In this document: positions 1-64,000 of the stretch, piece by piece
Position numbering within the stretch: position 1 is the stretch's first letter
Layout: every line of letters starts with the position of its first letter
From: Brevibacterium linens ATCC 9172
GTDB lineage: Bacteria > Actinomycetota > Actinomycetes > Actinomycetales > Brevibacteriaceae
Direction of reading: 5' to 3'
NCBI RefSeq assembly: GCF_900169165.1
Contig: NZ_FXYY01000014.1
Span: 1-64,000, forward strand
DNA length: 64,000 bases
Made by a program: the position numbers and the translations under genes
The notes under the pieces: generated by a model
Database searches by the model: none
Told to the model about the DNA's origin: nothing
Seen by the model: the letters and a program-made list of their open reading frames with translations, nothing else

Positions 1-80
1 CGACGGGACCAGCGAGTCAACGTCTGGTGTTCTTCATCGGTGAGGATCAGTTCAGCTTTCGGACGACCGGTGCGAGGCAT
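1..80 (-). mobile_element. IS630-family transposase, N-terminal fragment cut by window edge
   Basis: Reading the complement from the ATG at 78-80 gives an open frame to base 1 that begins MPRTGRPKAELILTDEE and continues to TRWSR. The GRPKAEL-L-L-T-EE pattern is how IS630-type transposases start, just before the helix-turn-helix. Only 26 codons are visible, so the DDE catalytic residues and both element ends are out of view. The element end should lie between 81 and about 120, but I could not identify the terminal repeat. Family call from memory of the N-terminal pattern; whether the element is intact is unknown. Confidence 0.75.
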
Positions 81-124
81 ACTCCATTCTACAACTTCTT
101 ACACGAATTTACGGCGCAGGACAC

Positions 125-130
125 TAGGCT
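125..130 (+). promoter_or_regulatory. Leaderless-type -10 box (TAGGCT) for the DUF3090 gene
   Basis: TAGGCT is followed by exactly 6 nt and then the ATG at 137, with no Shine-Dalgarno sequence. A TANNNT box 6-7 nt before the start codon is the usual geometry of actinobacterial leaderless transcripts. Confidence 0.55.
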
Positions 131-136
131 GAAGAC

Positions 137-700
137 ATGGCAGCTCTGTACGACCACCCCACACCCGATCGTTTCGTCGTCGGCACAATCGGACTTCCCG
201 GCGAGAGGACGTTCCTCCTCCAAGCGAAATCCGGCACCGCGCTCACGACCGTGGTCGTCGAGAAGGAACAGGTCGAGATCCTCTCCGACCGGATCACCGA
301 ACTGCTCGACATGGTGATGATCAAGGACCCGGCCGCTCGGGTGCCGCAGACGGCGCTCGACGATCTCATCGACAACGCGGGACTCAACGTTCCCATCGAA
401 CCGGAGTTCCGTGTCGGCACGATGAGCCTGGGCTGGGATACCGTCAAACACGAACTCGTCATCGAGTGCTTCGAACTCACCGAGGCGGACGCCCAGGCCG
501 GAACCTCTGCCGACCCCGATGACGACGAGGTCGAACGAGAGGTCCTGCGCATCGTCCTCGACGCCGCCGCCGCCCGCGAGTTCGCCCGGCGCGGCGAACA
601 GGTCATCAGTGCCGGACGCGGAGACTGCCCGTTCTGCTCCCTCCCGCTCGAACCCGACGGCCACCTGTGCCCCCGGGCCAACGGGATCCCGCGCGCCTGA
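137..700 (+). CDS. DUF3090 family protein
   Basis: 187-residue protein of the DUF3090 (TIGR03847) family, which is restricted to actinobacteria and has no established function. The C-terminal tail carries a putative zinc knuckle, CPFCSLPLEPDGHLCPRANG (about residues 165-184), typical of the family. The start is the ATG 6 nt after a TAGGCT -10 box. The SCO1664-like gene follows 6 nt after its stop, and mshC comes next. This trio is conserved in many actinobacteria, so a shared function is plausible but unproven. Confidence 0.88.
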   Translation: MAALYDHPTPDRFVVGTIGLPGERTFLLQAKSGTALTTVVVEKEQVEILSDRITELLDMVMIKDPAARVPQTALDDLIDNAGLNVPIEPEFRVGTMSLGWDTVKHELVIECFELTEADAQAGTSADPDDDEVEREVLRIVLDAAAAREFARRGEQVISAGRGDCPFCSLPLEPDGHLCPRANGIPRA

Positions 701-706
701 TCGGTG

Positions 707-1519
707 ATGGACCACGGGTTTGTCCTCGACGCACTGGCTGCGGGGGAGTGGACGGAGATGGGCGCGATCCCACGCGCCAGCAATGACACCCGGCTGCTCG
801 TGCTCGAACACGCGGGCCGGGCGATCAAGGCCGTCTACAAACCGATCTCCGGCGAACGGCCCCTGATCGACTTCCCGGAGCAGACCCTGGCTCTGCGCGA
901 GGTCGCTGCCTACCGGCTGTCGTCCGCGCTCGATCTGGGAGTGGTCCCGCCGACGGTGCTGCGCGACGATCTGCCGGCCGGCCGCGGATCCCTGCAGGCC
1001 TACGTCGAAGCCTCTGACGATGACGAAGCGGTGACCCTGTCGACGGTCAGCGCGATCCCCGTCGACCACACCCCGATCTTCGCCCTGCGCACCGAAGACG
1101 GCCGCGACCTCGTGCTCTCCCACTCCGTCGACGGTGCCCTGCGCACCATCGCCTTCTTCGACCTGCTGGCCAACAACGCCGACCGCAAAGCCGGCCATGT
1201 CATCACCGGCAGCACGCTGCCGAGCACCGCCGCGTCCGACATCGGCGTCTTCGGCATCGACAACGGGCTGACCTTCCACCGGGAGGAGAAGCTGCGCACC
1301 GTGCTGTGGGGTTTCTCTCGCACCTCGTTCTGCGCCGAAGAGATCGATGCTCTGCAGGAAGTCGCCGCCATGGGCGAAACGCTGCGGACGCAGCTGAACG
1401 ACTGCCTGTCGGCCGACGAGATCCAGGCCCTGGAAGACCGGGCGAACCGGCTTCTCGCCGCCGAGTTCTTCCCCGAAGCACCTGACGATCGCACCGTCAT
1501 TCCCTGGCCGCCGATCTGA
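707..1519 (+). CDS. SCO1664 family protein (phosphatidylinositol kinase-like fold)
   Basis: 270 residues, matching the SCO1664 (TIGR03843) family of actinobacterial proteins that resemble phosphatidylinositol 3/4-kinases. Visible kinase-like elements are a VYKP lysine segment near residue 45 (IKAVYKPISGERP), the catalytic-loop-like FFDLLANNADRKAGH near residue 155, and a metal-binding-like GIDNGLTFH near residue 183. The substrate is unknown. It lies 6 nt after the DUF3090 stop, so it is probably cotranscribed. GTG at 704 is an equally possible start, and no clear ribosome binding site favours either. Confidence 0.85.
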   Translation: MDHGFVLDALAAGEWTEMGAIPRASNDTRLLVLEHAGRAIKAVYKPISGERPLIDFPEQTLALREVAAYRLSSALDLGVVPPTVLRDDLPAGRGSLQAYVEASDDDEAVTLSTVSAIPVDHTPIFALRTEDGRDLVLSHSVDGALRTIAFFDLLANNADRKAGHVITGSTLPSTAASDIGVFGIDNGLTFHREEKLRTVLWGFSRTSFCAEEIDALQEVAAMGETLRTQLNDCLSADEIQALEDRANRLLAAEFFPEAPDDRTVIPWPPI

Positions 1520-1566
1520 AAGCGGTATCACGTCAACCCGGAAGTGCCGAACGCCTGCCTCTCGGT

Positions 1567-1572
1567 TAGGCT
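1567..1572 (+). promoter_or_regulatory. Leaderless-type -10 box (TAGGCT) for mshC
   Basis: TAGGCT stands 7 nt before the GTG at 1580, which begins the conserved VKSWPEPQLP N-terminus. This favours GTG 1580 over the upstream in-frame start at 1544. Confidence 0.55.
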
Positions 1573-1579
1573 GGGTGCC

Positions 1580-2839
1580 GTGAAGTCATGGCCCGAACCT
1601 CAACTGCCCCGTCTGACCAGCACCGGCAAGGTGCCCACGGTGTTCGATACGAGCACCCGCAGCCCGCGCCGACTGCGCGGATCCGAGCAGACCGCTCGAC
1701 TCTACGTCTGCGGCATCACCCCCTACGATGCGACGCACCTCGGGCACGCCGCCACCTATGTGGCCTTCGATCTGCTCAACCGGATCTGGCGCGACGCGGG
1801 CCTCGAGGTCGACTACGCCCAGAACACCACTGATGTCGACGACCCTCTGCTGGAGCGCGCCGACGCCACGGGAGCCGACTGGCGCGAACTCGCTGCCTCC
1901 CAGATCCAGCTCTTCCGTGAAGACATGGAAGCCCTGCGGGTGATCCCGCCGGCCAGCTTCATCGGCGTCGTCGAATCCGTCGACGAGATCGCCGCCGGAG
2001 TCCGCGACCTCGTGGACAGGGGAGCCGCCTACACCCTCGACAACGGTGACGTCTACTATCGGGTGTCGACACAGATCACTCCGCCGTTCGGCACCGTCAG
2101 CCATGATGATGCCGAGACCATGGCCGCACTGTCGGCCGAACGCGGCGGAGACCCCGAGACCCCGGGCAAAGAGGATCCCATCGACCCGCTGCTGTGGAGG
2201 GCCGAACGCGAAGGCGAACCGTCCTGGGACGGCGGAGCACTGGGCCGGGGACGTCCGGGTTGGCATATCGAATGCACAGTCATCGCCGATCGGTACCTCG
2301 GCTTCCCCGTCGATGTGCAGGGAGGCGGCAGCGACCTCATCTTCCCGCACCACGAGATGAGCGCCGCCCACGCCTCGGCTTGGCGGGACACGCCGATGGC
2401 GAAGACCTATATGCACACCGGGATGGTCGGCCTCGACGGCGAGAAGATGAGCAAGTCCAAGGGCAACCTCGTCCTCGTCTCGAAGCTGCGTGAACGCGGA
2501 GTCGACCCCATGGCCATCCGCACCGTGATCCTGTCCAACCACTATCGCAGCGACTGGAGCTTCACCGACGAGCAGCTGTCCATCGCCGAGGCGCGCCTGC
2601 GATCATGGAGGCATGCGGCCAAATGCGAATCCGAATGTCGCCAGGGTCTGCGCGAGCACATCATCGGTCTGCTGCGGGAAGCACTCACCGATGACCTCGA
2701 CAGCCCGCGAGCTCTGGGGATCCTCGACGAATGGGCCGAACACTATGCGGACTCCGAACCCTCGGAGACCGCGGCGCTCAGCGGAGACCGCGTCGCCGAC
2801 GCCGTCGATGCCCTCCTGGGCATCCGCCTGCTGGACTGA
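1580..2839 (+). CDS. mshC: Cysteine--1-D-myo-inosityl 2-amino-2-deoxy-alpha-D-glucopyranoside ligase (mycothiol synthesis)
   Basis: 419-residue class I CysRS-like ligase that joins cysteine to GlcN-Ins with ATP in mycothiol biosynthesis. Visible signatures are CGITPYDATHLGHA (HIGH-type ATP site with the zinc-binding Cys), GWHIECTVIA, the FPHHEMSAAH zinc/substrate motif and KMSKSKGN (KMSKS loop). Length and the VKSWP start fit MshC rather than the longer tRNA synthetase CysS, as does the short C-terminal helical region without an anticodon domain. Mycothiol use also fits the MDMPI-like protein near 40 kb. It appears to have its own leaderless promoter 60 nt after the SCO1664-like gene. Confidence 0.93.
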   Translation: MKSWPEPQLPRLTSTGKVPTVFDTSTRSPRRLRGSEQTARLYVCGITPYDATHLGHAATYVAFDLLNRIWRDAGLEVDYAQNTTDVDDPLLERADATGADWRELAASQIQLFREDMEALRVIPPASFIGVVESVDEIAAGVRDLVDRGAAYTLDNGDVYYRVSTQITPPFGTVSHDDAETMAALSAERGGDPETPGKEDPIDPLLWRAEREGEPSWDGGALGRGRPGWHIECTVIADRYLGFPVDVQGGGSDLIFPHHEMSAAHASAWRDTPMAKTYMHTGMVGLDGEKMSKSKGNLVLVSKLRERGVDPMAIRTVILSNHYRSDWSFTDEQLSIAEARLRSWRHAAKCESECRQGLREHIIGLLREALTDDLDSPRALGILDEWAEHYADSEPSETAALSGDRVADAVDALLGIRLLD

Positions 2840-2895
2840 TATCACTCGACCGACATCGCTCGGCCCTCACCGCCTGAACGCCGAATGAGCGTGGT

Positions 2896-3726
2896 TCACT
2901 TATCGCGGCCGCGTTTGCGCAGATAGCGTTCGAACTCGGCCGCGATGGCGTCTCCGCTGGCCTCCGGCAGGTCCGCCGAATCGTTCTGCTTCTCCAACGC
3001 CTTGACGAGCTCTGCCAGCCGCGGGTTGAAGGAGACGAGTTCGTCGGCACCGAGTTCCCAGGCCCGGCTCTCCTCCTCGAGCACATGGATGTCGATCTCG
3101 ATGCCGACATAGCGTTCGACCGCCTTCGCCAGGGCGAGCTCGGCCTTCGGCGACGGAGACTCTGCGAGATAGTCCGGCACGCCCACCCACAGGTTGATCG
3201 CCCTGATTCCGCGCCAGCGGCAGGCGACTGCGAGAAGTCCGAGAATGCCGATGGGCCCCTCATAGCCGTTGACGTCGATGCCGAGCCCGGACGCGAGCTC
3301 AGCGTCCTCCGTGTTGGCCACGACTGGCAGGGGCCGCGTATGCGGAACCTCGGCATGGAGCCCACCGAGGAGGACGACGGTATCGTCGTCACCGACGTGC
3401 GCGAGAATGAGGGTGAGGAACTCCCGCCATTTCAGCCCCGGTTCGTGCCCCTGGATGACCGTGATCGGCAACTCGCCGAGGCGGCCCCGATGCACCGCGA
3501 CACCCGGCCAGGCGATCGACGCCGTTCCGGCCTCATCGCGGATGATCTCGGGTTCGGAGAAACGGAATTCGTAGAACCCATCGGTGTCGAGGATTTCGGA
3601 ATCGTCCAGGTGCCAGACCTCGATGAGATCCTTGGCCAGCGAACTCGCCGCTTCGGAAGCATCGGCATCCTGACCTTCGAAGGCGATGAAGACGAGTGCC
3701 CCGGACCCGGATGGAAGAATACTCAT
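2896..3726 (-). CDS. PAC2 family protein
   Basis: 276-residue member of the PAC2 family, whose eukaryotic members are proteasome assembly chaperones. The bacterial members are widespread in actinobacteria and have no settled function. Family features seen are the ITVIQGHEPGLKW and TVVLLGGLHAEVPHTRP segments (GG-x-x-A-x-x-P-H-T/S-R-P) around residues 88-131, the GYEGPIGI and LWVGVPDYL strands, and an acidic helical C-terminus. The ATG at 3724-3726 sits 6 nt after a TAGTCT -10 box that overlaps the divergent HAD gene's promoter. The homologous neighbourhood in M. tuberculosis (Rv2125) is also near the proteasome genes. Confidence 0.88.
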   Translation of the reverse strand: MSILPSGSGALVFIAFEGQDADASEAASSLAKDLIEVWHLDDSEILDTDGFYEFRFSEPEIIRDEAGTASIAWPGVAVHRGRLGELPITVIQGHEPGLKWREFLTLILAHVGDDDTVVLLGGLHAEVPHTRPLPVVANTEDAELASGLGIDVNGYEGPIGILGLLAVACRWRGIRAINLWVGVPDYLAESPSPKAELALAKAVERYVGIEIDIHVLEEESRAWELGADELVSFNPRLAELVKALEKQNDSADLPEASGDAIAAEFERYLRKRGRDK

Positions 3727-3732
3727 GGTTCC

Positions 3733-3742
3733 AGACTACGCT
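3733..3742. promoter_or_regulatory. Overlapping divergent -10 boxes (bidirectional leaderless promoter)
   Basis: The ten bases AGACTACGCT hold TACGCT on the + strand (3737-3742, 6 nt before ATG 3749) and TAGTCT on the - strand (3738-3733, 6 nt before ATG 3726). The two boxes share the central TA, so one 22-bp intergenic space would start two leaderless mRNAs. Inferred from sequence geometry only. Confidence 0.6.
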
Positions 3743-3748
3743 GGGCCT

Positions 3749-4423
3749 ATGACGAACCACGCATCAGCCGACCCTTCCGCCGTCCTGTGGGACATGGACG
3801 GAACCCTCGTCGACACCGAGCCGTATTGGATCCGCGCCGAGACCGAACTCATGAACGCCCACGGGCTGTCCTGGTCGGAGGAGCAGGGGCTCGAATTCGT
3901 CGGCAACGAGCTGATCGTCTCCGCTCGAATGATGCGCGAGGCCGGTCTCGACCTGCCCGCCGAGGAGATCGTCGAGACCCTGATGGGCAACGTCATCGAA
4001 CAGATCCGAGCATCCGTGCCGTTCCGGCCCGGTGCGCTGGAGCTGCTGGCCGAGCTCAAGGCCGAGGGCATCCCGAACGTCATGGTCACGATGTCTTACA
4101 GACCACTGGCCGAGGCGGTCATCTCCAGCTGTCCGCCGAACAGCTTCGCCGGTCTCGTCTCCGGCGATGAGGTCTCCGCCGGCAAACCGGATCCCGAGCC
4201 GTATCTGCGCGGAGCCGCCCTGCTCGGCCTCGACCCGGCCGACTGCGTGGCCCTGGAGGATTCGAAGCCGGGTCTGGCCAGTGCCGAGGCGGCGGGAACC
4301 ATTGCCATCGGGATCCCGCATTTCGTCGACCTCGAGCCCCGTCCGGGCCGGATCCTGTGGGACAGCCTCGAAGGCCGCGGAGTCGCCGACCTGCGACGCC
4401 TGCATGCTCAGCAGAGCGCCTGA
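3749..4423 (+). CDS. HAD family hydrolase (beta-phosphoglucomutase-like phosphatase)
   Basis: 224 residues of the haloacid dehalogenase superfamily, subfamily IA. Motif I is VLWDMDGTLVDTEP (nucleophile and acid/base Asp, residues 12-25), motif II lies in VMVTMSYRP with Thr/Ser near 116, motif III is the Lys in AGKPDPEPYL near 148, and motif IV is CVALEDSKPG near 170. A helical cap sits between motifs I and II. Such proteins dephosphorylate or isomerise small phosphometabolites; the substrate cannot be told. The start at ATG 3749 follows a TACGCT box by 6 nt and precedes the HAD motif I. The gene converges on the RecB-type gene with a 3-nt gap. Confidence 0.87.
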   Translation: MTNHASADPSAVLWDMDGTLVDTEPYWIRAETELMNAHGLSWSEEQGLEFVGNELIVSARMMREAGLDLPAEEIVETLMGNVIEQIRASVPFRPGALELLAELKAEGIPNVMVTMSYRPLAEAVISSCPPNSFAGLVSGDEVSAGKPDPEPYLRGAALLGLDPADCVALEDSKPGLASAEAAGTIAIGIPHFVDLEPRPGRILWDSLEGRGVADLRRLHAQQSA

Positions 4424-4426
4424 ACC

Positions 4427-5236
4427 CTAAGCCCCGACGATCTTCGTGATCTCCGGGGTCGGGGGAGCGGTATTGCCCCAGGCCGGGCACAGCGGCTTGA
4501 ACGTGCACCAATTGCACAGCGGTGACTTCTTCGGCCGCCACCGATCCGACTCGGCCGAGGCGATGATGTCGTTCCAGATGGCATCGATCTCGAACTGCGT
4601 CTGTTCGACCTCGGCCATCGTCGGGTGGGATTTCAGCACACTGCGCGAACCCAGGTACATCAGCTGCAGAGTGTGGACGAGTTCGCCGGAGAGGCGGTAG
4701 ACGACGAGAGCGTAGAAGCCCATCTGAAACTTCGCCTCCCGCCCGTACTGAGGCTTCGGCTGCTTGCCCGTCTTGTAGTCGACGAGCCGCCGCTCGCCAC
4801 CCGGGGCGACGTCGACCCGGTCGATGAAGCCGCGCAGTTCGAGACCGTTGTCGAGTGTCGTCCGCACGAACTTCTCCGTCTCCTCCGGTTCGAGATGTTC
4901 CGGATACTCGAGCACGAAGTAGGAATCGATGAGCCGACGCGCCGATGTGAAGAACGTCTCCTTCTCGGCGTCGTCCCCGAAGATCTCGAGCACCTCCGGA
5001 TCCTTCTCGACGAGTTCCTCCCACGCCGGCACGAGCATCGTCTGCGCGAGTTCGGCCGTGCGTTCGCCTGCCGGTGCGGTGAAGAGTTTCTCGAGCACCG
5101 AATGGACGACCGTGCCGCGGAACGCCGCCTGCGAAGGCGGCTCCGGCAGCTTGTCGATGCTGCGGAAGCGGAACTTCAGAGGGCATTGGATGAAGTCGTT
5201 GGCCCGGGAGGGCGAGAGACTGATGAGCTCGGCCAT
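4427..5236 (-). CDS. RecB family exonuclease (PD-(D/E)XK nuclease, likely Fe-S)
   Basis: 269-residue stand-alone nuclease of the RecB/Cas4-like PD-(D/E)XK class. SLSPSRANDFIQCPLKFRF at the N-terminus contains the first Cys. The active-site series is GTVVH near 42, FIDRVD near 150 and LVDYKTGK near 165 (D-x-K). CNWCTFKPLCPAW near the C-terminus supplies three more Cys, a 1+3 layout typical of an AddB/Cas4-type 4Fe-4S cluster. It is the actinobacterial RecB-like protein found beside trmI (Rv2119 in M. tuberculosis); biological role unproven. The start has a TACAGT box 6 nt upstream (5243-5248), again leaderless-like. Confidence 0.88.
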   Translation of the reverse strand: MAELISLSPSRANDFIQCPLKFRFRSIDKLPEPPSQAAFRGTVVHSVLEKLFTAPAGERTAELAQTMLVPAWEELVEKDPEVLEIFGDDAEKETFFTSARRLIDSYFVLEYPEHLEPEETEKFVRTTLDNGLELRGFIDRVDVAPGGERRLVDYKTGKQPKPQYGREAKFQMGFYALVVYRLSGELVHTLQLMYLGSRSVLKSHPTMAEVEQTQFEIDAIWNDIIASAESDRWRPKKSPLCNWCTFKPLCPAWGNTAPPTPEITKIVGA

Positions 5237-5242
5237 AACTCC

Positions 5243-5248
5243 ACTGTA
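5243..5248 (-). promoter_or_regulatory. Leaderless-type -10 box (TACAGT) for the RecB-type gene
   Basis: On the complement TACAGT is followed by 6 nt and the ATG at 5234-5236, and no Shine-Dalgarno sequence is visible. Confidence 0.5.
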
Positions 5249-5363
5249 ACGACCTGCCCGGACACGACGTGGCGACCAGCGGTCGGAGCGTGGTCGCTGT
5301 TAGGCTGAGTAACCGACCCTCAGTGGTCCGCTGACCACGACATCGACCGGAGGAACCCCTTCA

Positions 5364-6524
5364 ATGGCCGCGAAAAACCACCACCCCGGTGCGTCATCGG
5401 GTCTGCGCTTGGGCACCGTCCTCGGCGCTCCGGTGATTCTGGCGTGGTCGTGGTTCCTCGCCGCCATCGTGATCACCATCCTCTTCACACCGTGGCTCAA
5501 CCAGGTCCGACCGGATCTGGGCATCGGGGCCTGGTTCGTCGCCTTCGCCTATGCCGTGCTCCTCTTCGCCTCCGTCTTCCTCCACGAACTCGCTCACGGC
5601 GTCGCCGGCCAGTTCTACGGGCAGAAGGTCGCCGCGATCGAGCTGAACATCTGGGGCGGGTTCACCCGGTTCGAACCGCAGATGGACAACCCGCGTGACA
5701 AAGCGGCGATGACGAGCTTCGTCATCTCGATCGTGGGCCCCATCGTCAACATCGTTCTGGCCCTGCTGGGATGGTGGTGCCTCAGTGCCGCCAGCCCCAC
5801 CTCGGTGCCGTGGCTGCTGCTCATCGCCGTCACCTTCGCCAACGTCGCCCTCGGCGCCATCAACCTGCTGCCGGGCATCCCGCTCGACGGCGGCTGGGCG
5901 CTGCAGGCGATCATGTGGCGCATCACCGGGTCACAGTTTCTGGGCACGATCGTGGCCAGCTGGGTCGGCCGCATCATCGCCGTCGGCTTCATCGGCTGGT
6001 CGGTGATCACCCCGCTGCTGGCCGGCGAACGACCCGACCCGCTGACCGTCGCCTGGATGTCACTCATCGCGATCATGCTGTGGTTCTCCGCCGGAGATGC
6101 CGCGACCCACGCCAAACGGGCCCGGAAGATGGAGACCTACGACCTCTCCCAGGTCATCCAACCGGCGATCGCGGCCACCTGGGACGCCGACCTGGCCGAC
6201 ACCCTCGACTATGCGAACACGCTTGGGAACGCGAAGGAGCGCACACTCATCGTCGTCCTCGACCAGAAGGGCCTGCCGTACGGTCTCGTCGACCGACACG
6301 CCGCAGCGGGCCGGCTCGCCGAGACCCTGGACGCCGTTCCCGCCGGTGAGGTCGCCCGGCCCCTGGCCGGATGGATCGGCGTGCCCAAGGACATCACCGC
6401 CCCGCACCTGCTCGAATCGCTCACACATCGACCCAAGGCGCAGTTCAGCCTGGTCATGGACGGCAACACCCTGATCGGAGTCATCGACCTGCAGGAGTTC
6501 TTCGACGAGCTGCTCGCAGCCTGA
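5364..6524 (+). CDS. Site-2 protease family membrane metalloprotease (M50) with CBS-like tail
   Basis: 386-residue intramembrane zinc protease of the S2P/M50 family. The HELAH zinc motif lies in a transmembrane helix near residue 75, and the second metal-ligand motif LPGIPLDGG near 172 lies in another. About six hydrophobic segments fill residues 20-245. The C-terminal 140 residues have the weak repeat pattern of a CBS pair, with IVVLDQKGLPYGLVDR and VMDGNTLIGVIDLQEFF. Substrate unknown; the family cleaves membrane-anchored regulators or proteins. The start follows a good GGAGGA site, and a TAGGCT box at 5301-5306 would give a leader of roughly 50 nt. It is 45 nt upstream of trmI. Confidence 0.87.
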   Translation: MAAKNHHPGASSGLRLGTVLGAPVILAWSWFLAAIVITILFTPWLNQVRPDLGIGAWFVAFAYAVLLFASVFLHELAHGVAGQFYGQKVAAIELNIWGGFTRFEPQMDNPRDKAAMTSFVISIVGPIVNIVLALLGWWCLSAASPTSVPWLLLIAVTFANVALGAINLLPGIPLDGGWALQAIMWRITGSQFLGTIVASWVGRIIAVGFIGWSVITPLLAGERPDPLTVAWMSLIAIMLWFSAGDAATHAKRARKMETYDLSQVIQPAIAATWDADLADTLDYANTLGNAKERTLIVVLDQKGLPYGLVDRHAAAGRLAETLDAVPAGEVARPLAGWIGVPKDITAPHLLESLTHRPKAQFSLVMDGNTLIGVIDLQEFFDELLAA

Positions 6525-6569
6525 ACCGGTTGTGTGAGGCATTCCTTACCAGCGTAGAGTGGACACATC

Positions 6570-7643
6570 ATGACTCAGCCACTCCATTCCCGGCCCCCGC
6601 GCGTTCTGGGCGCCGGAGAGAAGGTCCAACTCACCGACCCCAAGGGGCGGATGCACACCTTCGTGCTCGCCCCGGGTGAGCACTTCCACACGAACAAGGG
6701 GCTCATCAGCCACGACGACATCATCGGGCGCACAGAAGGAATCATCGTCGCGAACACCGGGGGAATCGACTTCCAGGTCTTCCGCCCACGCTACGAAGAC
6801 TTCGTGCTCTCGATGCCCCGTGGCGCCGCAGTCGTCTACCCGAAGGATTCGGGACTCATCGTCACCCTCGGCGATATCTTTCCCGGGGCCACGGTCGTCG
6901 AAGCCGGCGTCGGATCCGGAGCCCTGTCGATGGCGCTGCTGCGAGCCGTGGGCCCGAACGGGTCCGTCCACTCGTTTGAACTGCGTGAGGAGTTCGCGAC
7001 GATCGCGGCCGGCAACATCGCCGACTTCTTCGACGGCGAACCGGACAACTGGGCGGTCACCGTCGGCGATCTCGCGCAGACCCTGCCGCAGACGTTCGGC
7101 CCCGGCAGCGTCGACCGCGTCGTCCTCGACATGCTCACCCCCTGGAACACGCTCGAGGCGGTCAGCGAAGCCCTGACACCCGGGGGAATCGTCATCGCCT
7201 ACGTCGCCACCGTCCCGCAGCTCTCCCGCTTCGTCGAAGCCCTGCGCGCCACCGGCAGGTTCGCCGAACCCGAGTCCATGGAGGCCATGGTCCGCGGTTG
7301 GCACGTCGACGGACTCGCCGTCCGCCCCGACCACCGGATGATCGCCCACACCGGGTTCCTCATCATGGCCCGCCGGATGGCCGACGGCATCAGCCCGCTG
7401 GAGAAGAAGAAACGTCCTCAGGGGGCCACCGCGGCCGCCGAGGATGTGGCGGCGTGGACGGAACCGGAAGTCACCGAGGCGGCCATCGGCACCCGCACCG
7501 CACACGGGAAGAAGCTGCGCCGGGTGATGCGAGAGGCCGGCAGACGCCTGCGCACCGAGCCCGGAGGCTCCGCAGAGGCGCAGCCCACAGATGTCACAGA
7601 CAGCCCGACCGGCACCAGCACAGGGCCGAAGGAGGATCGATGA
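6570..7643 (+). CDS. trmI: tRNA (adenine(58)-N(1))-methyltransferase
   Basis: 357-residue S-adenosylmethionine-dependent methyltransferase that makes m1A58 in t[28 protein letters not shown] (AdoMet motif I, near 107), HSFELREEF (acidic ribose ligand) and [13 protein letters not shown] (motif IV) match the TrmI family, including Rv2118c, which occupies the same position next to the proteasomal ATPase. The last 75 residues are a charged, low-complexity tail with no obvious fold, longer than in the M. tuberculosis protein. A TAGAGT box ends 9 nt before the ATG. The stop overlaps the arc start in an ATGA junction, so the two are probably translationally coupled. Confidence 0.93.
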
Positions 7644-9292
7644 CGGAGACCACGACCGAAGTGAGGAAGCTGCGCGAGGACACCGCGTCCCTGCGCCAGC
7701 AGCTCTACACAGCGGGAAAACGCAATGAGGCACTGTCGAAGACTCTGCGCACGGCCCGTGATGAGCTCGGCCGGATCAAGGAGGAGGCCAGGCGCCTGAC
7801 TGAGCCGCCGAACAACTGGGGCACACTCATCGCGCTCGGCGAGAACGCGGTGACTGCCGATGTCATCGTCGGCGGCCGCCGGATGCGTGTGGCCGTCGCC
7901 CCCGAGATAGAGCCCGAGAGTCTGCGAGCCGGAGCCGACGTTCTGCTGTCCGAAGGTCTCGTCATCATCGGCACCGGCGACTTCCCACCCGTGGGATCGG
8001 TCGTCAACGTCCGCGAATTCGTCGATTCCCAGCGGATCCTCGTCGGAGCCCCCGGCGATGACGAACAGGTCTTCACCCTCGCCGCCGATCTCGTCGACGC
8101 AGGACTGCGCGTCGGCGACGCCGTCGTCGTCGACACCCGCACCCATTACGCCCTGCAGGTCGTCGAGAAGCCCGAGGTCTCCTCGCTGCTGCTCGAAGAG
8201 GTCCCCGACATCACCTACTCGGACATCGGCGGACTGGCAGACCAGATCGAGCAGATCAAGGATGCCGTCGAACTGCCCTTCGAACATCCCGAGCTCTACA
8301 CCGAGCACGGACTCAAACCGCCCAAGGGCATCCTGCTCTACGGGCCGCCCGGCTGCGGAAAGACGCTCATCGCGAAGGCCGTGGCGAATTCCCTGGCCGA
8401 TCGCACGGGGACGGTCCGCACGAGCAAGACCTACTTCCTCAACATCAAAGGTCCGGAGCTGCTGGACAAATACGTCGGCGAGACCGAACGCCAGCTGCGC
8501 CTGATCTTCGCCCGAGCGCGAGAGAAAGCCTCAGCCGGGTTCCCCGTCGTGGTGTTCTTCGATGAGATGGAATCACTGTTCCGCACACGCGGCACCGGCA
8601 AGTCCTCGGACGTGGAGACGACGATCGTCCCACAGCTGCTCACCGAGATCGACGGCGTCGAGCAGCTCGACAACGTCATCGTCATCGGCGCCTCGAACCG
8701 TGAGGATCTCATCGACCCCGCGATCCTGCGCCCTGGCCGACTCGATGTGAAGATCCGCATCGAACGCCCCGACGCCGAGGCGGCCCGCGACATCTTCGAG
8801 AAGTATCTGACCGCCGAGCTGCCGCTGCACTCGAGCGTGCTCGCCGGCCACGATACCCCCGCCGAGGCAGTCTCGGCACTCATCGACAGCTGCGTCGAAC
8901 GGATGTTCGCCGAGACCCCGGAGAACGAGTTCGTCGAGGTCAGCTACGCCGACGGTTCGAAGGAAGTCCTTCACTTCTCTGCGTTCGCCTCCGGGGCGAT
9001 GATCCACAACATCGTCGACCGGGCGAAGAAGGCGGCGATCAAGTCGCTGCTCGACACCGGCGAACGCGGTCTGCGCACCGGGCACTTCGAGGATGCGATC
9101 GCCGAAGAGTTCAGCGAACACGAAGACCTGCCGAACACGACGAACCCCGACGAATGGGCACGGATCTCCGGGCGAAAGGGAGAGCGCGTCACCCATCTGC
9201 GGATGATGCACCTCGACACGACGAGGGGAGCCCCGACCGTGCCGTACGAGACCGAGATCGCCGAGGTGCGGCCGAATTCCGATCTCGTCTGA
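7640..9292 (+). CDS. arc: Proteasome-associated AAA ATPase Arc/Mpa
   Basis: 550-residue hexameric AAA+ unfoldase that recognises pupylated proteins and feeds them to the 20S proteasome. An N-terminal coiled coil (about residues 5-53), which binds Pup, is followed by two OB-type domains (about 60-200) and the AAA module with Walker A GPPGCGKT (235-242), Walker [10 protein letters not shown] (near 304) and the sensor/arginine segment [16 protein letters not shown]. It starts inside the trmI stop (ATGA). Odd: it ends EVRPNSDLV instead of the penultimate-Tyr QYL tail by which M. tuberculosis Mpa docks on the 20S core. The frame around the stop gives no hidden alternative tail. Confidence 0.95.
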
Positions 9293-9309
9293 ATCGGGTA
9301 GAGCAGCGC

Positions 9310-9714
9310 TCAGCGGCCGCGTCTGCGGCGGCCGGAACCGCCGGAGACGGCCGTGGCGATGAGACGCCAGCCGACCAGGGTGATGAGATTGAGCGAGGTC
9401 GCGACGATCATGAAGCTCACCGGCACCGAACCCGGATCGCCGCCGGCACCGGTGATTCCGCGCAGAACGAGTCCGACGAGGACCGTGATCGCCCAGACGC
9501 CGGTGCCCGTGGCCAGCGGAGCGATCGGTCGATCCCAGACGGCCGTGAGCAGCCAGGCGATGACGAGGGCTGCCACGAACGGCCACGCTGTGGTCATCAG
9601 CCCCTGCGGATCGAAATTGTGAGAATGTGTGTAATGACCGACGATCGTGAACAGAACCACGAGAACGAGGTCGACGATCAGGGCGATGGGGAGATGAGAT
9701 TTCTTCGTTGCCAC
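9310..9714 (-). CDS. DUF3054 family membrane protein
   Basis: 134 residues with four hydrophobic segments (about 8-28, 42-60, 68-88, 98-120) and a basic tail SGRRRRGR. It matches the DUF3054 family of actinobacterial and haloarchaeal integral membrane proteins with no known function. The start is a GTG with a TAGACT box 7 nt upstream (9722-9727 on the complement). The same bases form TCTAGA beside the dop leader, so dop and this gene diverge from about 30 bp. Confidence 0.85.
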   Translation of the reverse strand: MATKKSHLPIALIVDLVLVVLFTIVGHYTHSHNFDPQGLMTTAWPFVAALVIAWLLTAVWDRPIAPLATGTGVWAITVLVGLVLRGITGAGGDPGSVPVSFMIVATSLNLITLVGWRLIATAVSGGSGRRRRGR

Positions 9715-9721
9715 GTCCCCG

Positions 9722-9727
9722 AGTCTA
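9722..9727 (-). promoter_or_regulatory. Leaderless-type -10 box (TAGACT) for DUF3054 gene
   Basis: On the complement TAGACT is followed by 7 nt and GTG at 9714. The + strand reads TAGACC at 9726-9731, a weaker box that could serve dop. Confidence 0.45.
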
Positions 9728-9746
9728 GACCGTGGAGGAGAAGCAG

Positions 9747-11276
9747 ATGCTCAGAGTCGGACGCGTCATGGGAGCCGAGACGGAGTTCGGCCTCAGCCAG
9801 CCGGGCAACCCGCGGGCGAACCCGATGCGGGACTCGGCTCGTGTCGTCGACGCCTATGCCGGGCCGCGCGGACTGAAGTCGTCCCAGAACTTCTGGGACT
9901 TCGCCACCGAGTCTCCGCTGGCCGACGCTCGCGGCTTCTTCATGAACATCGCCGATGCGGACGTCTCGCAGCTGACCCATCTCCCGCAGGACGATGTCGA
10001 AGCCCAGTACCTGGCCAACGTCGTCACGGAGAACGGCGCCCGCTACTACGTCGACCACGCTCATCCCGAATACTCCTCCCCGGAAGTGCTCACCCCACGC
10101 GATATCGTCACCTTCGACCGGGCCGGCGACCTCGTCGCCCTCGAGTCGGTGCGGACCCTGGAGAAGAGCGCGGAACCGGTCAATCTGTACAAGAACAACA
10201 CTGATTCCAAGGGAGCCTCCTACGGCACCCATGAGAACTACCTCGTCGACCGGTCCACCGACTTCGACGACCTCGTGGCCGGCCTCGTCCCCTTCTTCGT
10301 CACCCGGCAGATCCTGTGCGGATCGGGACGGGTCGGCATCGGCCGCGAGGGCGAGGGCAAGGGGTTTCAGATCTCATCCCGTGCGGACTTCTTCGAAGCC
10401 GAGGTGGGACTCGAGACGACCCTGCGGCGTCCGATCGTCAACACTCGTGACGAACCGCACGCCGATCCCGCGAAGTACCGTCGGCTGCACGTCATCATCG
10501 GCGACGCCACGTTGGCGGAGCCCGCCACGTTCGTCCGCTTCGGCTCGACCTCCCTCGTCCTCGGCCTCATCGAGGCGGGGCTGGCACCGCGGATCGAACT
10601 CGCCGATGCCCTGCAGTCGCTGTGGGACGTCAGCCACGACCTCAGCCTGACCACCCCGCTGCCGCTGACCGACGGGACGACGGCAACGGCGCTCGAGATC
10701 CAAGAGGCCTTCTACTCAGCCTGCCTCGAACACGCAGACCCCGACGATGCCGAGACGAGTCAGGTGCTCGCCGAGTGGCGCCGGTTCCTCGACGGACTCT
10801 CGACCGACCCGAAGACTCTCGCCGACTCCATCGACTGGGTCGCCAAGTGGGTGCTGCTCGAGAGCTACCGAACACGGGAGGACATCGACTGGGACCATCC
10901 GAAGCTGGCCCTCATCGACGTCCAGTACCACGATGTGCGCCCGGAGAAGGGGCTCTTCCACAAGCTCGAACGTGCCGGGCGCATCCGCCGGATGACCACC
11001 GACGCCGAGGTCGAAGCCGCCGTGGTCAACGCTCCCGACGGGACCCGGGCGTTCCTGCGCTCCGTGGCGGTCAGCCGCCTCGGGGAGGATCTCGTGGCCG
11101 CGAGCTGGGATTCGCTCGTGGTCAACGCGGAATCCTTCGGGGTAGTGCGTCTGCCCATGCACGAACCCCTCAAGGGCACCCGGGAGCTGCTCGCCGATCG
11201 GGTGGAGGGAATCGCGACCGCCGAGGGCCTGCTGAAGGCACTCGGAGTGGATAGACTGAATTCGAAGAACTTCTGA
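9747..11276 (+). CDS. dop: Pup deamidase/depupylase Dop
   Basis: 509-residue glutamine-synthetase-fold enzyme that deamidates the C-terminal Gln of Pup to Glu and removes Pup from substrates. VGRVMGAETEFGL holds the metal-binding ExE at the N-terminus, followed by YYVDHAHPEYSSPE, LYKNNTDSKGASYGTHENYL (ATP/Mg segment) and RRPIVNTRDEPHADPAKYRRLHV. All are shared with PafA downstream, but the longer N-terminal loop (residues 15-45) and the SRADFFE region are Dop-type. ATG 9747 is 6 nt after GGAGGAG, so the in-frame GTG at 9732 is less likely. pup follows 11 nt after the stop. It is needed here because Pup ends in Gln. Confidence 0.95.
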   Translation: MLRVGRVMGAETEFGLSQPGNPRANPMRDSARVVDAYAGPRGLKSSQNFWDFATESPLADARGFFMNIADADVSQLTHLPQDDVEAQYLANVVTENGARYYVDHAHPEYSSPEVLTPRDIVTFDRAGDLVALESVRTLEKSAEPVNLYKNNTDSKGASYGTHENYLVDRSTDFDDLVAGLVPFFVTRQILCGSGRVGIGREGEGKGFQISSRADFFEAEVGLETTLRRPIVNTRDEPHADPAKYRRLHVIIGDATLAEPATFVRFGSTSLVLGLIEAGLAPRIELADALQSLWDVSHDLSLTTPLPLTDGTTATALEIQEAFYSACLEHADPDDAETSQVLAEWRRFLDGLSTDPKTLADSIDWVAKWVLLESYRTREDIDWDHPKLALIDVQYHDVRPEKGLFHKLERAGRIRRMTTDAEVEAAVVNAPDGTRAFLRSVAVSRLGEDLVAASWDSLVVNAESFGVVRLPMHEPLKGTRELLADRVEGIATAEGLLKALGVDRLNSKNF

Positions 11277-11287
11277 AGGAGTGTGAG

Positions 11288-11479
11288 ATGAGCTCGCAGG
11301 AACAGGTCCAGAGAGACAAATCGTCCGGTGGGGGAGATGCCCCCGTCGATCCGCCGGAGGCCGTGCAAGGACAGATCAACACTCAGAACGTCGATTCCAT
11401 CCTCGACGAGATCGACGGTGTGCTCGAGTCGAACGCGGAGGAGTTCGTCAAGAACTTCGTGCAGAAGGGCGGCCAATGA
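11288..11479 (+). CDS. pup: Prokaryotic ubiquitin-like protein Pup
   Basis: 63-residue intrinsically disordered tag protein. The C-terminal half [20 protein letters not shown] forms the helix bound by the Arc coiled coil, and the protein ends KNFVQKGGQ. The terminal GGQ means Dop must deamidate it before PafA can ligate it to lysines. A good site (GAAGGAG) precedes the ATG. It lies between dop (11 nt) and prcB (1 nt), the usual actinobacterial order. Confidence 0.97.
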
Positions 11480-11480
11480 G

Positions 11481-12278
11481 ATGGCAGGATTCCCTCCTGC
11501 ATTCTTGAGTTCGACGAGCAACTCGTTCGTCGAACTCGCCCGCTCCCTGGCGCCCGAAGCGCTGCCGCATCCCGGAACCCGAGATCTGGCCGACCAGTCC
11601 CCGGAGGGCACGACGATCATCTGCTTCCGCACCGCCGGCGGAATCCTCATGGCCGGTGACCGGAGGGCGACGATCGGCAACCTCATCGCCTCGCATTCGA
11701 TGGAGAAGGTCAAAGCCGCCGATGACTACTCCGTCATCGGCATCGCCGGCACTGCCGCTGTCGCCCTCGACCTCATCCGGCTTTTCCAACTCGAACTCGA
11801 ACACTACGAGAAGATCGAAGGCGCCCGCCTGTCGCTCAACGGCAAAGCCAACCGACTCGCGGCGATGCTGCGCGGAAACCTCGGCCTGGCGATGCAGGGA
11901 CTGACCGTCGTCCCGCTGTTCGCCGGAGTCGACGAATCGCGACCCCAGGGCCAGATCTTCAGCTTCGACGTCACCGGCGGAAAGTACGAAGAGCACCGGT
12001 TCCATTCCATCGGCTCCGGTTCCGGCTTCGCCCGCGGGGCACTGAAGAAGCTGTGGCGGGCCGATCTCGACCAGGAGCAGGCGATCTCCGTGGCCGTCGA
12101 AGCTCTCTTCGACGCCTCCGACGACGATTCGGCGACGGGCGGACCGGACTTCGTCCGCCAGATCGCCCCGACGATCGTCACCGTCGACCTCGAGAACGGG
12201 GTCACCGAGGTCGATTCGGCCACCGTCTTGGACACCGCCACCGAGGTCGTCGCCCGCCGCACGGCCACCGCTCGGTGA
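11481..12278 (+). CDS. prcB: 20S proteasome beta subunit
   Basis: 265-residue precursor of the catalytic beta subunit. A 43-residue propeptide ends at SPEG, and autocleavage there would expose the nucleophile Thr44 (mature N-terminus TTIICF). [20 protein letters not shown] carries the conserved Asp and Lys of the active site, and [12 protein letters not shown] and [16 protein letters not shown] (the SGSG segment) follow. The ATG comes 1 nt after the pup stop, implying coupling. prcA follows after 34 nt with its own site. Together with Arc this completes the degradative core. Confidence 0.96.
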
Positions 12279-12312
12279 TGAGTGCGGCACAGCCACCGCG
12301 AAAGGATCGTCG

Positions 12313-13002
12313 ATGAGTCAGGCACCGTTCTACGTCTCGCCCGAACAGCTGATGAAGGATCGGGCGGACTTCGCCCGCAAGGGCATCGCCCGCGGCCGCT
12401 CCGTGGTCGTCATGCGCTTCGACGCCGGAATCCTGCTGCTGGCGGAGAACCCGTCACCGACGCTGCACAAGATCGCTGAGATCTACGACCGGATCGGCTT
12501 CGCCGCCGTCGGCAAGTACAACGAATTCGAGACCCTCCGTCAGGCCGGAGTCCGCTATGCCGATCTGCGCGGATACTCCTATGACCGCACCGACGTCACC
12601 GCTCGTGGACTGAGCAACGCGTACGCGCAGACGCTGGCAGGAGTCTTCACGACCGAGTCGAAGCCCTTCGAGGTCGAACTGGTCGTCGCCGAACTCGGAC
12701 TCACCCCCGAGACCGACCAGCTCTACAGGCTCAGCTACGACGGCTCCGTCATCGACGAGACCGAACATGTGGCCATCGGCGGTCAGGCCGATGCGATCAC
12801 GGCATCTCTGGCAGGGGTGCGCAGCTCGCAGATGAGTCTGTGCGAGGTGTTCAACCACGGTGCCGCCGCTTTGGCCGCCGCAACCCAGGCGAGCCTGGCC
12901 ACCGACGCACTCGAGGCCGCCGTCCTCGATCGCACGACGTCGAAGCAGCGGACGTTCCGCCGCCTCGACGATGCGGCGATGAGCGAACTGCGGGAGGACT
13001 GA
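12313..13002 (+). CDS. prcA: 20S proteasome alpha subunit
   Basis: 229-residue alpha subunit that forms the outer gate rings of the 20S core. MSQAPFYVSPEQLMKDRADFARKG... is the N-terminal gating segment and helix H0, and the conserved GIARGRSVVV, KIAEIYDRIGFAAVGKYNEF and YAQTLAGVFT segments follow. It has no N-terminal Thr nucleophile, as expected. A GAAAGGA site precedes the ATG. pafA begins at the base after the stop. In the best-studied system the ATPase docks with its C-terminal tyrosine in pockets between these subunits; the partner Arc here lacks that tyrosine. Confidence 0.96.
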   Translation: MSQAPFYVSPEQLMKDRADFARKGIARGRSVVVMRFDAGILLLAENPSPTLHKIAEIYDRIGFAAVGKYNEFETLRQAGVRYADLRGYSYDRTDVTARGLSNAYAQTLAGVFTTESKPFEVELVVAELGLTPETDQLYRLSYDGSVIDETEHVAIGGQADAITASLAGVRSSQMSLCEVFNHGAAALAAATQASLATDALEAAVLDRTTSKQRTFRRLDDAAMSELRED

Positions 13003-14406
13003 ATGGCACGCATCTACGGGCTCGAAACCGAATACGGACTCGCCCACACCGCCGATCCCGAGGGGCGGCGCATCGGCCCTGAGGAGATCGCCCGCTACCT
13101 CTTCCGCCCCGTCGTCGAATGGGGTCGGTCGTCGAACGTGTTCCTGCCCAACGGGTCGCGCCTCTACCTCGACGTCGGCTCCCACCCGGAGTACGCGACG
13201 GCCGAGTGCGATGACTTGGGCGACCTGCTCGCCCAGGATCGGGCCGGCGAAGGTCTGATGATCGACCTGCTGGACAAGGCGCAGGCCGCCCTCGACGCCG
13301 ACGGCATCGGCGGACGTGTGCACATGGTCAAGAACAACACGGATGCGGCAGGGAACTCCTACGGCTCGCACGAGAACTTCCTCATCCGCCGCACCCTCGA
13401 CTTCAACCGTCTGACCACGGTGCTGCTGCCCTTCCTCGTCACCCGGCAGCTGCTCGTCGGTGCCGGAGCCGTGATCCCGCGCCGTTCGGCCTTCACCCCC
13501 GATGAGGAAGCCGACCGGTCGGAGATGATGTTCGGTCTCTCCGCCCGATCCGATGTCATGTGGGAGGGACTGTCGTCGGCGACGACGCGGTCGCGTCCGA
13601 TCATCAACGCCCGCGACGAACCGCACGCCGATGCGGAGAAGTACCGGCGGCTGCACGTCATCGTCGGTGATTCCTCGATGTCGACAGCCACCTCGGCGCT
13701 CAAGATCGGTTCCGCCGTTCTTATGCTCGACCTCATCGAACAGGGGGCGCGGATCCCGGAAAACGGGCTGCGCCACCCGGTGCGCGATATCCGCCTCGTC
13801 GCCCGCGATCTCACGGGACGGGTCGTGCTCGAACGCACGGACGGAACCACGACGACGCCGCTGGGACTGCTCGCCGACTACCGGGACCGGGCACAGCGGA
13901 TCGTGGAATCCGGGGAGCACAGCCTCGGCGACGACGAACTCGCCCACTACATCATCGACCTGTGGACGCGGATGCTCACCGCCGTCGAATCGCAGGACTT
14001 CTCGACCGTGGACACGGAGATCGACTGGGTGATGAAACGCACCCTCATCGAACGGTCCATGCAGCGCGGAATCACCGATATCACCGATGCACGCATCCAT
14101 CGCCTCGACATCGCCTTCCACGACATCACACCCGCAACGGGACTGTTTCCCAAGCTCGAAGCCGCCGGAATGGCGAAGATCCTCGTCCCCGCCGAGGCGG
14201 CCGAACGGGCGAAGGACACACCGCCTGCGAGCACACGGGCGGCGATCCGCGGTGAATTCGTCCGCGCGGCCCATGCCGCCCGACGCGACTACACCGTCGA
14301 CTGGGTGCACCTGCGTCTCAACGACGAATCCGGTCGAGCAGTCGCACTCAAGGACCCGTTCGCCACGACGCACCCGCAGGCGGAAACACTCATCGCAGGC
14401 CTGTAA
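13003..14406 (+). CDS. pafA: Pup--protein ligase PafA
   Basis: 467-residue ATP-dependent ligase that forms an isopeptide bond between deamidated Pup and substrate lysines. It is a paralogue of Dop with the same carboxylate-amine ligase core: YGLETEYGLA (metal ExE), YLDVGSHPEYATAEC (catalytic Asp region), HMVKNNTDAAGNSYGSHENFL and RPIINARDEPHADAEKYRRLHV. It lacks the Dop-specific N-terminal loop, which assigns the two copies. ATG directly follows the prcA TGA. The pup-prcB-prcA-pafA run has no visible terminator, so it is likely one transcript. Confidence 0.96.
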   Translation: MARIYGLETEYGLAHTADPEGRRIGPEEIARYLFRPVVEWGRSSNVFLPNGSRLYLDVGSHPEYATAECDDLGDLLAQDRAGEGLMIDLLDKAQAALDADGIGGRVHMVKNNTDAAGNSYGSHENFLIRRTLDFNRLTTVLLPFLVTRQLLVGAGAVIPRRSAFTPDEEADRSEMMFGLSARSDVMWEGLSSATTRSRPIINARDEPHADAEKYRRLHVIVGDSSMSTATSALKIGSAVLMLDLIEQGARIPENGLRHPVRDIRLVARDLTGRVVLERTDGTTTTPLGLLADYRDRAQRIVESGEHSLGDDELAHYIIDLWTRMLTAVESQDFSTVDTEIDWVMKRTLIERSMQRGITDITDARIHRLDIAFHDITPATGLFPKLEAAGMAKILVPAEAAERAKDTPPASTRAAIRGEFVRAAHAARRDYTVDWVHLRLNDESGRAVALKDPFATTHPQAETLIAGL

Positions 14407-14470
14407 GATCGCCCTGTGATCCGGTCTGGCCCCTATCCGGGCACGGCCTCGGCGTGACGAAAGGAAACCA

Positions 14471-15427
14471 GTGCGCACCAAAGTGCTCAGCGCCATCGCG
14501 GCGGGCCTGTTGCTGCTCTCGGCCTGCGGGCAGGGTGATGAGTCCGAGGACTCGACCACACCTCCGCCGTCGGTGGCCGCTCAGGATGCGAAGTCGACCA
14601 GCCTCGACGACATCACCGTCGACGGCAAGATCGGGAAGAAGCCCGAGGTCAGCTTTGAGGCACCGCTGGTCATGGACAAGACCGAGAAGAAGGTGCTCGA
14701 ACAGGGCACCGGCGACAAGATCGCCGACGGCGAACAGGTCACGGCACAGATGACGCTGGTCTCCGGCACGACCGGCAAAACCGTCGAATCCAGCTACGAC
14801 TCGGACGCCGCGGCAGGTTTCCCCATGGACAAGTCGCAGATCTCCGAAGACCTCTACAACGCACTCATCGACGTTAAGGTCGGATCACGCGTGATGATGT
14901 CGCTCAACGGCAGTGCCCAGCAGGGCGAAGCCTCCCAGACGCTCGTCTACGTCATCGACATCGAGGACGCGAAGAAGCCGTTGACCCGCGCCGAGGGTGA
15001 GAAGGCCGATCAGTCGGACAACCCCGTGACCGTGAAGTGGGGCGACGACGGTGCCCCGTCGATCTCGAAGCCGAAAGGCAAGAAACCGACCGAGCTTGAG
15101 ACCTACACGACGATCGAAGGCGACGGCGACGAGGTCAAGAAGGGTCAGAGCGTCGCCGTGAAGTACTCCGGCTGGCTCTGGGACGACACCTCGAAGACCT
15201 TCGACTCGAACTGGAAGAAGGACGGACAGCCCTTCGTCGTCGCCCCGGTCGGCGAGGCTCAGGTCATCGACGGCTGGAACGAGGGACTCGTCGGTCAGAA
15301 GGTCGGCGACCAGGTCGTCCTCGTCGTCCCGCCGGACAAGGGCTACGGCGAACAGGGCAGCGAACCGTCCATCCCGGGGGATGCGACCCTGATCTTCGTC
15401 GTCGACATCCTCTCGGCCCAGGGCTGA
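14471..15427 (+). CDS. FKBP-type peptidyl-prolyl isomerase, lipoprotein
   Basis: 318-residue exported folding helper. A short signal peptide ends in the lipobox LLLLSAC (Cys19 or so), which predicts lipid anchoring outside the cell membrane. Two FKBP-like units follow. The first (about 75-170) is degenerate, with VLEQGTGDKIADGEQV, while the second (about 215-318) has intact elements VAVKYSGWLWDD, VIDGWNEGLVGQKVGDQVVL, GYGEQG and DATLIFVVDIL. A charged linker separates them. The GTG start at 14471 is 5 nt after GAAAGGA. The second FKBP gene follows after 44 nt, and the pair sits between pafA and DUF3866 as in other actinobacteria. Confidence 0.9.
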   Translation: MRTKVLSAIAAGLLLLSACGQGDESEDSTTPPPSVAAQDAKSTSLDDITVDGKIGKKPEVSFEAPLVMDKTEKKVLEQGTGDKIADGEQVTAQMTLVSGTTGKTVESSYDSDAAAGFPMDKSQISEDLYNALIDVKVGSRVMMSLNGSAQQGEASQTLVYVIDIEDAKKPLTRAEGEKADQSDNPVTVKWGDDGAPSISKPKGKKPTELETYTTIEGDGDEVKKGQSVAVKYSGWLWDDTSKTFDSNWKKDGQPFVVAPVGEAQVIDGWNEGLVGQKVGDQVVLVVPPDKGYGEQGSEPSIPGDATLIFVVDILSAQG

Positions 15428-15471
15428 GACCCGATCCGATCACTCAACAGAACCGACACCAGGAGGAACAC

Positions 15472-15846
15472 ATGAGCAAGCAGAAGCCCGAAGTCGACTT
15501 CCCCGGCGGAGACGCCCCGACCGAGCTCATCATCACCGATGATGTCATCGGCACCGGCGCCGAGGCGGGACCCGGCGACACCGTGAGCGTGCACTACGTC
15601 GGAGTGGCCCATTCCACGGGCGAGGAGTTCGACGCCTCGTACAACCGCGGCACCCCGCTGGAGTTCCGTCTCGGCTCCGGAATGGTCATCTCCGGCTGGG
15701 ACCAGGGCATCCAGGGTATGAAGGTCGGTGGACGCCGCACCCTGCAGATCCCGCCGCACCTGGCGTACGGCGATCAGGGCGCCGGCGGAGTCATCCAGCC
15801 CGGAGAGTCGCTCATCTTCGTCTGCGACCTCGAGAACGTGCGCTGA
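15472..15846 (+). CDS. FKBP-type peptidyl-prolyl cis-trans isomerase, cytoplasmic
   Basis: 124-residue single-domain FKBP with no signal peptide. The isomerase pocket is fully represented: VSVHYVGVAHSTGEEFDASYNRGTP, LGSGMVISGWDQGIQGMKVGGRR, IPPHLAYGDQGAGGVI and SLIFVCDLENV. The family catalyses proline isomerisation during folding. A strong AGGAGGAA site precedes ATG 15472. A GC-rich hairpin at 15890-15919 probably ends transcription of the FKBP pair. Confidence 0.94.
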   Translation: MSKQKPEVDFPGGDAPTELIITDDVIGTGAEAGPGDTVSVHYVGVAHSTGEEFDASYNRGTPLEFRLGSGMVISGWDQGIQGMKVGGRRTLQIPPHLAYGDQGAGGVIQPGESLIFVCDLENVR

Positions 15847-15889
15847 GCATCAGCACGATGATCAGCACGCGCTGATCCTGCCAGACGAC

Positions 15890-15919
15890 TGTGGCCGGGT
15901 TCTTCGGACCCCGGCCACA
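15890..15919 (+). terminator. Hairpin terminator after the FKBP genes
   Basis: TGTGGCCGGG (15890-15899) and CCCGGCCACA (15910-15919) are perfect 10-bp arms around a 10-nt loop, 43 nt after the FKBP stop. There is no T-run, so bidirectional use with the convergent DUF3866 gene is possible. Confidence 0.6.
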
Positions 15920-15992
15920 TCTGTCTTCTCTGTCTTCGCCGACACGGAGGGGGATTCTGCGGAGATGAGGCGGTGACCTGTGTTCGACGCGG

Positions 15993-17126
15993 TCAGCGGC
16001 GGACGAGCCCGGCGGCGCAGCGTCCCGCGGCGGCCGCGGCGAGGAACGATGCCGCATCGGCCGGCAGCTTCCTGCCCATCGTCGACAGACGCACCGGTGA
16101 GGCACGCAGCGCATCCCACAGTCCCATCAGATCGACGTCGACGAGATCATGCATCTCAAGCCGGGACAGCTGCTCGGCCACCGTCGCGGTCACGACTTCG
16201 GGATCCGGGTCCATCTCGGTTCGCTCCGCCTCGGTGAGGGTGGAGAAGTCGGGCACCGGCACGGTCATCCCCGGTCGAGCGATCTCACTCAACGGCGTCA
16301 GCGAATGATGGGAGATGCCGAAATGACGGCCGCGGGCATCGGCATTCGACATCCGCAGCAGGCCGACAGGACGCCCGTCGAGCAGGGCTGCGGCGTTGAG
16401 GTGCTCTCCGGTGACCAGACCCGAATAGCCGTACTTCGTGCCGGTGCCGAGGTTCCCGGGTCCCTGCGCGACGATGGCGATGTCGGCGTCCATCACATGC
16501 TTGGCCGCGAGCAGTCCCGTATGGACCGTCACCGCTTCGAGGTCTCCGCCCCAGGCCTGCCCGGTGCTGATCACGCCCTTAAGCCAGCCGGCCTCCTTGA
16601 GCCCGGCGACGGCCTGCGAGAACGGAGACGGCAGAGCCGCGCCGTCACTGAGCACATACGCCACCGACAGCGACGGGTCGACGGCGCGGATTCCGGCGAT
16701 CGCCGCGGGCAGAGCCGAATGCAGATCGGCGACGATCACGGGCATGCCGTCGAGGTGCTCCGCCTCGGCGAGGGTGGAATGATGCTGCGATTCCTGATCG
16801 TCGACGCCGAGGACCATCGTCTGCAACGGGGAATAGCGGTCCTTGACGAGATGGCCGGGACCCTCCGGAGGATCGGTCGGCAGCGCATCGGGCAGGGCGA
16901 CGATGAGCCCGAAGCCGCCGGTGCCCAGCCTCTTCGCCAGAGCCGAGACATTGACGATGACGGTGTCCTGGCTCTGCGGTTGTCCTACGGCATCGGTGTA
17001 GGCGATCGCCCGGATGGATCTCACATCGGTTCCCGGCACAGTCTCGTCCAGGTCGACGTCGAGCTCTGTGTATCCTGGCCGGGTGGAGCGAATCGCTGCG
17101 ACGATTCCTTTGCGCCAATGAATCAT
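15993..17126 (-). CDS. DUF3866 family protein
   Basis: 377-residue member of DUF3866, an actinobacterial and firmicute family without an assigned function. Glycine-rich segments such as FSQAVAGLKEAG, VISTGQAWGGDLEAVTVHTG and IVAQGPGNLGTGTKYGYSG suggest a nucleotide- or cofactor-binding alpha/beta fold, but no catalytic motif can be named. The C-terminal 60 residues are helical and end in an alanine-rich stretch. It is divergent from pafB, with a TAGTCT box 7 nt before its ATG (17134-17139). This position next to pafBC is conserved in several actinobacteria. Confidence 0.83.
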   Translation of the reverse strand: MIHWRKGIVAAIRSTRPGYTELDVDLDETVPGTDVRSIRAIAYTDAVGQPQSQDTVIVNVSALAKRLGTGGFGLIVALPDALPTDPPEGPGHLVKDRYSPLQTMVLGVDDQESQHHSTLAEAEHLDGMPVIVADLHSALPAAIAGIRAVDPSLSVAYVLSDGAALPSPFSQAVAGLKEAGWLKGVISTGQAWGGDLEAVTVHTGLLAAKHVMDADIAIVAQGPGNLGTGTKYGYSGLVTGEHLNAAALLDGRPVGLLRMSNADARGRHFGISHHSLTPLSEIARPGMTVPVPDFSTLTEAERTEMDPDPEVVTATVAEQLSRLEMHDLVDVDLMGLWDALRASPVRLSTMGRKLPADAASFLAAAAAGRCAAGLVRR

Positions 17127-17133
17127 GGTCCCA

Positions 17134-17139
17134 AGACTA
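17134..17139 (-). promoter_or_regulatory. Leaderless-type -10 box (TAGTCT) for DUF3866 gene
   Basis: On the complement TAGTCT is followed by 7 nt and the ATG at 17124-17126. Confidence 0.5.
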
Positions 17140-17154
17140 TCGCCCGGCCTAGGT

Positions 17155-17160
17155 TACGGT
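17155..17160 (+). promoter_or_regulatory. Leaderless-type -10 box (TACGGT) for pafB
   Basis: TACGGT ends 6 nt before GTG 17167, supporting that start for PafB over the upstream in-frame ATG at 17125. Confidence 0.45.
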
Positions 17161-17166
17161 GGAATC

Positions 17167-18189
17167 GTGAATACACCTCGCACCAGCAGACAGAGACAGC
17201 AGACCGAACGGCTGATGAATCTGCTGATCGCCCTGCGCGCTTCCCGCGGCTGGGTGTCGCGCAAGACGCTGATGAGCGCCATCGACGGCTATTCCGGGCT
17301 CGATGAGGTCGCCTTCGATCGCAAATTCTCCCGCGACAAGGAGCTGCTGCGACACATGGGCATCACCATCGCAACGCGAGCCGAACACGATGTCTACGGT
17401 GATGCGGGGGAGACGGGGTATCGGATCTCCACCGCCGACTATGCGATGGGCGACGTCGACCTCACTCCCGCAGAGGTGGCCGCTGTGACCGTGGCCGCCG
17501 CGTTCTGGTCCGAGACCGAGCTCGGGGAGTCCTCGTCTCAGGCGCTGACGAAGCTGCGCGCACTCGGCATCGACCTCGACCAGTCCGCCGACGGGCCGGG
17601 AAACGTCGATCCGGGTACCGCCGCACACCGGCTGGCCAGCGCGAACTTCGCCACCGCCCTCCACCACATCAACGCCCGCGAAGCCATCGGCTTCCGGTAT
17701 CACAAGCCCGGTCAGAGCGTGCGGAAGGTGAAGCTGGAACCCTATGCGCTGCTCAGCCGCGGCGACCGTGTCTACCTCTTCGGCTTCGACCTCGACCGCG
17801 AGGCCCGACGCACCTTCCGGCTCTCCCGCGTCGAGGGTGGGATCGCGAAGCTCAGCGGCCGCGAACCCGGAGACTATGAGATCCCCGAGGACTTCTCCCC
17901 GCAGCTGGCGCTGCAGTCGAGTTCCGAGATGGCCGTCGTCGCCGAGGCGACGCTGCACATCCGCGCTCACCGGGCCGATCCGCTGCGCCGTCGACGGATC
18001 CGCAGCGACGGCGACGAGGTGGTCATCGGCTATTCCGATGTCGATGCCCTCGCCGCCGAGATCGTCGGCTTCGGGGACGCCGTGGACGTGGTCGATCCGC
18101 CCGAACTCGTGCGCGCCGTCGACCGCAGACGCGAAACGATTCGCCGATCGCTCAACCGTTTGGGAGGCACCAGTGTCCTCAGCGCGTGA
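17167..18189 (+). CDS. pafB: WYL-domain transcriptional activator PafB
   Basis: 340-residue regulator with an N-terminal winged helix-turn-helix (RQQTERLMNLLIALRASRGWVSRKTLM, residues 9-35) and a central WYL domain (about 150-245), including IGFRYHKPGQ and KLEPYALLSRGDRVYLFGFD. A WCX-like C-terminal domain ends the protein. PafB and PafC act together as the LexA-independent DNA-damage response activator in mycobacteria. The GTG start follows a leaderless -10 box. The 3' end overlaps pafC by 17 nt, as expected for subunits made in equal amounts. Confidence 0.93.
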   Translation: MNTPRTSRQRQQTERLMNLLIALRASRGWVSRKTLMSAIDGYSGLDEVAFDRKFSRDKELLRHMGITIATRAEHDVYGDAGETGYRISTADYAMGDVDLTPAEVAAVTVAAAFWSETELGESSSQALTKLRALGIDLDQSADGPGNVDPGTAAHRLASANFATALHHINAREAIGFRYHKPGQSVRKVKLEPYALLSRGDRVYLFGFDLDREARRTFRLSRVEGGIAKLSGREPGDYEIPEDFSPQLALQSSSEMAVVAEATLHIRAHRADPLRRRRIRSDGDEVVIGYSDVDALAAEIVGFGDAVDVVDPPELVRAVDRRRETIRRSLNRLGGTSVLSA

Positions 18190-19060
18190 ACGCCTCACCC
18201 GATTGCTCAGCCTCGTCCCGTACCTCGATGCCCATCCGGGCGCGGATCTCGAAGAGACCGCTGCCTATTTCGGCATCGACTCCGCCACCCTCATCGACGA
18301 TCTTCAGCTGCTCTTCGTCACCGGTCGACCCGGCCATATGCCCGATGACCTCATCGATGCGTCGTGGGAGGGCGGGCAGATCTTCATCTCCAACGCCGAA
18401 GAGGTCTCCATGCCCGTGCGGCTCAGCGCCGAGGAGGCCGGAATCCTCGTGCTCGCTCTCGACATGCTCTCGTCCCTGCCAGGGCTCGATTCCGCGGCGG
18501 TGGCCACCGCCGCGGCCAAGTTGCGCGCAGCGGCAGGAGAGAACCTGCGCACGGCGGTCGACGTCAGCCCCATCGACGCCGACGAAGAGCTTCTGGCCGC
18601 TCTGCGAAAAGCGGTGGAAGACGGCACTGCGCTGCGGATCGACTACTATGTGGGCTCCCGTGACGAACTCACCACGCGGACCATCGCCCCGACCCGGCTG
18701 GTCCCCGGTGCTGACTGGTACGTCGATGCGTGGTGCTATTCGGCCGGAGCGCCTCGCCGTTTCGCGCTGGGTCGCATCCGGTCCTGGGAGTCGGCCGCGC
18801 ATCCGCCGATGGCGGTCAGCGTTGCCACAACGAACTCCTATGAGGTCACCCTCGGCCTCGCAGCCGCGGGAGCATGGCTGGCAGATGAACTCGACGTGAC
18901 GAATCGGGAGTACCTCGACGATGGAGACACGAGCGTGCGCATCCGCCTGCTCGTGCATTCTGTGGATTGGCTCAGCCGGTTCCTGCTCTGTCATGCCGAT
19001 GTCATCACCGAGATCGACGACACCGAAGCCGTTGCGGGCGCCCTGAACAGGCTCGGCTGA
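18173..19060 (+). CDS. pafC: WYL-domain transcriptional activator PafC
   Basis: 295-residue partner of PafB. The N-terminal winged helix is weaker (ERLTRLLSLVPYLDAHPGADLEETAAYFGI) and is followed by the middle helical domain (MPVRLSAEEAGILVLALDML), a WYL domain (LRIDYYVGSRDELTTRTI, LVPGADWYVDAWCY) and a C-terminal WCX-like domain. The GTG at 18173 lies inside the pafB 3' end with a GGGAGG site 5 nt before it. tatA follows after 86 nt. The pafB-pafC-tatA-tatC-helY order equals that of M. tuberculosis Rv2096c to Rv2092c. Confidence 0.92.
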   Translation: MSSARERLTRLLSLVPYLDAHPGADLEETAAYFGIDSATLIDDLQLLFVTGRPGHMPDDLIDASWEGGQIFISNAEEVSMPVRLSAEEAGILVLALDMLSSLPGLDSAAVATAAAKLRAAAGENLRTAVDVSPIDADEELLAALRKAVEDGTALRIDYYVGSRDELTTRTIAPTRLVPGADWYVDAWCYSAGAPRRFALGRIRSWESAAHPPMAVSVATTNSYEVTLGLAAAGAWLADELDVTNREYLDDGDTSVRIRLLVHSVDWLSRFLLCHADVITEIDDTEAVAGALNRLG

Positions 19061-19146
19061 GACGAAGACGCCGTCCGGAAGTGGATGAAAGGCTCAGCCG
19101 CAGCGCGTAGACTCTTCCACAGCATCAACAATCCAAGGAGCTCCCC

Positions 19147-19431
19147 ATGAGACCAAGTTTCGTGCAGATCGCGATCGTGATCCTCATCATCGTGATCATC
19201 TTCGGCGCACCCAAACTGCCGCAGCTGGCCCGAAGCCTGGGACAGTCGATGAAGATCTTCAAGTCCGAGGTCAAGGATCTGCGCGGCGACGAGGACGAAT
19301 CCGGCAAGAGCACCGAGCCGGGAGCGCTCAACCAGAACTCCTCGACCGATTCCTCCACGTCCGCCGGTGAGACCACCGGCACCGAGGAGTCGCGGCGAGA
19401 GAAGCAGGACCCGCAGTCTCACGAGAAGTGA
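19147..19431 (+). CDS. tatA: Sec-independent protein translocase subunit TatA
   Basis: 94 residues with one N-terminal transmembrane helix (IAIVILIIVIIFGAPKLPQ, 7-25), the FGAPKLP hinge and an amphipathic helix LARSLGQSMKIFKSEVKDL. A disordered acidic, Ser/Thr-rich tail follows. It forms the pore component of the Tat pathway, which exports folded proteins. A good AAGGAG site precedes the ATG, and the stop overlaps the tatC GTG by 4 nt. No tatB is present in the window. Confidence 0.95.
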   Translation: MRPSFVQIAIVILIIVIIFGAPKLPQLARSLGQSMKIFKSEVKDLRGDEDESGKSTEPGALNQNSSTDSSTSAGETTGTEESRREKQDPQSHEK

Positions 19432-20270
19432 AAGAGAACAGTCAGCGGAAGCCCTCTCGATCACGGAAGAACAATCCTGAGAAGAAGATGCCCGTCGTCG
19501 GGCACCTCGTCGAGTTGCGCAACCGCGTCATCATCTCCGCCAGCGCCATCGCTCTGGGTGCGGTGGCAGGCTGGTTCCTCTACGACCCCGTCCTCGACAT
19601 CCTCCAAGAGCCGATCCGCACGATCCGCGACAACGGCGGACGGATGGCCGAGATCAACTTCGCCGGAGTCGCCTCACCCTTCGATCTGAAGATCAAACTC
19701 TCGTTCTTCATCGGGCTCTTCCTTTCCTGCCCGATCTGGCTCTACGAGGTCTGGGCCTTCATCGTCCCGGGGCTGAAGCGCAAGGAGAAGCTGTACTCCC
19801 TCGGTTTCCTCGGGGCAGCGATTCCGCTGTTCCTGGCGGGGTCGACGATGGCGTTCTTCGCATTGCCCAATGCCGTGACGGCTCTGACCTCGTTCACTCC
19901 CGAGGGCGGCACGAACATCATCCCGGCGCAGGACTACCTGAGCTTCGTGATGATCATCATCGTGGTCTTCGGGCTCGCCTTCGTCCTGCCAGTGCTCATG
20001 GTGGGACTGAACATGCTCGGAATCCTGTCGGCGGAGAGGATCATGAAGTCATGGCGGATCATCGTCTTGCTCGTGTTCCTGTTCGCCGCGATCGCCACCC
20101 CGACTCCGGACGCAATGTCCATGTTCTTCCTCGTCATCCCCATGATGACCCTGTTCTGCCTGGCCTGGGTGATCTGTGTGCTCAATGATCGCCGACGTAA
20201 GAAGCGCCTCATCGCGCAGGGTCTGTGGGTCGACGAGGACGAACTGACCGACGAAGAGAAGAATGACTGA
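19428..20270 (+). CDS. tatC: Sec-independent protein translocase subunit TatC
   Basis: 280-residue polytopic receptor of the Tat translocase. MPVVGHLVELRNRVIIS is the conserved N-terminal signature, and six transmembrane segments are visible. The conserved FAGVASPFDLKIKLSFFIGLFLSCPIWLYE... region follows TM1, with ALPNAVTALTSFTPEG and FGLAFVLPVLMVGLNMLGIL later, and the tail is acidic. The GTG start overlaps the tatA stop (GTGA). The stop overlaps the helY start by 8 nt, so tatA, tatC and helY form one coupled unit. Confidence 0.95.
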   Translation: MKENSQRKPSRSRKNNPEKKMPVVGHLVELRNRVIISASAIALGAVAGWFLYDPVLDILQEPIRTIRDNGGRMAEINFAGVASPFDLKIKLSFFIGLFLSCPIWLYEVWAFIVPGLKRKEKLYSLGFLGAAIPLFLAGSTMAFFALPNAVTALTSFTPEGGTNIIPAQDYLSFVMIIIVVFGLAFVLPVLMVGLNMLGILSAERIMKSWRIIVLLVFLFAAIATPTPDAMSMFFLVIPMMTLFCLAWVICVLNDRRRKKRLIAQGLWVDEDELTDEEKND

Positions 20271-22983
20271 CCCCACACCGCTTTCGACCGAGACTCCTGC
20301 GGCGGAGTCACTGAGTCCCTCCGCCGCCTATGCCGACTTCAAGGCGCGTGCGGATTTCGCCCGCACCCCCTTGGGACAGTTCATGGAGCGCACCGAGTTC
20401 GCCCTCGACGACTTCCAGGTCGAAGCCTGCAGTCACCTGCAGGAAGGGGAGGACGTGCTGGTCACGGCGCCGACCGGCGCAGGCAAGACGCTCATCGCGG
20501 AGTTCGCCGTGGAACTGGCCCGGGGCGAGGGCAAACGGGTCTTCTACACCACGCCGATCAAGGCGCTGAGCAATCAGAAATTCAACGACCTCGCCGAGGT
20601 CCATGGGGCAGACAATGTCGGGCTGCTCACCGGTGACACGTCGATCCGCCGCGATGCGCCGATCATCGTCATGACCACCGAAGTGCTGCGCAATATGCTC
20701 TACAATGACGTGGCGGGTCTGTCGGATCTCGGCTTCGTCGTCCTCGACGAAGTTCACTACCTCGCCGACCGGTTCCGTGGGCCGGTGTGGGAAGAGGTCA
20801 TCATCCATCTTCCCGACCGTGTGCAGATGGTGTCGCTGTCGGCGACGGTGTCCAATGTCGAAGAGTTCGGAGCCTGGCTGCGTGAGGTCAGAGGACCGAC
20901 GACGATCGTCTCGACGAGTCACCGGCCGGTGCCGCTGGTCAACCATGTCCTGGTCGGCCACCGGATGTACGACCTATTCACGCACAGCGATTCCGACCGG
21001 ATCGACCCGGCTCTCAACCACGCCACCCGCACGCACGGGGGCCCACGGTCGAAACGGGCACGTGCCACCCGGGCGCGTTTCCGCCGCCCCAGCCGCACCC
21101 AGGTGGTGGCATCACTCGCCGAGGCGGCGATGCTGCCGGCGATCATGTTCATCTTCTCCCGCAACGGCTGCGATGAAGCCGTCGAACAGTATCTGAGCAC
21201 GGGCACCGACCTCAACTCCCGCGAAGAGAAGACGATCGTCAACGCCGCTCTCGAGTCGCTGCGCGATGATCTCGCCGACGAGGATCTCGGCATCCTCGGC
21301 TATCACACCTTCCGGGAAGGTCTGCTGCTCGGAGTGGCCGCGCACCATGCGGGGATGATCCCGCAGTTCAAACAGCTCGTCGAAGAGCTGTTCTCGCAGG
21401 GAATCATCAAGGTCGTCTTCGCCACCGAGACCCTGGCGTTGGGCATCAACATGCCCGCTCGCACCGTCGTGCTCGAGAAGCTCGTGAAATTCAACGGCGA
21501 AGCGCATGTGATGATCACTCCGGGGGAGTACACCCAGCTGACCGGACGTGCCGGTCGCCGCGGAATCGACCGCATCGGCCATTCCGTCGTGGTGTGGCAC
21601 CCGACCATCGAGGTCAGCGAGCTGGCGGCCCTGGCGTCGAACCGTTCCTACGCGCTGAACTCGGCGTTCGGACCGACGTACAACATGACGGCGAATCTGC
21701 TGTCGCGGATGAGCTCCGAGGAAGCGGCCAAGGTGCTCGAGACCTCGTTCGCCCAGTTCCAGGCCGATAAGGCCGTGGTCGGCCTGGCGCGAAAGGTGCG
21801 CAAGAACGAAGCCACGATCGAGGCGTATGAGAAGTCGATGCACTGCGACCTGGGTGACTTCTCGGAATACGCCGGGCTGCGTCGGGCGATCTCGGACACG
21901 CAGAAGCAGGAGACCAGGACGAAATCGCGGAACAGGCAGCGCGATATCGTCGAGTCCCTCACCGCGCTCAAGATCGGCGATGTGGTGACGATGCCGGCCA
22001 AGCGGGTCGGTGGTCGCGCGGTCATCATCGCTCCGATGAGCAACAAAGACGGTGTCTCCCGACTTCCCACCGTCCTCACCGAACAGGGCAAGGTGTGGCA
22101 CCTGCGCCCGCACGAGGTGACAGAACCCGTCGCCTCGCAGGGGCGAGTCCGGGTGCCGAAGAAATTCAACCATCGGCAGGCAGGCGACCGCAGGCAGCTG
22201 CTGTCCATCCTCGAGGCCGCCATTCACGATGGCCGAGTGGATTCCGAAGCCCACTGGGAATCGAGCCGACAGCATCAGGGCGAGAGCACCACAGTGGCCG
22301 AGCTCCAGGCGCAGATGCGGGCACACCCGTGCCACGACTGCCCGGATCGGGAGCTCCACGCCCGTTGGGCCAACCGCGCGGACAAGCTCATCCGGGAGAA
22401 CGAATCGCTCATCGCCCGCATCGAAGGACGCACCACCTCGATCGCTCTGGTCTTCGACCGGGTCCAGGACGTGCTGCGGGGACTCGGGTTCGACCCCGAG
22501 CATTCGACGATGCTGCGTCGGATCTACGGCGAACGGGATCTTCTGGTGGCGCTGACGATCCGGGCCGGGCTGTGGGACAGACTCAATGAGCCGGAGCTCG
22601 CAGCGTTCGCATCGATCTTCGTCTTCCAATCGCGCAGAGACACCCTGACCGCGCATCGGGCGCCGAGCGCCGATCTCAAGGCCGTCTGCGATGAGTCCGA
22701 GACGATCTGGCGTCGACTCTTCCACCTGGAAGAGCAGCACGCACTGAATACGACGGACGAACCGGATCGCGGGCTGATCAGACCGATGTACCGGTGGACC
22801 GAAGGCAAAACGCTGTCGGAGTCACTGCGGGGCAGCGATATCGCCGCCGGAGACTTCGTCAGATGGGCCAAGCAGAGTCTCGATCTCCTCGGTCAGGTCG
22901 CTGAGGTCATCGACCCGCAGACCGCGGTGCGCGTGCGTCGTACGGTCGAAGCGATCCGGCGCGGAGTCGTCGCCGACTCCTGA
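20263..22983 (+). CDS. helY: Ski2/Mtr4-like DEVH-box RNA helicase HelY
   Basis: 906-residue ATP-dependent helicase. Motif I is APTGAGKT (69-76), motif II is LDEVHYL (DEVH, near 162) and motif III is LSATVSN. The helicase C domain has ALGINMPARTVVLEKL and the motif VI stretch QLTGRAGRRGID. A SH3-like/stalk region and a C-terminal DSHCT-type domain (about 740-900) resemble exosome helicases Mtr4 and Ski2. The M. tuberculosis homologue Rv2092c lies in the same place. RNA turnover is the likely role. The gene is convergent with secA2, leaving 11 nt between stops. Confidence 0.92.
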   Translation: MTDPTPLSTETPAAESLSPSAAYADFKARADFARTPLGQFMERTEFALDDFQVEACSHLQEGEDVLVTAPTGAGKTLIAEFAVELARGEGKRVFYTTPIKALSNQKFNDLAEVHGADNVGLLTGDTSIRRDAPIIVMTTEVLRNMLYNDVAGLSDLGFVVLDEVHYLADRFRGPVWEEVIIHLPDRVQMVSLSATVSNVEEFGAWLREVRGPTTIVSTSHRPVPLVNHVLVGHRMYDLFTHSDSDRIDPALNHATRTHGGPRSKRARATRARFRRPSRTQVVASLAEAAMLPAIMFIFSRNGCDEAVEQYLSTGTDLNSREEKTIVNAALESLRDDLADEDLGILGYHTFREGLLLGVAAHHAGMIPQFKQLVEELFSQGIIKVVFATETLALGINMPARTVVLEKLVKFNGEAHVMITPGEYTQLTGRAGRRGIDRIGHSVVVWHPTIEVSELAALASNRSYALNSAFGPTYNMTANLLSRMSSEEAAKVLETSFAQFQADKAVVGLARKVRKNEATIEAYEKSMHCDLGDFSEYAGLRRAISDTQKQETRTKSRNRQRDIVESLTALKIGDVVTMPAKRVGGRAVIIAPMSNKDGVSRLPTVLTEQGKVWHLRPHEVTEPVASQGRVRVPKKFNHRQAGDRRQLLSILEAAIHDGRVDSEAHWESSRQHQGESTTVAELQAQMRAHPCHDCPDRELHARWANRADKLIRENESLIARIEGRTTSIALVFDRVQDVLRGLGFDPEHSTMLRRIYGERDLLVALTIRAGLWDRLNEPELAAFASIFVFQSRRDTLTAHRAPSADLKAVCDESETIWRRLFHLEEQHALNTTDEPDRGLIRPMYRWTEGKTLSESLRGSDIAAGDFVRWAKQSLDLLGQVAEVIDPQTAVRVRRTVEAIRRGVVADS

Positions 22984-22994
22984 GCGTCATCGTC

Positions 22995-25256
22995 TCAGCG
23001 ACGGACCTTCTTGACGATGTTCTCGATATCGGAGCCGAAGGCGTTCTCCGTCGTCAGGTAGGTCCACGTCGACGACGGACGCTTCAGCCCGTGCGATTCG
23101 AGGTCGATTCCCTCCTCGGTGATCGTCGCCTCCTTGATCGTCGCCGTCGAATCGTCGATGACATCGGACCAGAAGGATGAGAAGACGCGGATCGATTCGG
23201 TGTTGAACGCTTCGTGCGGCTTCTCTCTGGCGAAGGTGCGCAGGTGGATGCCCTCTCGCAGGTCGTTGAGGAAGGCGAGGTGATCGACCCAGCGTGCGTC
23301 AAGGTGGAAGAGCATGACCTCGCGGAGAACCGAGTCGAGCAGCTCCTCCGAGTGCTCCTGCGCGATCTCATCGGCACGGTCGCCGAGTTCCTTGCGCAGC
23401 TGTTCGACGGGTTCGTCGGCCTTGCGGATCTCGGCTCGGCGTTCGAGGACGAGCTCACGCTGTTTGGCCATGAGCTCATTGAAGCGCCAGGTGTCACGAT
23501 GCAGAGCGGTGTTCTGGCCTTCGGCGATGCGCTGAGCGTGTTCGACGAGGCCGAGTGCGCGCTTGGATTCGATGAGCCCGGTCTCATCACCCTCGGAGAC
23601 GAAGCGTTGGATCTCGGGAACCCTGGTGACCAGTTCGTCTTCGAGGCTGGTGAAGAACACAGACGTGCCGGGATCGCCCTGACGACCCGCGCGCCCGCGC
23701 AGCTGGTCGTCGAGTCGGGATGACGGATAGCGACCGGCACCGATGACGAGGAGGCCCCCGGCCTCGGCGACGTCGTCATCGGCCAGTCGGATATCCGTGC
23801 CGCGACCGGCCATCTGCGTCGACACCGTCACGGCGCCCGGCGCGCCGGCCTTCGCGATGATCTCGGCTTCCCGGGAATCGTCCTTCGCATTGAGGACGGC
23901 GACGTCGATTCCGCGTTCGGTGAGCCGTTCGGCCAGGGACTCGCTCTCTGCCACCGATGAGGTGCCGATGAGTACGGGACGTCTGCGGGCGTGATTGTCG
24001 ACGACTTCCTCGACGATCGCGCGTTCCTTCGACTCCTGATAAGTGAACAGGCGATCGGGTTCGTCGCTGCGGATCACTGGCAGATGTGTGTCGATGGGGA
24101 CGATCTCCAGCCCATAGAATTCGCGCAGATCGTCACCGACGGCCAGCGCGGTGCCGGTCATACCGCACACGGTCTCATAGCCGTGGATGAGCTCTTCGAC
24201 CGTCATCTGGTCGAGGATCTCCCCGCTGTCGGTGGCGTCGAGGCTCTCCTTGGCTTCGACTGCGGCCTGGAGCCCGTCGGGCCAGCGCTGGAGTTCGGCC
24301 ACGCGGCCTCGGGAGGAGGAGATGAGTTTGACGCGTCCGTCGACGACGAGGTAATCGACATCGCGTTTGACCAGCGCCCGGGCGTGGAGAGCGAGATTGA
24401 CGGCGGCGAGCGTCTCGGAATCCTCTTTGAAGAGTTCGACGTCGAGTTCGTCCTCGACCCTGTCGACTCCGGCATCGGTGAGTGAGACGGCATGTCGGTC
24501 GGCACTGACTTCGAAGTCGGTGTCCGGACTGAGTCGGGACACGAGCGCTGCGATCGCGGTATCGGTGTCCTGGACGCTGGCCGAACCGGCGAGGACCAGC
24601 GGCACACGTGCCTCATCGATGAGCACGGAATCGGCCTCGTCGACGATGACGACGTCGCGTTCGGGGACCCGCTGATCGGCATCCTCGGTGAGGAACCGGT
24701 CGCGGAGGACATCGAAACCGACCTCGGTCACCGACGCATAGACGACTTCGGCACGGTAGGCCCCACGTCGTTCATCGTCGGCCTGTGCGCCCGAGATCGA
24801 AGCGGATTTCACACCGAGGAGGTCGAACAGCGGTTTCATCCAATTGCGGTCTCGAACGGCGAGGTAGTCGTTGACGCTGACGACGTGCACGCGTCGTCCC
24901 TGCAGTGCGTAGCCGGCTGCCGCCAGCGCGCCGACGAGGGTCTTGCCCTCACCGGTGGCCATCTGCACGATGCTGCCCTGCAGGAGTCCGACGAGCCCTC
25001 GCAGCTGAGTGTCGTAGGCTCGTTCGTCGAGGACCCGCTTACCGGCTTCGCGTGCCAGAGCACAGTAGCGGATGAGCGTCTGCTGCTGGCTGCCCGATGC
25101 GAAGACCTCACCGGCGGCCTCCGTGAGTTCGGAATCGCTGAGTTCGGAGAATTCGCGCCCGGCCGCGTCCAGATCGTCGGCGGCGCGCTCGAACCAACCT
25201 GTCGTCTTCTCCGCATGAGAGCCGGGTCGGTTGAGCAGGCGAGAAAAGAATCCCAT
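22995..25256 (-). CDS. secA2: Accessory Sec system translocase ATPase SecA2
   Basis: 753-residue SecA paralogue, shorter than housekeeping SecA (about 900). It has Walker A MATGEGKT (99-106), Walker B in IVDEADSVLIDEARVPLVLAG, the preprotein cross-linking region near 225-350, TSSVAESESLAERL and the motif VI area QMAGRGTDIRLADDDVAEAGGLLVIG. The C-terminal zinc tail of SecA1 is absent, which with the length favours SecA2. The accessory path exports a limited protein set in actinobacteria. The coordinates of the start are well fixed by MGFFSRLLNRPG. A leader of about 40 nt separates it from the fused exonuclease gene upstream. Confidence 0.9.
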   Translation of the reverse strand: MGFFSRLLNRPGSHAEKTTGWFERAADDLDAAGREFSELSDSELTEAAGEVFASGSQQQTLIRYCALAREAGKRVLDERAYDTQLRGLVGLLQGSIVQMATGEGKTLVGALAAAGYALQGRRVHVVSVNDYLAVRDRNWMKPLFDLLGVKSASISGAQADDERRGAYRAEVVYASVTEVGFDVLRDRFLTEDADQRVPERDVVIVDEADSVLIDEARVPLVLAGSASVQDTDTAIAALVSRLSPDTDFEVSADRHAVSLTDAGVDRVEDELDVELFKEDSETLAAVNLALHARALVKRDVDYLVVDGRVKLISSSRGRVAELQRWPDGLQAAVEAKESLDATDSGEILDQMTVEELIHGYETVCGMTGTALAVGDDLREFYGLEIVPIDTHLPVIRSDEPDRLFTYQESKERAIVEEVVDNHARRRPVLIGTSSVAESESLAERLTERGIDVAVLNAKDDSREAEIIAKAGAPGAVTVSTQMAGRGTDIRLADDDVAEAGGLLVIGAGRYPSSRLDDQLRGRAGRQGDPGTSVFFTSLEDELVTRVPEIQRFVSEGDETGLIESKRALGLVEHAQRIAEGQNTALHRDTWRFNELMAKQRELVLERRAEIRKADEPVEQLRKELGDRADEIAQEHSEELLDSVLREVMLFHLDARWVDHLAFLNDLREGIHLRTFAREKPHEAFNTESIRVFSSFWSDVIDDSTATIKEATITEEGIDLESHGLKRPSSTWTYLTTENAFGSDIENIVKKVRR

Positions 25257-25298
25257 TGTCGTCCTTCGTCGTTGGTGCGTCGGTGTCGAGTCTAGCGT

Positions 25299-27008
25299 TC
25301 AGGACATGGGCCACGAACCGTCGACGACGGCCTCGGCGTTGCCCTTCTTCCGCAGCCAGGCCTGCAGTCCTGCCGCCTGTGAGCGCTTCCAATCGGCCTG
25401 TGCGGCCATGATCTCATCGTTGCTCAGCGAGGAGATTTCCGTGGACTTTTCGGCCAATGCTCGGGAAATGTCCAGAGCGGCCAGGGCGTCGGCGGCGGCA
25501 TCGTGGGCGTCGAGGAGTTCGATGCGGTAGGTCTTCGCCGTCTCGATGAGCGTTCGTTTTCCCCTGCGATAGGGGTCGATCTGTTTGTCGACGACGAATG
25601 TGTCGACGATCGTCGGGATGATCGAGGCGAAATCGATGTCCGGTCGATGGCGGGCGACTTCCGCTGCCATCACACTGAGGTCGTAGACGACGTTGTGCCC
25701 GACGACGACGGCGCCTTCTTCTCGGAGTGCGGCGAATTCTGCACACAGTTCACTGACGACCTGGGCGGCGGCCGAACCGTTGGCGCGTGCGAATTCGGTG
25801 GTGATGCCGTGGACGGCACGCGCCGATTCCGGGATCTCGATGCCCGGATCCGCCAGCCATGTGCGCACCTGAGCAGGCGAGTCGACGAAGGCGGCGGTGA
25901 CGATGCGGGCGGTGGCCGGTTCGACTCCGGTGGTCTCGAGGTCGAAGCCGACGAGCCGTGACTGCACCCATGAATCGGTCCCGGCCGACCGCGGCGCCGA
26001 TTCGGCGGACTCGGGCGACTTGGGCTGCGCGACCGCGTCGGACTGTGCGGCCGCCTGGGAGGCGGCCTCGTGCGAGGCTGCGGCAGCGTCGGCTCCTGAC
26101 ACGGATTCGAGCGCACTGGTGAGGTTGTCGACGGAACGGCGGATGTTCTGTCCGTCAGCGGCGTCCACGACTGCGGCGCGGTCAAGGCCGTTCGGAACGC
26201 TGTCGAGGTCGATGCCGTGGTCGACGTCGGTCAGGCAGCGCATGACCTCGAGCGTCTTGTGCAGGGTCTCTTCGACCTCGATGATCGTTGCGGCCCGCTT
26301 CGGGCTGAGGCCACCGGTCTTCACGCCGGCTTTGGCGGCCTTGATGATCGATTCGAGGGAACCGAAGTTCTCCAGCAGGGTCGCCGCAGTCTTCTCCCCG
26401 ATCCCGGGGGCTCCGGGCAGCCCGTCGGACGGGTCGCCGCGCAGAGCTGCCAGCTCACGGTAGCGGGTGCCGTCGGGCACTCCGTAGGCGTTCGGCAGAC
26501 CCGCCTGGGTCAGGGCCTCCCACTCGCCGCCCTTGCGGGGGCGCAGAACACTGACATCGGCGGACGAGTCGAGCAGCGCCAGCAGGTCCCGATCGGGGGA
26601 GACGATGATCACGGGGGTCGTCGATTGGGCGGCCATCGTGGCGATGACGTCATCGGCTTCGGTTCCGGCCACCTCGGCGATGGGGATTCCGGCAGCGCTG
26701 AGGACGCGATTCATGATCGGCAGCTGCACTGCCAGCTCGGGAGGGATCTCCGTGCCGGCCTCCTCATCTTTGACGCGTGCGGCCTTGTATTCGGGCATGA
26801 TCGCGGTACGGAAGGCCGGACGCCAATCGGCGTCCATCGTCGCAATGACACGATCGGTGTCGAAGCGGCGCACCATCTGGGCAACGGTGTCGAGCACCCC
26901 GCGCACGGCGTTGACCGGATGACCGTCGGCATTGACGATCGAATCCGGCACCGAATAGAAGGCGCGATAGTACAGAGCTGGCGTATCGAGCAGAACCAAG
27001 GGCTTCAC
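25299..27008 (-). CDS. Fused 5'-3' nuclease (PolA 5'-exo/FEN-like) and DEDDh 3'-5' exonuclease
   Basis: 569 residues in two nuclease modules. Residues 1-300 are a PolA-type 5'-nuclease: LLDTPALYYRAF with the first metal Asp, TEADDVIATMA, SPDRDLLAL and the helix-3-turn-helix LRGDPSDGLPGAPGIGEKTA. Residues 303-343 are an Ala/Ser-rich linker. Residues 351-525 are a DnaQ-like DEDDh exonuclease: GFDLETTGVEP, VVVGHNVVYDLSVMA and LLDAHDAAADALAALD. There is no polymerase domain. In M. tuberculosis the same spot holds a stand-alone 5'-3' exonuclease (Rv2090). The start is GTG, 8 nt after a TATCGT box. Confidence 0.9.
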   Translation of the reverse strand: MKPLVLLDTPALYYRAFYSVPDSIVNADGHPVNAVRGVLDTVAQMVRRFDTDRVIATMDADWRPAFRTAIMPEYKAARVKDEEAGTEIPPELAVQLPIMNRVLSAAGIPIAEVAGTEADDVIATMAAQSTTPVIIVSPDRDLLALLDSSADVSVLRPRKGGEWEALTQAGLPNAYGVPDGTRYRELAALRGDPSDGLPGAPGIGEKTAATLLENFGSLESIIKAAKAGVKTGGLSPKRAATIIEVEETLHKTLEVMRCLTDVDHGIDLDSVPNGLDRAAVVDAADGQNIRRSVDNLTSALESVSGADAAAASHEAASQAAAQSDAVAQPKSPESAESAPRSAGTDSWVQSRLVGFDLETTGVEPATARIVTAAFVDSPAQVRTWLADPGIEIPESARAVHGITTEFARANGSAAAQVVSELCAEFAALREEGAVVVGHNVVYDLSVMAAEVARHRPDIDFASIIPTIVDTFVVDKQIDPYRRGKRTLIETAKTYRIELLDAHDAAADALAALDISRALAEKSTEISSLSNDEIMAAQADWKRSQAAGLQAWLRKKGNAEAVVDGSWPMS

Positions 27009-27016
27009 ATCAGGTG

Positions 27017-27022
27017 ACGATA
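27017..27022 (-). promoter_or_regulatory. Leaderless-type -10 box (TATCGT) for the fused nuclease
   Basis: On the complement TATCGT is followed by 8 nt and GTG 27008. The spacing is slightly longer than in the other examples. Confidence 0.35.
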
Positions 27023-27065
27023 CCCGACCCTCCTGACACAGGTGTAGCCGCCACGGCCGACGGTG

Positions 27066-27071
27066 TAGCCT
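27066..27071 (+). promoter_or_regulatory. Leaderless-type -10 box (TAGCCT)
   Basis: TAGCCT is followed by 7 nt and the GTG at 27079. The fused nuclease diverges from about 45 bp upstream. Confidence 0.5.
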
Positions 27072-27078
27072 GTCGGCT

Positions 27079-28011
27079 GTGACTATGTACTTTGGTGGAG
27101 ATGTTTACAGCAGTGCCGACCCTTTCGCGACGGCACTGGGGCATGCGGACGGAAAGGTCTCGTTCATCGGTTCCGATGAAGCGGCCAAGGCCCTGGACCC
27201 GGAGGCGATCGACCTCGGTGAGGACTTCCTCACACCCGGATTCGTTCACGCCGGTCTGATCGTCGACGAATCAGTCCCGACGGCGGCCGATCTGTTCGCG
27301 CAGGGGTTCACGCATGTGCACGCGATCGGCAGCGCCGAGCAGATTGCGCAGTTCGCTGCCGACGCCCCGGACGGTCTGTCGATCGTCGACTACCCGCAGC
27401 TGGGCTCCGGTTCCGTCGAAGCCGGACGTGCTTCGATCTCCGCGGCCGATCTCCTCACGCTCGAGGATCTTCCGGCGCTGAGCCTGTTCATCCTCGTCGA
27501 TTCGAACGACCAGCTCACCGCCGTGCTCGAGGTCCTGCGTGCCGATGCCGCTCATGCCCAGCGTCACGGTTACCGTCTGCGGCTGGACTTCGCCGTTTCG
27601 GACGAGCAGGTGCAGTCCCTCGGCCGCAGCGGAATCGCCATCACGCTCGACCCCGCGCAGCCGCAGCCCCTGGCTCAGCTGCTCTCGGCCGGGGCACAGG
27701 TGTCCTTCAGCCATTCCGAGACCTCACCCTGGGCAGGAGTGCGCAGCGCCGTCGTCGGCGACGGGGGCATCGGTGCCCGCGCTGCGTTCAACGCGGCGAC
27801 CCGCTTCGCTCATCGCGCGGCCGGACACCCGGAAGGGGGAGTGCTCGCGCCCGGAGCCGATGCCGATATCGTGCGGTGGAAGGTCGACCGTCTCGTCGTC
27901 CAGGTCGCCGACCCGCGCGTCGCCGCCTGGAGCACCGATCCGCGGTCCGGGACTCCGGGACTGCCCGAGCTGTCTCCGGACGTGGCTCTGCCCACCCGGG
28001 TGGAACTCTGA
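27079..28011 (+). CDS. Amidohydrolase-like protein lacking the metal-binding residues
   Basis: 310 residues that follow the outline of the metal-dependent amidohydrolase superfamily. A small beta-sandwich N-terminus contains FLTPGFVHAGL, where active relatives have PGFIDxHxH. A barrel region follows, then the C-terminal RAAFNAATRFAHRAAG-H-EGGVLAPGADADIVRW, which matches the usual NPA-x-x-LG...G-I-pGk-ADlvv ending. The HxH pair and the later His/Asp ligands are not apparent, so it may be a non-catalytic relative. Function unknown. The GTG start follows a leaderless promoter. Confidence 0.6.
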   Translation: MTMYFGGDVYSSADPFATALGHADGKVSFIGSDEAAKALDPEAIDLGEDFLTPGFVHAGLIVDESVPTAADLFAQGFTHVHAIGSAEQIAQFAADAPDGLSIVDYPQLGSGSVEAGRASISAADLLTLEDLPALSLFILVDSNDQLTAVLEVLRADAAHAQRHGYRLRLDFAVSDEQVQSLGRSGIAITLDPAQPQPLAQLLSAGAQVSFSHSETSPWAGVRSAVVGDGGIGARAAFNAATRFAHRAAGHPEGGVLAPGADADIVRWKVDRLVVQVADPRVAAWSTDPRSGTPGLPELSPDVALPTRVEL

Positions 28012-28285
28012 TCCGGACCTGCAGATGCGGGAGGGCCCGCTGACGCCTCAGCGGGGTCAGGCGTGTCCAGCCGACACACCGATAACTCGAAATTTTCGTT
28101 CTTCCGGTTGGGCCTGTGACCTGCGGTTTCAGGTATCAGCCCAGGTCACGGCGATTTTGCGAAGTCTCGATGGGCCACTAGATTCGACGTGAGCATTCCG
28201 CTTGGTGCGGGATGGAGTCGGCACTCCCGTCAATAGATAACTCGCCGCCACGGCAGCGTGGTCCGAAGGCGGGGGTGTCGACTCA
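28012..28285 (+). other. Non-coding interval before the mannosyltransferase gene
   Basis: About 300 nt lie between the amidohydrolase-like stop and the GTG at 28320. A weak inverted repeat (ACGCCT...AGGCGT near 28044-28065) may be a terminator. A TAGATT box near 28181 is followed by a 15-codon open frame from GTG 28189, which I do not count as a gene. The rest holds nothing I recognise. Confidence 0.4.
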
Positions 28286-28312
28286 TTGTCTGAGGCGACG
28301 ACCGCGTATCGT
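28286..28312 (+). promoter_or_regulatory. Promoter with -35 TTGTCT and -10 TATCGT
   Basis: TTGTCT (28286-28291) and TATCGT (28307-28312) are separated by 15 nt, and GTG 28320 follows 7 nt later. The in-frame GTG at 28311 overlaps the -10 box and is therefore unlikely to be the start. Confidence 0.5.
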
Positions 28313-28319
28313 GGAGTGC

Positions 28320-29069
28320 GTGCTTTCCAAGATTCTTGTCGTCATCCCCACCTTCAACGAACGTCTCGCCCTCCCCGTGACTCTGGCCGGACTGTTCGAT
28401 CAGCAGCCTGATATCGACGTTCTCATCGTCGATGACAGCTCCCCGGACGGAACGGGGGAGTGGGCCGATGAGCAGGCTGCGGCAGATCCCCGGATCAACG
28501 TCCTCCACCGCACCGAGAAGTCCGGACTCGGCATGGCCTATATCGCCGGATTCCAATGGGCGCTGGAACGCGACTACGAGATCATCTGCGAGTTCGACGC
28601 CGACGGCTCGCACCGTTCCCTCGACCTGGGGCAGCTGCTCGACGCTGCCGCGGAGGGGCGAGGAGACCTCATCATCGGATCCCGGTGGGTTCCGGGCGGA
28701 GAGATCGTCGACTGGCCCAGATCCCGGTTCTTCCTCTCCCGCGGCGCGAACGTCTATGTCAACGCGGTCATGGGATTGGGAGTCAAGGACGCAACGGCAG
28801 GATTCCGTGCCTACAGACGTCCCGTGCTCGAGGCGCTCGATCTCTCCGACGTCCAGTCGCAGGGATACTGCTTCCAGATCGACATGACCTACCGCACCGT
28901 CGAGGCCGGGTTCCGGGTCGCCGAGGTGCCCATCGTCTTCGTCGAACGCGAGCTCGGCGAATCGAAGATGAGCGGCTCGATCATCACCGAAGCGTTCACG
29001 AAGGTCGCCGGTTGGGGCCTGACTCGCCGTCGCAATCAGCTGCGTCGTCTCCTCACCCGCACCCCCTAA
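28320..29069 (+). CDS. Polyprenol monophosphomannose synthase (GT2)
   Basis: 249-residue GT2 glycosyltransferase that moves mannose from GDP-mannose to polyprenyl phosphate and supplies lipid-linked mannose for cell-envelope glycans and protein mannosylation. ILVVIPTFNERLALP, VLIVDDSSPDGTGEWAD, CEFDADGSHRS (the DxD-type metal site), GSRWVPGGEIVDWPRSR and VPIVFVERELGESKMSG match the Ppm1 catalytic domain. No N-terminal acyltransferase (Lnt) domain is fused, unlike M. tuberculosis Ppm1. rbpA lies convergent downstream, as Rv2050 does next to Rv2051c. The start is set by the -10 box 7 nt upstream. Confidence 0.9.
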   Translation: MLSKILVVIPTFNERLALPVTLAGLFDQQPDIDVLIVDDSSPDGTGEWADEQAAADPRINVLHRTEKSGLGMAYIAGFQWALERDYEIICEFDADGSHRSLDLGQLLDAAAEGRGDLIIGSRWVPGGEIVDWPRSRFFLSRGANVYVNAVMGLGVKDATAGFRAYRRPVLEALDLSDVQSQGYCFQIDMTYRTVEAGFRVAEVPIVFVERELGESKMSGSIITEAFTKVAGWGLTRRRNQLRRLLTRTP

Positions 29070-29078
29070 CCCCCTCAA

Positions 29079-29140
29079 TTACTACCTGACGGCGGCCTAG
29101 CAACCTCGCGCGAGGTTGCTAGGCCGCCGTCAGGTAGTAA
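29079..29140. terminator. 62-bp perfect palindrome, likely bidirectional terminator
   Basis: Arms of 31 nt (29079-29109 and 29110-29140) are exact reverse complements with no unpaired centre; the left arm begins TTACTACCTGACGGCGG and the middle is AACCTCGCGCGAGGTT. It lies between the convergent mannosyltransferase and rbpA genes, 9 nt after the former. The partly complementary flanks (CCCCT and AGGGG) lengthen the stem. The length and perfection are well beyond an ordinary terminator. Confidence 0.75.
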
Positions 29141-29141
29141 G

Positions 29142-29173
29142 AAGGGGTGCAGGTCCGTTGACCTGCACCCCTT
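29142..29173. terminator. Second hairpin, terminator for rbpA
   Basis: AAGGGGTGCAGGTC (29142-29155) and GACCTGCACCCCTT (29160-29173) form a perfect 14-bp stem with a 4-nt loop, 22 nt after the rbpA stop on the complement. Confidence 0.7.
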
Positions 29174-29195
29174 ATGGCTCCCTGTTGCGGCTGGT

Positions 29196-29537
29196 TCAGC
29201 TTTGGGCCGGTACCTCACCGCGACGGATCGCGAGGCGTTCGTCGAGGAGCACCTGGAGTTCGTCGAAAGACCGGCGTTCCAGAAGCATGTCCCAGTGGGA
29301 ACGCACATGCTTGACGGGATCGCCGTCGGGCTCGTTGACTCCGACGCGGACGCCGATGCCGTGCATTCCGGAATCCCAGGTCGAAGGGACTTCGGCTTCG
29401 ATCGAGAACGGCACCTTGAAACGGGTCCCGTCTTCGCATTCGAATTCGACCATCTGGCGGGGTGCCGGCTCGACGCCCTCTTCGGTTTCGAGGCTGCGCG
29501 AGCCCAACTGTGTTCCGCGGAGACTGCGTTCGCTCAT
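29196..29537 (-). CDS. rbpA: RNA polymerase-binding protein RbpA
   Basis: 113-residue actinobacterial transcription factor that binds RNA polymerase and the housekeeping sigma factor. MSERSLRGTQLGSRSLETEEG is the N-terminal tail and VEFECEDGTRFKVPF the zinc-binding-like core (only one of the Cys ligands is visible). HVRSHWDMLLERRS and ELQVLLDERLAIRRG are the basic linker and sigma-interaction helix, which are very well conserved. The start at 29535-29537 gives the family length; the longer open frame upstream has no homology. A SigR-type promoter lies 44-69 nt upstream. Confidence 0.93.
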   Translation of the reverse strand: MSERSLRGTQLGSRSLETEEGVEPAPRQMVEFECEDGTRFKVPFSIEAEVPSTWDSGMHGIGVRVGVNEPDGDPVKHVRSHWDMLLERRSFDELQVLLDERLAIRRGEVPAQS

Positions 29538-29580
29538 ATCTAAGACCTTCCGACTCGACTGCACACCTTGGACGCAATGC

Positions 29581-29606
29581 AACAGTCTACCGTGCCCGGA
29601 TATTCC
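29581..29606 (-). promoter_or_regulatory. SigR/SigH-type promoter of rbpA (GGAAT-N18-GTT)
   Basis: On the complement GGAAT (29606-29602) and GTT (29583-29581) are separated by exactly 18 nt, the consensus of thiol-stress sigma factors of the SigR/SigH class. rbpA is a known SigR target in Streptomyces. A TAGACT box (29589-29584) in the same interval could give housekeeping expression. Confidence 0.6.
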
Positions 29607-29659
29607 TCGCCGACAGCCCCGGGGCGGCACGCGCGAATCGACGGGGAGGAAGGGGGCAG

Positions 29660-30424
29660 TCAACCCCGCCGATGCGCCAGAACCTCGAGGCCGAGTTCGA
29701 CATCATCGGTGACGATTCCGTCGACTCCGAGGTCGAGCAGCGACTGCATCGTCGGCGCATCATTGATCGTCCAGACATGAACGAGCAGGCCCGTCCGGTG
29801 AGCTCGGGCGACGAAATCGGCAGTGACCACGGGAATCTTGTTGAACGACGCCGGCACTTGCAGCGCGTCGACTCCCGGAGGCAGGGCAGCGGCCCCGTGA
29901 TCGGGGAGACCCGGCAGTCGACCGAGGGCGAACAACGCTGTCTCTGTCGTGCCTGTCGACGTGCGCACCCCAGGCAGGGCGGTGCGCAGCCGTCGCAGGG
30001 TTCCCGAGTCGAAGGACGCGAGGCGGATCCTGTCAGCGGCATGGAGACTATGCACCAACCGGATCATCGGACCGATGCTGTGAGCGGCCTTGACATCGAT
30101 ATTCCACTGCACCTCGGGCAGCGCGGCCAACAGAGCCTCGAGACGAGGGAGTCGGCCGCCTGCGAGTAGGTCGACCTCGTCGAGTTCGTCAGCAGGGAGT
30201 TCGCGGATGGAACTGGACATCCCGGCGATGCGGTTGAGGTCGGCGTCATGAGCGGCGAAGAGGATGCCGTCCGCGGAGGCGTGGACGTCGGTCTCCATCC
30301 ACCGCACCCCGGCAGCGGCGGCCGCGGCGAATGCCTCGAGGGTGTTTTCGCTCATCCCGGGCCACAGTCCGCCTCGGTGCGCGATGATCTCTGGGTCTGC
30401 GATGACCTCCCGCTGGGAATTCAT
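29660..30424 (-). CDS. Glycerophosphodiester phosphodiesterase
   Basis: 254-residue GDPD-family TIM-barrel enzyme, cytoplasmic because no signal peptide is seen. IIAHRGG...SENTLEAF (catalytic His and Glu), METDVHASADG (metal E-x-D), AAHDADLNR (second catalytic His) and QWNIDVK (metal Glu replaced by Asp in context) follow the family order. VWTINDAPTMQSLLDLGVDGIVTDD closes the barrel. It hydrolyses glycerophosphodiesters to glycerol-3-phosphate. The start has a TAGGAT box 6 nt upstream (30431-30436). Confidence 0.88.
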   Translation of the reverse strand: MNSQREVIADPEIIAHRGGLWPGMSENTLEAFAAAAAAGVRWMETDVHASADGILFAAHDADLNRIAGMSSSIRELPADELDEVDLLAGGRLPRLEALLAALPEVQWNIDVKAAHSIGPMIRLVHSLHAADRIRLASFDSGTLRRLRTALPGVRTSTGTTETALFALGRLPGLPDHGAAALPPGVDALQVPASFNKIPVVTADFVARAHRTGLLVHVWTINDAPTMQSLLDLGVDGIVTDDVELGLEVLAHRRG

Positions 30425-30430
30425 ACTCCA

Positions 30431-30436
30431 ATCCTA
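30431..30436 (-). promoter_or_regulatory. Leaderless-type -10 box (TAGGAT) for the glycerophosphodiesterase gene
   Basis: On the complement TAGGAT is followed by 6 nt and the ATG at 30422-30424. Confidence 0.5.
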
Positions 30437-30480
30437 GTCAGGGTGTTGATTTCACCGAGGCGCTGTTCAAGGATGGAGTC

Positions 30481-30810
30481 ATGAGCTCACACCGCGAACC
30501 CCTCGAACCCGACGATGTCATCGACGCAACCGCGAAGACTCCGACCGAACGCGCACGCCGGGTCGCCGGACGCGCGTACAGTGCAGCGAGCACCGGTGTG
30601 AGGAATGTGCGTGAAGCGACATCGACCTCTCGCCTCATCGAAGTCGGCGAGAACGGCGTCAACCGCGCATTGGGAAGTATTTCGCACGCCATCGATGACG
30701 CTGTGCGCAGCGGCAAGGTCGAACGGGCCTTCGACCGAGCACAGGAGACCGTGACGACCGGAGCCGACGGTGTCCGGAAACTGGTGACGCGCAAACCTCG
30801 TCGTCCCTGA
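30481..30810 (+). CDS. Small hypothetical protein
   Basis: 109 residues, not recognised. The composition is hydrophilic and rich in Arg, Ala, Ser and Thr. From about residue 20 the pattern suggests one long amphipathic helix (AGRAYSAASTGVRNVREATSTSRLIEVGENG, seen in pieces) and the end is basic (KLVTRKPRRP). No signal or membrane segment. It diverges from the glycerophosphodiesterase gene and is followed by a strong terminator at 30886-30925, so it is a single-gene unit. Codon use is like the neighbours, which supports a real gene. Confidence 0.6.
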   Translation: MSSHREPLEPDDVIDATAKTPTERARRVAGRAYSAASTGVRNVREATSTSRLIEVGENGVNRALGSISHAIDDAVRSGKVERAFDRAQETVTTGADGVRKLVTRKPRRP

Positions 30811-30885
30811 TCGGTTCCGTCCGCGAACCGGCTCGACGGATCAGCGAATCGGCAGTGGGCCGACGCTGCCCGTGAACAGAGTCTC

Positions 30886-30925
30886 AGCAATGTGGCACAC
30901 CGAAACGGTGTGCCACATTGCTTTT
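30886..30925 (+). terminator. Rho-independent terminator
   Basis: Arms 30886-30900 and 30908-30922 pair perfectly over 15 bp (AGCAATGTGGCACAC with its complement), with a 7-nt loop and a TTTT tract. It ends the small hypothetical gene and separates it from the RlpA-like gene. Confidence 0.85.
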
Positions 30926-30971
30926 GTAACAGTTCCTTAACTAGAATCTGTGGAGATAACGATCAGATAAC
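30926..30971 (+). promoter_or_regulatory. Two TAAC direct-repeat pairs and -10 box upstream of the RlpA-like gene (MtrA-type)
   Basis: GTAAC at 30926 and TTAAC at 30937 are 11 bp apart; ATAAC at 30956 and ATAAC at 30967 are again 11 bp apart. A TAGAAT -10 box (30942-30947) lies between the pairs. GTAAC-type direct repeats with one-turn spacing resemble sites of MtrA, which controls cell-wall hydrolase genes in actinobacteria. Assignment by analogy. Confidence 0.5.
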
Positions 30972-31048
30972 TTGGAGCCAATCCTCAAGCGCACGGCTGC
31001 GAGAGGTCTTCCCCCTGCATCTCCGAGTTGCCGAGACACTCTGTGACG

Positions 31049-31888
31049 ATGACGAGGAACACGACTGTGGGCAGACACTCAGCTCCGAACACCAAGAAGA
31101 CCGGCTCGATCTTCTCCGCGCTGTCAGCGAAGAAGAAGACCGGACGCCACGCACCCGCCGACCGGCAGAACACCGCCGGGGGAGTGCTGGCAGCGGTCCG
31201 CACCCGCCCGGTGCTCTCCGCGTTCATCGTGCCGACCGCCGCAACGGCAGCCGTCGTCGCCTCGAGCCTCGCAATGGTTCCCAACGACTCTTCCACGAGC
31301 GGCCAGGTCGTGGCCGAAGCGCCGGCCGTCGCCGTCTCCGAGCCGACGCAGGCCACCGACGAATTCCTCGCCAAAGCGAAGAAACAGGCCAAGGAGAAGC
31401 CGGCAGAGGTCACGATCGACACTCATATCGAGACGCCGAGCCCCAAGCCGTCGAAGACTGCCGAGACGAAGGACGAAGGATCGCCCGGTGGCGGAGAGAC
31501 GTCCGGTGGCGGGGAATCCTCTGGCGACGAGGGATCGTCCGGCGGAGCCGCGGACGAGAACGACGGACCGTCGAATTCCGGGAAGTCGACCGGCGTATCG
31601 GGCAGCTGCCCGATGTCCTACTACGGCGGCGGTGACGGATTCGACGGCAGGCAGACTGCCAACGGCGAGATCTTCGATGCCAATAAGCTCACCGCCGCCC
31701 ACAAGACTCTGCCGTTCGGCTCCAAGGTGAAGATCACGAACACCGCCAATGGCAAGTCCGTGACCGTGCGCGTCAACGATCGCGGTCCGTACCACGGCAG
31801 CCGCTGCTTCGACCTGTCGAAGGCCGCCATGGAGGCAGTCGGCGGCGTCGGCGCCGGACAGATCAACGGCAAGTACGAAGTGCAGTGA
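31049..31888 (+). CDS. RlpA-like double-psi beta-barrel cell-wall protein
   Basis: 279 residues: a basic cytoplasmic N-terminus, one hydrophobic segment near 50-65 (LSAFIVPTAATAAVVASSLA), a Ser/Gly/Glu-rich linker (about 110-180), and a C-terminal RlpA/DPBB domain (about 185-279). In that domain CPMSYYGGGDGFDGRQTANGE, TAAHKTLPFGSKVKITN, VRVNDRGPYH and FDLSKAAMEAVG are the hallmarks, including the conserved Asp of NDRGP. Family members are septal or wall-associated, and some are lytic transglycosylases. GTG 31043 and TTG 31028 are alternative starts. TAAC repeats upstream suggest MtrA control. Confidence 0.82.
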   Translation: MTRNTTVGRHSAPNTKKTGSIFSALSAKKKTGRHAPADRQNTAGGVLAAVRTRPVLSAFIVPTAATAAVVASSLAMVPNDSSTSGQVVAEAPAVAVSEPTQATDEFLAKAKKQAKEKPAEVTIDTHIETPSPKPSKTAETKDEGSPGGGETSGGGESSGDEGSSGGAADENDGPSNSGKSTGVSGSCPMSYYGGGDGFDGRQTANGEIFDANKLTAAHKTLPFGSKVKITNTANGKSVTVRVNDRGPYHGSRCFDLSKAAMEAVGGVGAGQINGKYEVQ

Positions 31889-31904
31889 CGCCGTCTGCGG
31901 CAGC

Positions 31905-31933
31905 CGCTGATTGCGGAATCCGCAGGTTCAGCG
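31905..31933 (+). terminator. Possible hairpin after the RlpA-like gene
   Basis: CGCTGA (31905-31910) pairs with TCAGCG (31928-31933), and an inner TGCGG/CCGCA stem sits between them. There is no T-run. The remaining interval to 32115 holds only the AT-richer promoter region of the oxidase gene. Confidence 0.4.
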
Positions 31934-32115
31934 ACGCAAATGCGAGTTTCGAACTTTTCGACCCTATAGGCAAAGGTAATCAGTCGCTGATTCGAGCCTA
32001 GGGCTACGGATTGCTCTGTCGCTGCGAAATTCGTATTCGTCTCTTCGACCTTGGTTTTCGACTGTGGGGTAGCTAACCTGAAGCCACCATCACACAGTCT
32101 GTCGAGGAGTTCCAC

Positions 32116-33474
32116 GTGTCCGAAGTAGCTCGTGACGTCGTCATCATCGGAGCAGGTCCATCGGGCCTGAGCGCGGCCCGTCGGCTGCGGAAGTCCGGAC
32201 GCAGCGTCATCGTCCTCGAAGCTCGTGATCGTGTGGGCGGACGTACCTGGACCGAACACATCGACGGGCAGATGTTCGAACTCGGCGGACAGTGGGTCTC
32301 TCCAGATCAGACCGCGCTGCTGGCTCTCCTCGACGAACTCGGCAAAGAGACCTACCCCCGCTACCGCGACGGCGACAGCGTCTACATCGCACCCGACGGA
32401 GCCCGCACCGTCTACTCGGGCGAGATGTTCCCCGTGGGGGAGTCGACCCAGGCCGAGATGGAACGTCTCATCGGCCTCCTCGACGAGCTCGCCGCCCGAA
32501 TCGGACCGAAGACCCCCTGGGATGCCGAGGACGCTGCCGAACTCGACTCGATCTCCTTCCACCACTGGCTGCGAGAGCAGTCCGAGGACGAACTCGCCTG
32601 CGAGAACATCGGACTGTTCGTCGCCGGCGGCATGCTGACCAAGCCCGCCACCACCTTCTCAACGCTCCAGGCCATCCTCATGGCCGCCTCGGCGGGATCA
32701 TTCTCGAACCTCGTCGACGATCATTTCATCCTCGATCGTCGCGTCGTCGGCGGAATGCAGTCGGTCTCCGTGCAGATGGCCGAGCAACTCGGCGGGGACA
32801 TCGTGCGCTTGCAGCAGCCGGTCCGCCGGATCGAATGGTCGGAGACCGGAGTCCACGTCTCGACCGACGATCTGAGCGTCAGCGCAGACCAGGCGATCGT
32901 CGCCGTTCCGCCGAACCTCTACTCGCGCATCAGCTACGACCCACCTCTGCCTCGGCTCCAGCAGATCTTCCACCAACACCAGTCCATGGGGCTCGTCATC
33001 AAGGTCCATGCCACCTACGACACTCCGTTCTGGCGCGAGGACGGACTGTGCGGAACCGGGTTCGGTGCCTCCCGTCTCGTGCAGGAGGTCTACGACAACA
33101 CGAACCACGGCGAAGAGCAGGGCACCCTCGTCGGGTTCATCTCCGATGTCAACGCCGACGCCATGTGGGCCCTGGACGAGGAGACCCGCCGGGCGACGAT
33201 CCTCGAGGCGCTGGCCGAATTCCTCGGCCCGAAGGCTCTCGACCCGCGCGTGTTCTACCTCTCCGACTTCGGTGCGGAGGAATGGACCCGCGGTGCCTAT
33301 GCGACCAGCTACGACCTCGGCGGTCTGCACCGGTGGGGGCCGTTCCAGAACGACCCGGTCGGACCGATCCACTTCGCCAGCTCCGATATCGCCGCCGAAG
33401 GCTACCAGCACGTCGACGGAGCCGTGCGCATCGGCACCGCCACCGCCGAGAGGATCCTCGGCGAGATCTCCTGA
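32116..33474 (+). CDS. puo: Flavin monoamine oxidase, probable putrescine oxidase
   Basis: 452-residue FAD-dependent amine oxidase. DVVIIGAGPSGLSAARRL (residues 6-23) is the ADP-binding fold and VLEARDRVGGRTWTEH the second FAD motif. FELGGQWVSPDQ and the C-terminal HVDGAVRIGTATAERIL complete the flavin site. Overall similarity and length resemble putrescine oxidases of Micrococcus and Rhodococcus, which turn putrescine into 4-aminobutanal, ammonia and H2O2. The GTG start follows GAGGAG. The APC permease starts 2 nt after the stop, so substrate uptake and oxidation are coupled. Another amine as substrate cannot be excluded. Confidence 0.8.
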   Translation: MSEVARDVVIIGAGPSGLSAARRLRKSGRSVIVLEARDRVGGRTWTEHIDGQMFELGGQWVSPDQTALLALLDELGKETYPRYRDGDSVYIAPDGARTVYSGEMFPVGESTQAEMERLIGLLDELAARIGPKTPWDAEDAAELDSISFHHWLREQSEDELACENIGLFVAGGMLTKPATTFSTLQAILMAASAGSFSNLVDDHFILDRRVVGGMQSVSVQMAEQLGGDIVRLQQPVRRIEWSETGVHVSTDDLSVSADQAIVAVPPNLYSRISYDPPLPRLQQIFHQHQSMGLVIKVHATYDTPFWREDGLCGTGFGASRLVQEVYDNTNHGEEQGTLVGFISDVNADAMWALDEETRRATILEALAEFLGPKALDPRVFYLSDFGAEEWTRGAYATSYDLGGLHRWGPFQNDPVGPIHFASSDIAAEGYQHVDGAVRIGTATAERILGEIS

Positions 33475-33476
33475 CC

Positions 33477-35000
33477 ATGAGCAGCACACAGCCGTCACCG
33501 TCGACGAACACGAGCGGACTGAGCGCCAAGGGACTCTCCGCCGGCAAGATCGGAGCCATCGGGGGAGCCGTCATCGGCATCTCCTGCATCGCCCCGGCCT
33601 ACACGCTGACCTCCGGATTGGGCCCGACGATCTCCGAAGTCGGGGTGCACACCCCGGCCGTGCTGCTCATCGGCTTCGTGCCGATGCTCCTGGTCGTCTT
33701 CGGCTACCGGGAACTGAACACGGCGATGCCGGACTCGGGAACCACCTTCACCTGGGCGACCAGAGCATTCGGGCCCTGGCTCGGATGGATGGGCGGCTGG
33801 GGACTCGTCGCTGCCACCGTCCTCGTGCTGTCCAATCTCGCGGCCGTGGCCGTCGACTTCCTCTTCCTCCTCCTGTCGCAGGTGTTCTCCGATCCGTCCA
33901 TCGCCGAACTCACACGGGTTCTGTGGATCAACATCCCCGTCACGATCATTCTCACCGCCGCCGCAGCCTGGGTGTCGTATCGGGGAGTCGAAGCCACGGA
34001 GAAGCTGCAGGTGTGGCTGGTCGCCTTCCAAGTCCTGGCGCTGGGATGGTTCGTCATCGCCGCGATCGTGCAGGTGGCGAACGGCACCGCCTTCGACCCG
34101 ACCCCGGTCTCACTCGATTGGTTCAACCCGCTGTCGGCCGGCGACTTCTCCACCGTCGCGGCAGCGGTGTCACTGTCGATCTTCCTCTTCTGGGGCTGGG
34201 ACACGGTGATCACGATGAACGAGGAGGCGAAGGATCCGGAGAAGACCCCGGGCCGGGCCGCCATGCTCACGATCATCGCGATCGTCATCATCTACATCGC
34301 CTGCACGATCGCGGTCATCTCGTTCGCCGGCATCGGCACCGAGGGGCTCGGGGCAGGCAATCCGGACAACCAGGAATCGATCTTCGCCTCACTCGCCGGC
34401 CCTGTCATGGGTCCCTTCGCGGTTCTCGTATCCATTGCGGTGCTCTCCTCGTCTCTGTCGTCGCTGCAGGCGACGATGGTCTCGCCCTCTCGGACGATCC
34501 TGGCGATGGGCCACTACGGAGCGCTGCCGGAGAAGTACGGCCGCGTCTCCCCGCGGTACAAATCGCCGTCCGTGGCCACCGTCACCTCGGCGGGAGCGGC
34601 GATCATCTTCTACGTCGTCATGCGTCTGCTGTCGGAGAACGCCCTGTGGGACACGATCACCGCTCTGGGACTCATGGTCTGCTTCTACTACGGCATCACG
34701 GGTCTGGCCTGCATCTGGTATTTCCGCCGCAGCCTGTTCGCCTCGACCCGCACGTTCTTCTTCCGGTTCCTGTTCCCGCTCATCGGCGGAGTGACCCTGC
34801 TGGTCATCTTCGTCACCACCGCGATCGACTCCCTCGATCCCGACTACGGATCGGGGTCGTCCGTCTTCGGCATCGGACTCGTCTTCGTCCTCGGCATCGG
34901 AGTGCTGGCCCTGGGCGTGGTCATCATGATCATCCAATCTCTCCGCCATCCCGACTTCTTCCGCGGACGCACCCTGAAACAGGGAGTCGACGAGGGGTGA
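33477..35000 (+). CDS. APC family amino acid/polyamine permease
   Basis: 507-residue secondary transporter of the amino acid-polyamine-organocation superfamily with about 12 transmembrane segments. IGAIGGAVIGISCIAPAYTLTS is the TM1 helix break region, FWGWDTVITMNEEAKDPEKTPG the TM6/loop 6-7 signature, and SLQATMVSPSRTILAMGHYGALP the TM8 region, all typical of APC carriers. Placement 2 nt after the amine oxidase gene points to putrescine or a related amine as substrate (inference). Its stop overlaps the GTG of the AraC-type gene by 4 nt. Confidence 0.88.
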   Translation: MSSTQPSPSTNTSGLSAKGLSAGKIGAIGGAVIGISCIAPAYTLTSGLGPTISEVGVHTPAVLLIGFVPMLLVVFGYRELNTAMPDSGTTFTWATRAFGPWLGWMGGWGLVAATVLVLSNLAAVAVDFLFLLLSQVFSDPSIAELTRVLWINIPVTIILTAAAAWVSYRGVEATEKLQVWLVAFQVLALGWFVIAAIVQVANGTAFDPTPVSLDWFNPLSAGDFSTVAAAVSLSIFLFWGWDTVITMNEEAKDPEKTPGRAAMLTIIAIVIIYIACTIAVISFAGIGTEGLGAGNPDNQESIFASLAGPVMGPFAVLVSIAVLSSSLSSLQATMVSPSRTILAMGHYGALPEKYGRVSPRYKSPSVATVTSAGAAIIFYVVMRLLSENALWDTITALGLMVCFYYGITGLACIWYFRRSLFASTRTFFFRFLFPLIGGVTLLVIFVTTAIDSLDPDYGSGSSVFGIGLVFVLGIGVLALGVVIMIIQSLRHPDFFRGRTLKQGVDEG

Positions 35001-35404
35001 ATGAGCAACTGGTGGCTCTGCGCCGAGTCCGGGACCGCATCGACCGCGAGTTCGACCAGCCCTTGAGTGTGGAGGCCCTGGCCGCAGGCGTGCACATGTC
35101 CGCCGGGCACCTCAGCCGTCAGTTCAGAGCGGCCTTCGGCGAATCGCCGTATTCGTATCTCATGACGCGCAGGATCGAACGCGCCATGGCCCTCATCCGT
35201 CGCGGTGATCTCACGATCACCGAGATCTGCTTCACCGTCGGCTTCTCCTCCCTGGGCACCTTCAGCACCCGCTTCAGTGAACTCGTCGGACTCTCACCGA
35301 CGCGCTACCGCGACGGTGTCGCCGCAGGCGAGCACCGGCTTCCGACGATCGTGGTGAAGAATGCCCTGCGACCGGTCAGGAATCGAGAAGTCCCACCTGA
35401 CTGA
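34997..35404 (+). CDS. Short AraC family transcriptional regulator
   Basis: 135 residues that consist almost only of the AraC/XylS DNA-binding domain: first helix-turn-helix SVEALAAGVHMSAGHLSRQFRAAFGESP, second ITEICFTVGFSSLGTFSTRFSELVGLSPTRYR. There is no ligand-binding domain, so any effector response must come from elsewhere. The GTG overlaps the permease stop (GTGA), making it part of the oxidase-permease transcript. Short AraC proteins are also often found beside VOC genes, as here, so it may regulate the downstream VOC/UvrA-like pair. Confidence 0.87.
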   Translation: MNEQLVALRRVRDRIDREFDQPLSVEALAAGVHMSAGHLSRQFRAAFGESPYSYLMTRRIERAMALIRRGDLTITEICFTVGFSSLGTFSTRFSELVGLSPTRYRDGVAAGEHRLPTIVVKNALRPVRNREVPPD

Positions 35405-35410
35405 GCAGTC

Positions 35411-35416
35411 TACGAT
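35411..35416 (+). promoter_or_regulatory. Leaderless-type -10 box (TACGAT) for the VOC gene
   Basis: TACGAT begins 7 nt after the AraC stop and is followed by 7 nt and ATG 35424. It gives the VOC/UvrA-like pair a promoter separate from the oxidase operon. Confidence 0.45.
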
Positions 35417-35423
35417 TGCTGAC

Positions 35424-35834
35424 ATGGACATCTCGATCAACGCCAGCTTCCTGCAGCACATCGATGCGGACGAATCCCTGACCTTCTACCGTGACATCCT
35501 CGGCTTCGAGCTGCGCCTCGACGTCGGTGCCGGACGCATGCGCTGGCTGACGGTGGGACCGGTCGGCCAGCCCGACACATCGATCGTGCTCACCCCGCCC
35601 GTGACCGACCCGACGATCAGCGACACCGAACGGGAGACCATCGAAGGTCTCATCGCCAAGGGCAGCTATGCCGCGATCGTGCTGGCGAGCCCGAACGTCG
35701 ATGAGGCCTTCGCCGAGGTGGAGGCCAAGGGTGGCGATATCGTGCAGGAACCGATGGACCAGCCCTATGGTCTGCGCGACTGTGCCCTGCGGGATCCCGC
35801 CGGAAACATGATCCGCATCCAGCAGAGAGGCTGA
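35424..35834 (+). CDS. VOC superfamily (glyoxalase/bleomycin-resistance-like) protein
   Basis: 136-residue vicinal oxygen chelate protein with two beta-alpha-beta-beta-beta units. MDISINASFLQHIDADESLTFYRDILGFELRLDV (seen in parts) is the first unit, and FAEVEAKGGDIVQEPMDQPYGLRDCALRDPAGNMIRIQQ the second. The SFLQH and PxGLR/DPAGN/IRI positions suit a metal-site or ligand-binding VOC protein, but glyoxalase activity cannot be claimed. It ends 5 nt before the UvrA-like GTG. Such pairs may protect against a genotoxic compound (inference). Confidence 0.85.
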   Translation: MDISINASFLQHIDADESLTFYRDILGFELRLDVGAGRMRWLTVGPVGQPDTSIVLTPPVTDPTISDTERETIEGLIAKGSYAAIVLASPNVDEAFAEVEAKGGDIVQEPMDQPYGLRDCALRDPAGNMIRIQQRG

Positions 35835-35839
35835 GACCT

Positions 35840-38207
35840 GTGCACACCGCAGACAGCCATGACCTCATCCGCGTCAGCGGAGCCCGGGAGAACAATCTCA
35901 AGAACTTAAGCGTCGAGATCCCCAAACGTCGCCTGACGGTCTTCACCGGCGTTTCCGGTTCCGGCAAGAGTTCGCTGGTCTTCCACACCATCGCCGCCGA
36001 GTCCCAGCGGATGATCAATGAGACCTATTCCGCGTTCGTCCAAGGCTTCATGCCTGCGATGGCCCGACCCGAAGTCGATGTCCTCGAAGGACTGACGACG
36101 GCCATCCTCGTCGATCAGGAGCGGATCGGAGCGAACCCGCGATCCACCGTGGGTACGGTCTCGGACATCAATGCGAAGCTGCGCACCCTCTTCGCTCGTC
36201 TGGCAGAACCGAACCTCGGGTCGACCAACGCCTACTCCTTCAACGTGGCCACGCTGAGCGGGAAAGGCGCGGTGAGTATCGACAAGGGCGAGGGCGAGCA
36301 GGTCGAACGCAGGTCCTTCTCCGTCAACGGCGGAATGTGCCCGCAATGCGAGGGAATGGGCACCGCGACGGACATCTCCATCGCCGAGGTGGTCGATGAG
36401 TCGAAATCCTTGAACGACGGAGCCATCACGGTCCCCGGGTACAAACCCGGCGGTTGGTCCGTGCGCATGTTCTCCGAATCCGGCTACTTCGACCCGGACA
36501 AACCCATCGCCGACTTCGATGAGAAGGAGCGACACTACCTTCTCTACGCCGAAGGCGAGAAGGTCAGGATCAACGGCACGAACATCACCTTCGACGGGCT
36601 GATCCCGCGGATCCAACGGTCGTTCCTGTCCAAGGATCGTGACTCGATGCAGAAGCACATCCGGGAATTCGTGAACCGGGCCGTCGTCTTCACCACCTGT
36701 CCCGACTGCGAGGGCACTCGTCTCAATGCGGCCGCGCGGTCCTCCCTGATCGCCGGTCGGTCCATCGCCGATGTGTGTGCCCTGCAGATCTCGGACATCA
36801 CGAAATGGCTCGATCAGATCACGCCGGGGGCCGCCTCGGCGCTGCTGAAGTCACTGCGTGCGGACGTGCGCGCCTTCAACGACATCGGCCTCGGATATCT
36901 GTCCCTGGACCGATCGGCGGGATCGCTGTCCGGGGGAGAGGCGCAGCGGATCAAACTGGTCCGCCACCTGGGCTCGTCGCTCACGGACGTCACCTATGTC
37001 TTCGACGAACCGACGATCGGCCTGCATCCGCACGACATCCGAGCGATGAACGACCTGCTGCTGGCGCTGCGGGACAAAGGCAACACGGTCCTCGTCGTCG
37101 AACACAAGCCCGAGACGATCCTCATCGCCGACCACATCGTCGACCTCGGTCCCGGCGCGGGCAGTACCGGGGGAGAGGTCACCTTCACCGGCACCGTCGA
37201 CGGTCTCCGGGAATCGGATACTCTCACCGGTCGCCACCTCGGATACCGCACTCAAGGACACGGTGCGGGAGTCGGCGGGGGCACTGGAGATCCGGGGTGC
37301 CGGATCGCACAATCTGCGCGACGTCGATGTCGATGTGCCCCTCGGCGTGCTCACCGTCGTCACCGGAGTCGCCGGTTCGGGCAAGAGCAGCCTCATCGAA
37401 GGGTCCCTGCGGGGGCGCGATGGAGTCGTGATGATCGATCAGGCGCCGATCAAGGGATCCCGGCGCAGCAACCCGGCCACGTATACGGGGATGCTCGAGC
37501 CCATCCGGAAGGCGTTCGCGAAGGCCAATGGGGTCAGACCCGCCCTGTTCAGCGCGAATTCCGAAGGCGCGTGCCCGGTGTGCAACGGCGCCGGGATCAT
37601 CTATTCGGATATGGCGCTCATGGGCGGTGTGTCGGCACCGTGCGACGAGTGTGAGGGCAAGGGGTTCCAAGCCGAGGTGCTCGAATTCACCTTGGGCGGA
37701 CTGAATATCCGTGAGGTCCTCGACCTGCCGGTGGATTCGGCTATCGCGCATTTCGGTGCGGGGGAGTCGCGCATTCCGGCGGTCGTGAAGATTCTGAAGA
37801 TCCTCGCCGAGGTGCGACTCGGCTATGTCAGTCTCGGCCAGCCGCTGACGACGCTGTCCGGGGGAGAGCGTCAGAGACTGAAACTGGCGGTGCACTTGTC
37901 GGCGAAGGTCGCCGAGGCGGCGCAGGTGATCATCCTCGATGAACCGACGACCGGACTGCACCTGGCAGATGTCGAGAACCTGCTGCGTCTGCTCGACGGA
38001 CTTGTCGACTCAGGTCGGACCGTCATCGTCATCGAACACCACCAGGCCGTGATGGCTCATGCCGATCACATCATCGACCTCGGACCCGGTGCCGGACACG
38101 ACGGAGGTTCCATCGTGTTCGAAGGCAGCCCAGCCGACCTGGTCGCAGGAGAGAAGACGAACGGTTCGCTGACCGCCGAACATCTGGCCGCATATGTGAA
38201 TGCCTGA
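35840..38207 (+). pseudogene. UvrA-like ABC ATPase, frameshifted near 37,246
   Basis: Two reading frames together encode one UvrA-paralogue of about 788 residues (the short drug-resistance type, cf. DrrC). Frame A from GTG 35840 has Walker A GVSGSGKSS, zinc Cys pairs CPQCEG and CPDCEG, LSGGEAQRIKLVRHLG and FDEPTIGLHP. It loses homology after GRHLGY near 37,246 but stays open to 37654. Frame B (from about 37,247, last GTG 37263, to 38207) continues ALKDTVRESAGALEIRGAG, GVAGSGKSSL, CPVCNG, CDECEG, LSGGERQRLKL and LDEPTTGLH. A one-base change at GGATACCGCACTC restores a single frame. It is either a real inactivation or a sequencing error. Confidence 0.85.
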
Positions 38208-38313
38208 CCGGCCTGACCGGGGGAGCCGCTGCTTTTCACACTTCGCTCAGAGAGCGCGGAGGCGATTCGGATGCTGATTTCACGGTCTCGGGTTCAAATG
38301 CGGCAGTTGATTC

Positions 38314-38350
38314 GTTACGGTGTATAACGGCTTGGTAACGACCGGGTTAC
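38314..38350 (+). promoter_or_regulatory. GTAAC-type repeats upstream of the Rpf gene (MtrA-type)
   Basis: ATAAC at 38324 and GTAAC at 38335 are 11 bp apart on the + strand, flanked by inverted copies GTTAC at 38314 and 38346. The spacing is the same as at the RlpA-like gene. MtrA is known to control rpf genes in actinobacteria; the link here is inferred. Confidence 0.5.
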
Positions 38351-38386
38351 AGAGCCGAAATGCAGTCGTACTTTGGAGAAGACACA

Positions 38387-38839
38387 GTGAACCTCTACAG
38401 CACAAGCCTCCGCAAGGCCGCCCTGCTCGTCGGCGCCGGCGCTGTCGCAGCCGCCGGGCTGACCGGAATGAGCGCAACGCAGCCGGCACAGGCATCTGAG
38501 AAGGGCGTCTGGGACAAGGTCGCCGAATGCGAATCCGGCGGTGACTGGCACATCAACACCGGAAACGGATACTACGGCGGACTGCAGTTCTCCAAGCAGA
38601 CCTGGAATGCCTTCGGCGGTTCGGGCACTGCGGACGAGCACAGCAAGGAGTGGCAGATCCACATCGCTCAGAAGGTGCTCGAGGAACAGGGTCCGGGCGC
38701 ATGGCCGGTCTGCGGCGAGAAGGCCGGACTGACGAAGTCCAACGGTGCCGCCGATGACGGCGACGGGTCCGGCGACGACGGCGGTTCGAGCGACAGCGGC
38801 AAGGTCGGACTCGGCGGAAATGTCATCGTCGGCAGCTGA
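38387..38839 (+). CDS. Resuscitation-promoting factor (Rpf)-like transglycosylase
   Basis: 150-residue secreted protein. A signal peptide (KAALLVGAGAVAAAGLTG, cleaved near QPAQA/SEKG about residue 37) precedes an Rpf lysozyme-like domain of about 75 residues. VWDKVAECESGGDWHINTGN contains the catalytic Glu (AECESGG), and YYGGLQFSKQTWNAFGG and WPVCGEKAG with the second Cys complete it. The tail is Gly/Asp/Ser-rich. Rpf proteins cleave peptidoglycan and promote regrowth of dormant cells. GTG 38387 is 7 nt after GGAGA, so ATG 38360 is not preferred. A strong hairpin follows at 38903. Confidence 0.9.
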   Translation: MNLYSTSLRKAALLVGAGAVAAAGLTGMSATQPAQASEKGVWDKVAECESGGDWHINTGNGYYGGLQFSKQTWNAFGGSGTADEHSKEWQIHIAQKVLEEQGPGAWPVCGEKAGLTKSNGAADDGDGSGDDGGSSDSGKVGLGGNVIVGS

Positions 38840-38902
38840 TCCCGCGCAATGATCTGACGATCAACGATCTGCAGGCGCGAACACGTGCGCTGTGATCGTG
38901 AT

Positions 38903-38950
38903 CAGAAAATGCCCCTGAGTGACCCACGCGTCGCTCACGGGCATTTTCTG
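38903..38950 (+). terminator. Terminator hairpin after the Rpf gene, next to dif
   Basis: Arms 38903-38923 and 38930-38950 pair over 21 positions with one mismatch and one G-T pair; they begin CAGAAAATGCCC and end GGGCATTTTCTG. It lies 64 nt after the Rpf stop and 23 bp before dif, and may shield dif from transcription. Confidence 0.75.
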
Positions 38951-38972
38951 TCGGTGATCCGGCTCTGGATAT

Positions 38973-39000
38973 AACGCCGATAATATACATTATGTTAAGT
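38973..39000 (+). other. dif: dif site (XerCD chromosome dimer resolution site)
   Basis: 28 bp that match about 25 of 28 positions of the actinobacterial dif consensus as I recall it. The XerC-side core CCGATAAT (38977-38984), a short centre, and the XerD-side core ACATTATGT (38987-38995) followed by TAAGT are intact. The departures are AA for TT at the left end and T for C at 38996. It is strikingly AT-rich for this genome. The GGGGGAG polarity reverses between 38,225 and 40,398, exactly around it, which is independent support. XerC/D and FtsK genes are not in the window. Confidence 0.88.
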
Positions 39001-39090
39001 ACAGACATGGAGCCGCTCCCCGGGGTGCCCGGATACAGTTGAATTCGACGGTTCGCGTTGGGATCCGTCAGTCCGACACGAGGAGGCGGA

Positions 39091-39399
39091 ATGGCGACGA
39101 GGCAGCCGGCGATGTGACCGACCGGTGAAGGCGTTGGCGAGGTTCTCGACCGTGCCCGCGGTCCCAGGCGCGCCGAGGCCGATCGCCTGTGCGAGATCTT
39201 CGCAGGGATCTCCGGCGAAGTGCCTGTGGTGTGGGCTTCGCGCATCATCGGGTTCGGTGAGGTCGAGCATCGCTATGAGTCTGGACATGGCGGCACAGTG
39301 CCGGTGCTCGCCTACTCCCCTGTTGCGCGCCAACACGATCTATCTCACCGCGACTATGAAGAGCGCGGGCCGAATGGGGCGGATGCTAGTCTGTACTGA
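39091..39399 (+). pseudogene. Decayed DUF1801 domain gene
   Basis: An ATG at 39091 with an excellent AGGAGG site begins MATRQPAM and stops at once. A different frame then reads EADRLCEIFAGISGEVPVVW and ASRIIGFGEVEHRYESGHGG, then TVPVLAYSPVAR, which is the DUF1801 (YdhG-like) core. A third frame carries the expected NTIYLT strand. At least two frameshifts are therefore needed, and the C-terminal third is missing. It lies 90 bp from dif. Relic status is inferred from the broken frames; remaining identity to the family is clear. Confidence 0.7.
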
Positions 39400-39405
39400 A
39401 CAGTA
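39387..39405 (+). promoter_or_regulatory. -10 box and palindromic operator before the DUF4442 gene
   Basis: A TAGTCT box (39387-39392) is followed at once by TACTGAACAGTA (39394-39405), a 5-bp inverted repeat around AA. A repressor bound there would cover the transcription start. It is of the size seen for TetR-type operators; no regulator gene is adjacent. Confidence 0.4.
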
Positions 39406-39431
39406 ACTCAGCTCACAGCAGAGGTGCACCC

Positions 39432-39950
39432 ATGAACGCAGACACTACAGCCGCGCAGATCGCCGACTCGGCACCCACCTTCAAGCTCTGGAAGAAGATG
39501 CAGGAGATGCCGCTGGGCGGTCGCGTGGGCTCCTGGCTGTTCTCTCAGGCCATCTCCTTCAAGGCACCCTATTTCCGCACCGTGCGACCGCAGATCAGAG
39601 AGCTGCGCCCGGGGCTGTGCCGCGTCACTGCACCGAATCGTCGCGGAATGCACAACCACATCGGCACCTATCATGCGATCGCATCGTGCAATATGGCCGA
39701 GGTCGCCGCCGGTGTCATGACCGAAGCGACCGTGCCGCCCACACACCGCTGGATCCCTGCGGGAATGACCGTGGAGTACAACGCCAAGGCCAGCAAGGGA
39801 GAGATCACGGCCGTCACCCGCCTTGAGGCGATCCCTGAATTCGGCGACGAGAAGTTCGACATGGTCGTCCCCGTCGACGTCATCGACGCTGAGGGCACCG
39901 CATTCGTCACGGCACGCATCACCATGTACATCTCACCGAAGAAGCGCTGA
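39432..39950 (+). CDS. DUF4442 hotdog-fold protein (thioesterase-like)
   Basis: 172-residue member of DUF4442, a hotdog-fold family related to PaaI/YbgC acyl-CoA thioesterases. The characteristic core is APNRRGMHNHIGTYHAIASCNMAEVAAG (about residues 65-93), in which the NHIGT and N-MAE positions lie on the central helix and substrate cleft. YNAKASKGEITAVTRLEA and FVTARITMYISPKK form the following strands. Activity and substrate are unproven. An AGAGGTG site precedes the ATG. It stands alone between the DUF1801 relic and a convergent MDMPI-like gene. Confidence 0.82.
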   Translation: MNADTTAAQIADSAPTFKLWKKMQEMPLGGRVGSWLFSQAISFKAPYFRTVRPQIRELRPGLCRVTAPNRRGMHNHIGTYHAIASCNMAEVAAGVMTEATVPPTHRWIPAGMTVEYNAKASKGEITAVTRLEAIPEFGDEKFDMVVPVDVIDAEGTAFVTARITMYISPKKR

Positions 39951-39987
39951 GCCATCCCGTCTCCATCCGGTGACGGGTTTGAACCGG

Positions 39988-40503
39988 TCACCAACCCGAC
40001 AGCAGCAGCACCCGCTGAGCGGCCGAGGCGCCCTTGTCGAGCGGGCGCGGCGGCCTGTATCCGCCCTCGGCACCGAGGGCGATGATGAGATCGCCGAGTT
40101 CCTCCGCGATGAACGCGGCCAGGCTCTCGTCGACCGGCCAATCGTGACCGGTGCCGCGTGAGAGATCCGCGGCATGGAGGGCTAGCTCGAGGATGCGCAT
40201 CTGCACCAGCTGCGCGCCGGGAATGCTCCCGATCCGATGTGCGACCGGCACCTGCAGATCGCACTCCTCAGCGAGCGTTCTGAATGCTGTCTCGTGAGCC
40301 CAGAATGATTCGAGCCTGTCATTGCCGCGGTGATCGACTCCCCTGGTGGCTTCGACCTTCGCAGTGCTCGCCTGCCCCAGCAGCAGCGTGCAGCGGACTC
40401 CCCCGCCGATCAGGTGATTGATGAGCTCGGCATTCGTCCACTCTCCGGCACCGCTCGTTCGATTCAGATCGGAAGCACGGACTCGCCGCAGCGTCTCGGA
40501 CAA
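39988..40503 (-). CDS. Mycothiol-dependent maleylpyruvate isomerase (MDMPI)-like protein
   Basis: About 171 residues of the DinB/MDMPI four-helix superfamily. RTSGAGEWTNAELINHLIGG is the first metal-site helix (His), and LVQMRILELALHAADLSRGTGHDWPVDE the second (E-x-x-x-H-x-x-D). Such proteins use mycothiol or bind it, which fits the presence of mshC. The start is uncertain: TTG 40501-40503 with a GGAAG site gives a helix 1 that looks about ten residues short, and the open frame to 40638 has no homology. A N-terminally damaged gene is possible. It diverges from the DUF5058 operon across two palindromes. Confidence 0.65.
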   Translation of the reverse strand: MSETLRRVRASDLNRTSGAGEWTNAELINHLIGGGVRCTLLLGQASTAKVEATRGVDHRGNDRLESFWAHETAFRTLAEECDLQVPVAHRIGSIPGAQLVQMRILELALHAADLSRGTGHDWPVDESLAAFIAEELGDLIIALGAEGGYRPPRPLDKGASAAQRVLLLSGW

Positions 40504-40529
40504 CGAGATCTTCCGGCCAAACGGTGGCC

Positions 40530-40545
40530 CTGACCGTTCGGTCAG
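40530..40545. promoter_or_regulatory. Palindrome CTGACCG-TT-CGGTCAG (TetR-type operator)
   Basis: A perfect 7-bp inverted repeat around TT. The inner TGACCGNNCGGTCA equals the site reported for the TetR-family repressor FadR of Thermus. It lies 27 bp upstream of the MDMPI-like start and 91 bp upstream of the DUF5058 gene. No TetR gene is in the vicinity. Confidence 0.5.
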
Positions 40546-40572
40546 TATATGTTGTCCCTGCGTCCCGCGTGA

Positions 40573-40582
40573 TGGTATACCA
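40573..40582. promoter_or_regulatory. Palindrome TGGTATACCA (GntR-type operator) before the DUF5058 operon
   Basis: A perfect 10-bp palindrome of the type bound by FCD-class GntR repressors. TTGTCC at 40552 lies 18 nt before TATACC at 40576, which could be -35 and -10, so the palindrome would overlap the -10 box of the operon. Confidence 0.45.
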
Positions 40583-40636
40583 ATGTGACCTGCCACTCGG
40601 GCCCCTGCTGCTCGACGATGAAGTGAGGAGCTGACC

Positions 40637-41383
40637 ATGACAGTGGCCAGCGGTTCGGCCGACTACATCGGCCTCGCAAATGCACCGATTCTCTGGATAC
40701 TCGCGTTGGCGGTGATGGCTGTCGTCGTCGTCCAATCGCTCATCTACATGACCGCCGTGAAGAAGAACGCCGAGTCGGCGGGAATGAGCCAACAGGAGGT
40801 CAGGTCGGCCTTCCGCGCCGGTGGTGTCGCCGCAATCGGACCGTCACTGTCGGTGGTCCTCGTCGCCATCGCCCTGCTGCCGCTCTTCGGCACTCCCCCG
40901 GTCATCGTCAGGGTCGGGCTCATCGGCTCCGCCGCCACCGAGGTGGCCTCTGCGTCGCTGGCTGCAGGCACCATGGGCGCCAACCTCGGTGATGAGACCT
41001 TCACCCGCGGGGTCTTCATCGTGGCTCTCATGGCGATGAGCCTCTCGGGAGCCGGCTGGATGATCTCCACTCTCATCCTCACCCCGATCTTCAAGCGCAG
41101 CTCCCACAAACTCGAGAAGGTCAATCCGGCGCTCATGTCGATCATCCCGGGCGCGGCACTGCTCGCGGCCTTCGCGGCCCTGACCTTCCGTGAGCTGCCG
41201 AAATCGCCGGCGCACGTCATCGCCGTCATCGTCTCGGCAGTCGTGATGAGCATCTGCCTGCTGCTGGCCAAGACACTCAAACAGAACTGGCTGAAGGAAT
41301 GGGGACTGGGATTCTCCCTGCTCATCGGCCTCGTCGCCGCGTATTTCGCCCACTATGCCGGTCTCGGACTGCCCGAAGCCTGA
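40637..41383 (+). CDS. DUF5058 family membrane protein
   Basis: 248-residue integral membrane protein with about six or seven hydrophobic helices (roughly 14-38, 68-90, 94-112, 124-146, 172-190, 194-213, 222-241). The conserved-looking loop segments are GSAATEVASASLAAGTMGANLGDE and SGAGWMISTLILTPIFKRSS. It fits the uncharacterised DUF5058 family. There is no ATPase or binding protein nearby, so if it is a transporter it would be secondary. Strong GAGGAG site. The partner membrane gene starts 9 nt after the stop with its own GAGGAG. Confidence 0.75.
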   Translation: MTVASGSADYIGLANAPILWILALAVMAVVVVQSLIYMTAVKKNAESAGMSQQEVRSAFRAGGVAAIGPSLSVVLVAIALLPLFGTPPVIVRVGLIGSAATEVASASLAAGTMGANLGDETFTRGVFIVALMAMSLSGAGWMISTLILTPIFKRSSHKLEKVNPALMSIIPGAALLAAFAALTFRELPKSPAHVIAVIVSAVVMSICLLLAKTLKQNWLKEWGLGFSLLIGLVAAYFAHYAGLGLPEA

Positions 41384-41392
41384 GGAGAGAAC

Positions 41393-42130
41393 ATGTCATC
41401 GATCATCACATCACCCTCGCACGCGGCGTTCGAGCGCACCACCAGCCGGTGGGGCTCGATCACGCTGTTCATCGGATTCCTCATCGCCACCTCGGTGCCG
41501 TTCTATCTGATCTTCGTCGCAGACGCGAACATCGACTTCGGTGAGATCCTCACGGGGTTCCTCGCCGTGTTCGCCGTCTACGGCGTCTTCTACATCGTCG
41601 AACCTCTCACCTACTTCCCGATCCTCGGACCCGCCGGAATGTACCAGGCCTTCATGATCGGCAACGTCTCAAACAAGCTGCTGCCCTCGGCCATCGTCGC
41701 TCAGGACGCGATCGGGGCGAAGCCCGGCACCCGCAAGGGCGAATATGCGGCGACGATGGCCATCTGCGGGGCGGCGATCATCCACGTCACCTCGATGGTC
41801 ATCTTCGTCGGCATCCTCGGCACGTGGCTCGTCACCCTCATCCCCGAGTCGGCCACCCTCGTCGCGAAGCTCTACATCCTCCCGGCCATCCTCGGCGGTG
41901 TCACCGTCCAGCTCATCGCGTCCCTCAAGCAGCTCAAGTCGACGCTCATCGCCCTCGGTATGGCGGCTCTGGTCATCCTCGTCCTCGTCCGACTGGTTCC
42001 CGTGCTCGCGCCCGGCGACGTCGCGATCGTCGTGTTCCTGACCATCCTCATCACCTGGTTCACCCGCAACAAATCGGTCACGGACAAGAGGTCGGGCGGC
42101 GACGGCACCGATACCGTCGGCATCAACTGA
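41393..42130 (+). CDS. Uncharacterised membrane protein, partner of DUF5058
   Basis: 245 residues, about six or seven hydrophobic helices (starting near 22, 48, 63, 110, 145, 165, 188), and a hydrophilic tail. Loop segments YFPILGPAGMYQAFMIGNVSNKLLPSA and AQDAIGAKPGTRKGEYAAT are the most distinctive; I recognise no named transporter family. Tight spacing (9 nt) after the DUF5058 gene suggests the two make a heteromeric carrier or channel (inference). A small hairpin at 42151-42167 separates them from the hydrolase genes. Confidence 0.72.
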   Translation: MSSIITSPSHAAFERTTSRWGSITLFIGFLIATSVPFYLIFVADANIDFGEILTGFLAVFAVYGVFYIVEPLTYFPILGPAGMYQAFMIGNVSNKLLPSAIVAQDAIGAKPGTRKGEYAATMAICGAAIIHVTSMVIFVGILGTWLVTLIPESATLVAKLYILPAILGGVTVQLIASLKQLKSTLIALGMAALVILVLVRLVPVLAPGDVAIVVFLTILITWFTRNKSVTDKRSGGDGTDTVGIN

Positions 42131-42150
42131 CGACACCATGCCCCTGTCGC

Positions 42151-42167
42151 TCAGTCTCCGAGACTGA
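42151..42167 (+). terminator. Small intercistronic hairpin (possible attenuator)
   Basis: TCAGTCT and AGACTGA are perfect 7-bp arms around CCG, 20 nt after the membrane gene stop. No T-run follows, so partial termination or RNA processing inside the operon is more likely than full termination. Confidence 0.4.
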
Positions 42168-42224
42168 CCCCCGCATTCGAGAATTCCTGCCAAGATGGCA
42201 CCACACCACTGCCGAAAGGACATC

Positions 42225-43466
42225 ATGTCGCTCAAGCCCGCTCTCCGCGCGTCGATCAGCGCCGATCTCGACCAGACGATTGCCGACTACAAACACTTCC
42301 ACCGCACTCCCGAGCTGTCGATGCAGGAGACGAACACCGCCGCCGAGATCGCCTCCCGCCTCCACGCCCTCGGACTGACCACCCGCACCTTCGGCGGAAC
42401 CGGCGTCGTCGCCGTGATCGACAACGGCGACGGGCCCGTCATCGGCTACCGCGCCGACATCGACGGCCTGCCGATCAGCGAGGACACCGGACTCGACTAC
42501 GCCTCCGCCGCAGAGGGCACTCTGCCCGACGGGGAGACCACGAAGGTCATGCACGGCTGCGGCCACGACACGCACATCACCGTCGGGCTCTACCTCGCCA
42601 AGCACCTCGTCACACACAAGGACCTGTGGTCGGGCACGGTCGTCATGATCTTCCAGCCGGGGGAAGAGACCGGCCAAGGTGCGCGGGCCATGCTCGACGA
42701 CGGACTCTGGGATGAGATCGTGCGCCCCGAAGTCATCTTCGGTCAGCATGTGTGGCCCGGAACGGCCGGCCACATCTACGCCAGCAGCGGCACCGCCATG
42801 GCGATGTCCGACTGCCTGCGCGTGACCGTCAAGGGCAAACAGGCGCACGGATCCCAGCCGGAGAATGCGATCGACCCGATCGTCCTCGGCGCCTATATGA
42901 TCACCCGGCTCCAGTCGGTCGTGTCCCGTGAGATCTCCGGCCGCGACATGTCCGTCGTCACCGTCGGCACGTTCCACGGCGGGCTCAAGGAGAACATCAT
43001 CCCGGACTCCGCCGAGTTCAAACTCAATATCCGCACCTTCACCGAGGAGGTCCGCGCAGTCGTCCTCGACCGGGTCCGCCGGATCGTTCTCGCCGAGGCG
43101 CAGGCTTCCGGCGCCCCGGAACCGGAGATCGAGGAGATGTATCGGTTCCCGCGCTGCTTCAACGACCCCGACGAAACCGAGTCGTTCCTCACTCACGTCG
43201 GAGCCGAGCTCGGTGCCGAGCAGGTCCACCTGACCGAGCCTGCCACCGGCAGCGAGGATGTCGGAGCGTTCGGAGATGACATCGGTGTGCCGTACGTCTA
43301 CTGGTTCTTCGGCGGCTACTCCCCTGCGAAATTCGAAGGCGGACAGACCCCGGCCGGCAACCACTCCCCGTTCTTCGCTCCTGACGATGTCGAAACCACG
43401 CTCGAGACGGGCATCCGAGCCGCGCTGTCAGCAGTGCTGAGCAAGGTCGGAAAGGACCGCGCATGA
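42225..43466 (+). CDS. M20 family amidohydrolase
   Basis: 413-residue zinc-type hydrolase of peptidase family M20D, whose members release amino acids from N-acyl or other conjugates. GYRADIDGLPISED (metal/acid region near 75), MHGCGHDTHITVG (Cys-His metal motif near 107), FQPGEETGQGARAM (catalytic Glu near 142), GQHVWP, the dimerisation-domain His in KQAHGSQPENAID and the C-terminal SEDVGAF and GNHSPFF are all present. ATG 42225 follows GAAAGGA and begins MSLKPALRAS; the in-frame ATG 42195 lacks a site. It overlaps the amidase start by 4 nt (ATGA). Confidence 0.88.
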   Translation: MSLKPALRASISADLDQTIADYKHFHRTPELSMQETNTAAEIASRLHALGLTTRTFGGTGVVAVIDNGDGPVIGYRADIDGLPISEDTGLDYASAAEGTLPDGETTKVMHGCGHDTHITVGLYLAKHLVTHKDLWSGTVVMIFQPGEETGQGARAMLDDGLWDEIVRPEVIFGQHVWPGTAGHIYASSGTAMAMSDCLRVTVKGKQAHGSQPENAIDPIVLGAYMITRLQSVVSREISGRDMSVVTVGTFHGGLKENIIPDSAEFKLNIRTFTEEVRAVVLDRVRRIVLAEAQASGAPEPEIEEMYRFPRCFNDPDETESFLTHVGAELGAEQVHLTEPATGSEDVGAFGDDIGVPYVYWFFGGYSPAKFEGGQTPAGNHSPFFAPDDVETTLETGIRAALSAVLSKVGKDRA

Positions 43467-44896
43467 GTGAGGAGATGCTGTGGTGGTCGACCCGTGAACT
43501 GGCCGCCCGGATCGCCGCCAAAGAGGTCTCCGCCCGTGAAGCACTGCAGGTCCACCTCGACCGCATCGACGCAGTCAACCCCGTCCTCAATGCCGTCGTC
43601 ACCCGTGACGACGAGGCCGCGTTCGCCCAGGCCGAGGCGGCGGACTCAGCGACCGCTCGCGGTGAGAGCTTCGGGCCCCTGCACGGGGTGCCGATGACGC
43701 ACAAGGACACTCACGACACTGCGGGAATGCGCACGACTTGGGGATCGCCGCTCATGGCCGATCGGGTTCCCGAATCGGATGCGCTCATCATCGCCCGACT
43801 CAAAGCCGCCGGGATCACGACGACGGGCAAGACGAATGTCCCCGAGTTCGCCGCCGGTTCGCACACCTTCAACGAGGTGTTCGGCACGACGGTGAACCCC
43901 TACGACCGAACGAAATCGGCATCGGGGTCCTCCGGCGGAGTGGGGGCGGTGCTCGCGGCCGGGATCCAAGCCTCCGGGGACGGATCGGACATGGGCGGAT
44001 CACTGCGTTCGCCCGCATCGTTCAACAACGTCGTCGGGCTGCGACCGAGCAACGGCCGCATCCCGCACACTGCCCCGGGCAACCCCTATGCGTGGCTTGG
44101 GCAGAGCGGGTTCATGGCACGCACGGTCTCGGATGTCGCACTGCTGATGTCGGTGGCCTCAGGGCCGCACCCCTCGGCGCCGGCATCGATCCTGGAATCG
44201 GGCAGAGTCTTCGACCTCCCGGAATTCGCTCGTGCCGCCGACCACTCCCCCGACCTCACCGGTCTTCGGGTCGGATTCAGCCCCGACCTGGACGGACTGC
44301 TGCCTGTCGAGGCCGAGGTGAAGGACATCGTCGCCTCCACGGCTCAGGTGTTCAGCGGTCTCGGCGCGCAGGTGGACGCGGAGATTCCGAATCTCACGGA
44401 CGCCGATGAGGTATTCAATGTGCGCCGTGCCCTCGACTTCGTCGGGTCCTGGGGCGGGCTGTATGAAGCGCACCCGGAGCACATCAAGGAATCGGTCAGG
44501 TGGAATATCCGCATGGGCCTCGATCTCACCGGCGCCGAGGTGGTTGCGGCCGAATCCGCACGCACCCGCCTCCACGGTGAGATCGACCGATACTTCGCCG
44601 GACACGATGTCCTCGTGCTCACTACCTGCCAGGTCCTGCCGTTCGATGCCGACATCGAATATCCGACGCAGATCAACGGTGTGCAGTTGGAGAACTACCT
44701 CGATTGGATGCGGGCCCTGTGCCTGATCTCGGCGACCGGGTGCCCCGCGATCTCGGTGCCGGCAGGATTCTCGGCCTCCGGCCTGCCGGTGGGTGTGCAG
44801 ATCGTGGCGAAACCGGGCGCTGACGTCGAACTGCTCCGAGTCGCTCATGCCTTCGAATCGGCGACCGGTCACCACCGTCGGCGGCCGGAGCTCTGA
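43463..44896 (+). CDS. Amidase (amidase-signature family)
   Basis: 477-residue serine hydrolase with the Ser-cisSer-Lys triad. Lys is in PMTHKDTHDTAG (near 79), the cis-Ser lies in SASGSSGGVGAVLAAG (near 155), and the nucleophile Ser is in SDMGGSLRSPASF (near 180). The usual GGSIR is GGSLR here. It cleaves carboxamides; the substrate is not predictable, and it could also be a GatA-like protein, but gatB/gatC are absent. ATG overlaps the M20 stop, so both hydrolases are coupled and likely act on the same imported compound class. Confidence 0.88.
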   Translation: MSEEMLWWSTRELAARIAAKEVSAREALQVHLDRIDAVNPVLNAVVTRDDEAAFAQAEAADSATARGESFGPLHGVPMTHKDTHDTAGMRTTWGSPLMADRVPESDALIIARLKAAGITTTGKTNVPEFAAGSHTFNEVFGTTVNPYDRTKSASGSSGGVGAVLAAGIQASGDGSDMGGSLRSPASFNNVVGLRPSNGRIPHTAPGNPYAWLGQSGFMARTVSDVALLMSVASGPHPSAPASILESGRVFDLPEFARAADHSPDLTGLRVGFSPDLDGLLPVEAEVKDIVASTAQVFSGLGAQVDAEIPNLTDADEVFNVRRALDFVGSWGGLYEAHPEHIKESVRWNIRMGLDLTGAEVVAAESARTRLHGEIDRYFAGHDVLVLTTCQVLPFDADIEYPTQINGVQLENYLDWMRALCLISATGCPAISVPAGFSASGLPVGVQIVAKPGADVELLRVAHAFESATGHHRRRPEL

Positions 44897-44948
44897 GCGG
44901 AACGTCGCGCCGGAGTCGGCGCAGCGCGGGACGGACGGGGACAGGTAT

Positions 44949-44971
44949 GGCAAACCTGGGCAGAGTTTGCC
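44949..44971. promoter_or_regulatory. Inverted repeat upstream of ferritin
   Basis: GGCAAAC (44949-44955) and GTTTGCC (44965-44971) are 7-bp arms separated by 9 nt, about 95 bp before the ferritin start. It does not match the DtxR/IdeR iron box. It may be an operator of an unknown regulator or the end of the amidase operon. Confidence 0.35.
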
Positions 44972-45065
44972 GAGCCTTTCCACACTGGAACGGTTCTAGA
45001 AAAGGTGTCAGGATATTCTCTAAGCAGGCGGAATGGATCCGCCTCGAACAGCAAAGGAGTAACAG

Positions 45066-45581
45066 ATGCACCTGAGCCCCGCTATGCAGAAGGTCCTCAA
45101 CGAGCAGGTCACCCTCGAACTCGAAGCCTCGTTGGTCTACCTCCAGCTCTCCATCCAGCTCGACGATCAGGATCTGCCCGGAATGACGCGCTGGATGCGC
45201 GCCCAGTCCGAAGAAGAGCAGGTGCACGCCGCGAAGTTCACCCAGCACTGCCTCGACCGCGGATTCGCCCCTCAGATCGGTGATATCGCCGCTCCGAAGG
45301 TCTCCGGCTCGCAGCCGATCGACTTCTTCAAGGCCGCTCTGGCGCACGAGGAGAAGGTCTCGGAATCCATCCGCAATCTCTACCGCACCGCCCAGGACGA
45401 AGCCGACCTCGACGTGCTGCCGCTGCTCCACTGGTTCATCGACGAGCAGGTCGAGGAGGAGTCGAGCATCTCGGAGATCGTCGGTCGCCTCGAGCGTGTC
45501 GGCACCGACGGTGCCGGTGTCCTGCGCATCGATTCCGAGCTCGGCTCACGCCACCCCGATATCACCGCCGACGGCGAGTGA
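45066..45581 (+). CDS. ftnA: Ferritin
   Basis: 171-residue non-haem ferritin that stores iron in a 24-subunit shell. NEQVTLELEASLVYLQLS holds the first ferroxidase Glu, EEEQVHAAKF the E-x-x-H pair, and HWFIDEQVEEESSISEIV the third Glu segment, all in a four-helix bundle with a short fifth helix. No haem-binding Met of bacterioferritin is evident. AAAGGAG precedes the ATG with good spacing. It stands as a single gene; no iron box is visible. Confidence 0.93.
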   Translation: MHLSPAMQKVLNEQVTLELEASLVYLQLSIQLDDQDLPGMTRWMRAQSEEEQVHAAKFTQHCLDRGFAPQIGDIAAPKVSGSQPIDFFKAALAHEEKVSESIRNLYRTAQDEADLDVLPLLHWFIDEQVEEESSISEIVGRLERVGTDGAGVLRIDSELGSRHPDITADGE

Positions 45582-45730
45582 TATCTGCAGACCGACCACT
45601 TGAGGCTCAGCGCTCATCTCGAGTCGCGTGAGTCGAGGGTGGACTCGAATCGAGTACTCAGCGGCCGATCCCAGTGCGGGGTCGGCCGCTGTGCTGTCGG
45701 CCCCTGTGACGTCGGCACCGGACTCCGTAC

Positions 45731-46663
45731 TCAGCCGAGCACCGACTGGCCGATGAGGAGTACGACCGGCAGAGTGACGAGCATGATGACGGTCTGTCCG
45801 GCGATGAGTGCGGCCATGAGCTTCGCGTCTCCCCCGAGCTGCCTCGCCATGACGTAGCCCGAGCTCGCCGTCGCAATCGACTGGAAGACCAATCCGACCA
45901 GTGCAGGCACCGTCGGGACGCCGAAGAGGGCCAGGGCTGCCAGCGACAGGCCCGGCAGCAGAAGCAGCTTGATCGCCGTGGAGGCGATGATGGCCCGGGT
46001 ATGGGAGCGCAGCGAGAATGTCTGCAAGCCGGCACCGACGCACAGCAGACCGATGGGCAGCGAGGCCGACGCCAGGGGATCGAGAACCGTGGACGCCACG
46101 TCGGGCAGGCCCAGCCCGCTGACGTTGGCAGCTGCTCCGGCGACGCAGCCGAGCACGAGAGGATTCGTCACGATCGCCCTCAGCAGCGCGAACAGCGAGC
46201 TCGGCCCGGTGCGGAGGAACTCGAAACCGAGACTCGAGACGACGTTGACCGTGGGGACGAGGATCGCTGCGACGATCGCGGCAACGGCGCTGCCCTCGGA
46301 GCCGAACAGGCTGCCCGCCAAGGACAGCCCGATATAGGTGTTGAAGCGGATGCCTCCCTGCAGAACAGAGGTGAAGGCGGGAAGATCACGAGCGATGACC
46401 CGACGGGTCACAATGATGCCCACGGAGACGACCGCGGTGGGAACGACGAGCGCCGCCGCCAACCGCACGAGCGGGACATGGGCCACATCCACCTCGGCGA
46501 CGGAGGTGAAGAGCAGCACCGGAAGCAGACAGTAGTACGCGAGCTTCTCCGCGCCCGACCAGAACTCGGGACTCCGAAAACCCGGCAGTCTCTTCAGCAC
46601 CAGGCCGAAGGCGATGAGCACCGTGACGGGAAGGAGGGCGAGGAGTATGGGAACCAGGCTCAC
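45731..46663 (-). CDS. AEC family transporter (auxin efflux carrier-like)
   Basis: 310-residue membrane carrier with about ten hydrophobic helices in two five-helix repeats. It begins MSLVPILLALLPVTVLIAFG, and family features are GGIRFNTYIGLSLAG, TNPLVLGCVAGAAANVSGLGLP and LPIGLLCVGAGLQ (end of repeat). Members export or import small organic acids; malonate and malate carriers belong here. The substrate cannot be inferred because neither neighbour is metabolic. The start is 80 bp from the divergent hsp20 gene, with the HspR site in between. Confidence 0.88.
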   Translation of the reverse strand: MSLVPILLALLPVTVLIAFGLVLKRLPGFRSPEFWSGAEKLAYYCLLPVLLFTSVAEVDVAHVPLVRLAAALVVPTAVVSVGIIVTRRVIARDLPAFTSVLQGGIRFNTYIGLSLAGSLFGSEGSAVAAIVAAILVPTVNVVSSLGFEFLRTGPSSLFALLRAIVTNPLVLGCVAGAAANVSGLGLPDVASTVLDPLASASLPIGLLCVGAGLQTFSLRSHTRAIIASTAIKLLLLPGLSLAALALFGVPTVPALVGLVFQSIATASSGYVMARQLGGDAKLMAALIAGQTVIMLVTLPVVLLIGQSVLG

Positions 46664-46700
46664 AGACTGAGAATTTCATGAGTTCGGAATCAATTCAAAG

Positions 46701-46719
46701 TTGAGTGTGTTTGACTCAA
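46701..46719. promoter_or_regulatory. HAIR element (HspR operator) upstream of hsp20
   Basis: TTGAGT (46701-46706), 7 nt, ACTCAA (46714-46719) matches the HspR-associated inverted repeat CTTGAGT-N7-ACTCAAG at every inner position. Only the outermost bases differ (G at 46700, T at 46720). It lies 27 bp before the hsp20 ATG. Confidence 0.85.
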
Positions 46720-46745
46720 TGTAGGACCCGAACGAAAGGAAGCAC

Positions 46746-47216
46746 ATGGCTACACGTTTCGACCCCATCCGCGACCTCGACCGATTCTTCTCCGAGGTCA
46801 CCCGCACCCCGAATGCCACCACTCTGCCGATGGACCTCTACCGTGACGGCGAAGTCTTCATCGCCCGCATCGACATGCCCGGAGTCGATCCGAGCAGCAT
46901 CGACGTCGACGTCGAAGACCGCACGCTCACGGTCCGCGCCCGCCGCGAATCCGAGGTCGCCGACAAGGACGTGAAGTGGCTGACCAGGGAACGCACCAAC
47001 GGCACCTACGCCCGCCAGCTCACGCTCGGCAACCGGGTGGCCCTGGATCGCATCCGCGCCGACTACAGCGACGGCGTCCTCACACTGACGATCCCCGTCG
47101 CCGAGGAGGCCCGTCCGCGGAAGATCTCCGTTTCGCACGCTTCCGGACAGACCGCCCCCGAAGTGGTCGAATCGTCCTCGGCGGACGAACCCCGCTCCCC
47201 CGGCGCCGGCAGCTGA
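46746..47216 (+). CDS. Small heat shock protein Hsp20
   Basis: 156-residue alpha-crystallin-type holdase. The N-terminus is RFDPIRDLDRFFSEV, the alpha-crystallin domain spans about 28-120 (LPMDLYRDGEVFIARIDMPGVDPSSIDVDVEDRTLTVRA, read in pieces), and ADYSDGVLTLTIPVAEEARPRKISV contains the G-V-L motif and the C-terminal anchor. It holds unfolding proteins under heat or oxidative stress. The HspR operator immediately upstream predicts repression by HspR. It ends at a strong terminator. Confidence 0.93.
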   Translation: MATRFDPIRDLDRFFSEVTRTPNATTLPMDLYRDGEVFIARIDMPGVDPSSIDVDVEDRTLTVRARRESEVADKDVKWLTRERTNGTYARQLTLGNRVALDRIRADYSDGVLTLTIPVAEEARPRKISVSHASGQTAPEVVESSSADEPRSPGAGS

Positions 47217-47226
47217 CTCCGTGAGC

Positions 47227-47258
47227 GCGGGCCCCACCCGAACGCGGGTGGGGCCCGC
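47227..47258. terminator. Terminator between hsp20 and the methyltransferase gene
   Basis: GCGGGCCCCACCCG (47227-47240) and its complement (47245-47258) form a perfect 14-bp stem with an AACG loop. It serves the two convergent genes. Confidence 0.8.
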
Positions 47259-47267
47259 TTCGTGCAT

Positions 47268-48002
47268 TCAGCGGCGCTGAAGGAGGTAGGCCAGACACAT
47301 GTACGGCAGCTCCGCCCTGTCCGGGATCGGATGTTCGACACGGAGATATTCGCGCAGATTCGATTCGACTCTGTTCCGGGTCTTCTCGTCCGAGCGCAGC
47401 CAATAGGAGCGTGTGCGAGCGAGGTCGACGATTCCATCGACGGAGACCTCCGTTGCGAATTCGACGAGTCTGTTCTCGTTGAGAGTCAGACCGCTGCCGG
47501 GCTGAGGCCGGTACTGGGGCCGGTACACGTCTCCTGCGTGCATGATCCGGCTCAGGCGCAGCACCCAGTCGACACGGACATCGAGCTGGTTGATGAGGAT
47601 GAGCAGTCGGCCTCCCGGACGGAGGATGCGGGCCACCTCGGCGGCGGCTCTCGACTCGTCGAACCAATGCCAGGCCTGTGCGACCGTGACGAGGTCGAAG
47701 CTCTCGGCTTCCAGGCCCGTGGCCTCGGCCGTGCCGACCATGGTGGGCGCAGGATTGCGCTCGAGCGCGGCCGTGTCGGGATCGACGGCGATGAGATCGG
47801 TGCCGAGGGCAAGCAGCCGACGGCTGAGGATCCCGGTGCCCGCACCGAGGTCGCAGACCTGCAGATCGGACCAACTCCGGTCCCAGCCGGTCAGCGCCAG
47901 ATCCAGAGCCGTCTGCGGATAGCCGGGGCGCACCTCGTCATAGACTCCGGCCTGAGCACCGAAACGGCGCCCGTGTGCGGCCTGCGCGCGTGGTCGCACC
48001 AT
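47268..48002 (-). CDS. Class I SAM-dependent methyltransferase
   Basis: 244 residues with the Rossmann methyltransferase core. The AdoMet loop is VCDLGAGTGILSRRL (near 52), followed by IAVDPDTAALE (acidic ribose-binding position), SFDLVTVAQAWHWFD (the AQAWHWF motif of ubiquinone/small-molecule methyltransferases) and EVARILRPGGRLLIL. The N-terminus HGRRFGAQAGVYDEVRPGYPQ is the common FG-x-A-x-x-Y-x-x-xRP-YP entry. Substrate unknown. ATG 48002 precedes the conserved start; the frame upstream to 48059 has no homology. Confidence 0.86.
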   Translation of the reverse strand: MVRPRAQAAHGRRFGAQAGVYDEVRPGYPQTALDLALTGWDRSWSDLQVCDLGAGTGILSRRLLALGTDLIAVDPDTAALERNPAPTMVGTAEATGLEAESFDLVTVAQAWHWFDESRAAAEVARILRPGGRLLILINQLDVRVDWVLRLSRIMHAGDVYRPQYRPQPGSGLTLNENRLVEFATEVSVDGIVDLARTRSYWLRSDEKTRNRVESNLREYLRVEHPIPDRAELPYMCLAYLLQRR

Positions 48003-48131
48003 CTGCCCCTGCCTTTCACCGAACTTATGTCGGTCGTCCTGGCGACCGCTGCAGACCACTCTAGCGTCGTTGTCAGCCAGCGAGTCGATAGGATGGAGTC
48101 AACGGCCCGTTCCCAGCCCTGAGGAGTCAGC

Positions 48132-49391
48132 ATGTCCGCACCGTCCGATCTCCAGTCCCGACTGGATGAGGCCTCCGCTGCCTATGAGGAATTCGCCTCA
48201 CGCGGCCTCGACCTCGACATCACCCGCGGCAAGCCCGCACCCGAGCAGCTCGACCTCGCCGCCGATCTGCTCACCGCGGTCAGCGGTGACGACGTGTTCA
48301 CCCCAGGTGGTGTCGACGCTCGCAACTACGGTGGGCTCGACGGGCTCATCGAACTGCGTGAGATCTTCGCCCCGCTGCTCAAGGTGCCGGCGAATCAGCT
48401 GCTGGCCGGAGGCAATGCGTCGCTGACCTTCATGGCCCAGGCCCTGACCTTCGCGCTCATGCACGGCACAGCAGTCGACGACCGCCCGTGGGGTCGGGGA
48501 CCGCACAAACTGCTGTGCCCCGTGCCCGGCTACGACCGTCATTTCACCCTGGCCGAATCCCTCGGATTCGAGCTTCTGACCATCCCGATGGACAACGAGG
48601 GACCGGTCATCTCCGAGGCGCAGCGTCTGGCCGAGGACCCGGCGGTCAAAGGCATGTGGTTGGTGCCGATGTATTCCAATCCGACCGGAATCACCATCAC
48701 CGAGGCGCGGGCACGGGAGCTCGCGGCCATGCCGACCGCGGCGGACGATTTCGCTCTGCTGTGGGACAACGCCTATGGGGTGCACCATCTGCGTGAGGAC
48801 CATCCGGACAATCTCGACATCCTCTCTCTGTGCGCCGAGGCAGGCAATCCCGAACGAGCATGGATCTTCGCTTCGACATCGAAGATCACGCATGCCGGTG
48901 CCGGTGTGTCGTTCTTCGCAGGCGGCCCGGCCACGGTCGACTGGATGCGAGCGAACCTCGGGAAGGTCGCGATCGGCCCCGACAAGATCAACCAGCTGCG
49001 CCATGTCCGGTTCTTCTCCGAACCCGCCGGGGTCGAAGAGCATATGCGCAGGCATGCCGAAATCGTCGCCCCGAAGTTCGACGCCGTACTTGCGGCGCTG
49101 GAAGACGGCCTCGGATCAGATGAACTGGCACAGTGGACCTCACCGGACGGGGGCTACTTCATCACTCTGACGACGATGGAGGGCATCGCGGATCGAGTGG
49201 TCAAACTCGCCGGGGAGGCGGGTGTGAAACTGACGCCGGCCGGAGCCACTCACCCGTACGGACTCGACCCGCACAACAACACCATCCGCATCGCCCCGAC
49301 GATGCCGACACTCGATGAGGTCGAACTCGCGGCTCAGGGTCTCGTGGCATGCGTGCGACTGGCCAGCTATGAGAAGCTGCTGGCCGGCTGA
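48132..49391 (+). CDS. aspB: Aspartate aminotransferase, subgroup Ic (AspB/Rv3722c type)
   Basis: 419-residue PLP enzyme of fold type I. It matches the actinobacterial class Ic aspartate aminotransferases by LDITRGKPAPEQLDLA, GGLDGLIELREIFA, PVPGYDRHF and LLWDNAYGVHHL (PLP-contacting Asp and Tyr), and by FASTSKITHAGAGVSFFAG with the Schiff-base Lys near 260. RIAPTMPTLDEVELA carries the C-terminal Arg. It interconverts aspartate and glutamate with their oxoacids. GAGGAG precedes the ATG, and a TAGGAT box near 48090 may be its promoter. The M. tuberculosis orthologue is the main aspartate aminotransferase. Confidence 0.88.
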   Translation: MSAPSDLQSRLDEASAAYEEFASRGLDLDITRGKPAPEQLDLAADLLTAVSGDDVFTPGGVDARNYGGLDGLIELREIFAPLLKVPANQLLAGGNASLTFMAQALTFALMHGTAVDDRPWGRGPHKLLCPVPGYDRHFTLAESLGFELLTIPMDNEGPVISEAQRLAEDPAVKGMWLVPMYSNPTGITITEARARELAAMPTAADDFALLWDNAYGVHHLREDHPDNLDILSLCAEAGNPERAWIFASTSKITHAGAGVSFFAGGPATVDWMRANLGKVAIGPDKINQLRHVRFFSEPAGVEEHMRRHAEIVAPKFDAVLAALEDGLGSDELAQWTSPDGGYFITLTTMEGIADRVVKLAGEAGVKLTPAGATHPYGLDPHNNTIRIAPTMPTLDEVELAAQGLVACVRLASYEKLLAG

Positions 49392-49418
49392 AAGACCTAC
49401 GCTGCCTGCAGACTTAAA

Positions 49419-49458
49419 ACAGGTCCGCCCCGAACCGAATGGTTCGGGGCGGACCTGT
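49419..49458. terminator. Bidirectional terminator with 18-bp perfect stem
   Basis: Arms 49419-49436 and 49441-49458 are exact complements (ACAGGTCCGCCCCGAACC on the left) with a GAAT loop, between the convergent aminotransferase and hydroxybutyryl-CoA dehydrogenase genes. Confidence 0.85.
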
Positions 49459-49477
49459 CTGGTCCATGGTCGCCGGC

Positions 49478-50332
49478 TCAGTAGTCGTAGAAGCCGCGTC
49501 CGGACTTCACACCGAGCAGACCGGCATCGACCATACGCGACAGCAGGATCGGCGGTTTCGCGGCCGGATCACCGGTCTCCTCATACATGCTCTGGGCAGC
49601 GTAGAGGCAGGTGTCGAGACCGACGAGGTCGGCGAGCTTGATCGGGCCCATCGGGTGGGCACAGCCGCCGACCATGCCTGCGTCGATGTCCTCCTTCGTC
49701 GCGAACCCGGATTCGAGCATCCTCACCGCGCTGAGCAGGTATGGGATGAGCAGGGCATTGACGATGAACCCGGGGCGGTCATCAGCCTGGATCGGGTTCT
49801 TCCCGAGCACCTCGGCGACGAACGAGGTCACGGTGTCACGGACGTCGTCGGCGGTGAGGACCGAGGAGACGATCTCCACCAGCGGCTGCACGGGTGCCGG
49901 GTTGAAGAAGTGGACGCCGAGTACGCGTTCGGGACGCGAGGTCGACTGCGCGAAGCGGATGATCGGCATCGACGAGGTGTTCGACGCGAGAATGGCCTCC
50001 GGGTCGGTGACGACCTGGTCGAGTTCGGCGAAGATCGACTTCTTGATGTCTTCGTTCTCGCTGGCTGCTTCGATGACAAGCTGACGGTCGGCGAGATCGC
50101 CGATGTCGGTGGTGAACCGCAGGCGGCCGAGGGTCTCGTCGCGGGCAGCGGCATCGAGCTTTCCCTTGTCCACGGCGCGGGCCAGGGACTTCTCGATGCG
50201 GGCCCGACCGGCGGCCGATGCCTCCTCGTTGATCTCACGGACGATGACGTCGAGACCGGACTTCGCCAGCACCTCGGCGATTCCGGCTCCCATGAGTCCG
50301 CTGCCGATGACGGCTGTGCGCTGAATGCTCAA
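49478..50332 (-). CDS. 3-hydroxybutyryl-CoA dehydrogenase
   Basis: 284-residue NAD(P)-dependent dehydrogenase (FadB2/Hbd type). AVIGSGLMGAGIAEVLAKSG (residues 7-26) is the dinucleotide fold, LVIEAASENEDIK contains the catalytic-region Glu, ASNTSSMPI and GVHFFNPAPVQPLVEIV (His of the His-Glu pair) follow, and DRPGFIVNALLIPYL and GGCAHPMGPIKLADLVGLD form the C-terminal domain. It oxidises L-3-hydroxyacyl-CoA in fatty-acid or butanoate metabolism. A GAGAAGGAGAA site precedes the start. def and pyc lie upstream on the same strand. Confidence 0.92.
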   Translation of the reverse strand: MSIQRTAVIGSGLMGAGIAEVLAKSGLDVIVREINEEASAAGRARIEKSLARAVDKGKLDAAARDETLGRLRFTTDIGDLADRQLVIEAASENEDIKKSIFAELDQVVTDPEAILASNTSSMPIIRFAQSTSRPERVLGVHFFNPAPVQPLVEIVSSVLTADDVRDTVTSFVAEVLGKNPIQADDRPGFIVNALLIPYLLSAVRMLESGFATKEDIDAGMVGGCAHPMGPIKLADLVGLDTCLYAAQSMYEETGDPAAKPPILLSRMVDAGLLGVKSGRGFYDY

Positions 50333-50383
50333 GAACTTCTCCTTCTCAGGTCATTGTGGTCGATGGTGTGCGTATCGATGTGC

Positions 50384-50890
50384 TCAGGACATCCGCGCGA
50401 GGAACCAGTCGGCCGAGCGGATGGCCTTCATAGCTTCCCGCCGGCGCTCTCCGGGCAGAGTCTGGATGTAGACCTGCCCGTCGAGGTGACCCACCTCGTG
50501 CTGGAGCATCTGGGCGAAGACCTCCGTGCCCTCGATCTCGATCGGCTGATTCTGCGCATCCACCCCGCGCACCCGAGCGAACTCGTAGCGCGGGGTGGGG
50601 AAGAACAGTCCGGGCACGGACAGGCAGCCTTCTTCGATGTCACGCAGCTGCCCGCCGAGCTCGACGATCTCCGGGTTGATGACATAGCCGGTGCGACCGT
50701 CGAGGTCGTAGCCGAAAGCCCGCAGGCCGACCCCGATCTGCGGGGCGGCCACGGCCGCACGGCCCTCGGGCCGTGCGGTGTCGACGAGGTCGGCGGCCAG
50801 GGCTTCGACGTGATCGTCGAAGACGGTCACCGTCTCACACCTGCTGCGCAGCACGGGGTCGCCCCATAGCCGGATCTCGCGTTCAGGCAT
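50384..50890 (-). CDS. def: Peptide deformylase, atypical motifs
   Basis: 168 residues with the peptide deformylase fold. Motif 2 EEGCLSVPG (metal Cys) is intact, but motif 1 reads RAAVAAPQIG where GVGLAAPQIG is usual, and motif 3 reads QHEVGHLDG where QHExDHLDG is usual (Asp to Gly beside the second metal His). The metal ligands Cys, His, His and the catalytic Glu remain. It may be a functional but divergent enzyme or a non-housekeeping paralogue. Its start overlaps the pyc stop by 8 nt. Confidence 0.85.
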   Translation of the reverse strand: MPEREIRLWGDPVLRSRCETVTVFDDHVEALAADLVDTARPEGRAAVAAPQIGVGLRAFGYDLDGRTGYVINPEIVELGGQLRDIEEGCLSVPGLFFPTPRYEFARVRGVDAQNQPIEIEGTEVFAQMLQHEVGHLDGQVYIQTLPGERRREAMKAIRSADWFLARMS

Positions 50891-53800
50891 CGATCACCAC
50901 GACGAGGTCTCCGCCTTCGAGCTGCTGGACATCAGCGATGGCCACGCGGGAGACGGTTCCGGCCGTCTGCGTGGTGATCGTCGCTTCCATCTTCATGGCT
51001 TCGATCGTGGCAATGGTGTCTCCGACAGCGACCGTGTCACCCTCGTGGACCTGCATGGTCACGACGCCGGCGAACGGGCTGCCGACATGACCGCGGTTGT
51101 TCGGGTCGGCCTTCTCCGCCGTCTTGACTTCGCTTTCGACGGACCGGTCGCGCACCTGCAGCGGACGCAGCTGTCCGTTGAGGGTGAACATGACCGAACG
51201 CATTCCGCGTTCGTCGGTTCCGCCGATGGCCTGGACGCCGATGAGCAGGTTCTTGCCCTTCGCCAGTTCGACGGCGTGTTCTTCGCCGCCGGTGAGGCCG
51301 TAGAGGTATTCGGAGGTCTCGACGACGGACAGGTCCCCGTAGTTCGAGCGCATCGTCCGGAATTCCTTCGTCGGTCCGGGGAACAGCAGCTCGTTGAGCT
51401 TGTCCTTCCGCTCCCGGCCCGGTGACTGCAGGGCTTGGGCATCCGCGGGTTCGAGGTGTTCGACGAGCGGCTTGGCGGAGCGGCCGGCGAGAGCCTTCGT
51501 GCGGAACGGCTCGGGCCATCCGCCCGGAGGGTCACCGAGGTCGCCGCTGAGGAAGCCGATCACCGAATCCGGGATATCGAACTTGTCCGGGTTCTCAGCG
51601 AATTCCTCCGGTGAGACGCCGGCACCGACGAGATGGAGCGCCAGATCGCCGACGACCTTCGACGACGGGGTGACCTTGACGAGGTGGCCGAGGATCGAAT
51701 CGGCGGCCGCGTACATGTGTTCGATGTCTTCGAACCGCTCCCCCAGCCCGAGGGCCACGGCCTGCTGCCGCAGGTTCGACAGCTGACCGCCGGGGATCTC
51801 GTGGCGGTAGACGCGACCGGTCGGTCCGGCGAGACCGGATTCGAAGGGTGCGTAGAGTTTGCGCACCGACTCCCAGTAGGGCTCGAGATCGCTGACGGCG
51901 TCGAGACTGATGCCTGTGTCGCGGTCGGTGTTCTCGAACGCGGCGACGAGGGCGGAGAGACTCGGCTGGCTGGTCGTTCCGGCCATGGCCGCCGAAGCGG
52001 CATCGACGGCATCGGCCCCGGCAGCGGCCGCAGCATAGAGGGTGGCCAGCTGGCCGCCGGCGGTGTCGTGGGTGTGGACGTGGACGGGCAGATCGAAGTT
52101 CTCCCGCAGAGCCGTCACCAGCTTGGTCGTGGCAGCAGGGCGCAGCAGACCGGCCATGTCCTTGATGGCGAGAACATGGGCTCCGGCCTCGACGATCTGC
52201 TCGGCCAGGCGCAGGTAGTAGTCGAGCGTGTAGAGCTCTTCGGTCGGGTCGAGGATGTCCGAGGTGTAGCACAGAGCCACCTCGGCCAGCGCCGAGTTCG
52301 TTCCGCGCACGGCTTCGATCGCCGGGCGCATCTGCTCGACGTCGTTGAGCGCATCGAAGACGCGGAAGATGTCGATGCCCGTGCGAGCGGCCTCGTCGAC
52401 GAAGGCGTCGGTGACCTCGGTCGGGTACGGGGTGTAGCCGACGGTGTTGCGGCCGCGCAGCAGCATCTGCAGATTGATGTTGGGCACCGCGGCGCGCAGA
52501 GCCTCGAGGCGTTCCCAGGGATCCTCACCGAGGAAGCGCAGAGCCACATCATAGGTGGCACCGCCCCAGGCCTCGATGCTCAGCAGCTCGGGCGTCATCC
52601 GGGACACGTGTGAGGCCACGGCCAGCAGATCGCGGGTGCGCACGCGGGTGGCGAGCAGTGACTGGTGAGCGTCACGGAACGTCGTATCGGTGACGCCCAG
52701 CGCGGTCTGCTCGCGCAGGGCACGCGCGAAGCCCTCCGGACCGAGCTCGGCGAGGCGGTCGCGGCTGCCGGGGGCGGGAGCCTGCGAGAGGTCGATGTTC
52801 GGGAGCTTGTCGCCCGGGCGGATGCGCAGCCCCGGTTCGCCATGGGGCCGATTGACGGTGACGTCGGCGAGGTAGTCGAGCAGCTTCGACCCGCGGTCGG
52901 CGCTCACGCGTGCGTCGAAGAGCTGCGGGCGCTCTTCGATGAAGGACGTGGAGAGGTCGCCGGCGACGAATGCGGGATCGTCGAGAACGGCCTGCAGGAA
53001 GCCGATGTTCGACGACACCCCGCGGATGCGGAACTCCGCCAGCGCCCGCTTGGCCCGGCCGACGGCCTGAGCGAAGTCCCGGCCGCGGCAGGAGAGCTTC
53101 ACGAGCATCGAGTCGAAATGGGGGCTGACGGCGGCACCGGCGTGGACGGTTCCACCGTCGAGGCGCACGCCGGCACCGCCGGCCGAGCGGTAGGCAGTGA
53201 TCGTTCCGGTGTCGGGACGGAACGAGTTGGCAGGATCCTCGGTGGTGATGCGGCACTGGAGGGCGGCACCCTTGATGCGCATCTCTTCCTGTCGCAGGCC
53301 GATCTCTTCGAGGCCGGCTCCGGCGGCGATGCGCATCTGAGATGCGACGATGTCGACATCGGTGATCTCTTCGGTCACGGTGTGTTCGACCTGAACGCGC
53401 GGGTTCATCTCGATGAACACATGCTTGCCTGCGCGCGGTCCGTCGGTCTCGAGGAGGAACTCCACGGTGCCGGCGTTCTGATAGCCCAGCGCCTTTGCGA
53501 ACTTCAGGGCATCGGCGTGCAGGGCGGCCGCGATCTCGGGGTCGAGGTTCGGCGCCGGAGCGATCTCGACGACCTTCTGGTGGCGGCGCTGCACGGAGCA
53601 GTCGCGTTCGAAGAGGTGGATGGCGTTCGAATCGTTGTCGGCCAGCACCTGGACCTCGATGTGTCGGGGGCGCTGCACGGCCTGCTCGATGAAGACCGTG
53701 GGGTCGCCGAAGGCGCCTTCGGCCTCGCGCATGGCGGCCTTCAGCGCATCCTCGAGCTCGGTCGCCTGAGCCACGCGACGCATTCCGCGGCCGCCGCCGC

Positions 53801-54284
53801 CTGCGACGGCCTTGACGAAGAGCGGGTATTCCATCGATTCGGCATCGGCCAGCAGCTGCGCGATATCGGCCGAGGGTCGTGTCGAGTCGAGCACCGGAAT
53901 GCCCGCATTGCGTGCGGCCGCCAGCGCCTGGACCTTGTTTCCCGCCAGTTCGAGCACATCGGCCTTGGGCCCGATGAAGGTGATGCCCGCGTCAGCGCAG
54001 GCACGTGCCAGATCGGGGTTCTCGGAGAGGAATCCGTACCCGGGGTAGATGGCGTCGGCGCCGCTCTCCTTCGCCACCCTCAGCATCTCTTCGACACTGA
54101 GGTACGCGCGGACGGGGTGGCCCTCCTCGCCGATCATGTAGGCTTCGTCGGCCTTCATCCGGTGTTCGGAGTTGCGATCCTCATACGGGAAGACTGCGAC
54201 GGTGGAGGCTCCGAGCTCATAGGCGGCACGGAAAGCGCGGACGGCGATCTCTCCGCGGTTGGCCACGAGGACTTTGGAGAACAT
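50883..54284 (-). CDS. pyc: Pyruvate carboxylase
   Basis: 1133-residue biotin enzyme that carboxylates pyruvate to oxaloacetate to refill the citric acid cycle. The N-terminal biotin carboxylase (about 1-460) has VAGGGGRGMRRV (ATP loop), FIEMNPRVQVEHTVTEEITDVD and the catalytic-Arg region. The carboxyltransferase barrel (about 540-800) shows DTTFRDAHQSLLATRVR, FRVFDALND and VHVHTHDTAGGQ. The C-terminal biotinyl domain has IEAMKMEA with the biotin Lys near 1096. Full family length, no break. def and the dehydrogenase follow on the same strand. Confidence 0.96.
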   Translation of the reverse strand: MFSKVLVANRGEIAVRAFRAAYELGASTVAVFPYEDRNSEHRMKADEAYMIGEEGHPVRAYLSVEEMLRVAKESGADAIYPGYGFLSENPDLARACADAGITFIGPKADVLELAGNKVQALAAARNAGIPVLDSTRPSADIAQLLADAESMEYPLFVKAVAGGGGRGMRRVAQATELEDALKAAMREAEGAFGDPTVFIEQAVQRPRHIEVQVLADNDSNAIHLFERDCSVQRRHQKVVEIAPAPNLDPEIAAALHADALKFAKALGYQNAGTVEFLLETDGPRAGKHVFIEMNPRVQVEHTVTEEITDVDIVASQMRIAAGAGLEEIGLRQEEMRIKGAALQCRITTEDPANSFRPDTGTITAYRSAGGAGVRLDGGTVHAGAAVSPHFDSMLVKLSCRGRDFAQAVGRAKRALAEFRIRGVSSNIGFLQAVLDDPAFVAGDLSTSFIEERPQLFDARVSADRGSKLLDYLADVTVNRPHGEPGLRIRPGDKLPNIDLSQAPAPGSRDRLAELGPEGFARALREQTALGVTDTTFRDAHQSLLATRVRTRDLLAVASHVSRMTPELLSIEAWGGATYDVALRFLGEDPWERLEALRAAVPNINLQMLLRGRNTVGYTPYPTEVTDAFVDEAARTGIDIFRVFDALNDVEQMRPAIEAVRGTNSALAEVALCYTSDILDPTEELYTLDYYLRLAEQIVEAGAHVLAIKDMAGLLRPAATTKLVTALRENFDLPVHVHTHDTAGGQLATLYAAAAAGADAVDAASAAMAGTTSQPSLSALVAAFENTDRDTGISLDAVSDLEPYWESVRKLYAPFESGLAGPTGRVYRHEIPGGQLSNLRQQAVALGLGERFEDIEHMYAAADSILGHLVKVTPSSKVVGDLALHLVGAGVSPEEFAENPDKFDIPDSVIGFLSGDLGDPPGGWPEPFRTKALAGRSAKPLVEHLEPADAQALQSPGRERKDKLNELLFPGPTKEFRTMRSNYGDLSVVETSEYLYGLTGGEEHAVELAKGKNLLIGVQAIGGTDERGMRSVMFTLNGQLRPLQVRDRSVESEVKTAEKADPNNRGHVGSPFAGVVTMQVHEGDTVAVGDTIATIEAMKMEATITTQTAGTVSRVAIADVQQLEGGDLVVVIDA

Positions 54285-54459
54285 AGGTGTCTCTCACTTC
54301 TGTATCGGCCGCACTGGGCGACTGGTCGACAAGCTGTCGGAAACATACTCTACAAGTGACCTGGAACACCCCTGCGCCCGGGGGTCGACTTTGGACTGAG
54401 ACGTGAGTCTCGGCGTGGTCGGCACGGCTCGGCAGCCGCCGATACGTTAACGTAGGAGC

Positions 54460-55305
54460 GTGCTTGTCCTCAGTATCAGCAGCCTCAAAGGCGGAGTCGG
54501 TAAGACATCCGTGACGCTCGGTCTGGCCTCGGCGGCCTACAACAGAGGAATTCCCACTCTGGTCGTCGACATGGACCCGCAGGCGGACTCGTCGACCGGC
54601 CTCGATGTGCCGACCTCGACGCGTGTCGACATCGCCGATGTGCTCGCTGCTCCGAAGTCCCAGAAGATCCTGTCCGAGGCGATCATCCCCTCCGGGTGGG
54701 TCGGAGACCGGCTCGGCCACCTCGACGTGATCTCCGGTTCTCCGCGCGCTGCGGAATTCGATCGGCCTTCACTGTCCGAGCGCTATCTGCGCCGACTCGA
54801 AGACGCCCTGACGCGGATCGCCAAAGGCTACCGGCTCGTCCTCATCGACTGTCCGCCCAGCCTCAACGGCCTGACCCGCACGGCGTGGACGGCGAGCAAT
54901 CGCGTCGCGGTCGTGACCGAGCCCAGTCTGTTCTCCGTCGCGGCCGCCGATCGGGCCCTGCGCGCGACCGATGAGCTGCGGCAGCGCGGTGCCTCCGACC
55001 TGCAGCCTCTCGGACTCGTCGTCAACCGGGTGCGGGCCGGTTCGACCGAACACGACTATCGCATCCAGGAGATGCGTGAGATGTTCGGTCCGCTCGTGCT
55101 CAATCCCCCTCTGGCCGAACGCGCGGTCATGCAGCAGGCTCAGGGTTCGGCGCGACCGATCCACTCCTGGCCCGGCAAACCGGCTGAAGAGGTCGCCGGC
55201 TCGTTCGACGCTCTTTTGGAGCGTGCGCTGCGCTCGGAGAACATCCGGGGCCGACGCGGTGCGGCCCCGGCCAAGAACGGCGCTCAGCAGACCGAGAAGA
55301 AGTGA
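54460..55305 (+). CDS. ParA/MinD-like ATPase
   Basis: 281 residues with the deviant Walker A of ParA proteins, SSLKGGVGKTSVTLGLASAA (residues 7-26), LVVDMDPQADSSTGLD (Walker A'), VLIDCPPSLNGLTRTA (Walker B) and VVNRVRAG. It is an orphan without a parB gene and is likely to act in positioning or partition of a non-chromosomal cargo. It neighbours the FtsR-like regulator, as in other actinobacteria, which may hint at a role in division (inference). GTG start at 54460 with a TACGTT box 11 nt upstream; the leader would be very short. Confidence 0.87.
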   Translation: MLVLSISSLKGGVGKTSVTLGLASAAYNRGIPTLVVDMDPQADSSTGLDVPTSTRVDIADVLAAPKSQKILSEAIIPSGWVGDRLGHLDVISGSPRAAEFDRPSLSERYLRRLEDALTRIAKGYRLVLIDCPPSLNGLTRTAWTASNRVAVVTEPSLFSVAAADRALRATDELRQRGASDLQPLGLVVNRVRAGSTEHDYRIQEMREMFGPLVLNPPLAERAVMQQAQGSARPIHSWPGKPAEEVAGSFDALLERALRSENIRGRRGAAPAKNGAQQTEKK

Positions 55306-55339
55306 ACGCTTGAGCCGCTGCTCCCCCAGCAGATCGTCG

Positions 55340-55373
55340 ACTGCCGCCCCGAACCCAGGTTCGCGGCGGCAGT
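55340..55373 (+). terminator. Hairpin after the ParA-like gene
   Basis: Arms 55340-55355 and 55358-55373 pair over 16 bp with one mismatch (ACTGCCGCCCCGAACC on the left), 35 nt after the stop. Confidence 0.6.
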
Positions 55374-55440
55374 TCTGCAGTTGATGAGAACTCTCAGGTC
55401 GCGATCGGAGCGACCGCGTTCGGAACGACCCAGCCAAGAA

Positions 55441-55477
55441 CCGAGGCGGCCCGCTCGATCTGAGCGGGCCGCCTCGG
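55441..55477. terminator. Terminator for the convergent MerR gene
   Basis: CCGAGGCGGCCCGCTC (55441-55456) and its exact complement (55462-55477) form a 16-bp stem with a 5-nt loop, 27 nt after the MerR stop on the complement. Confidence 0.8.
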
Positions 55478-55503
55478 TGGTGGTGCAGAAACTCTGTCGG
55501 CTG

Positions 55504-56085
55504 TCAGCCGGACTTGCGTGCGCGTCGTGCTGCGAGTTCGTCCATGGCTTCGAGCGCCGCATCGTCTTCGGGAATGCGTTCGCTCGGGAATTCGGAGAGC
55601 GTTCCCTCGACTTCGTTCCAGACGCGCCCCACGGCGATCCCGAAGACGCCCTGACCACCCTGGAGGAGGTCGACGACCTCATCGGGTGACGTGCATTCGA
55701 AGACGCTCGCGCCGTCGGACATGAGAGTGATCTGGGAAAGATCCTCGACGCCGCGAGAGCGCAGGTGCTCAACCGCCGTGCGGATCGACTGCAGCCCGAC
55801 GCCGGTGTCGAGGAGTCGCTTGACGATCTTGAGGACGAGGATGTCACGGAAGCTGTAGAGCCGCTGGCTGCCGGATCCGGTCGCATTGCGGATCGACGGG
55901 GTCACCAGATCGGTGCGCGCCCAGTAATCGAGACGACGATAGCTGATGCCGACGACCTTGCAGACGGTGGGACCACGGTAGCCGGCCTCTTCATCGAGCA
56001 CGGGCAGATCATCATCGAACAGCAGGCCCTGGGCCGCTGACGGCATCGGCGTCATGTCGACGCTTTCATGACTTGAGCGGTTCAC
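55504..56085 (-). CDS. ftsR: MerR family regulator, FtsR/Rv1828 type
   Basis: 193 residues. YRGPTVCKVVGISYRRLDYWARTDLVTPSIR is the MerR winged helix (about 27-57, read in parts), then GSGSQRLYSFRDILVLKIVKRLLDTGVGLQSIRTAV and the unusual C-terminal sensor VDLLQGGQGVFGIAVG, all close to M. tuberculosis Rv1828. The C. glutamicum orthologue FtsR activates ftsZ, so division control is likely. The GTG start at 56085 is fixed by AAAGGAGGA 6 nt upstream; the frame continues upstream without homology. Palindrome GGTAACA...TGTTACC lies in its leader region. Confidence 0.87.
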   Translation of the reverse strand: MNRSSHESVDMTPMPSAAQGLLFDDDLPVLDEEAGYRGPTVCKVVGISYRRLDYWARTDLVTPSIRNATGSGSQRLYSFRDILVLKIVKRLLDTGVGLQSIRTAVEHLRSRGVEDLSQITLMSDGASVFECTSPDEVVDLLQGGQGVFGIAVGRVWNEVEGTLSEFPSERIPEDDAALEAMDELAARRARKSG

Positions 56086-56234
56086 ACCGACTCCTCCTTT
56101 AAGTCCCTGGGGGAAGCGAAGGTCGCTTGGAAGGACCGAGAACATAGTCATTCTAGCCCTCTTCCCAGCGAACCTACAGTGGGATTCAACAACTCCAAGT
56201 TATTCTGCCGTCCCGGCCAGGACAAACACCCCGA

Positions 56235-56263
56235 GGTAACAATTTCCGCGTGTCGCTGTTACC
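56235..56263. promoter_or_regulatory. Inverted repeat GGTAACA-N15-TGTTACC upstream of the MerR gene
   Basis: Seven-bp arms at 56235-56241 and 56257-56263, about 150 bp upstream of the ftsR start. The interval 56086-56334 has no gene and otherwise shows only AT-richer promoter-like sequence. The arms contain the GTAAC word seen in the MtrA-like repeats, here inverted. Confidence 0.35.
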
Positions 56264-56334
56264 GCAGTATTCGAACATGTCACATGGATGTCATTCAGGC
56301 GGCTGAGGGTGGGCCGAGGCGAGGAATCAGGGAA

Positions 56335-57171
56335 TCAGGCCGACGGCGACGGCTCGTCGCTGTCGGATTCGGGCGCGCCCCGGCCGGAGGATCCCTGCGT
56401 CTTCGCCTCTCCATTGCCTGTCGCGGCATCGCCGTCCTTGGACGCGCCCGTGGCCGCGTCCTTATCGGATTCCGACTTCTTCGGCTTCGCGCTCGTCAGC
56501 AGCTTGGTCTTGACCGTCGACGCATAGGTGTCGACGTATTCCTGACCCGACAGGCGCATGATCTCGTACATGATCTCATCGGTGACTGACCGCAGCATGA
56601 AACGGTCGACCGGCAGTCCCGCATACTTCGAGAAGTCCATCGGTGTGCCGAAGACGACGCCGACACGCCCGAGCTTGGGGACGAGGCGACCGGCCGGCTG
56701 CAGCTTGTCCGTGCCGATGATCGCCACCGGAACCACGGGAGCCCCCGACTCGAGGACGAGGCGTGCGATGCCGGTGCGTCCGCGGTAGAGCTTGCCGTCG
56801 GGCGAGCGGGTGCCTTCGGGGTAGATGCCCAGGGAATTGCCTTCGCGGAGGACCTTCAGCCCGGATTCGAGAGAGGCCTGCGATCCCGATCCGCCGCCGC
56901 GGTCCATGGGCAGCTGGTTGTTGAGCTTGAAGAACCAGCGCGTCACCGCGCCCTTGATTCCGCGACCGGTGAAGTAGTCCTTCTTCGCCAGGTAGACGAC
57001 GGGGCGCGGAGCGAGCAGAGGAACGAAGATCGAGTCCATGAAGTGGTTGTGGTTTCCCGCGATGATCGCCGGGCCCTCGGCAGGAAGATTGTCCAGGCCG
57101 CGCACCCACGGACGGAAGAGAATACGCAGGATGGGTCCGGCGAGAATTCGCTTGAGAAACCAGTAGAACAC
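56335..57171 (-). CDS. 1-acyl-sn-glycerol-3-phosphate acyltransferase (PlsC family)
   Basis: 278 residues. An N-terminal hydrophobic anchor (VFYWFLKRILAGPILRILF) precedes the acyltransferase motifs GNHNHFMDSIF (NHxxxxD near 40), the GAVTRWFFKL segment, GIYPEGTRSPDG (EGTR near 117) and VPVAIIGTDKL. This enzyme makes phosphatidic acid at the membrane. The last 60 residues are a Ser/Asp/Lys-rich disordered tail. GTG 57171 with GAAGGG is chosen; the frame upstream is unrelated. Confidence 0.88.
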   Translation of the reverse strand: MFYWFLKRILAGPILRILFRPWVRGLDNLPAEGPAIIAGNHNHFMDSIFVPLLAPRPVVYLAKKDYFTGRGIKGAVTRWFFKLNNQLPMDRGGGSGSQASLESGLKVLREGNSLGIYPEGTRSPDGKLYRGRTGIARLVLESGAPVVPVAIIGTDKLQPAGRLVPKLGRVGVVFGTPMDFSKYAGLPVDRFMLRSVTDEIMYEIMRLSGQEYVDTYASTVKTKLLTSAKPKKSESDKDAATGASKDGDAATGNGEAKTQGSSGRGAPESDSDEPSPSA

Positions 57172-57276
57172 GCGCACCCTTCCGACTACGACTCTTTGTC
57201 GTCCTCGGCAATCATATATCGACACGAACGGTGAACAGCGAAGTCCGCTGCGACACATCCGTGCCATGCTGGGACC

Positions 57277-58065
57277 ATGGAGATCGATTTCACACTCAGA
57301 GCGGATCCGACGGCCGCCTACCGCAGCCGCGGCAACGGCTCGTCCACCGCGGTCCTGTTCCTGCACGGACTCACCGGCTCGCCGGTCTCCTGGGTGCCCA
57401 TCGCCCGTGCGGTCGAGGGTCGGGGCATCGACGTCAGCGTTCCCCTGCTGCCCGGTCACGGCACCTCATGGCAGGACATGGACGCCACCGGGTGGTCCGG
57501 CTGGTTCGGCGCGGCGCGCACCGAGCTGGGTCGTCTGCAGGCCGACCATGACAGGGTCATCGTCGCCGGGCTGTCGATGGGCGGGTCCCTGGCATTGGCG
57601 CTCGGCGCCGCGGAGGGGCGCCCCGATGAGATCATCGTCGTCAATCCGGCCCTCTTCGTCGACTCCCCCTTCGCTCCCCTGCTGCCGGTCCTCCGGCATG
57701 TCGTGCGGACGATTCCGTCGATCGGCGGCGATATCGCCCACCCGGACCGCGACGAGTGCGCTTACGAGCGGACCCCTGTGGCTCCCCTGGCGACGTTCCA
57801 TCGTGCGCTGAAGACGCTGCGCGACGATCTGTGGAAGGTCGACCGCCCCGTGACCGCAATGATCTCCGGTGAGGACAATGTCGTCGGCCCGCGGACGTTG
57901 CGTGTGCTGCGTTCGGACCTTCCGCAGCCGCCGAGGATCGTCGCCCTGCGGCGGTCCCGGCATGTCGCCACCCTCGACTTCGATGCGCACACCATCGCCG
58001 AGACGGTCCTGGAGTCAGCTCGCACCGGAGCGGCCGTGCCGTTCCCGTCGGAGACCGGGGAATAG
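57277..58065 (+). CDS. Alpha/beta hydrolase (carboxylesterase Est30-like)
   Basis: 262-residue serine hydrolase. VLFLHGLTGSPVSW (oxyanion HG, near 28), VAGLSMGGSLALAL with the nucleophile Ser (GLSMGG, near 94), the acid in MISGEDNVVGP (near 200) and the His in RRSRHVATLDFD (near 228) give the full triad. The arrangement resembles Est30 carboxylesterases or monoacylglycerol lipases. It starts 105 bp from the divergent acyltransferase gene, hinting at lipid metabolism, but the substrate is not known. Confidence 0.86.
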   Translation: MEIDFTLRADPTAAYRSRGNGSSTAVLFLHGLTGSPVSWVPIARAVEGRGIDVSVPLLPGHGTSWQDMDATGWSGWFGAARTELGRLQADHDRVIVAGLSMGGSLALALGAAEGRPDEIIVVNPALFVDSPFAPLLPVLRHVVRTIPSIGGDIAHPDRDECAYERTPVAPLATFHRALKTLRDDLWKVDRPVTAMISGEDNVVGPRTLRVLRSDLPQPPRIVALRRSRHVATLDFDAHTIAETVLESARTGAAVPFPSETGE

Positions 58066-58093
58066 CCGAGCTCACGGAATTGCTGATGCAGAT

Positions 58094-58546
58094 ATGAACG
58101 ACGACGGCAGCGCTTCGACTCCCGACGACGAAGGTCGGGAGGATTGGCGAGGAGACGTTCCCGACCCGGAGAAGATCGGGCACGACCGATCGCGCATCAG
58201 CGACGAGGAGTGGGACGACCTCGTCCGGCAGATCGCCAAACCCTCCGCCGCCATGGGCGATATGCCCGCCGAGGATGTTCGCGACGCGCTCGAGGACACC
58301 GAGCACTGGGAACCCGAACCGGCGGAGCCCATCGGGTGGCGCACCGCGTCGCCCACTCTCGTGCTGTCCTGGGCCGCCGCCCTCGGAGCAGTCGTGCTCC
58401 TGCTCATCGGCGTCATCTTCTTCCGACCGTTGCCGGAATGGTACCTGCTCATCGGACTGGCCGTCGGCATCGGCGGAGCGGTCGGGCTGTTCTTCCACCT
58501 GCCGAGCCACCGGTCCGCCGACGACGGCGACGGATCCTCGGTGTGA
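58094..58546 (+). CDS. Small membrane protein, hypothetical
   Basis: 150 residues, not recognised as a named family. The N-terminal two-thirds is acidic and hydrophilic (DEEWDDLVRQIAKP, EDVRDALEDTEHWEPEPAEP). It is followed by two transmembrane helices (about 90-110 and 116-135) joined by RPLPEWY, and a short acidic tail. This matches a common actinobacterial pattern of small DUF-type proteins next to esterase genes. The ATG is 28 nt after the hydrolase stop; the spacing suggests cotranscription. Codon use agrees with the neighbours. Confidence 0.75.
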   Translation: MNDDGSASTPDDEGREDWRGDVPDPEKIGHDRSRISDEEWDDLVRQIAKPSAAMGDMPAEDVRDALEDTEHWEPEPAEPIGWRTASPTLVLSWAAALGAVVLLLIGVIFFRPLPEWYLLIGLAVGIGGAVGLFFHLPSHRSADDGDGSSV

Positions 58547-58593
58547 ATGGTGCTGATCGCTTCGCGTCAGCCGCACCTGAGAGACTGAGCGTC

Positions 58594-60351
58594 ATGACCG
58601 TCCCCTTCGACCGCGCCCCCGGCGCATTGCACAACTCCCAGCTGTCGTTCGACAGCCTCGGCACTCCTCTGTCCGAGGTCACCTTCGTCATCGTCGACCT
58701 CGAGACGACCGGCACCCGGGCGGGGCAGTCGGAGATCACCGAGATCGGTGCGGTCAAGACCCGCGGCGGTGAGGTCATCGGCGAGTTCCAGACGCTGGTC
58801 AAGCCGGAACACTCCGTGATCAGCCCCTTCGTCGCCCGGCTCACCGGCATCACCCATGCGATGGTCGATGACGCCCCGCCGATCAGCTCGGTGCTGCCGA
58901 GCTTCCTCGAATTCTCCATCGGTGCGGTGCTGGTGGCCCACAACGCTCCCTTCGACATCGGCTTCCTCCGCTCGGCCTGTGAACGTCTCGACTATCACTG
59001 GCCGGCTCCGACGGTCCTCGACTCCGTTACGCTGGCCCGCCGCGTCGTCGGTCGTGACGAAGTGCGCAATCACAAGCTCTCGACCCTGGCCGCTCATTTC
59101 GGCACCCAGGTCGAACCCGACCACCGTGCGCTCTCCGATGCTCGCGCGACCGGTGAGCTCCTCCACCATCTGTTCGAACGCTTCGGCGGCTACGGTGTGA
59201 CGACTCTCGAGGAGCTGTCCACCGTCAGGCAGTCGGGGTGGGCGAAGCGTCAGGCCAAATCCCATCTGGCCAAGGGCGTTCCCGCCGAACCCGGCGTGTA
59301 TATGTTCCTCGACGGCACTCGCCGTGTGCTCTACATCGGCAAGTCCGGGAATATGGCCCGACGGGTCCGCGGGTATTTCAACGCCTCGGAGAACCGCGGA
59401 CGCATGGCCGAGATGATCACCGCGGCACAGGAGGTCAGCTGCCTGGCCTGCGCGCACGCGCTGGAAGCCGAGGTCCGCGAGATCCGCCTCATCGGCGAGC
59501 TGGCGCCTCCGTACAACCGACGATCGAAGAATCCGGACCGCAATTCCTGGATCGTGCTCAGCGATGAGCTCTTCCCGCGATTGTCGGTGGTCCGGGCGAA
59601 TTCGGCCCTGGAACGCTCCCCCGCGCCGCCGCTGGGACCATTCCGATCGCGGAAGTCCGCACAAGCCGTCAAGGAGCTCCTCGACACCCTCTACCCGGTC
59701 AAGAGGTGCACGACGACGATCAGGAAGCGCAGCCTCGGCGAGCATCGTCCGTGCGTGAGCGCCCAGGTCGGTCAGTGCGGCGGCCCATGTGCGGGGATCA
59801 CGGACGTCGATGACTACCTGAGCTCCATCAGGGAGCTGTTCGAGCTCGTCGCCGGGGATCTGTCGTCTCTGCAGCGATTGGCCGCCGAACGGATGCGGCG
59901 ACTGGCCGGTGAGGCTCGTTACGAAACGGCGGCCGAGGTCCGTGACGCGCTGCGCACGGCGGTGTCGATCGCTGCTCGGGCCGAGCAGGTGTCGGCTCTG
60001 CGCAGGATTCCCGAACTGGTTGCGGCGGCGCCCGGATCCGAGGCCGGCTGGGATCTGGCGATCATCCGGCACGGCAAACTCGCCGGTGCCGGCCATGTGT
60101 CGGCCAGACCGGCCATGGCAGATTCGCTGGCGGTGCTGGCCGCGACCGCGGAATGGGTGCCTGCTCCGGGCGCGCTGCCGCAGGAGACGGACTCTCTGCC
60201 GGAGGAGACGCGACTGCTGGCCGGCTGGTTGGAGACTGCCGAACTCATCTCCGTGACCCCCACAGACGACCGTGGCTGGTCGCTGCCTCGACAGGGAGCG
60301 ACCAGCCACGCTCAGTCATCAGGAGCGGTTCGTCTCGGCAACCCGATGTGA
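58594..60351 (+). CDS. DEDDh exonuclease fused to a UvrC-like GIY-YIG nuclease
   Basis: 585 residues in two modules. FVIVDLETTGTRAGQSEITEIGAV (28-51), AHNAPFDIGFL and DHRALSDARATGELL give the DEDDh (DnaQ-like) 3'-5' exonuclease. AEPGVYMFLDGTRRVLYIGKSGNMARRVRGYF (near 230) is the GIY-YIG nuclease, followed by UvrC-like CVSAQVGQCGGPCAGI and a UvrB-contact-like helix. The UvrC RNase H and HhH domains are absent. M. tuberculosis Rv2191 has the same design. The last 27 codons run through a hairpin and overlap trpD by 33 nt, so an extended C-terminus is likely. Function in repair is inferred. Confidence 0.88.
   Translation: MTVPFDRAPGALHNSQLSFDSLGTPLSEVTFVIVDLETTGTRAGQSEITEIGAVKTRGGEVIGEFQTLVKPEHSVISPFVARLTGITHAMVDDAPPISSVLPSFLEFSIGAVLVAHNAPFDIGFLRSACERLDYHWPAPTVLDSVTLARRVVGRDEVRNHKLSTLAAHFGTQVEPDHRALSDARATGELLHHLFERFGGYGVTTLEELSTVRQSGWAKRQAKSHLAKGVPAEPGVYMFLDGTRRVLYIGKSGNMARRVRGYFNASENRGRMAEMITAAQEVSCLACAHALEAEVREIRLIGELAPPYNRRSKNPDRNSWIVLSDELFPRLSVVRANSALERSPAPPLGPFRSRKSAQAVKELLDTLYPVKRCTTTIRKRSLGEHRPCVSAQVGQCGGPCAGITDVDDYLSSIRELFELVAGDLSSLQRLAAERMRRLAGEARYETAAEVRDALRTAVSIAARAEQVSALRRIPELVAAAPGSEAGWDLAIIRHGKLAGAGHVSARPAMADSLAVLAATAEWVPAPGALPQETDSLPEETRLLAGWLETAELISVTPTDDRGWSLPRQGATSHAQSSGAVRLGNPM
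60271..60310. terminator. Terminator-like hairpin inside the 3' end of the nuclease gene
   Basis: CGTGGCTGGTCGCT (60271-60284) and its exact complement (60297-60310) form a 14-bp stem with a 12-nt loop, upstream of the nuclease stop and just past the trpD stop on the complement. Confidence 0.6.
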
Positions 60352-61440
60352 GACGTCGATGAGCTGTTGGAGTTTGTCCGCACCGCCGCCGTTGTCGATC
60401 GTCTCCACCGCAGTCTCGAGCTTGAGCGCCAGGCGCTCGGTGAACGTGCCCACAGCCGATTCGTCGGCGGCCACGAGAGCCGCCGCGGCATTGATGGCCA
60501 CGATGTCGCGCACGGCTGATCGCTCACCGTCGAGGACAGCCCGGGTGATGGCGGCATTCTCGTCCGGACCGCCTCCGCGCAGATCGTCCTTCGTCGCCCG
60601 CTCGATGCCGAGGTCGAGTGCGTCGAAGGTGGTGTGCTCTATCTCGCCGTGACGGACCTCCCACACATCGTTGACGGCAGTGTTGCTCAGCTCGTCGAGT
60701 CCGTCTTGAGACCGGAACACCACGGCCTGGTGACCGCGCTTGGCCAAGGTTCCGACGACGAGCGGGGCCATCTGGGCGTCGGCGACTCCGATGGCCGTAT
60801 GCCGCGCCCGGGCGGGGTTCGTCAGGGGTCCGAGGATGTTGAACGCTGTGGGAACGTTGATCTGTCGCCGGACTGCCGCGACGAACTGCATCGAGGGATG
60901 GAAGACGTTGGCGAAGCAGAAGGCCAGCCCGACCTCTTGGGCGATCTGACCGGTCTGTTCGGGTGTGATGTCGAACCGCACCCCGAGTGCTTCGAGCACA
61001 TCGGCGGAGCCGGACGCCGAGGACGTCGCACGGTTGCCGTGTTTGACGACGCGCTGCCCGGTCGCGGAGATGATCATGGCCGCGGTCGAGGAGATGTTCG
61101 CCGTCTTCGCACGGTCCCCGCCGGTGCCGACGATGTCGACGGAGTCTTCGAGCCCGGGAAGGGGCACAGCGTGGTCCATCATCGCCGCCACCAGCCCGGC
61201 GATCTCTTCGACCGTCTCGCCCTTTGTGTGGTGGGCGGCCAAGAATGCGGCCATTGTCACATCGGGGGTCTTGCCCGACATGATCTGGTCCATCGCCCAC
61301 GCTGCCTGAACTCCGTCGAGGTCCTGCTGATGCATGAGTGCCATCAGCAGGTCGGGCCAGTTCTGAGTGGCTGCCGCGACCTCGCTGCGGGACTCCGACA
61401 CGTGCGGCGCCGGGGTGGTCAGGGGCGTGGAATCAGTCAT
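60319..61440 (-). CDS. trpD: Anthranilate phosphoribosyltransferase
   Basis: 373-residue enzyme of tryptophan synthesis that joins anthranilate to PRPP. VDIVGTGGDRAKTANISSTAAMI (GTGGD PRPP loop, near 102), KHGNRATSSASGSADVLEALG, FCFANVFHPSMQFVAAVRR and FNILGPLTNPARA are diagnostic. An N-terminal extension of about 25 residues precedes the usual start. It is convergent with the UvrC-like gene and divergent from ctaE, the same setting as Rv2192c. The other trp genes are not in the window, so trpD is separate from them. Confidence 0.94.
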   Translation of the reverse strand: MTDSTPLTTPAPHVSESRSEVAAATQNWPDLLMALMHQQDLDGVQAAWAMDQIMSGKTPDVTMAAFLAAHHTKGETVEEIAGLVAAMMDHAVPLPGLEDSVDIVGTGGDRAKTANISSTAAMIISATGQRVVKHGNRATSSASGSADVLEALGVRFDITPEQTGQIAQEVGLAFCFANVFHPSMQFVAAVRRQINVPTAFNILGPLTNPARARHTAIGVADAQMAPLVVGTLAKRGHQAVVFRSQDGLDELSNTAVNDVWEVRHGEIEHTTFDALDLGIERATKDDLRGGGPDENAAITRAVLDGERSAVRDIVAINAAAALVAADESAVGTFTERLALKLETAVETIDNGGGADKLQQLIDVSHRVAETNRS

Positions 61441-61655
61441 CCGTATGAACTCTCACTAGGCGTTCTCACCGTCCCGCAGAAGGGGACGTTCCTTACCTGC
61501 GGAATACTATCGCGACTTCGACACGCGGGCAGAAGCTGCCCCCGGAACGAGATTTCGGCACCAGATCGCGGTTTTTGCTACGTCGTGTAGAAATTTCTTT
61601 CCCGAAACCTGGGTAAAAGATGAAAACTCACCCCGAGACGGGTAATAATGGGGTT

Positions 61656-62294
61656 GTGTCAACTGCCACTGCATCTCAAACAGCGCCAGCACATCCGGTT
61701 GTCAATCGTCCGAATGTGACCACGGTGGGCTTCATCGTGTTCCTCGCGAGCGACCTGATGTTCTTTGCCGCGCTCTTCGCCATGTACTTCACCATCCGGT
61801 CCGTCGTTCCGGAGCTGTGGGAGACGAGGACCGAGATCCTCGACATCCCCTACGCTCTCGGCAACACGTTGATCCTGGTGTCGTCTTCGTTCACCTGCCA
61901 GCTCGGTGTGTTCGCAGCCGAGAGGTTCCGCCCCCGGCGGACCGGCTCGTTGTTCAACATCGCCAAATGGGGAATGGTCGAGTGGTTCTACCTCACCTTC
62001 GCCCTGGGCGCGATCTTCGTCTCCGGCCAGGTCATGGAGTACGCGACCCTCGTCAGCGAGGGCATCTCGATCAACACCGATGGCTACGGTTCCGTCTTCT
62101 ACCTGACCACTGGTTTCCACGGCATCCATGTGACCATCGGTCTCATCTGCTTCCTGCTCGTCATCGGACGTGCCTACGGGGCGAAGAAGTTCGGTCACCA
62201 CGAAGCCACATTCGCAATCTGCGTGTCCTACTACTGGCACTTCGTCGATGTCGTCTGGATCGGTCTGTTCGGCGTCATCTACCTCCTCCAATAG
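61656..62294 (+). CDS. ctaE: Cytochrome c oxidase subunit III
   Basis: 212 residues with five transmembrane helices, as in actinobacterial aa3 oxidase subunit [58 protein letters not shown] (the FHG-H-xG motif) and [14 protein letters not shown] (the conserved WHFVDVVW) are characteristic. It works in the bcc-aa3 supercomplex with QcrCAB. GTG 61656 is used because TAATAA (61643-61648) lies 7 nt upstream; ATG 61620 is the alternative. The 215-bp gap to trpD holds both promoters and no gene. Confidence 0.92.
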
Positions 62295-62351
62295 GCGGAC
62301 TGAGATGCTCGGCCCCCAGGACTCACAACACTTCAAGCAAAGGACGATCAA

Positions 62352-63137
62352 GTGAAGCTTCTAGCAGATCGCCGCAGACATCCCATGGCGCTGGTCGCGC
62401 TGCTTCTGGTGGGACTGCTGCTGACCGGCGGAGCCTATGCACTCTTCACGCAGACTTCGAGCGCCAAGGCGGACACAGCCAGCGCCTCTGACATCGAAGA
62501 AGGCAAGAAACTCTTCGCAGCCAACTGCGCCACCTGTCACGGCATGAACGCCGAAGGCTCGAAGGCCGGCCCCGGGCTCATCGGAGTCGGCGCCGCTGCT
62601 GTTGACTTCCAGGTCGGCACCGGTCGCATGCCGCTACAGGCCAACGGCCCGCAGGCTCGTGTCAAGGAACCTCAGTTCGATGATGAGCAGACTGCTCAGC
62701 TCGCTGCCTATGTTGCTTCGCTCGGCCCAGGACCGGCAATCCCCGAGGACGAGTACCTCGATGCTTCGAAGGGCGACCCCGCTGCCGGCGGCGGTCTGTT
62801 CCGCACCAACTGCGCCATGTGCCACAACGTGGTCGGCTCCGGTGGTGCTCTGACCCGCGGCAAGTACGCACCGAACCTGTCCGAGGTCTCCGAGAAGCAC
62901 CTCTACGAAGCGATGCAGACCGGCCCGCAGAACATGCCGATCTTCAACGACGCGAACCTGACTCCCGACGACAAGCGCGATGTCATCGCCTACGTCAAGG
63001 AAGTCTCGGACAATCCCTCCCCCGGCGGATTCAAGCTCGGATCCCTGGGACCAGTGGCTGAGGGTCTGTTCATCTGGTTCTTCGGTCTTGCTGCCGTCAT
63101 CGGTCTGACAGTGTGGCTGTCTTCGAGGGCCAAGTGA
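62352..63137 (+). CDS. qcrC: Diheme cytochrome c subunit of the cytochrome bcc complex
   Basis: 261 residues. An N-terminal membrane helix (MALVALLLVGLLLTGGAYAL, 12-31) leads to two cytochrome c domains on the outside with CATCHG near 57 and CAMCHN near 155, then a C-terminal anchor helix (LFIWFFGLAAVIGLTVWL). Fused diheme QcrC passes electrons directly to the aa3 oxidase, so no soluble cytochrome c is needed. GTG start with AAAGGA 7 nt before. It lies 57 nt after ctaE and 49 nt before qcrA. Confidence 0.94.
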   Translation: MKLLADRRRHPMALVALLLVGLLLTGGAYALFTQTSSAKADTASASDIEEGKKLFAANCATCHGMNAEGSKAGPGLIGVGAAAVDFQVGTGRMPLQANGPQARVKEPQFDDEQTAQLAAYVASLGPGPAIPEDEYLDASKGDPAAGGGLFRTNCAMCHNVVGSGGALTRGKYAPNLSEVSEKHLYEAMQTGPQNMPIFNDANLTPDDKRDVIAYVKEVSDNPSPGGFKLGSLGPVAEGLFIWFFGLAAVIGLTVWLSSRAK

Positions 63138-63186
63138 GTCCGACTGTGTCGTTCACCATCAATTACGAGAAAAGACGGGGAATTCA

Positions 63187-64000
63187 ATGACCTCGAAAGA
63201 GCACTCCGGCGGCGGCAGCCAGCTCGAGGAGTTGAACGGGTTCACGAACCCAGGTCTGCCCGAGCACAAACCGCGCCTGTCCGACACGGGCCCACGCGCC
63301 GAGAAAGTCGCCGAACGACAGGTAGCCGCCTGGTTCATCCTCTCGATGATCGGAACCATCTGGTTCATCGTGGCGTACTTCCTGTTCACTCCGGGCGAAT
63401 CGATGCAGAGCATCCGCCTCCACAACATGTTCGTCGGCCTCGGTGCCGCTGTCGCGATGTTCTCCATCGGCTTCGGTGCTGTGCTCTGGGCCAAGAACCT
63501 CATGAGCGACCATGAGGGCATCGACGAACGTCATGACATCGGCGGCAGCGAAGAGGATCAGGCGATCGCGCTCGAGATCCTCCACCAGGCCAAGGAAGAG
63601 TCGGGCATCGCCCGTCGTCCCCTGCTTCGCAACACTCTCATCGCCGCACTGGCGATCGCACCGCTGCCTGCAGTCCTCGTCTTCCGCGACCTCGGACCGC
63701 TGCCGGGCGACAAGCTGTTCCACACGCTGTGGGAGAAGGGCACTCGCCTCATCCGCGATCCGGGCGGAATCCCCTCGGTGGATTCCGAGCGTCCGATCAA
63801 GGCCGACGAGGTCACGATCGGCTCGGCTTACCACGTCCTGCCTTCGGGCATCGGCGATCACGAGGCCAGCGACCACCCGATCAACGAGAAGGCCAAAGCG
63901 GCCGTGCTCCTCATGCGCATCGATCCCAAGGAACTCAAAGAGGATCCGGACCGCAAGGACTGGTCACACGACGGAATCGTCGCCTACTCCAAGATCTGCA
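63187..64000 (+). CDS. qcrA: Rieske iron-sulfur subunit of the cytochrome bcc complex (3' truncated by window)
   Basis: The first 271 residues of QcrA. The N-terminal cytoplasmic part is NGFTNPGLPEHKPRLSD, then come the actinobacterial three transmembrane helices (about 48-68, 82-102, 155-172), and the region VTIGSAYHVLPSG and DGIVAYSKIC leads to the [2Fe-2S] C-x-H motif. The window ends at the first cluster Cys, so the cluster ligands cannot be checked. A GGGGAATTCA leader with a weak site precedes ATG 63187. qcrB should follow. Confidence 0.92.
   Translation, partial: MTSKEHSGGGSQLEELNGFTNPGLPEHKPRLSDTGPRAEKVAERQVAAWFILSMIGTIWFIVAYFLFTPGESMQSIRLHNMFVGLGAAVAMFSIGFGAVLWAKNLMSDHEGIDERHDIGGSEEDQAIALEILHQAKEESGIARRPLLRNTLIAALAIAPLPAVLVFRDLGPLPGDKLFHTLWEKGTRLIRDPGGIPSVDSERPIKADEVTIGSAYHVLPSGIGDHEASDHPINEKAKAAVLLMRIDPKELKEDPDRKDWSHDGIVAYSKIC

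Follow-up and report, generated by a model that had tools for sequence, protein, structure and literature searches.

Does the 28-bp element at positions 38973-39000 mark the terminus of the Brevibacterium linens chromosome? The element lies on the + strand of the 64,000-nucleotide stretch analysed here (the window), which is part of contig C25 of a draft genome of 3,959,351 bases (3.96 Mb) in 80 contigs. A sequence-only reading had called it a dif site and had located the chromosome terminus in the window. The sequence is present at these coordinates and in this orientation, and the identification was upheld: the element occurs in a single copy, is found genus-wide, lies near the antipode of dnaA and sits inside a polarity switch of the heptamer GGGGGAG. 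We conclude that it is almost certainly the chromosomal dif site, and very probably the ordinary dif site of this bacterium.

Sequence and setting of the element

The element and its neighbours are as follows.

38973..39000, + strand: dif site, 28 bp, AACGCCGATAATATACATTATGTTAAGT, composed of AACGCCGATAA (XerC-side arm), TATACA (centre) and TTATGTTAAGT (XerD-side arm)
38990..39000, + strand: XerD-side arm TTATGTTAAGT, from an alignment of 29 loci on the element
38360..38839, + strand: gene with a transglycosylase-like domain (PF06737, 3.2e-30), left neighbour
38904..38949, + strand: hairpin, probable terminator of the transglycosylase-domain gene, flanking dif and outside it, identified by eye
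39091..39408, + strand: remnant of a DUF1801-domain gene, right neighbour, with an early stop and its 3' part missing

The division of the 28-mer into arms, and the names XerC and XerD given to them, are our assumption by analogy with E. coli dif. Compared with the predicted dif of Frankia alni, the sole published actinobacterial reference used for comparison, the element is identical at 24 of 28 positions (PMC3025954); the earlier figure of about 25 of 28, which referred to an actinobacterial consensus, gives way to a slightly lower one against a published sequence. According to that paper, no actinobacterial dif had been experimentally confirmed as of 2011. The centre carries AT or CT in Brevibacterium versus GC in F. 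alni, and the XerD end reads mostly TTAAGT or TTAACT versus TCAAGT (PMC3025954). The XerD arm is nearly identical to the gamma-proteobacterial consensus (PMC5993296).

When 29 loci were aligned on the element, conservation was strong from 38976 to 39001 and ended there; the 28-mer itself was less conserved at its first three positions (19, 21 and 22 of the 29 loci). Nine of the 11 columns of the XerD-side arm were invariant and two were variable (T/C/A and G/C). As a pattern was used to find the loci, the fixed columns of this alignment are in part selected.

The sequence-only reading had placed the element between a terminator and a decayed gene, which agrees with what we found on its two sides: the hairpin, with an outer stem of 11 bp, on the left, and the broken DUF1801-type gene on the right. 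A terminator scan did not have the hairpin at 38904-38949 among its results. The transglycosylase-like domain of the left neighbour is presumably of the Rpf type. The DUF1801 gene is open in relative L015, and PF08818 matches the L015 copy and not the remnant. The description of the surroundings as an AT-rich pocket holds for the element itself (15% GC at 38980-38999), and the pocket is barely wider than that, with 60% GC in the 20-base windows on either side. Further left, at 35840-38207, a UvrA-like ATPase gene is frameshifted into two overlapping frames; it is a 790-aa open frame in G018, a genome 97.9% identical to our own over 3 kb around dif.

The site is single copy and present throughout Brevibacterium

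A 24-base dif pattern, with up to three mismatches allowed, matched the window only at 38973-39000 and gave 0 matches across 100 dinucleotide-preserving shuffles of the window. The search of the whole chromosome for the consensus that the sequence-only reading had proposed likewise returned one copy: a 26-base pattern matched our genome once, with none elsewhere at three or fewer mismatches, and its reversed control gave 0.

All 57 Brevibacterium genomes searched, our own included, carry dif at two or fewer mismatches, 55 of them in a single copy; against the 24-base pattern, none of the 57 departs by more than 1 mismatch. In G012, which is a MAG according to the named records, the two dif places are the ends of two contigs that overlap by 273 bp at 95% identity and so represent one locus. 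G056 carries, at G056:C1:4129129 (L107, G056:C1:4119000-4138999), a second dif-like site whose centre is altered (CCGATAATAAACCTTATGTTAAGT). Order-wide, 272 of 297 sampled genomes matched a 22-base version of dif at two or fewer mismatches, a figure that becomes 245 of 270 outside the genus, and the same search gave no match in 25 genomes of the order sample. NCBI places Brevibacterium in the Micrococcales; the order in our genome collection is that of GTDB and may be wider.

dif lies near the antipode of dnaA

With our own assembly in 80 draft contigs, the circular position of dif had to be inferred from relatives. The distance from dif to dnaA could be computed for nine of 14 relatives, the other five having only rounded genome lengths. 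In all nine, which are complete and of exact length, it is 0.476-0.539 of the circle, placing dif 1.8-14 degrees off the dnaA antipode. The orientation of dif relative to dnaA is the same in 12 of the 14 relatives and opposite in G020 and G029, in both of which the motif polarity described below still converges on dif. An inversion around either the terminus or the origin would be expected to leave this combination of opposite orientation and retained convergence.

Cumulative GC skew had also been proposed as a check, and it showed no clear extremum at dif. The arm means of G018 are -0.002 and -0.018, differing by 0.016 (p = 0.22, 40 stretches of 20 kb), and over the 410 contiguous kb that surround dif the cumulative minimum is 81 kb away from it. 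With so weak a signal in G018 we rejected GC skew as a test of position; it is uninformative here, and neither supports nor opposes dif. Kono et al. excluded low-skew genomes from their comparison of dif with skew (PMC3025954). AT skew does differ between the G018 arms (means +0.024 and -0.018, p = 0.002), with its extremum at +147 kb from dif in the same 410 kb.

GGGGGAG switches polarity at dif

The window contains 26 copies of GGGGGAG, all in the permissive orientation.

742..38225, + strand: 16 GGGGGAG, dif-directed, left of dif, at 742, 4461, 11330, 17406, 21522, 26595, 27835, 28454, 31178, 32436, 33561, 36932, 37169, 37760, 37860 and 38219
40398..63023, - strand: 10 GGGGGAG, dif-directed, right of dif, at 40398, 40893, 44245, 45829, 47195, 51738, 55321, 57663, 59616 and 63017

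The two arms of G018 were compared for k-mers 4-8 bases long in 36 of 40 stretches, the four nearest dif being excluded. Away from dif, the top polar heptamer was GGGGGAG, with 139 leading-sense versus 8 lagging-sense sites (160 versus 8 over all 40 stretches). The observed z-scores were 11.88 for GGGGGA and 8.76 for CGGGGGAG, and the highest z among 10 stretch permutations, run for hexamers and octamers and not for heptamers, was 5.0 and 4.3, respectively. Several other k-mers were weakly polar. In the held-out 409,895 bases around the G018 dif, GGGGGAG occurs 62+/0- on the left and 0+/55- on the right, that is, 117 of 117 sites are permissive, and the best switch falls in the gap from -758 to +1423, with dif inside. 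The corresponding counts in the window are 16+/0- and 0+/10-, and the switch occupies the 2.2-kb interval between 38219 and 40398, which again contains dif. Of the heptamers that occur 20 times or more in the window and have a positive score, 826 in all, GGGGGAG alone switches perfectly.

Our genome has 846 GGGGGAG sites. Among the first 100 of these, contig C25 outside the window adds 10, all -, and contigs C20, C21, C22 and C23 carry 12+/0-, 2+/15-, 7+/0- and 2+/23-, the near one-sign pattern expected if each contig sits on one arm. Elsewhere in the genus, dif lies within the switch interval in G020 (53 of 54 sites permissive within 100 kb), G029 (88 of 92, 100 kb), G056 (53 of 53, 80 kb) and G024 (32 of 35, 80 kb). 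Six genomes from other families, one per family and picked for long contigs rather than at random, all show a switch of GGGGGAG at dif, with 209 of 213 sites permissive within 40 kb (38/39, 25/25, 14/14, 40/41, 70/72 and 22/22 per genome). GGGGGAG was the top-scoring heptamer in five of the six and fell outside the top five in G309.

At 106 of the 117 sites around the G018 dif the heptamer is preceded by C or T. From dif outwards, permissive sites number 4.4, 5.1, 3.7 and 2.8 per 20 kb in four distance classes of G018; density is lowest near the origin and shows no steady rise toward dif. Shorter motifs were dropped for their exceptions on both sides of dif (GGGGGA, 86+/9- left and 14+/79- right; GGGGAG, 103+/32- left and 28+/107- right), and the heptamer was retained because it gave the cleanest ratio away from dif. 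We also rejected as the local polar motif both the E. coli KOPS and the B. subtilis SRS, neither of which switches cleanly at dif: GGGNAGGG showed no switch at the G018 dif (left +17/-16, right +7/-18), and GAGAAGGG, which we take to be the SRS motif, showed no clean one.

The claim that the window holds the terminus is therefore borne out for the segregation terminus, meaning the point at which FtsK-type signposts converge; this is what the evidence marks, and not the exact meeting point of the replication forks.

Other readings of the site and of its polarity

Integrated plasmids and phages that use host Xer proteins exist, and the element might be a dif-like attachment site left by one of them instead of the chromosomal dif. 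Kono et al. mention dif-like sequences of phages (PMC3025954). The type may occur in this genus: in G056 a region of about 40 kb has a low GC content (53-61% versus 62-66% to its left), the altered second site is situated about 2 kb into it, and a mobile element that used Xer may have left this site behind. GGGGGAG shows polarity without a switch at that site; over the 180 kb examined the next best dif-like place has 3 mismatches in its arms, so the ends of such an element cannot be drawn in G056. For the element at 38973-39000 an attachment site is very improbable, given a dif in 57 of 57 genus genomes, no second copy in our own, and a chromosome polarity switch that contains the element and contradicts this origin there. 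Coincidental resemblance to the dif consensus has a vanishingly small probability, in view of the shuffled windows (0 matches in 100), the same 57 genomes and the location in the polarity switch. The chromosomal dif remains our reading of the site.

The polarity might have a different cause, in that the bias of GGGGGAG could result from mutation on the leading strand, or from codon use and the direction of genes; dif would still be dif, placed at a switch of replication strand. Coding sequence around dif is indeed co-directional with replication (63% in the window, 69% in G018), and the other weakly polar k-mers and the difference in AT skew between the arms fit such a cause. Against it, the G018 sites in the 410 kb around dif comprise 66 in sense, 32 in antisense and 19 in intergenic positions, and those of the window 13, 7 and 6, all of them permissive, with genes called by a simple codon-position rule. 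Moreover, the reversed heptamer GAGGGGG is non-polar in G018 (left +6/-6, right +7/-11) and 2.7 times rarer than GGGGGAG in our own genome (313 versus 846), and the near-zero GC skew of G018 means that G and C show a weak strand bias. We regard a mere by-product of strand bias as unlikely, and favour a role for GGGGGAG in orienting FtsK.

Recombinases, FtsK and a proposed pathway

Elsewhere in the genome are encoded XerD (340.2 bits versus an NCBIfam cut-off of 329.6) and an FtsK gamma domain (85.3 versus a Pfam cut-off of 30.6). The best family for the XerC candidate is XerC, with a score of 290.9 over the 349-aa stretch scanned versus a cut-off of 335.15; its two domains are separated by an extra stretch, which is perhaps why it falls below. 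Further tyrosine recombinases in the genome score lower, and with these present the assignment of the XerD partner rests on score.

The pathway we propose builds on what was observed: a site in single copy, its location opposite dnaA in relatives, motifs that converge on it, and the genes for the proteins. Dimers of sister chromosomes would arise from an odd number of crossovers. At the division septum, FtsK would then load on the polar GGGGGAG sites and pump the DNA of both arms toward dif, until it reached XerC and XerD bound on the two 11-bp arms, where its gamma domain would activate XerD. Exchange of strands across the 6-bp centre would yield two monomers before cell division. We infer binding, activation and recombination at dif, and likewise the reading of GGGGGAG by FtsK, from the known E. 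coli pathway.

Relation to known systems

The element shares with the actinobacterial dif sites of Kono et al. (2011) a length of 28 bp, its arms, occurrence once per chromosome and a genome with XerC-like, XerD and FtsK genes (PMC3025954). It resembles the E. coli dif/XerCD/FtsK/KOPS system in its 11-6-11 layout and in polar motifs that converge on dif (PMC5357621), and differs in that GGGGGAG switches here and GGGNAGGG does not.

For Corynebacterium, the architecture imparting sequences G(A/T/C)GGGGGA and (T/C)GGGGGAG have served to locate dif (PMC2830990, PMC3219685). Our motif shares with these the GGGGGAG core and the preference for C or T before it, so that the dif site and the signpost core are both of known kinds. 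The Corynebacterium motifs come from a genus belonging to another order than Brevibacterium, whereas the sites counted here are from Brevibacterium and from six other families in its order, each represented by one genome. GGGGGAG is probably an FtsK-orienting motif, because it forms the core of the corynebacterial sequences. We lean, with some reserve, toward a broader proposal, that GGGGGAG (usually [C/T]GGGGGAG) may be the FtsK-orienting sequence of the whole order containing Brevibacterium and of corynebacteria, distinct from the E. coli GGGNAGGG, and selected nearly without exception near dif even where GC skew has almost gone. Among the papers listed from one open library, none was found to report a Brevibacterium dif or terminus or to name GGGGGAG as an FtsK motif, and those listed with GGGGGA in connection with dif or the leading strand all concern Corynebacterium.

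Together, dif and GGGGGAG fix the segregation terminus in a Brevibacterium for which GC skew is unable to do so. They also suggest a test for draft assemblies, in which a contig with one sign of GGGGGAG would be assigned to one arm, and a contig whose sign flips around a dif match to the terminus. For the question of how FtsK of actinobacteria reads direction, GGGGGAG is a clear candidate.

In the named genome collection, 36 stretches contain the exact 24-mer of dif; 27 of these are Brevibacterium records, and Gordonia, Millisia, sphingomonads and others make up the remainder. Among the records that contain the 24-mer are those of Symbiobacterium, Stakelama, Sphingomonadaceae, Endomicrobiellum, KSB3 and Sphingomonas (L159, L161, L166, L170, L171, L173), all of which we take to lie outside the Actinomycetota. 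Two contigs of the viral collection (L217, L218) also contain the exact 24-base dif core.
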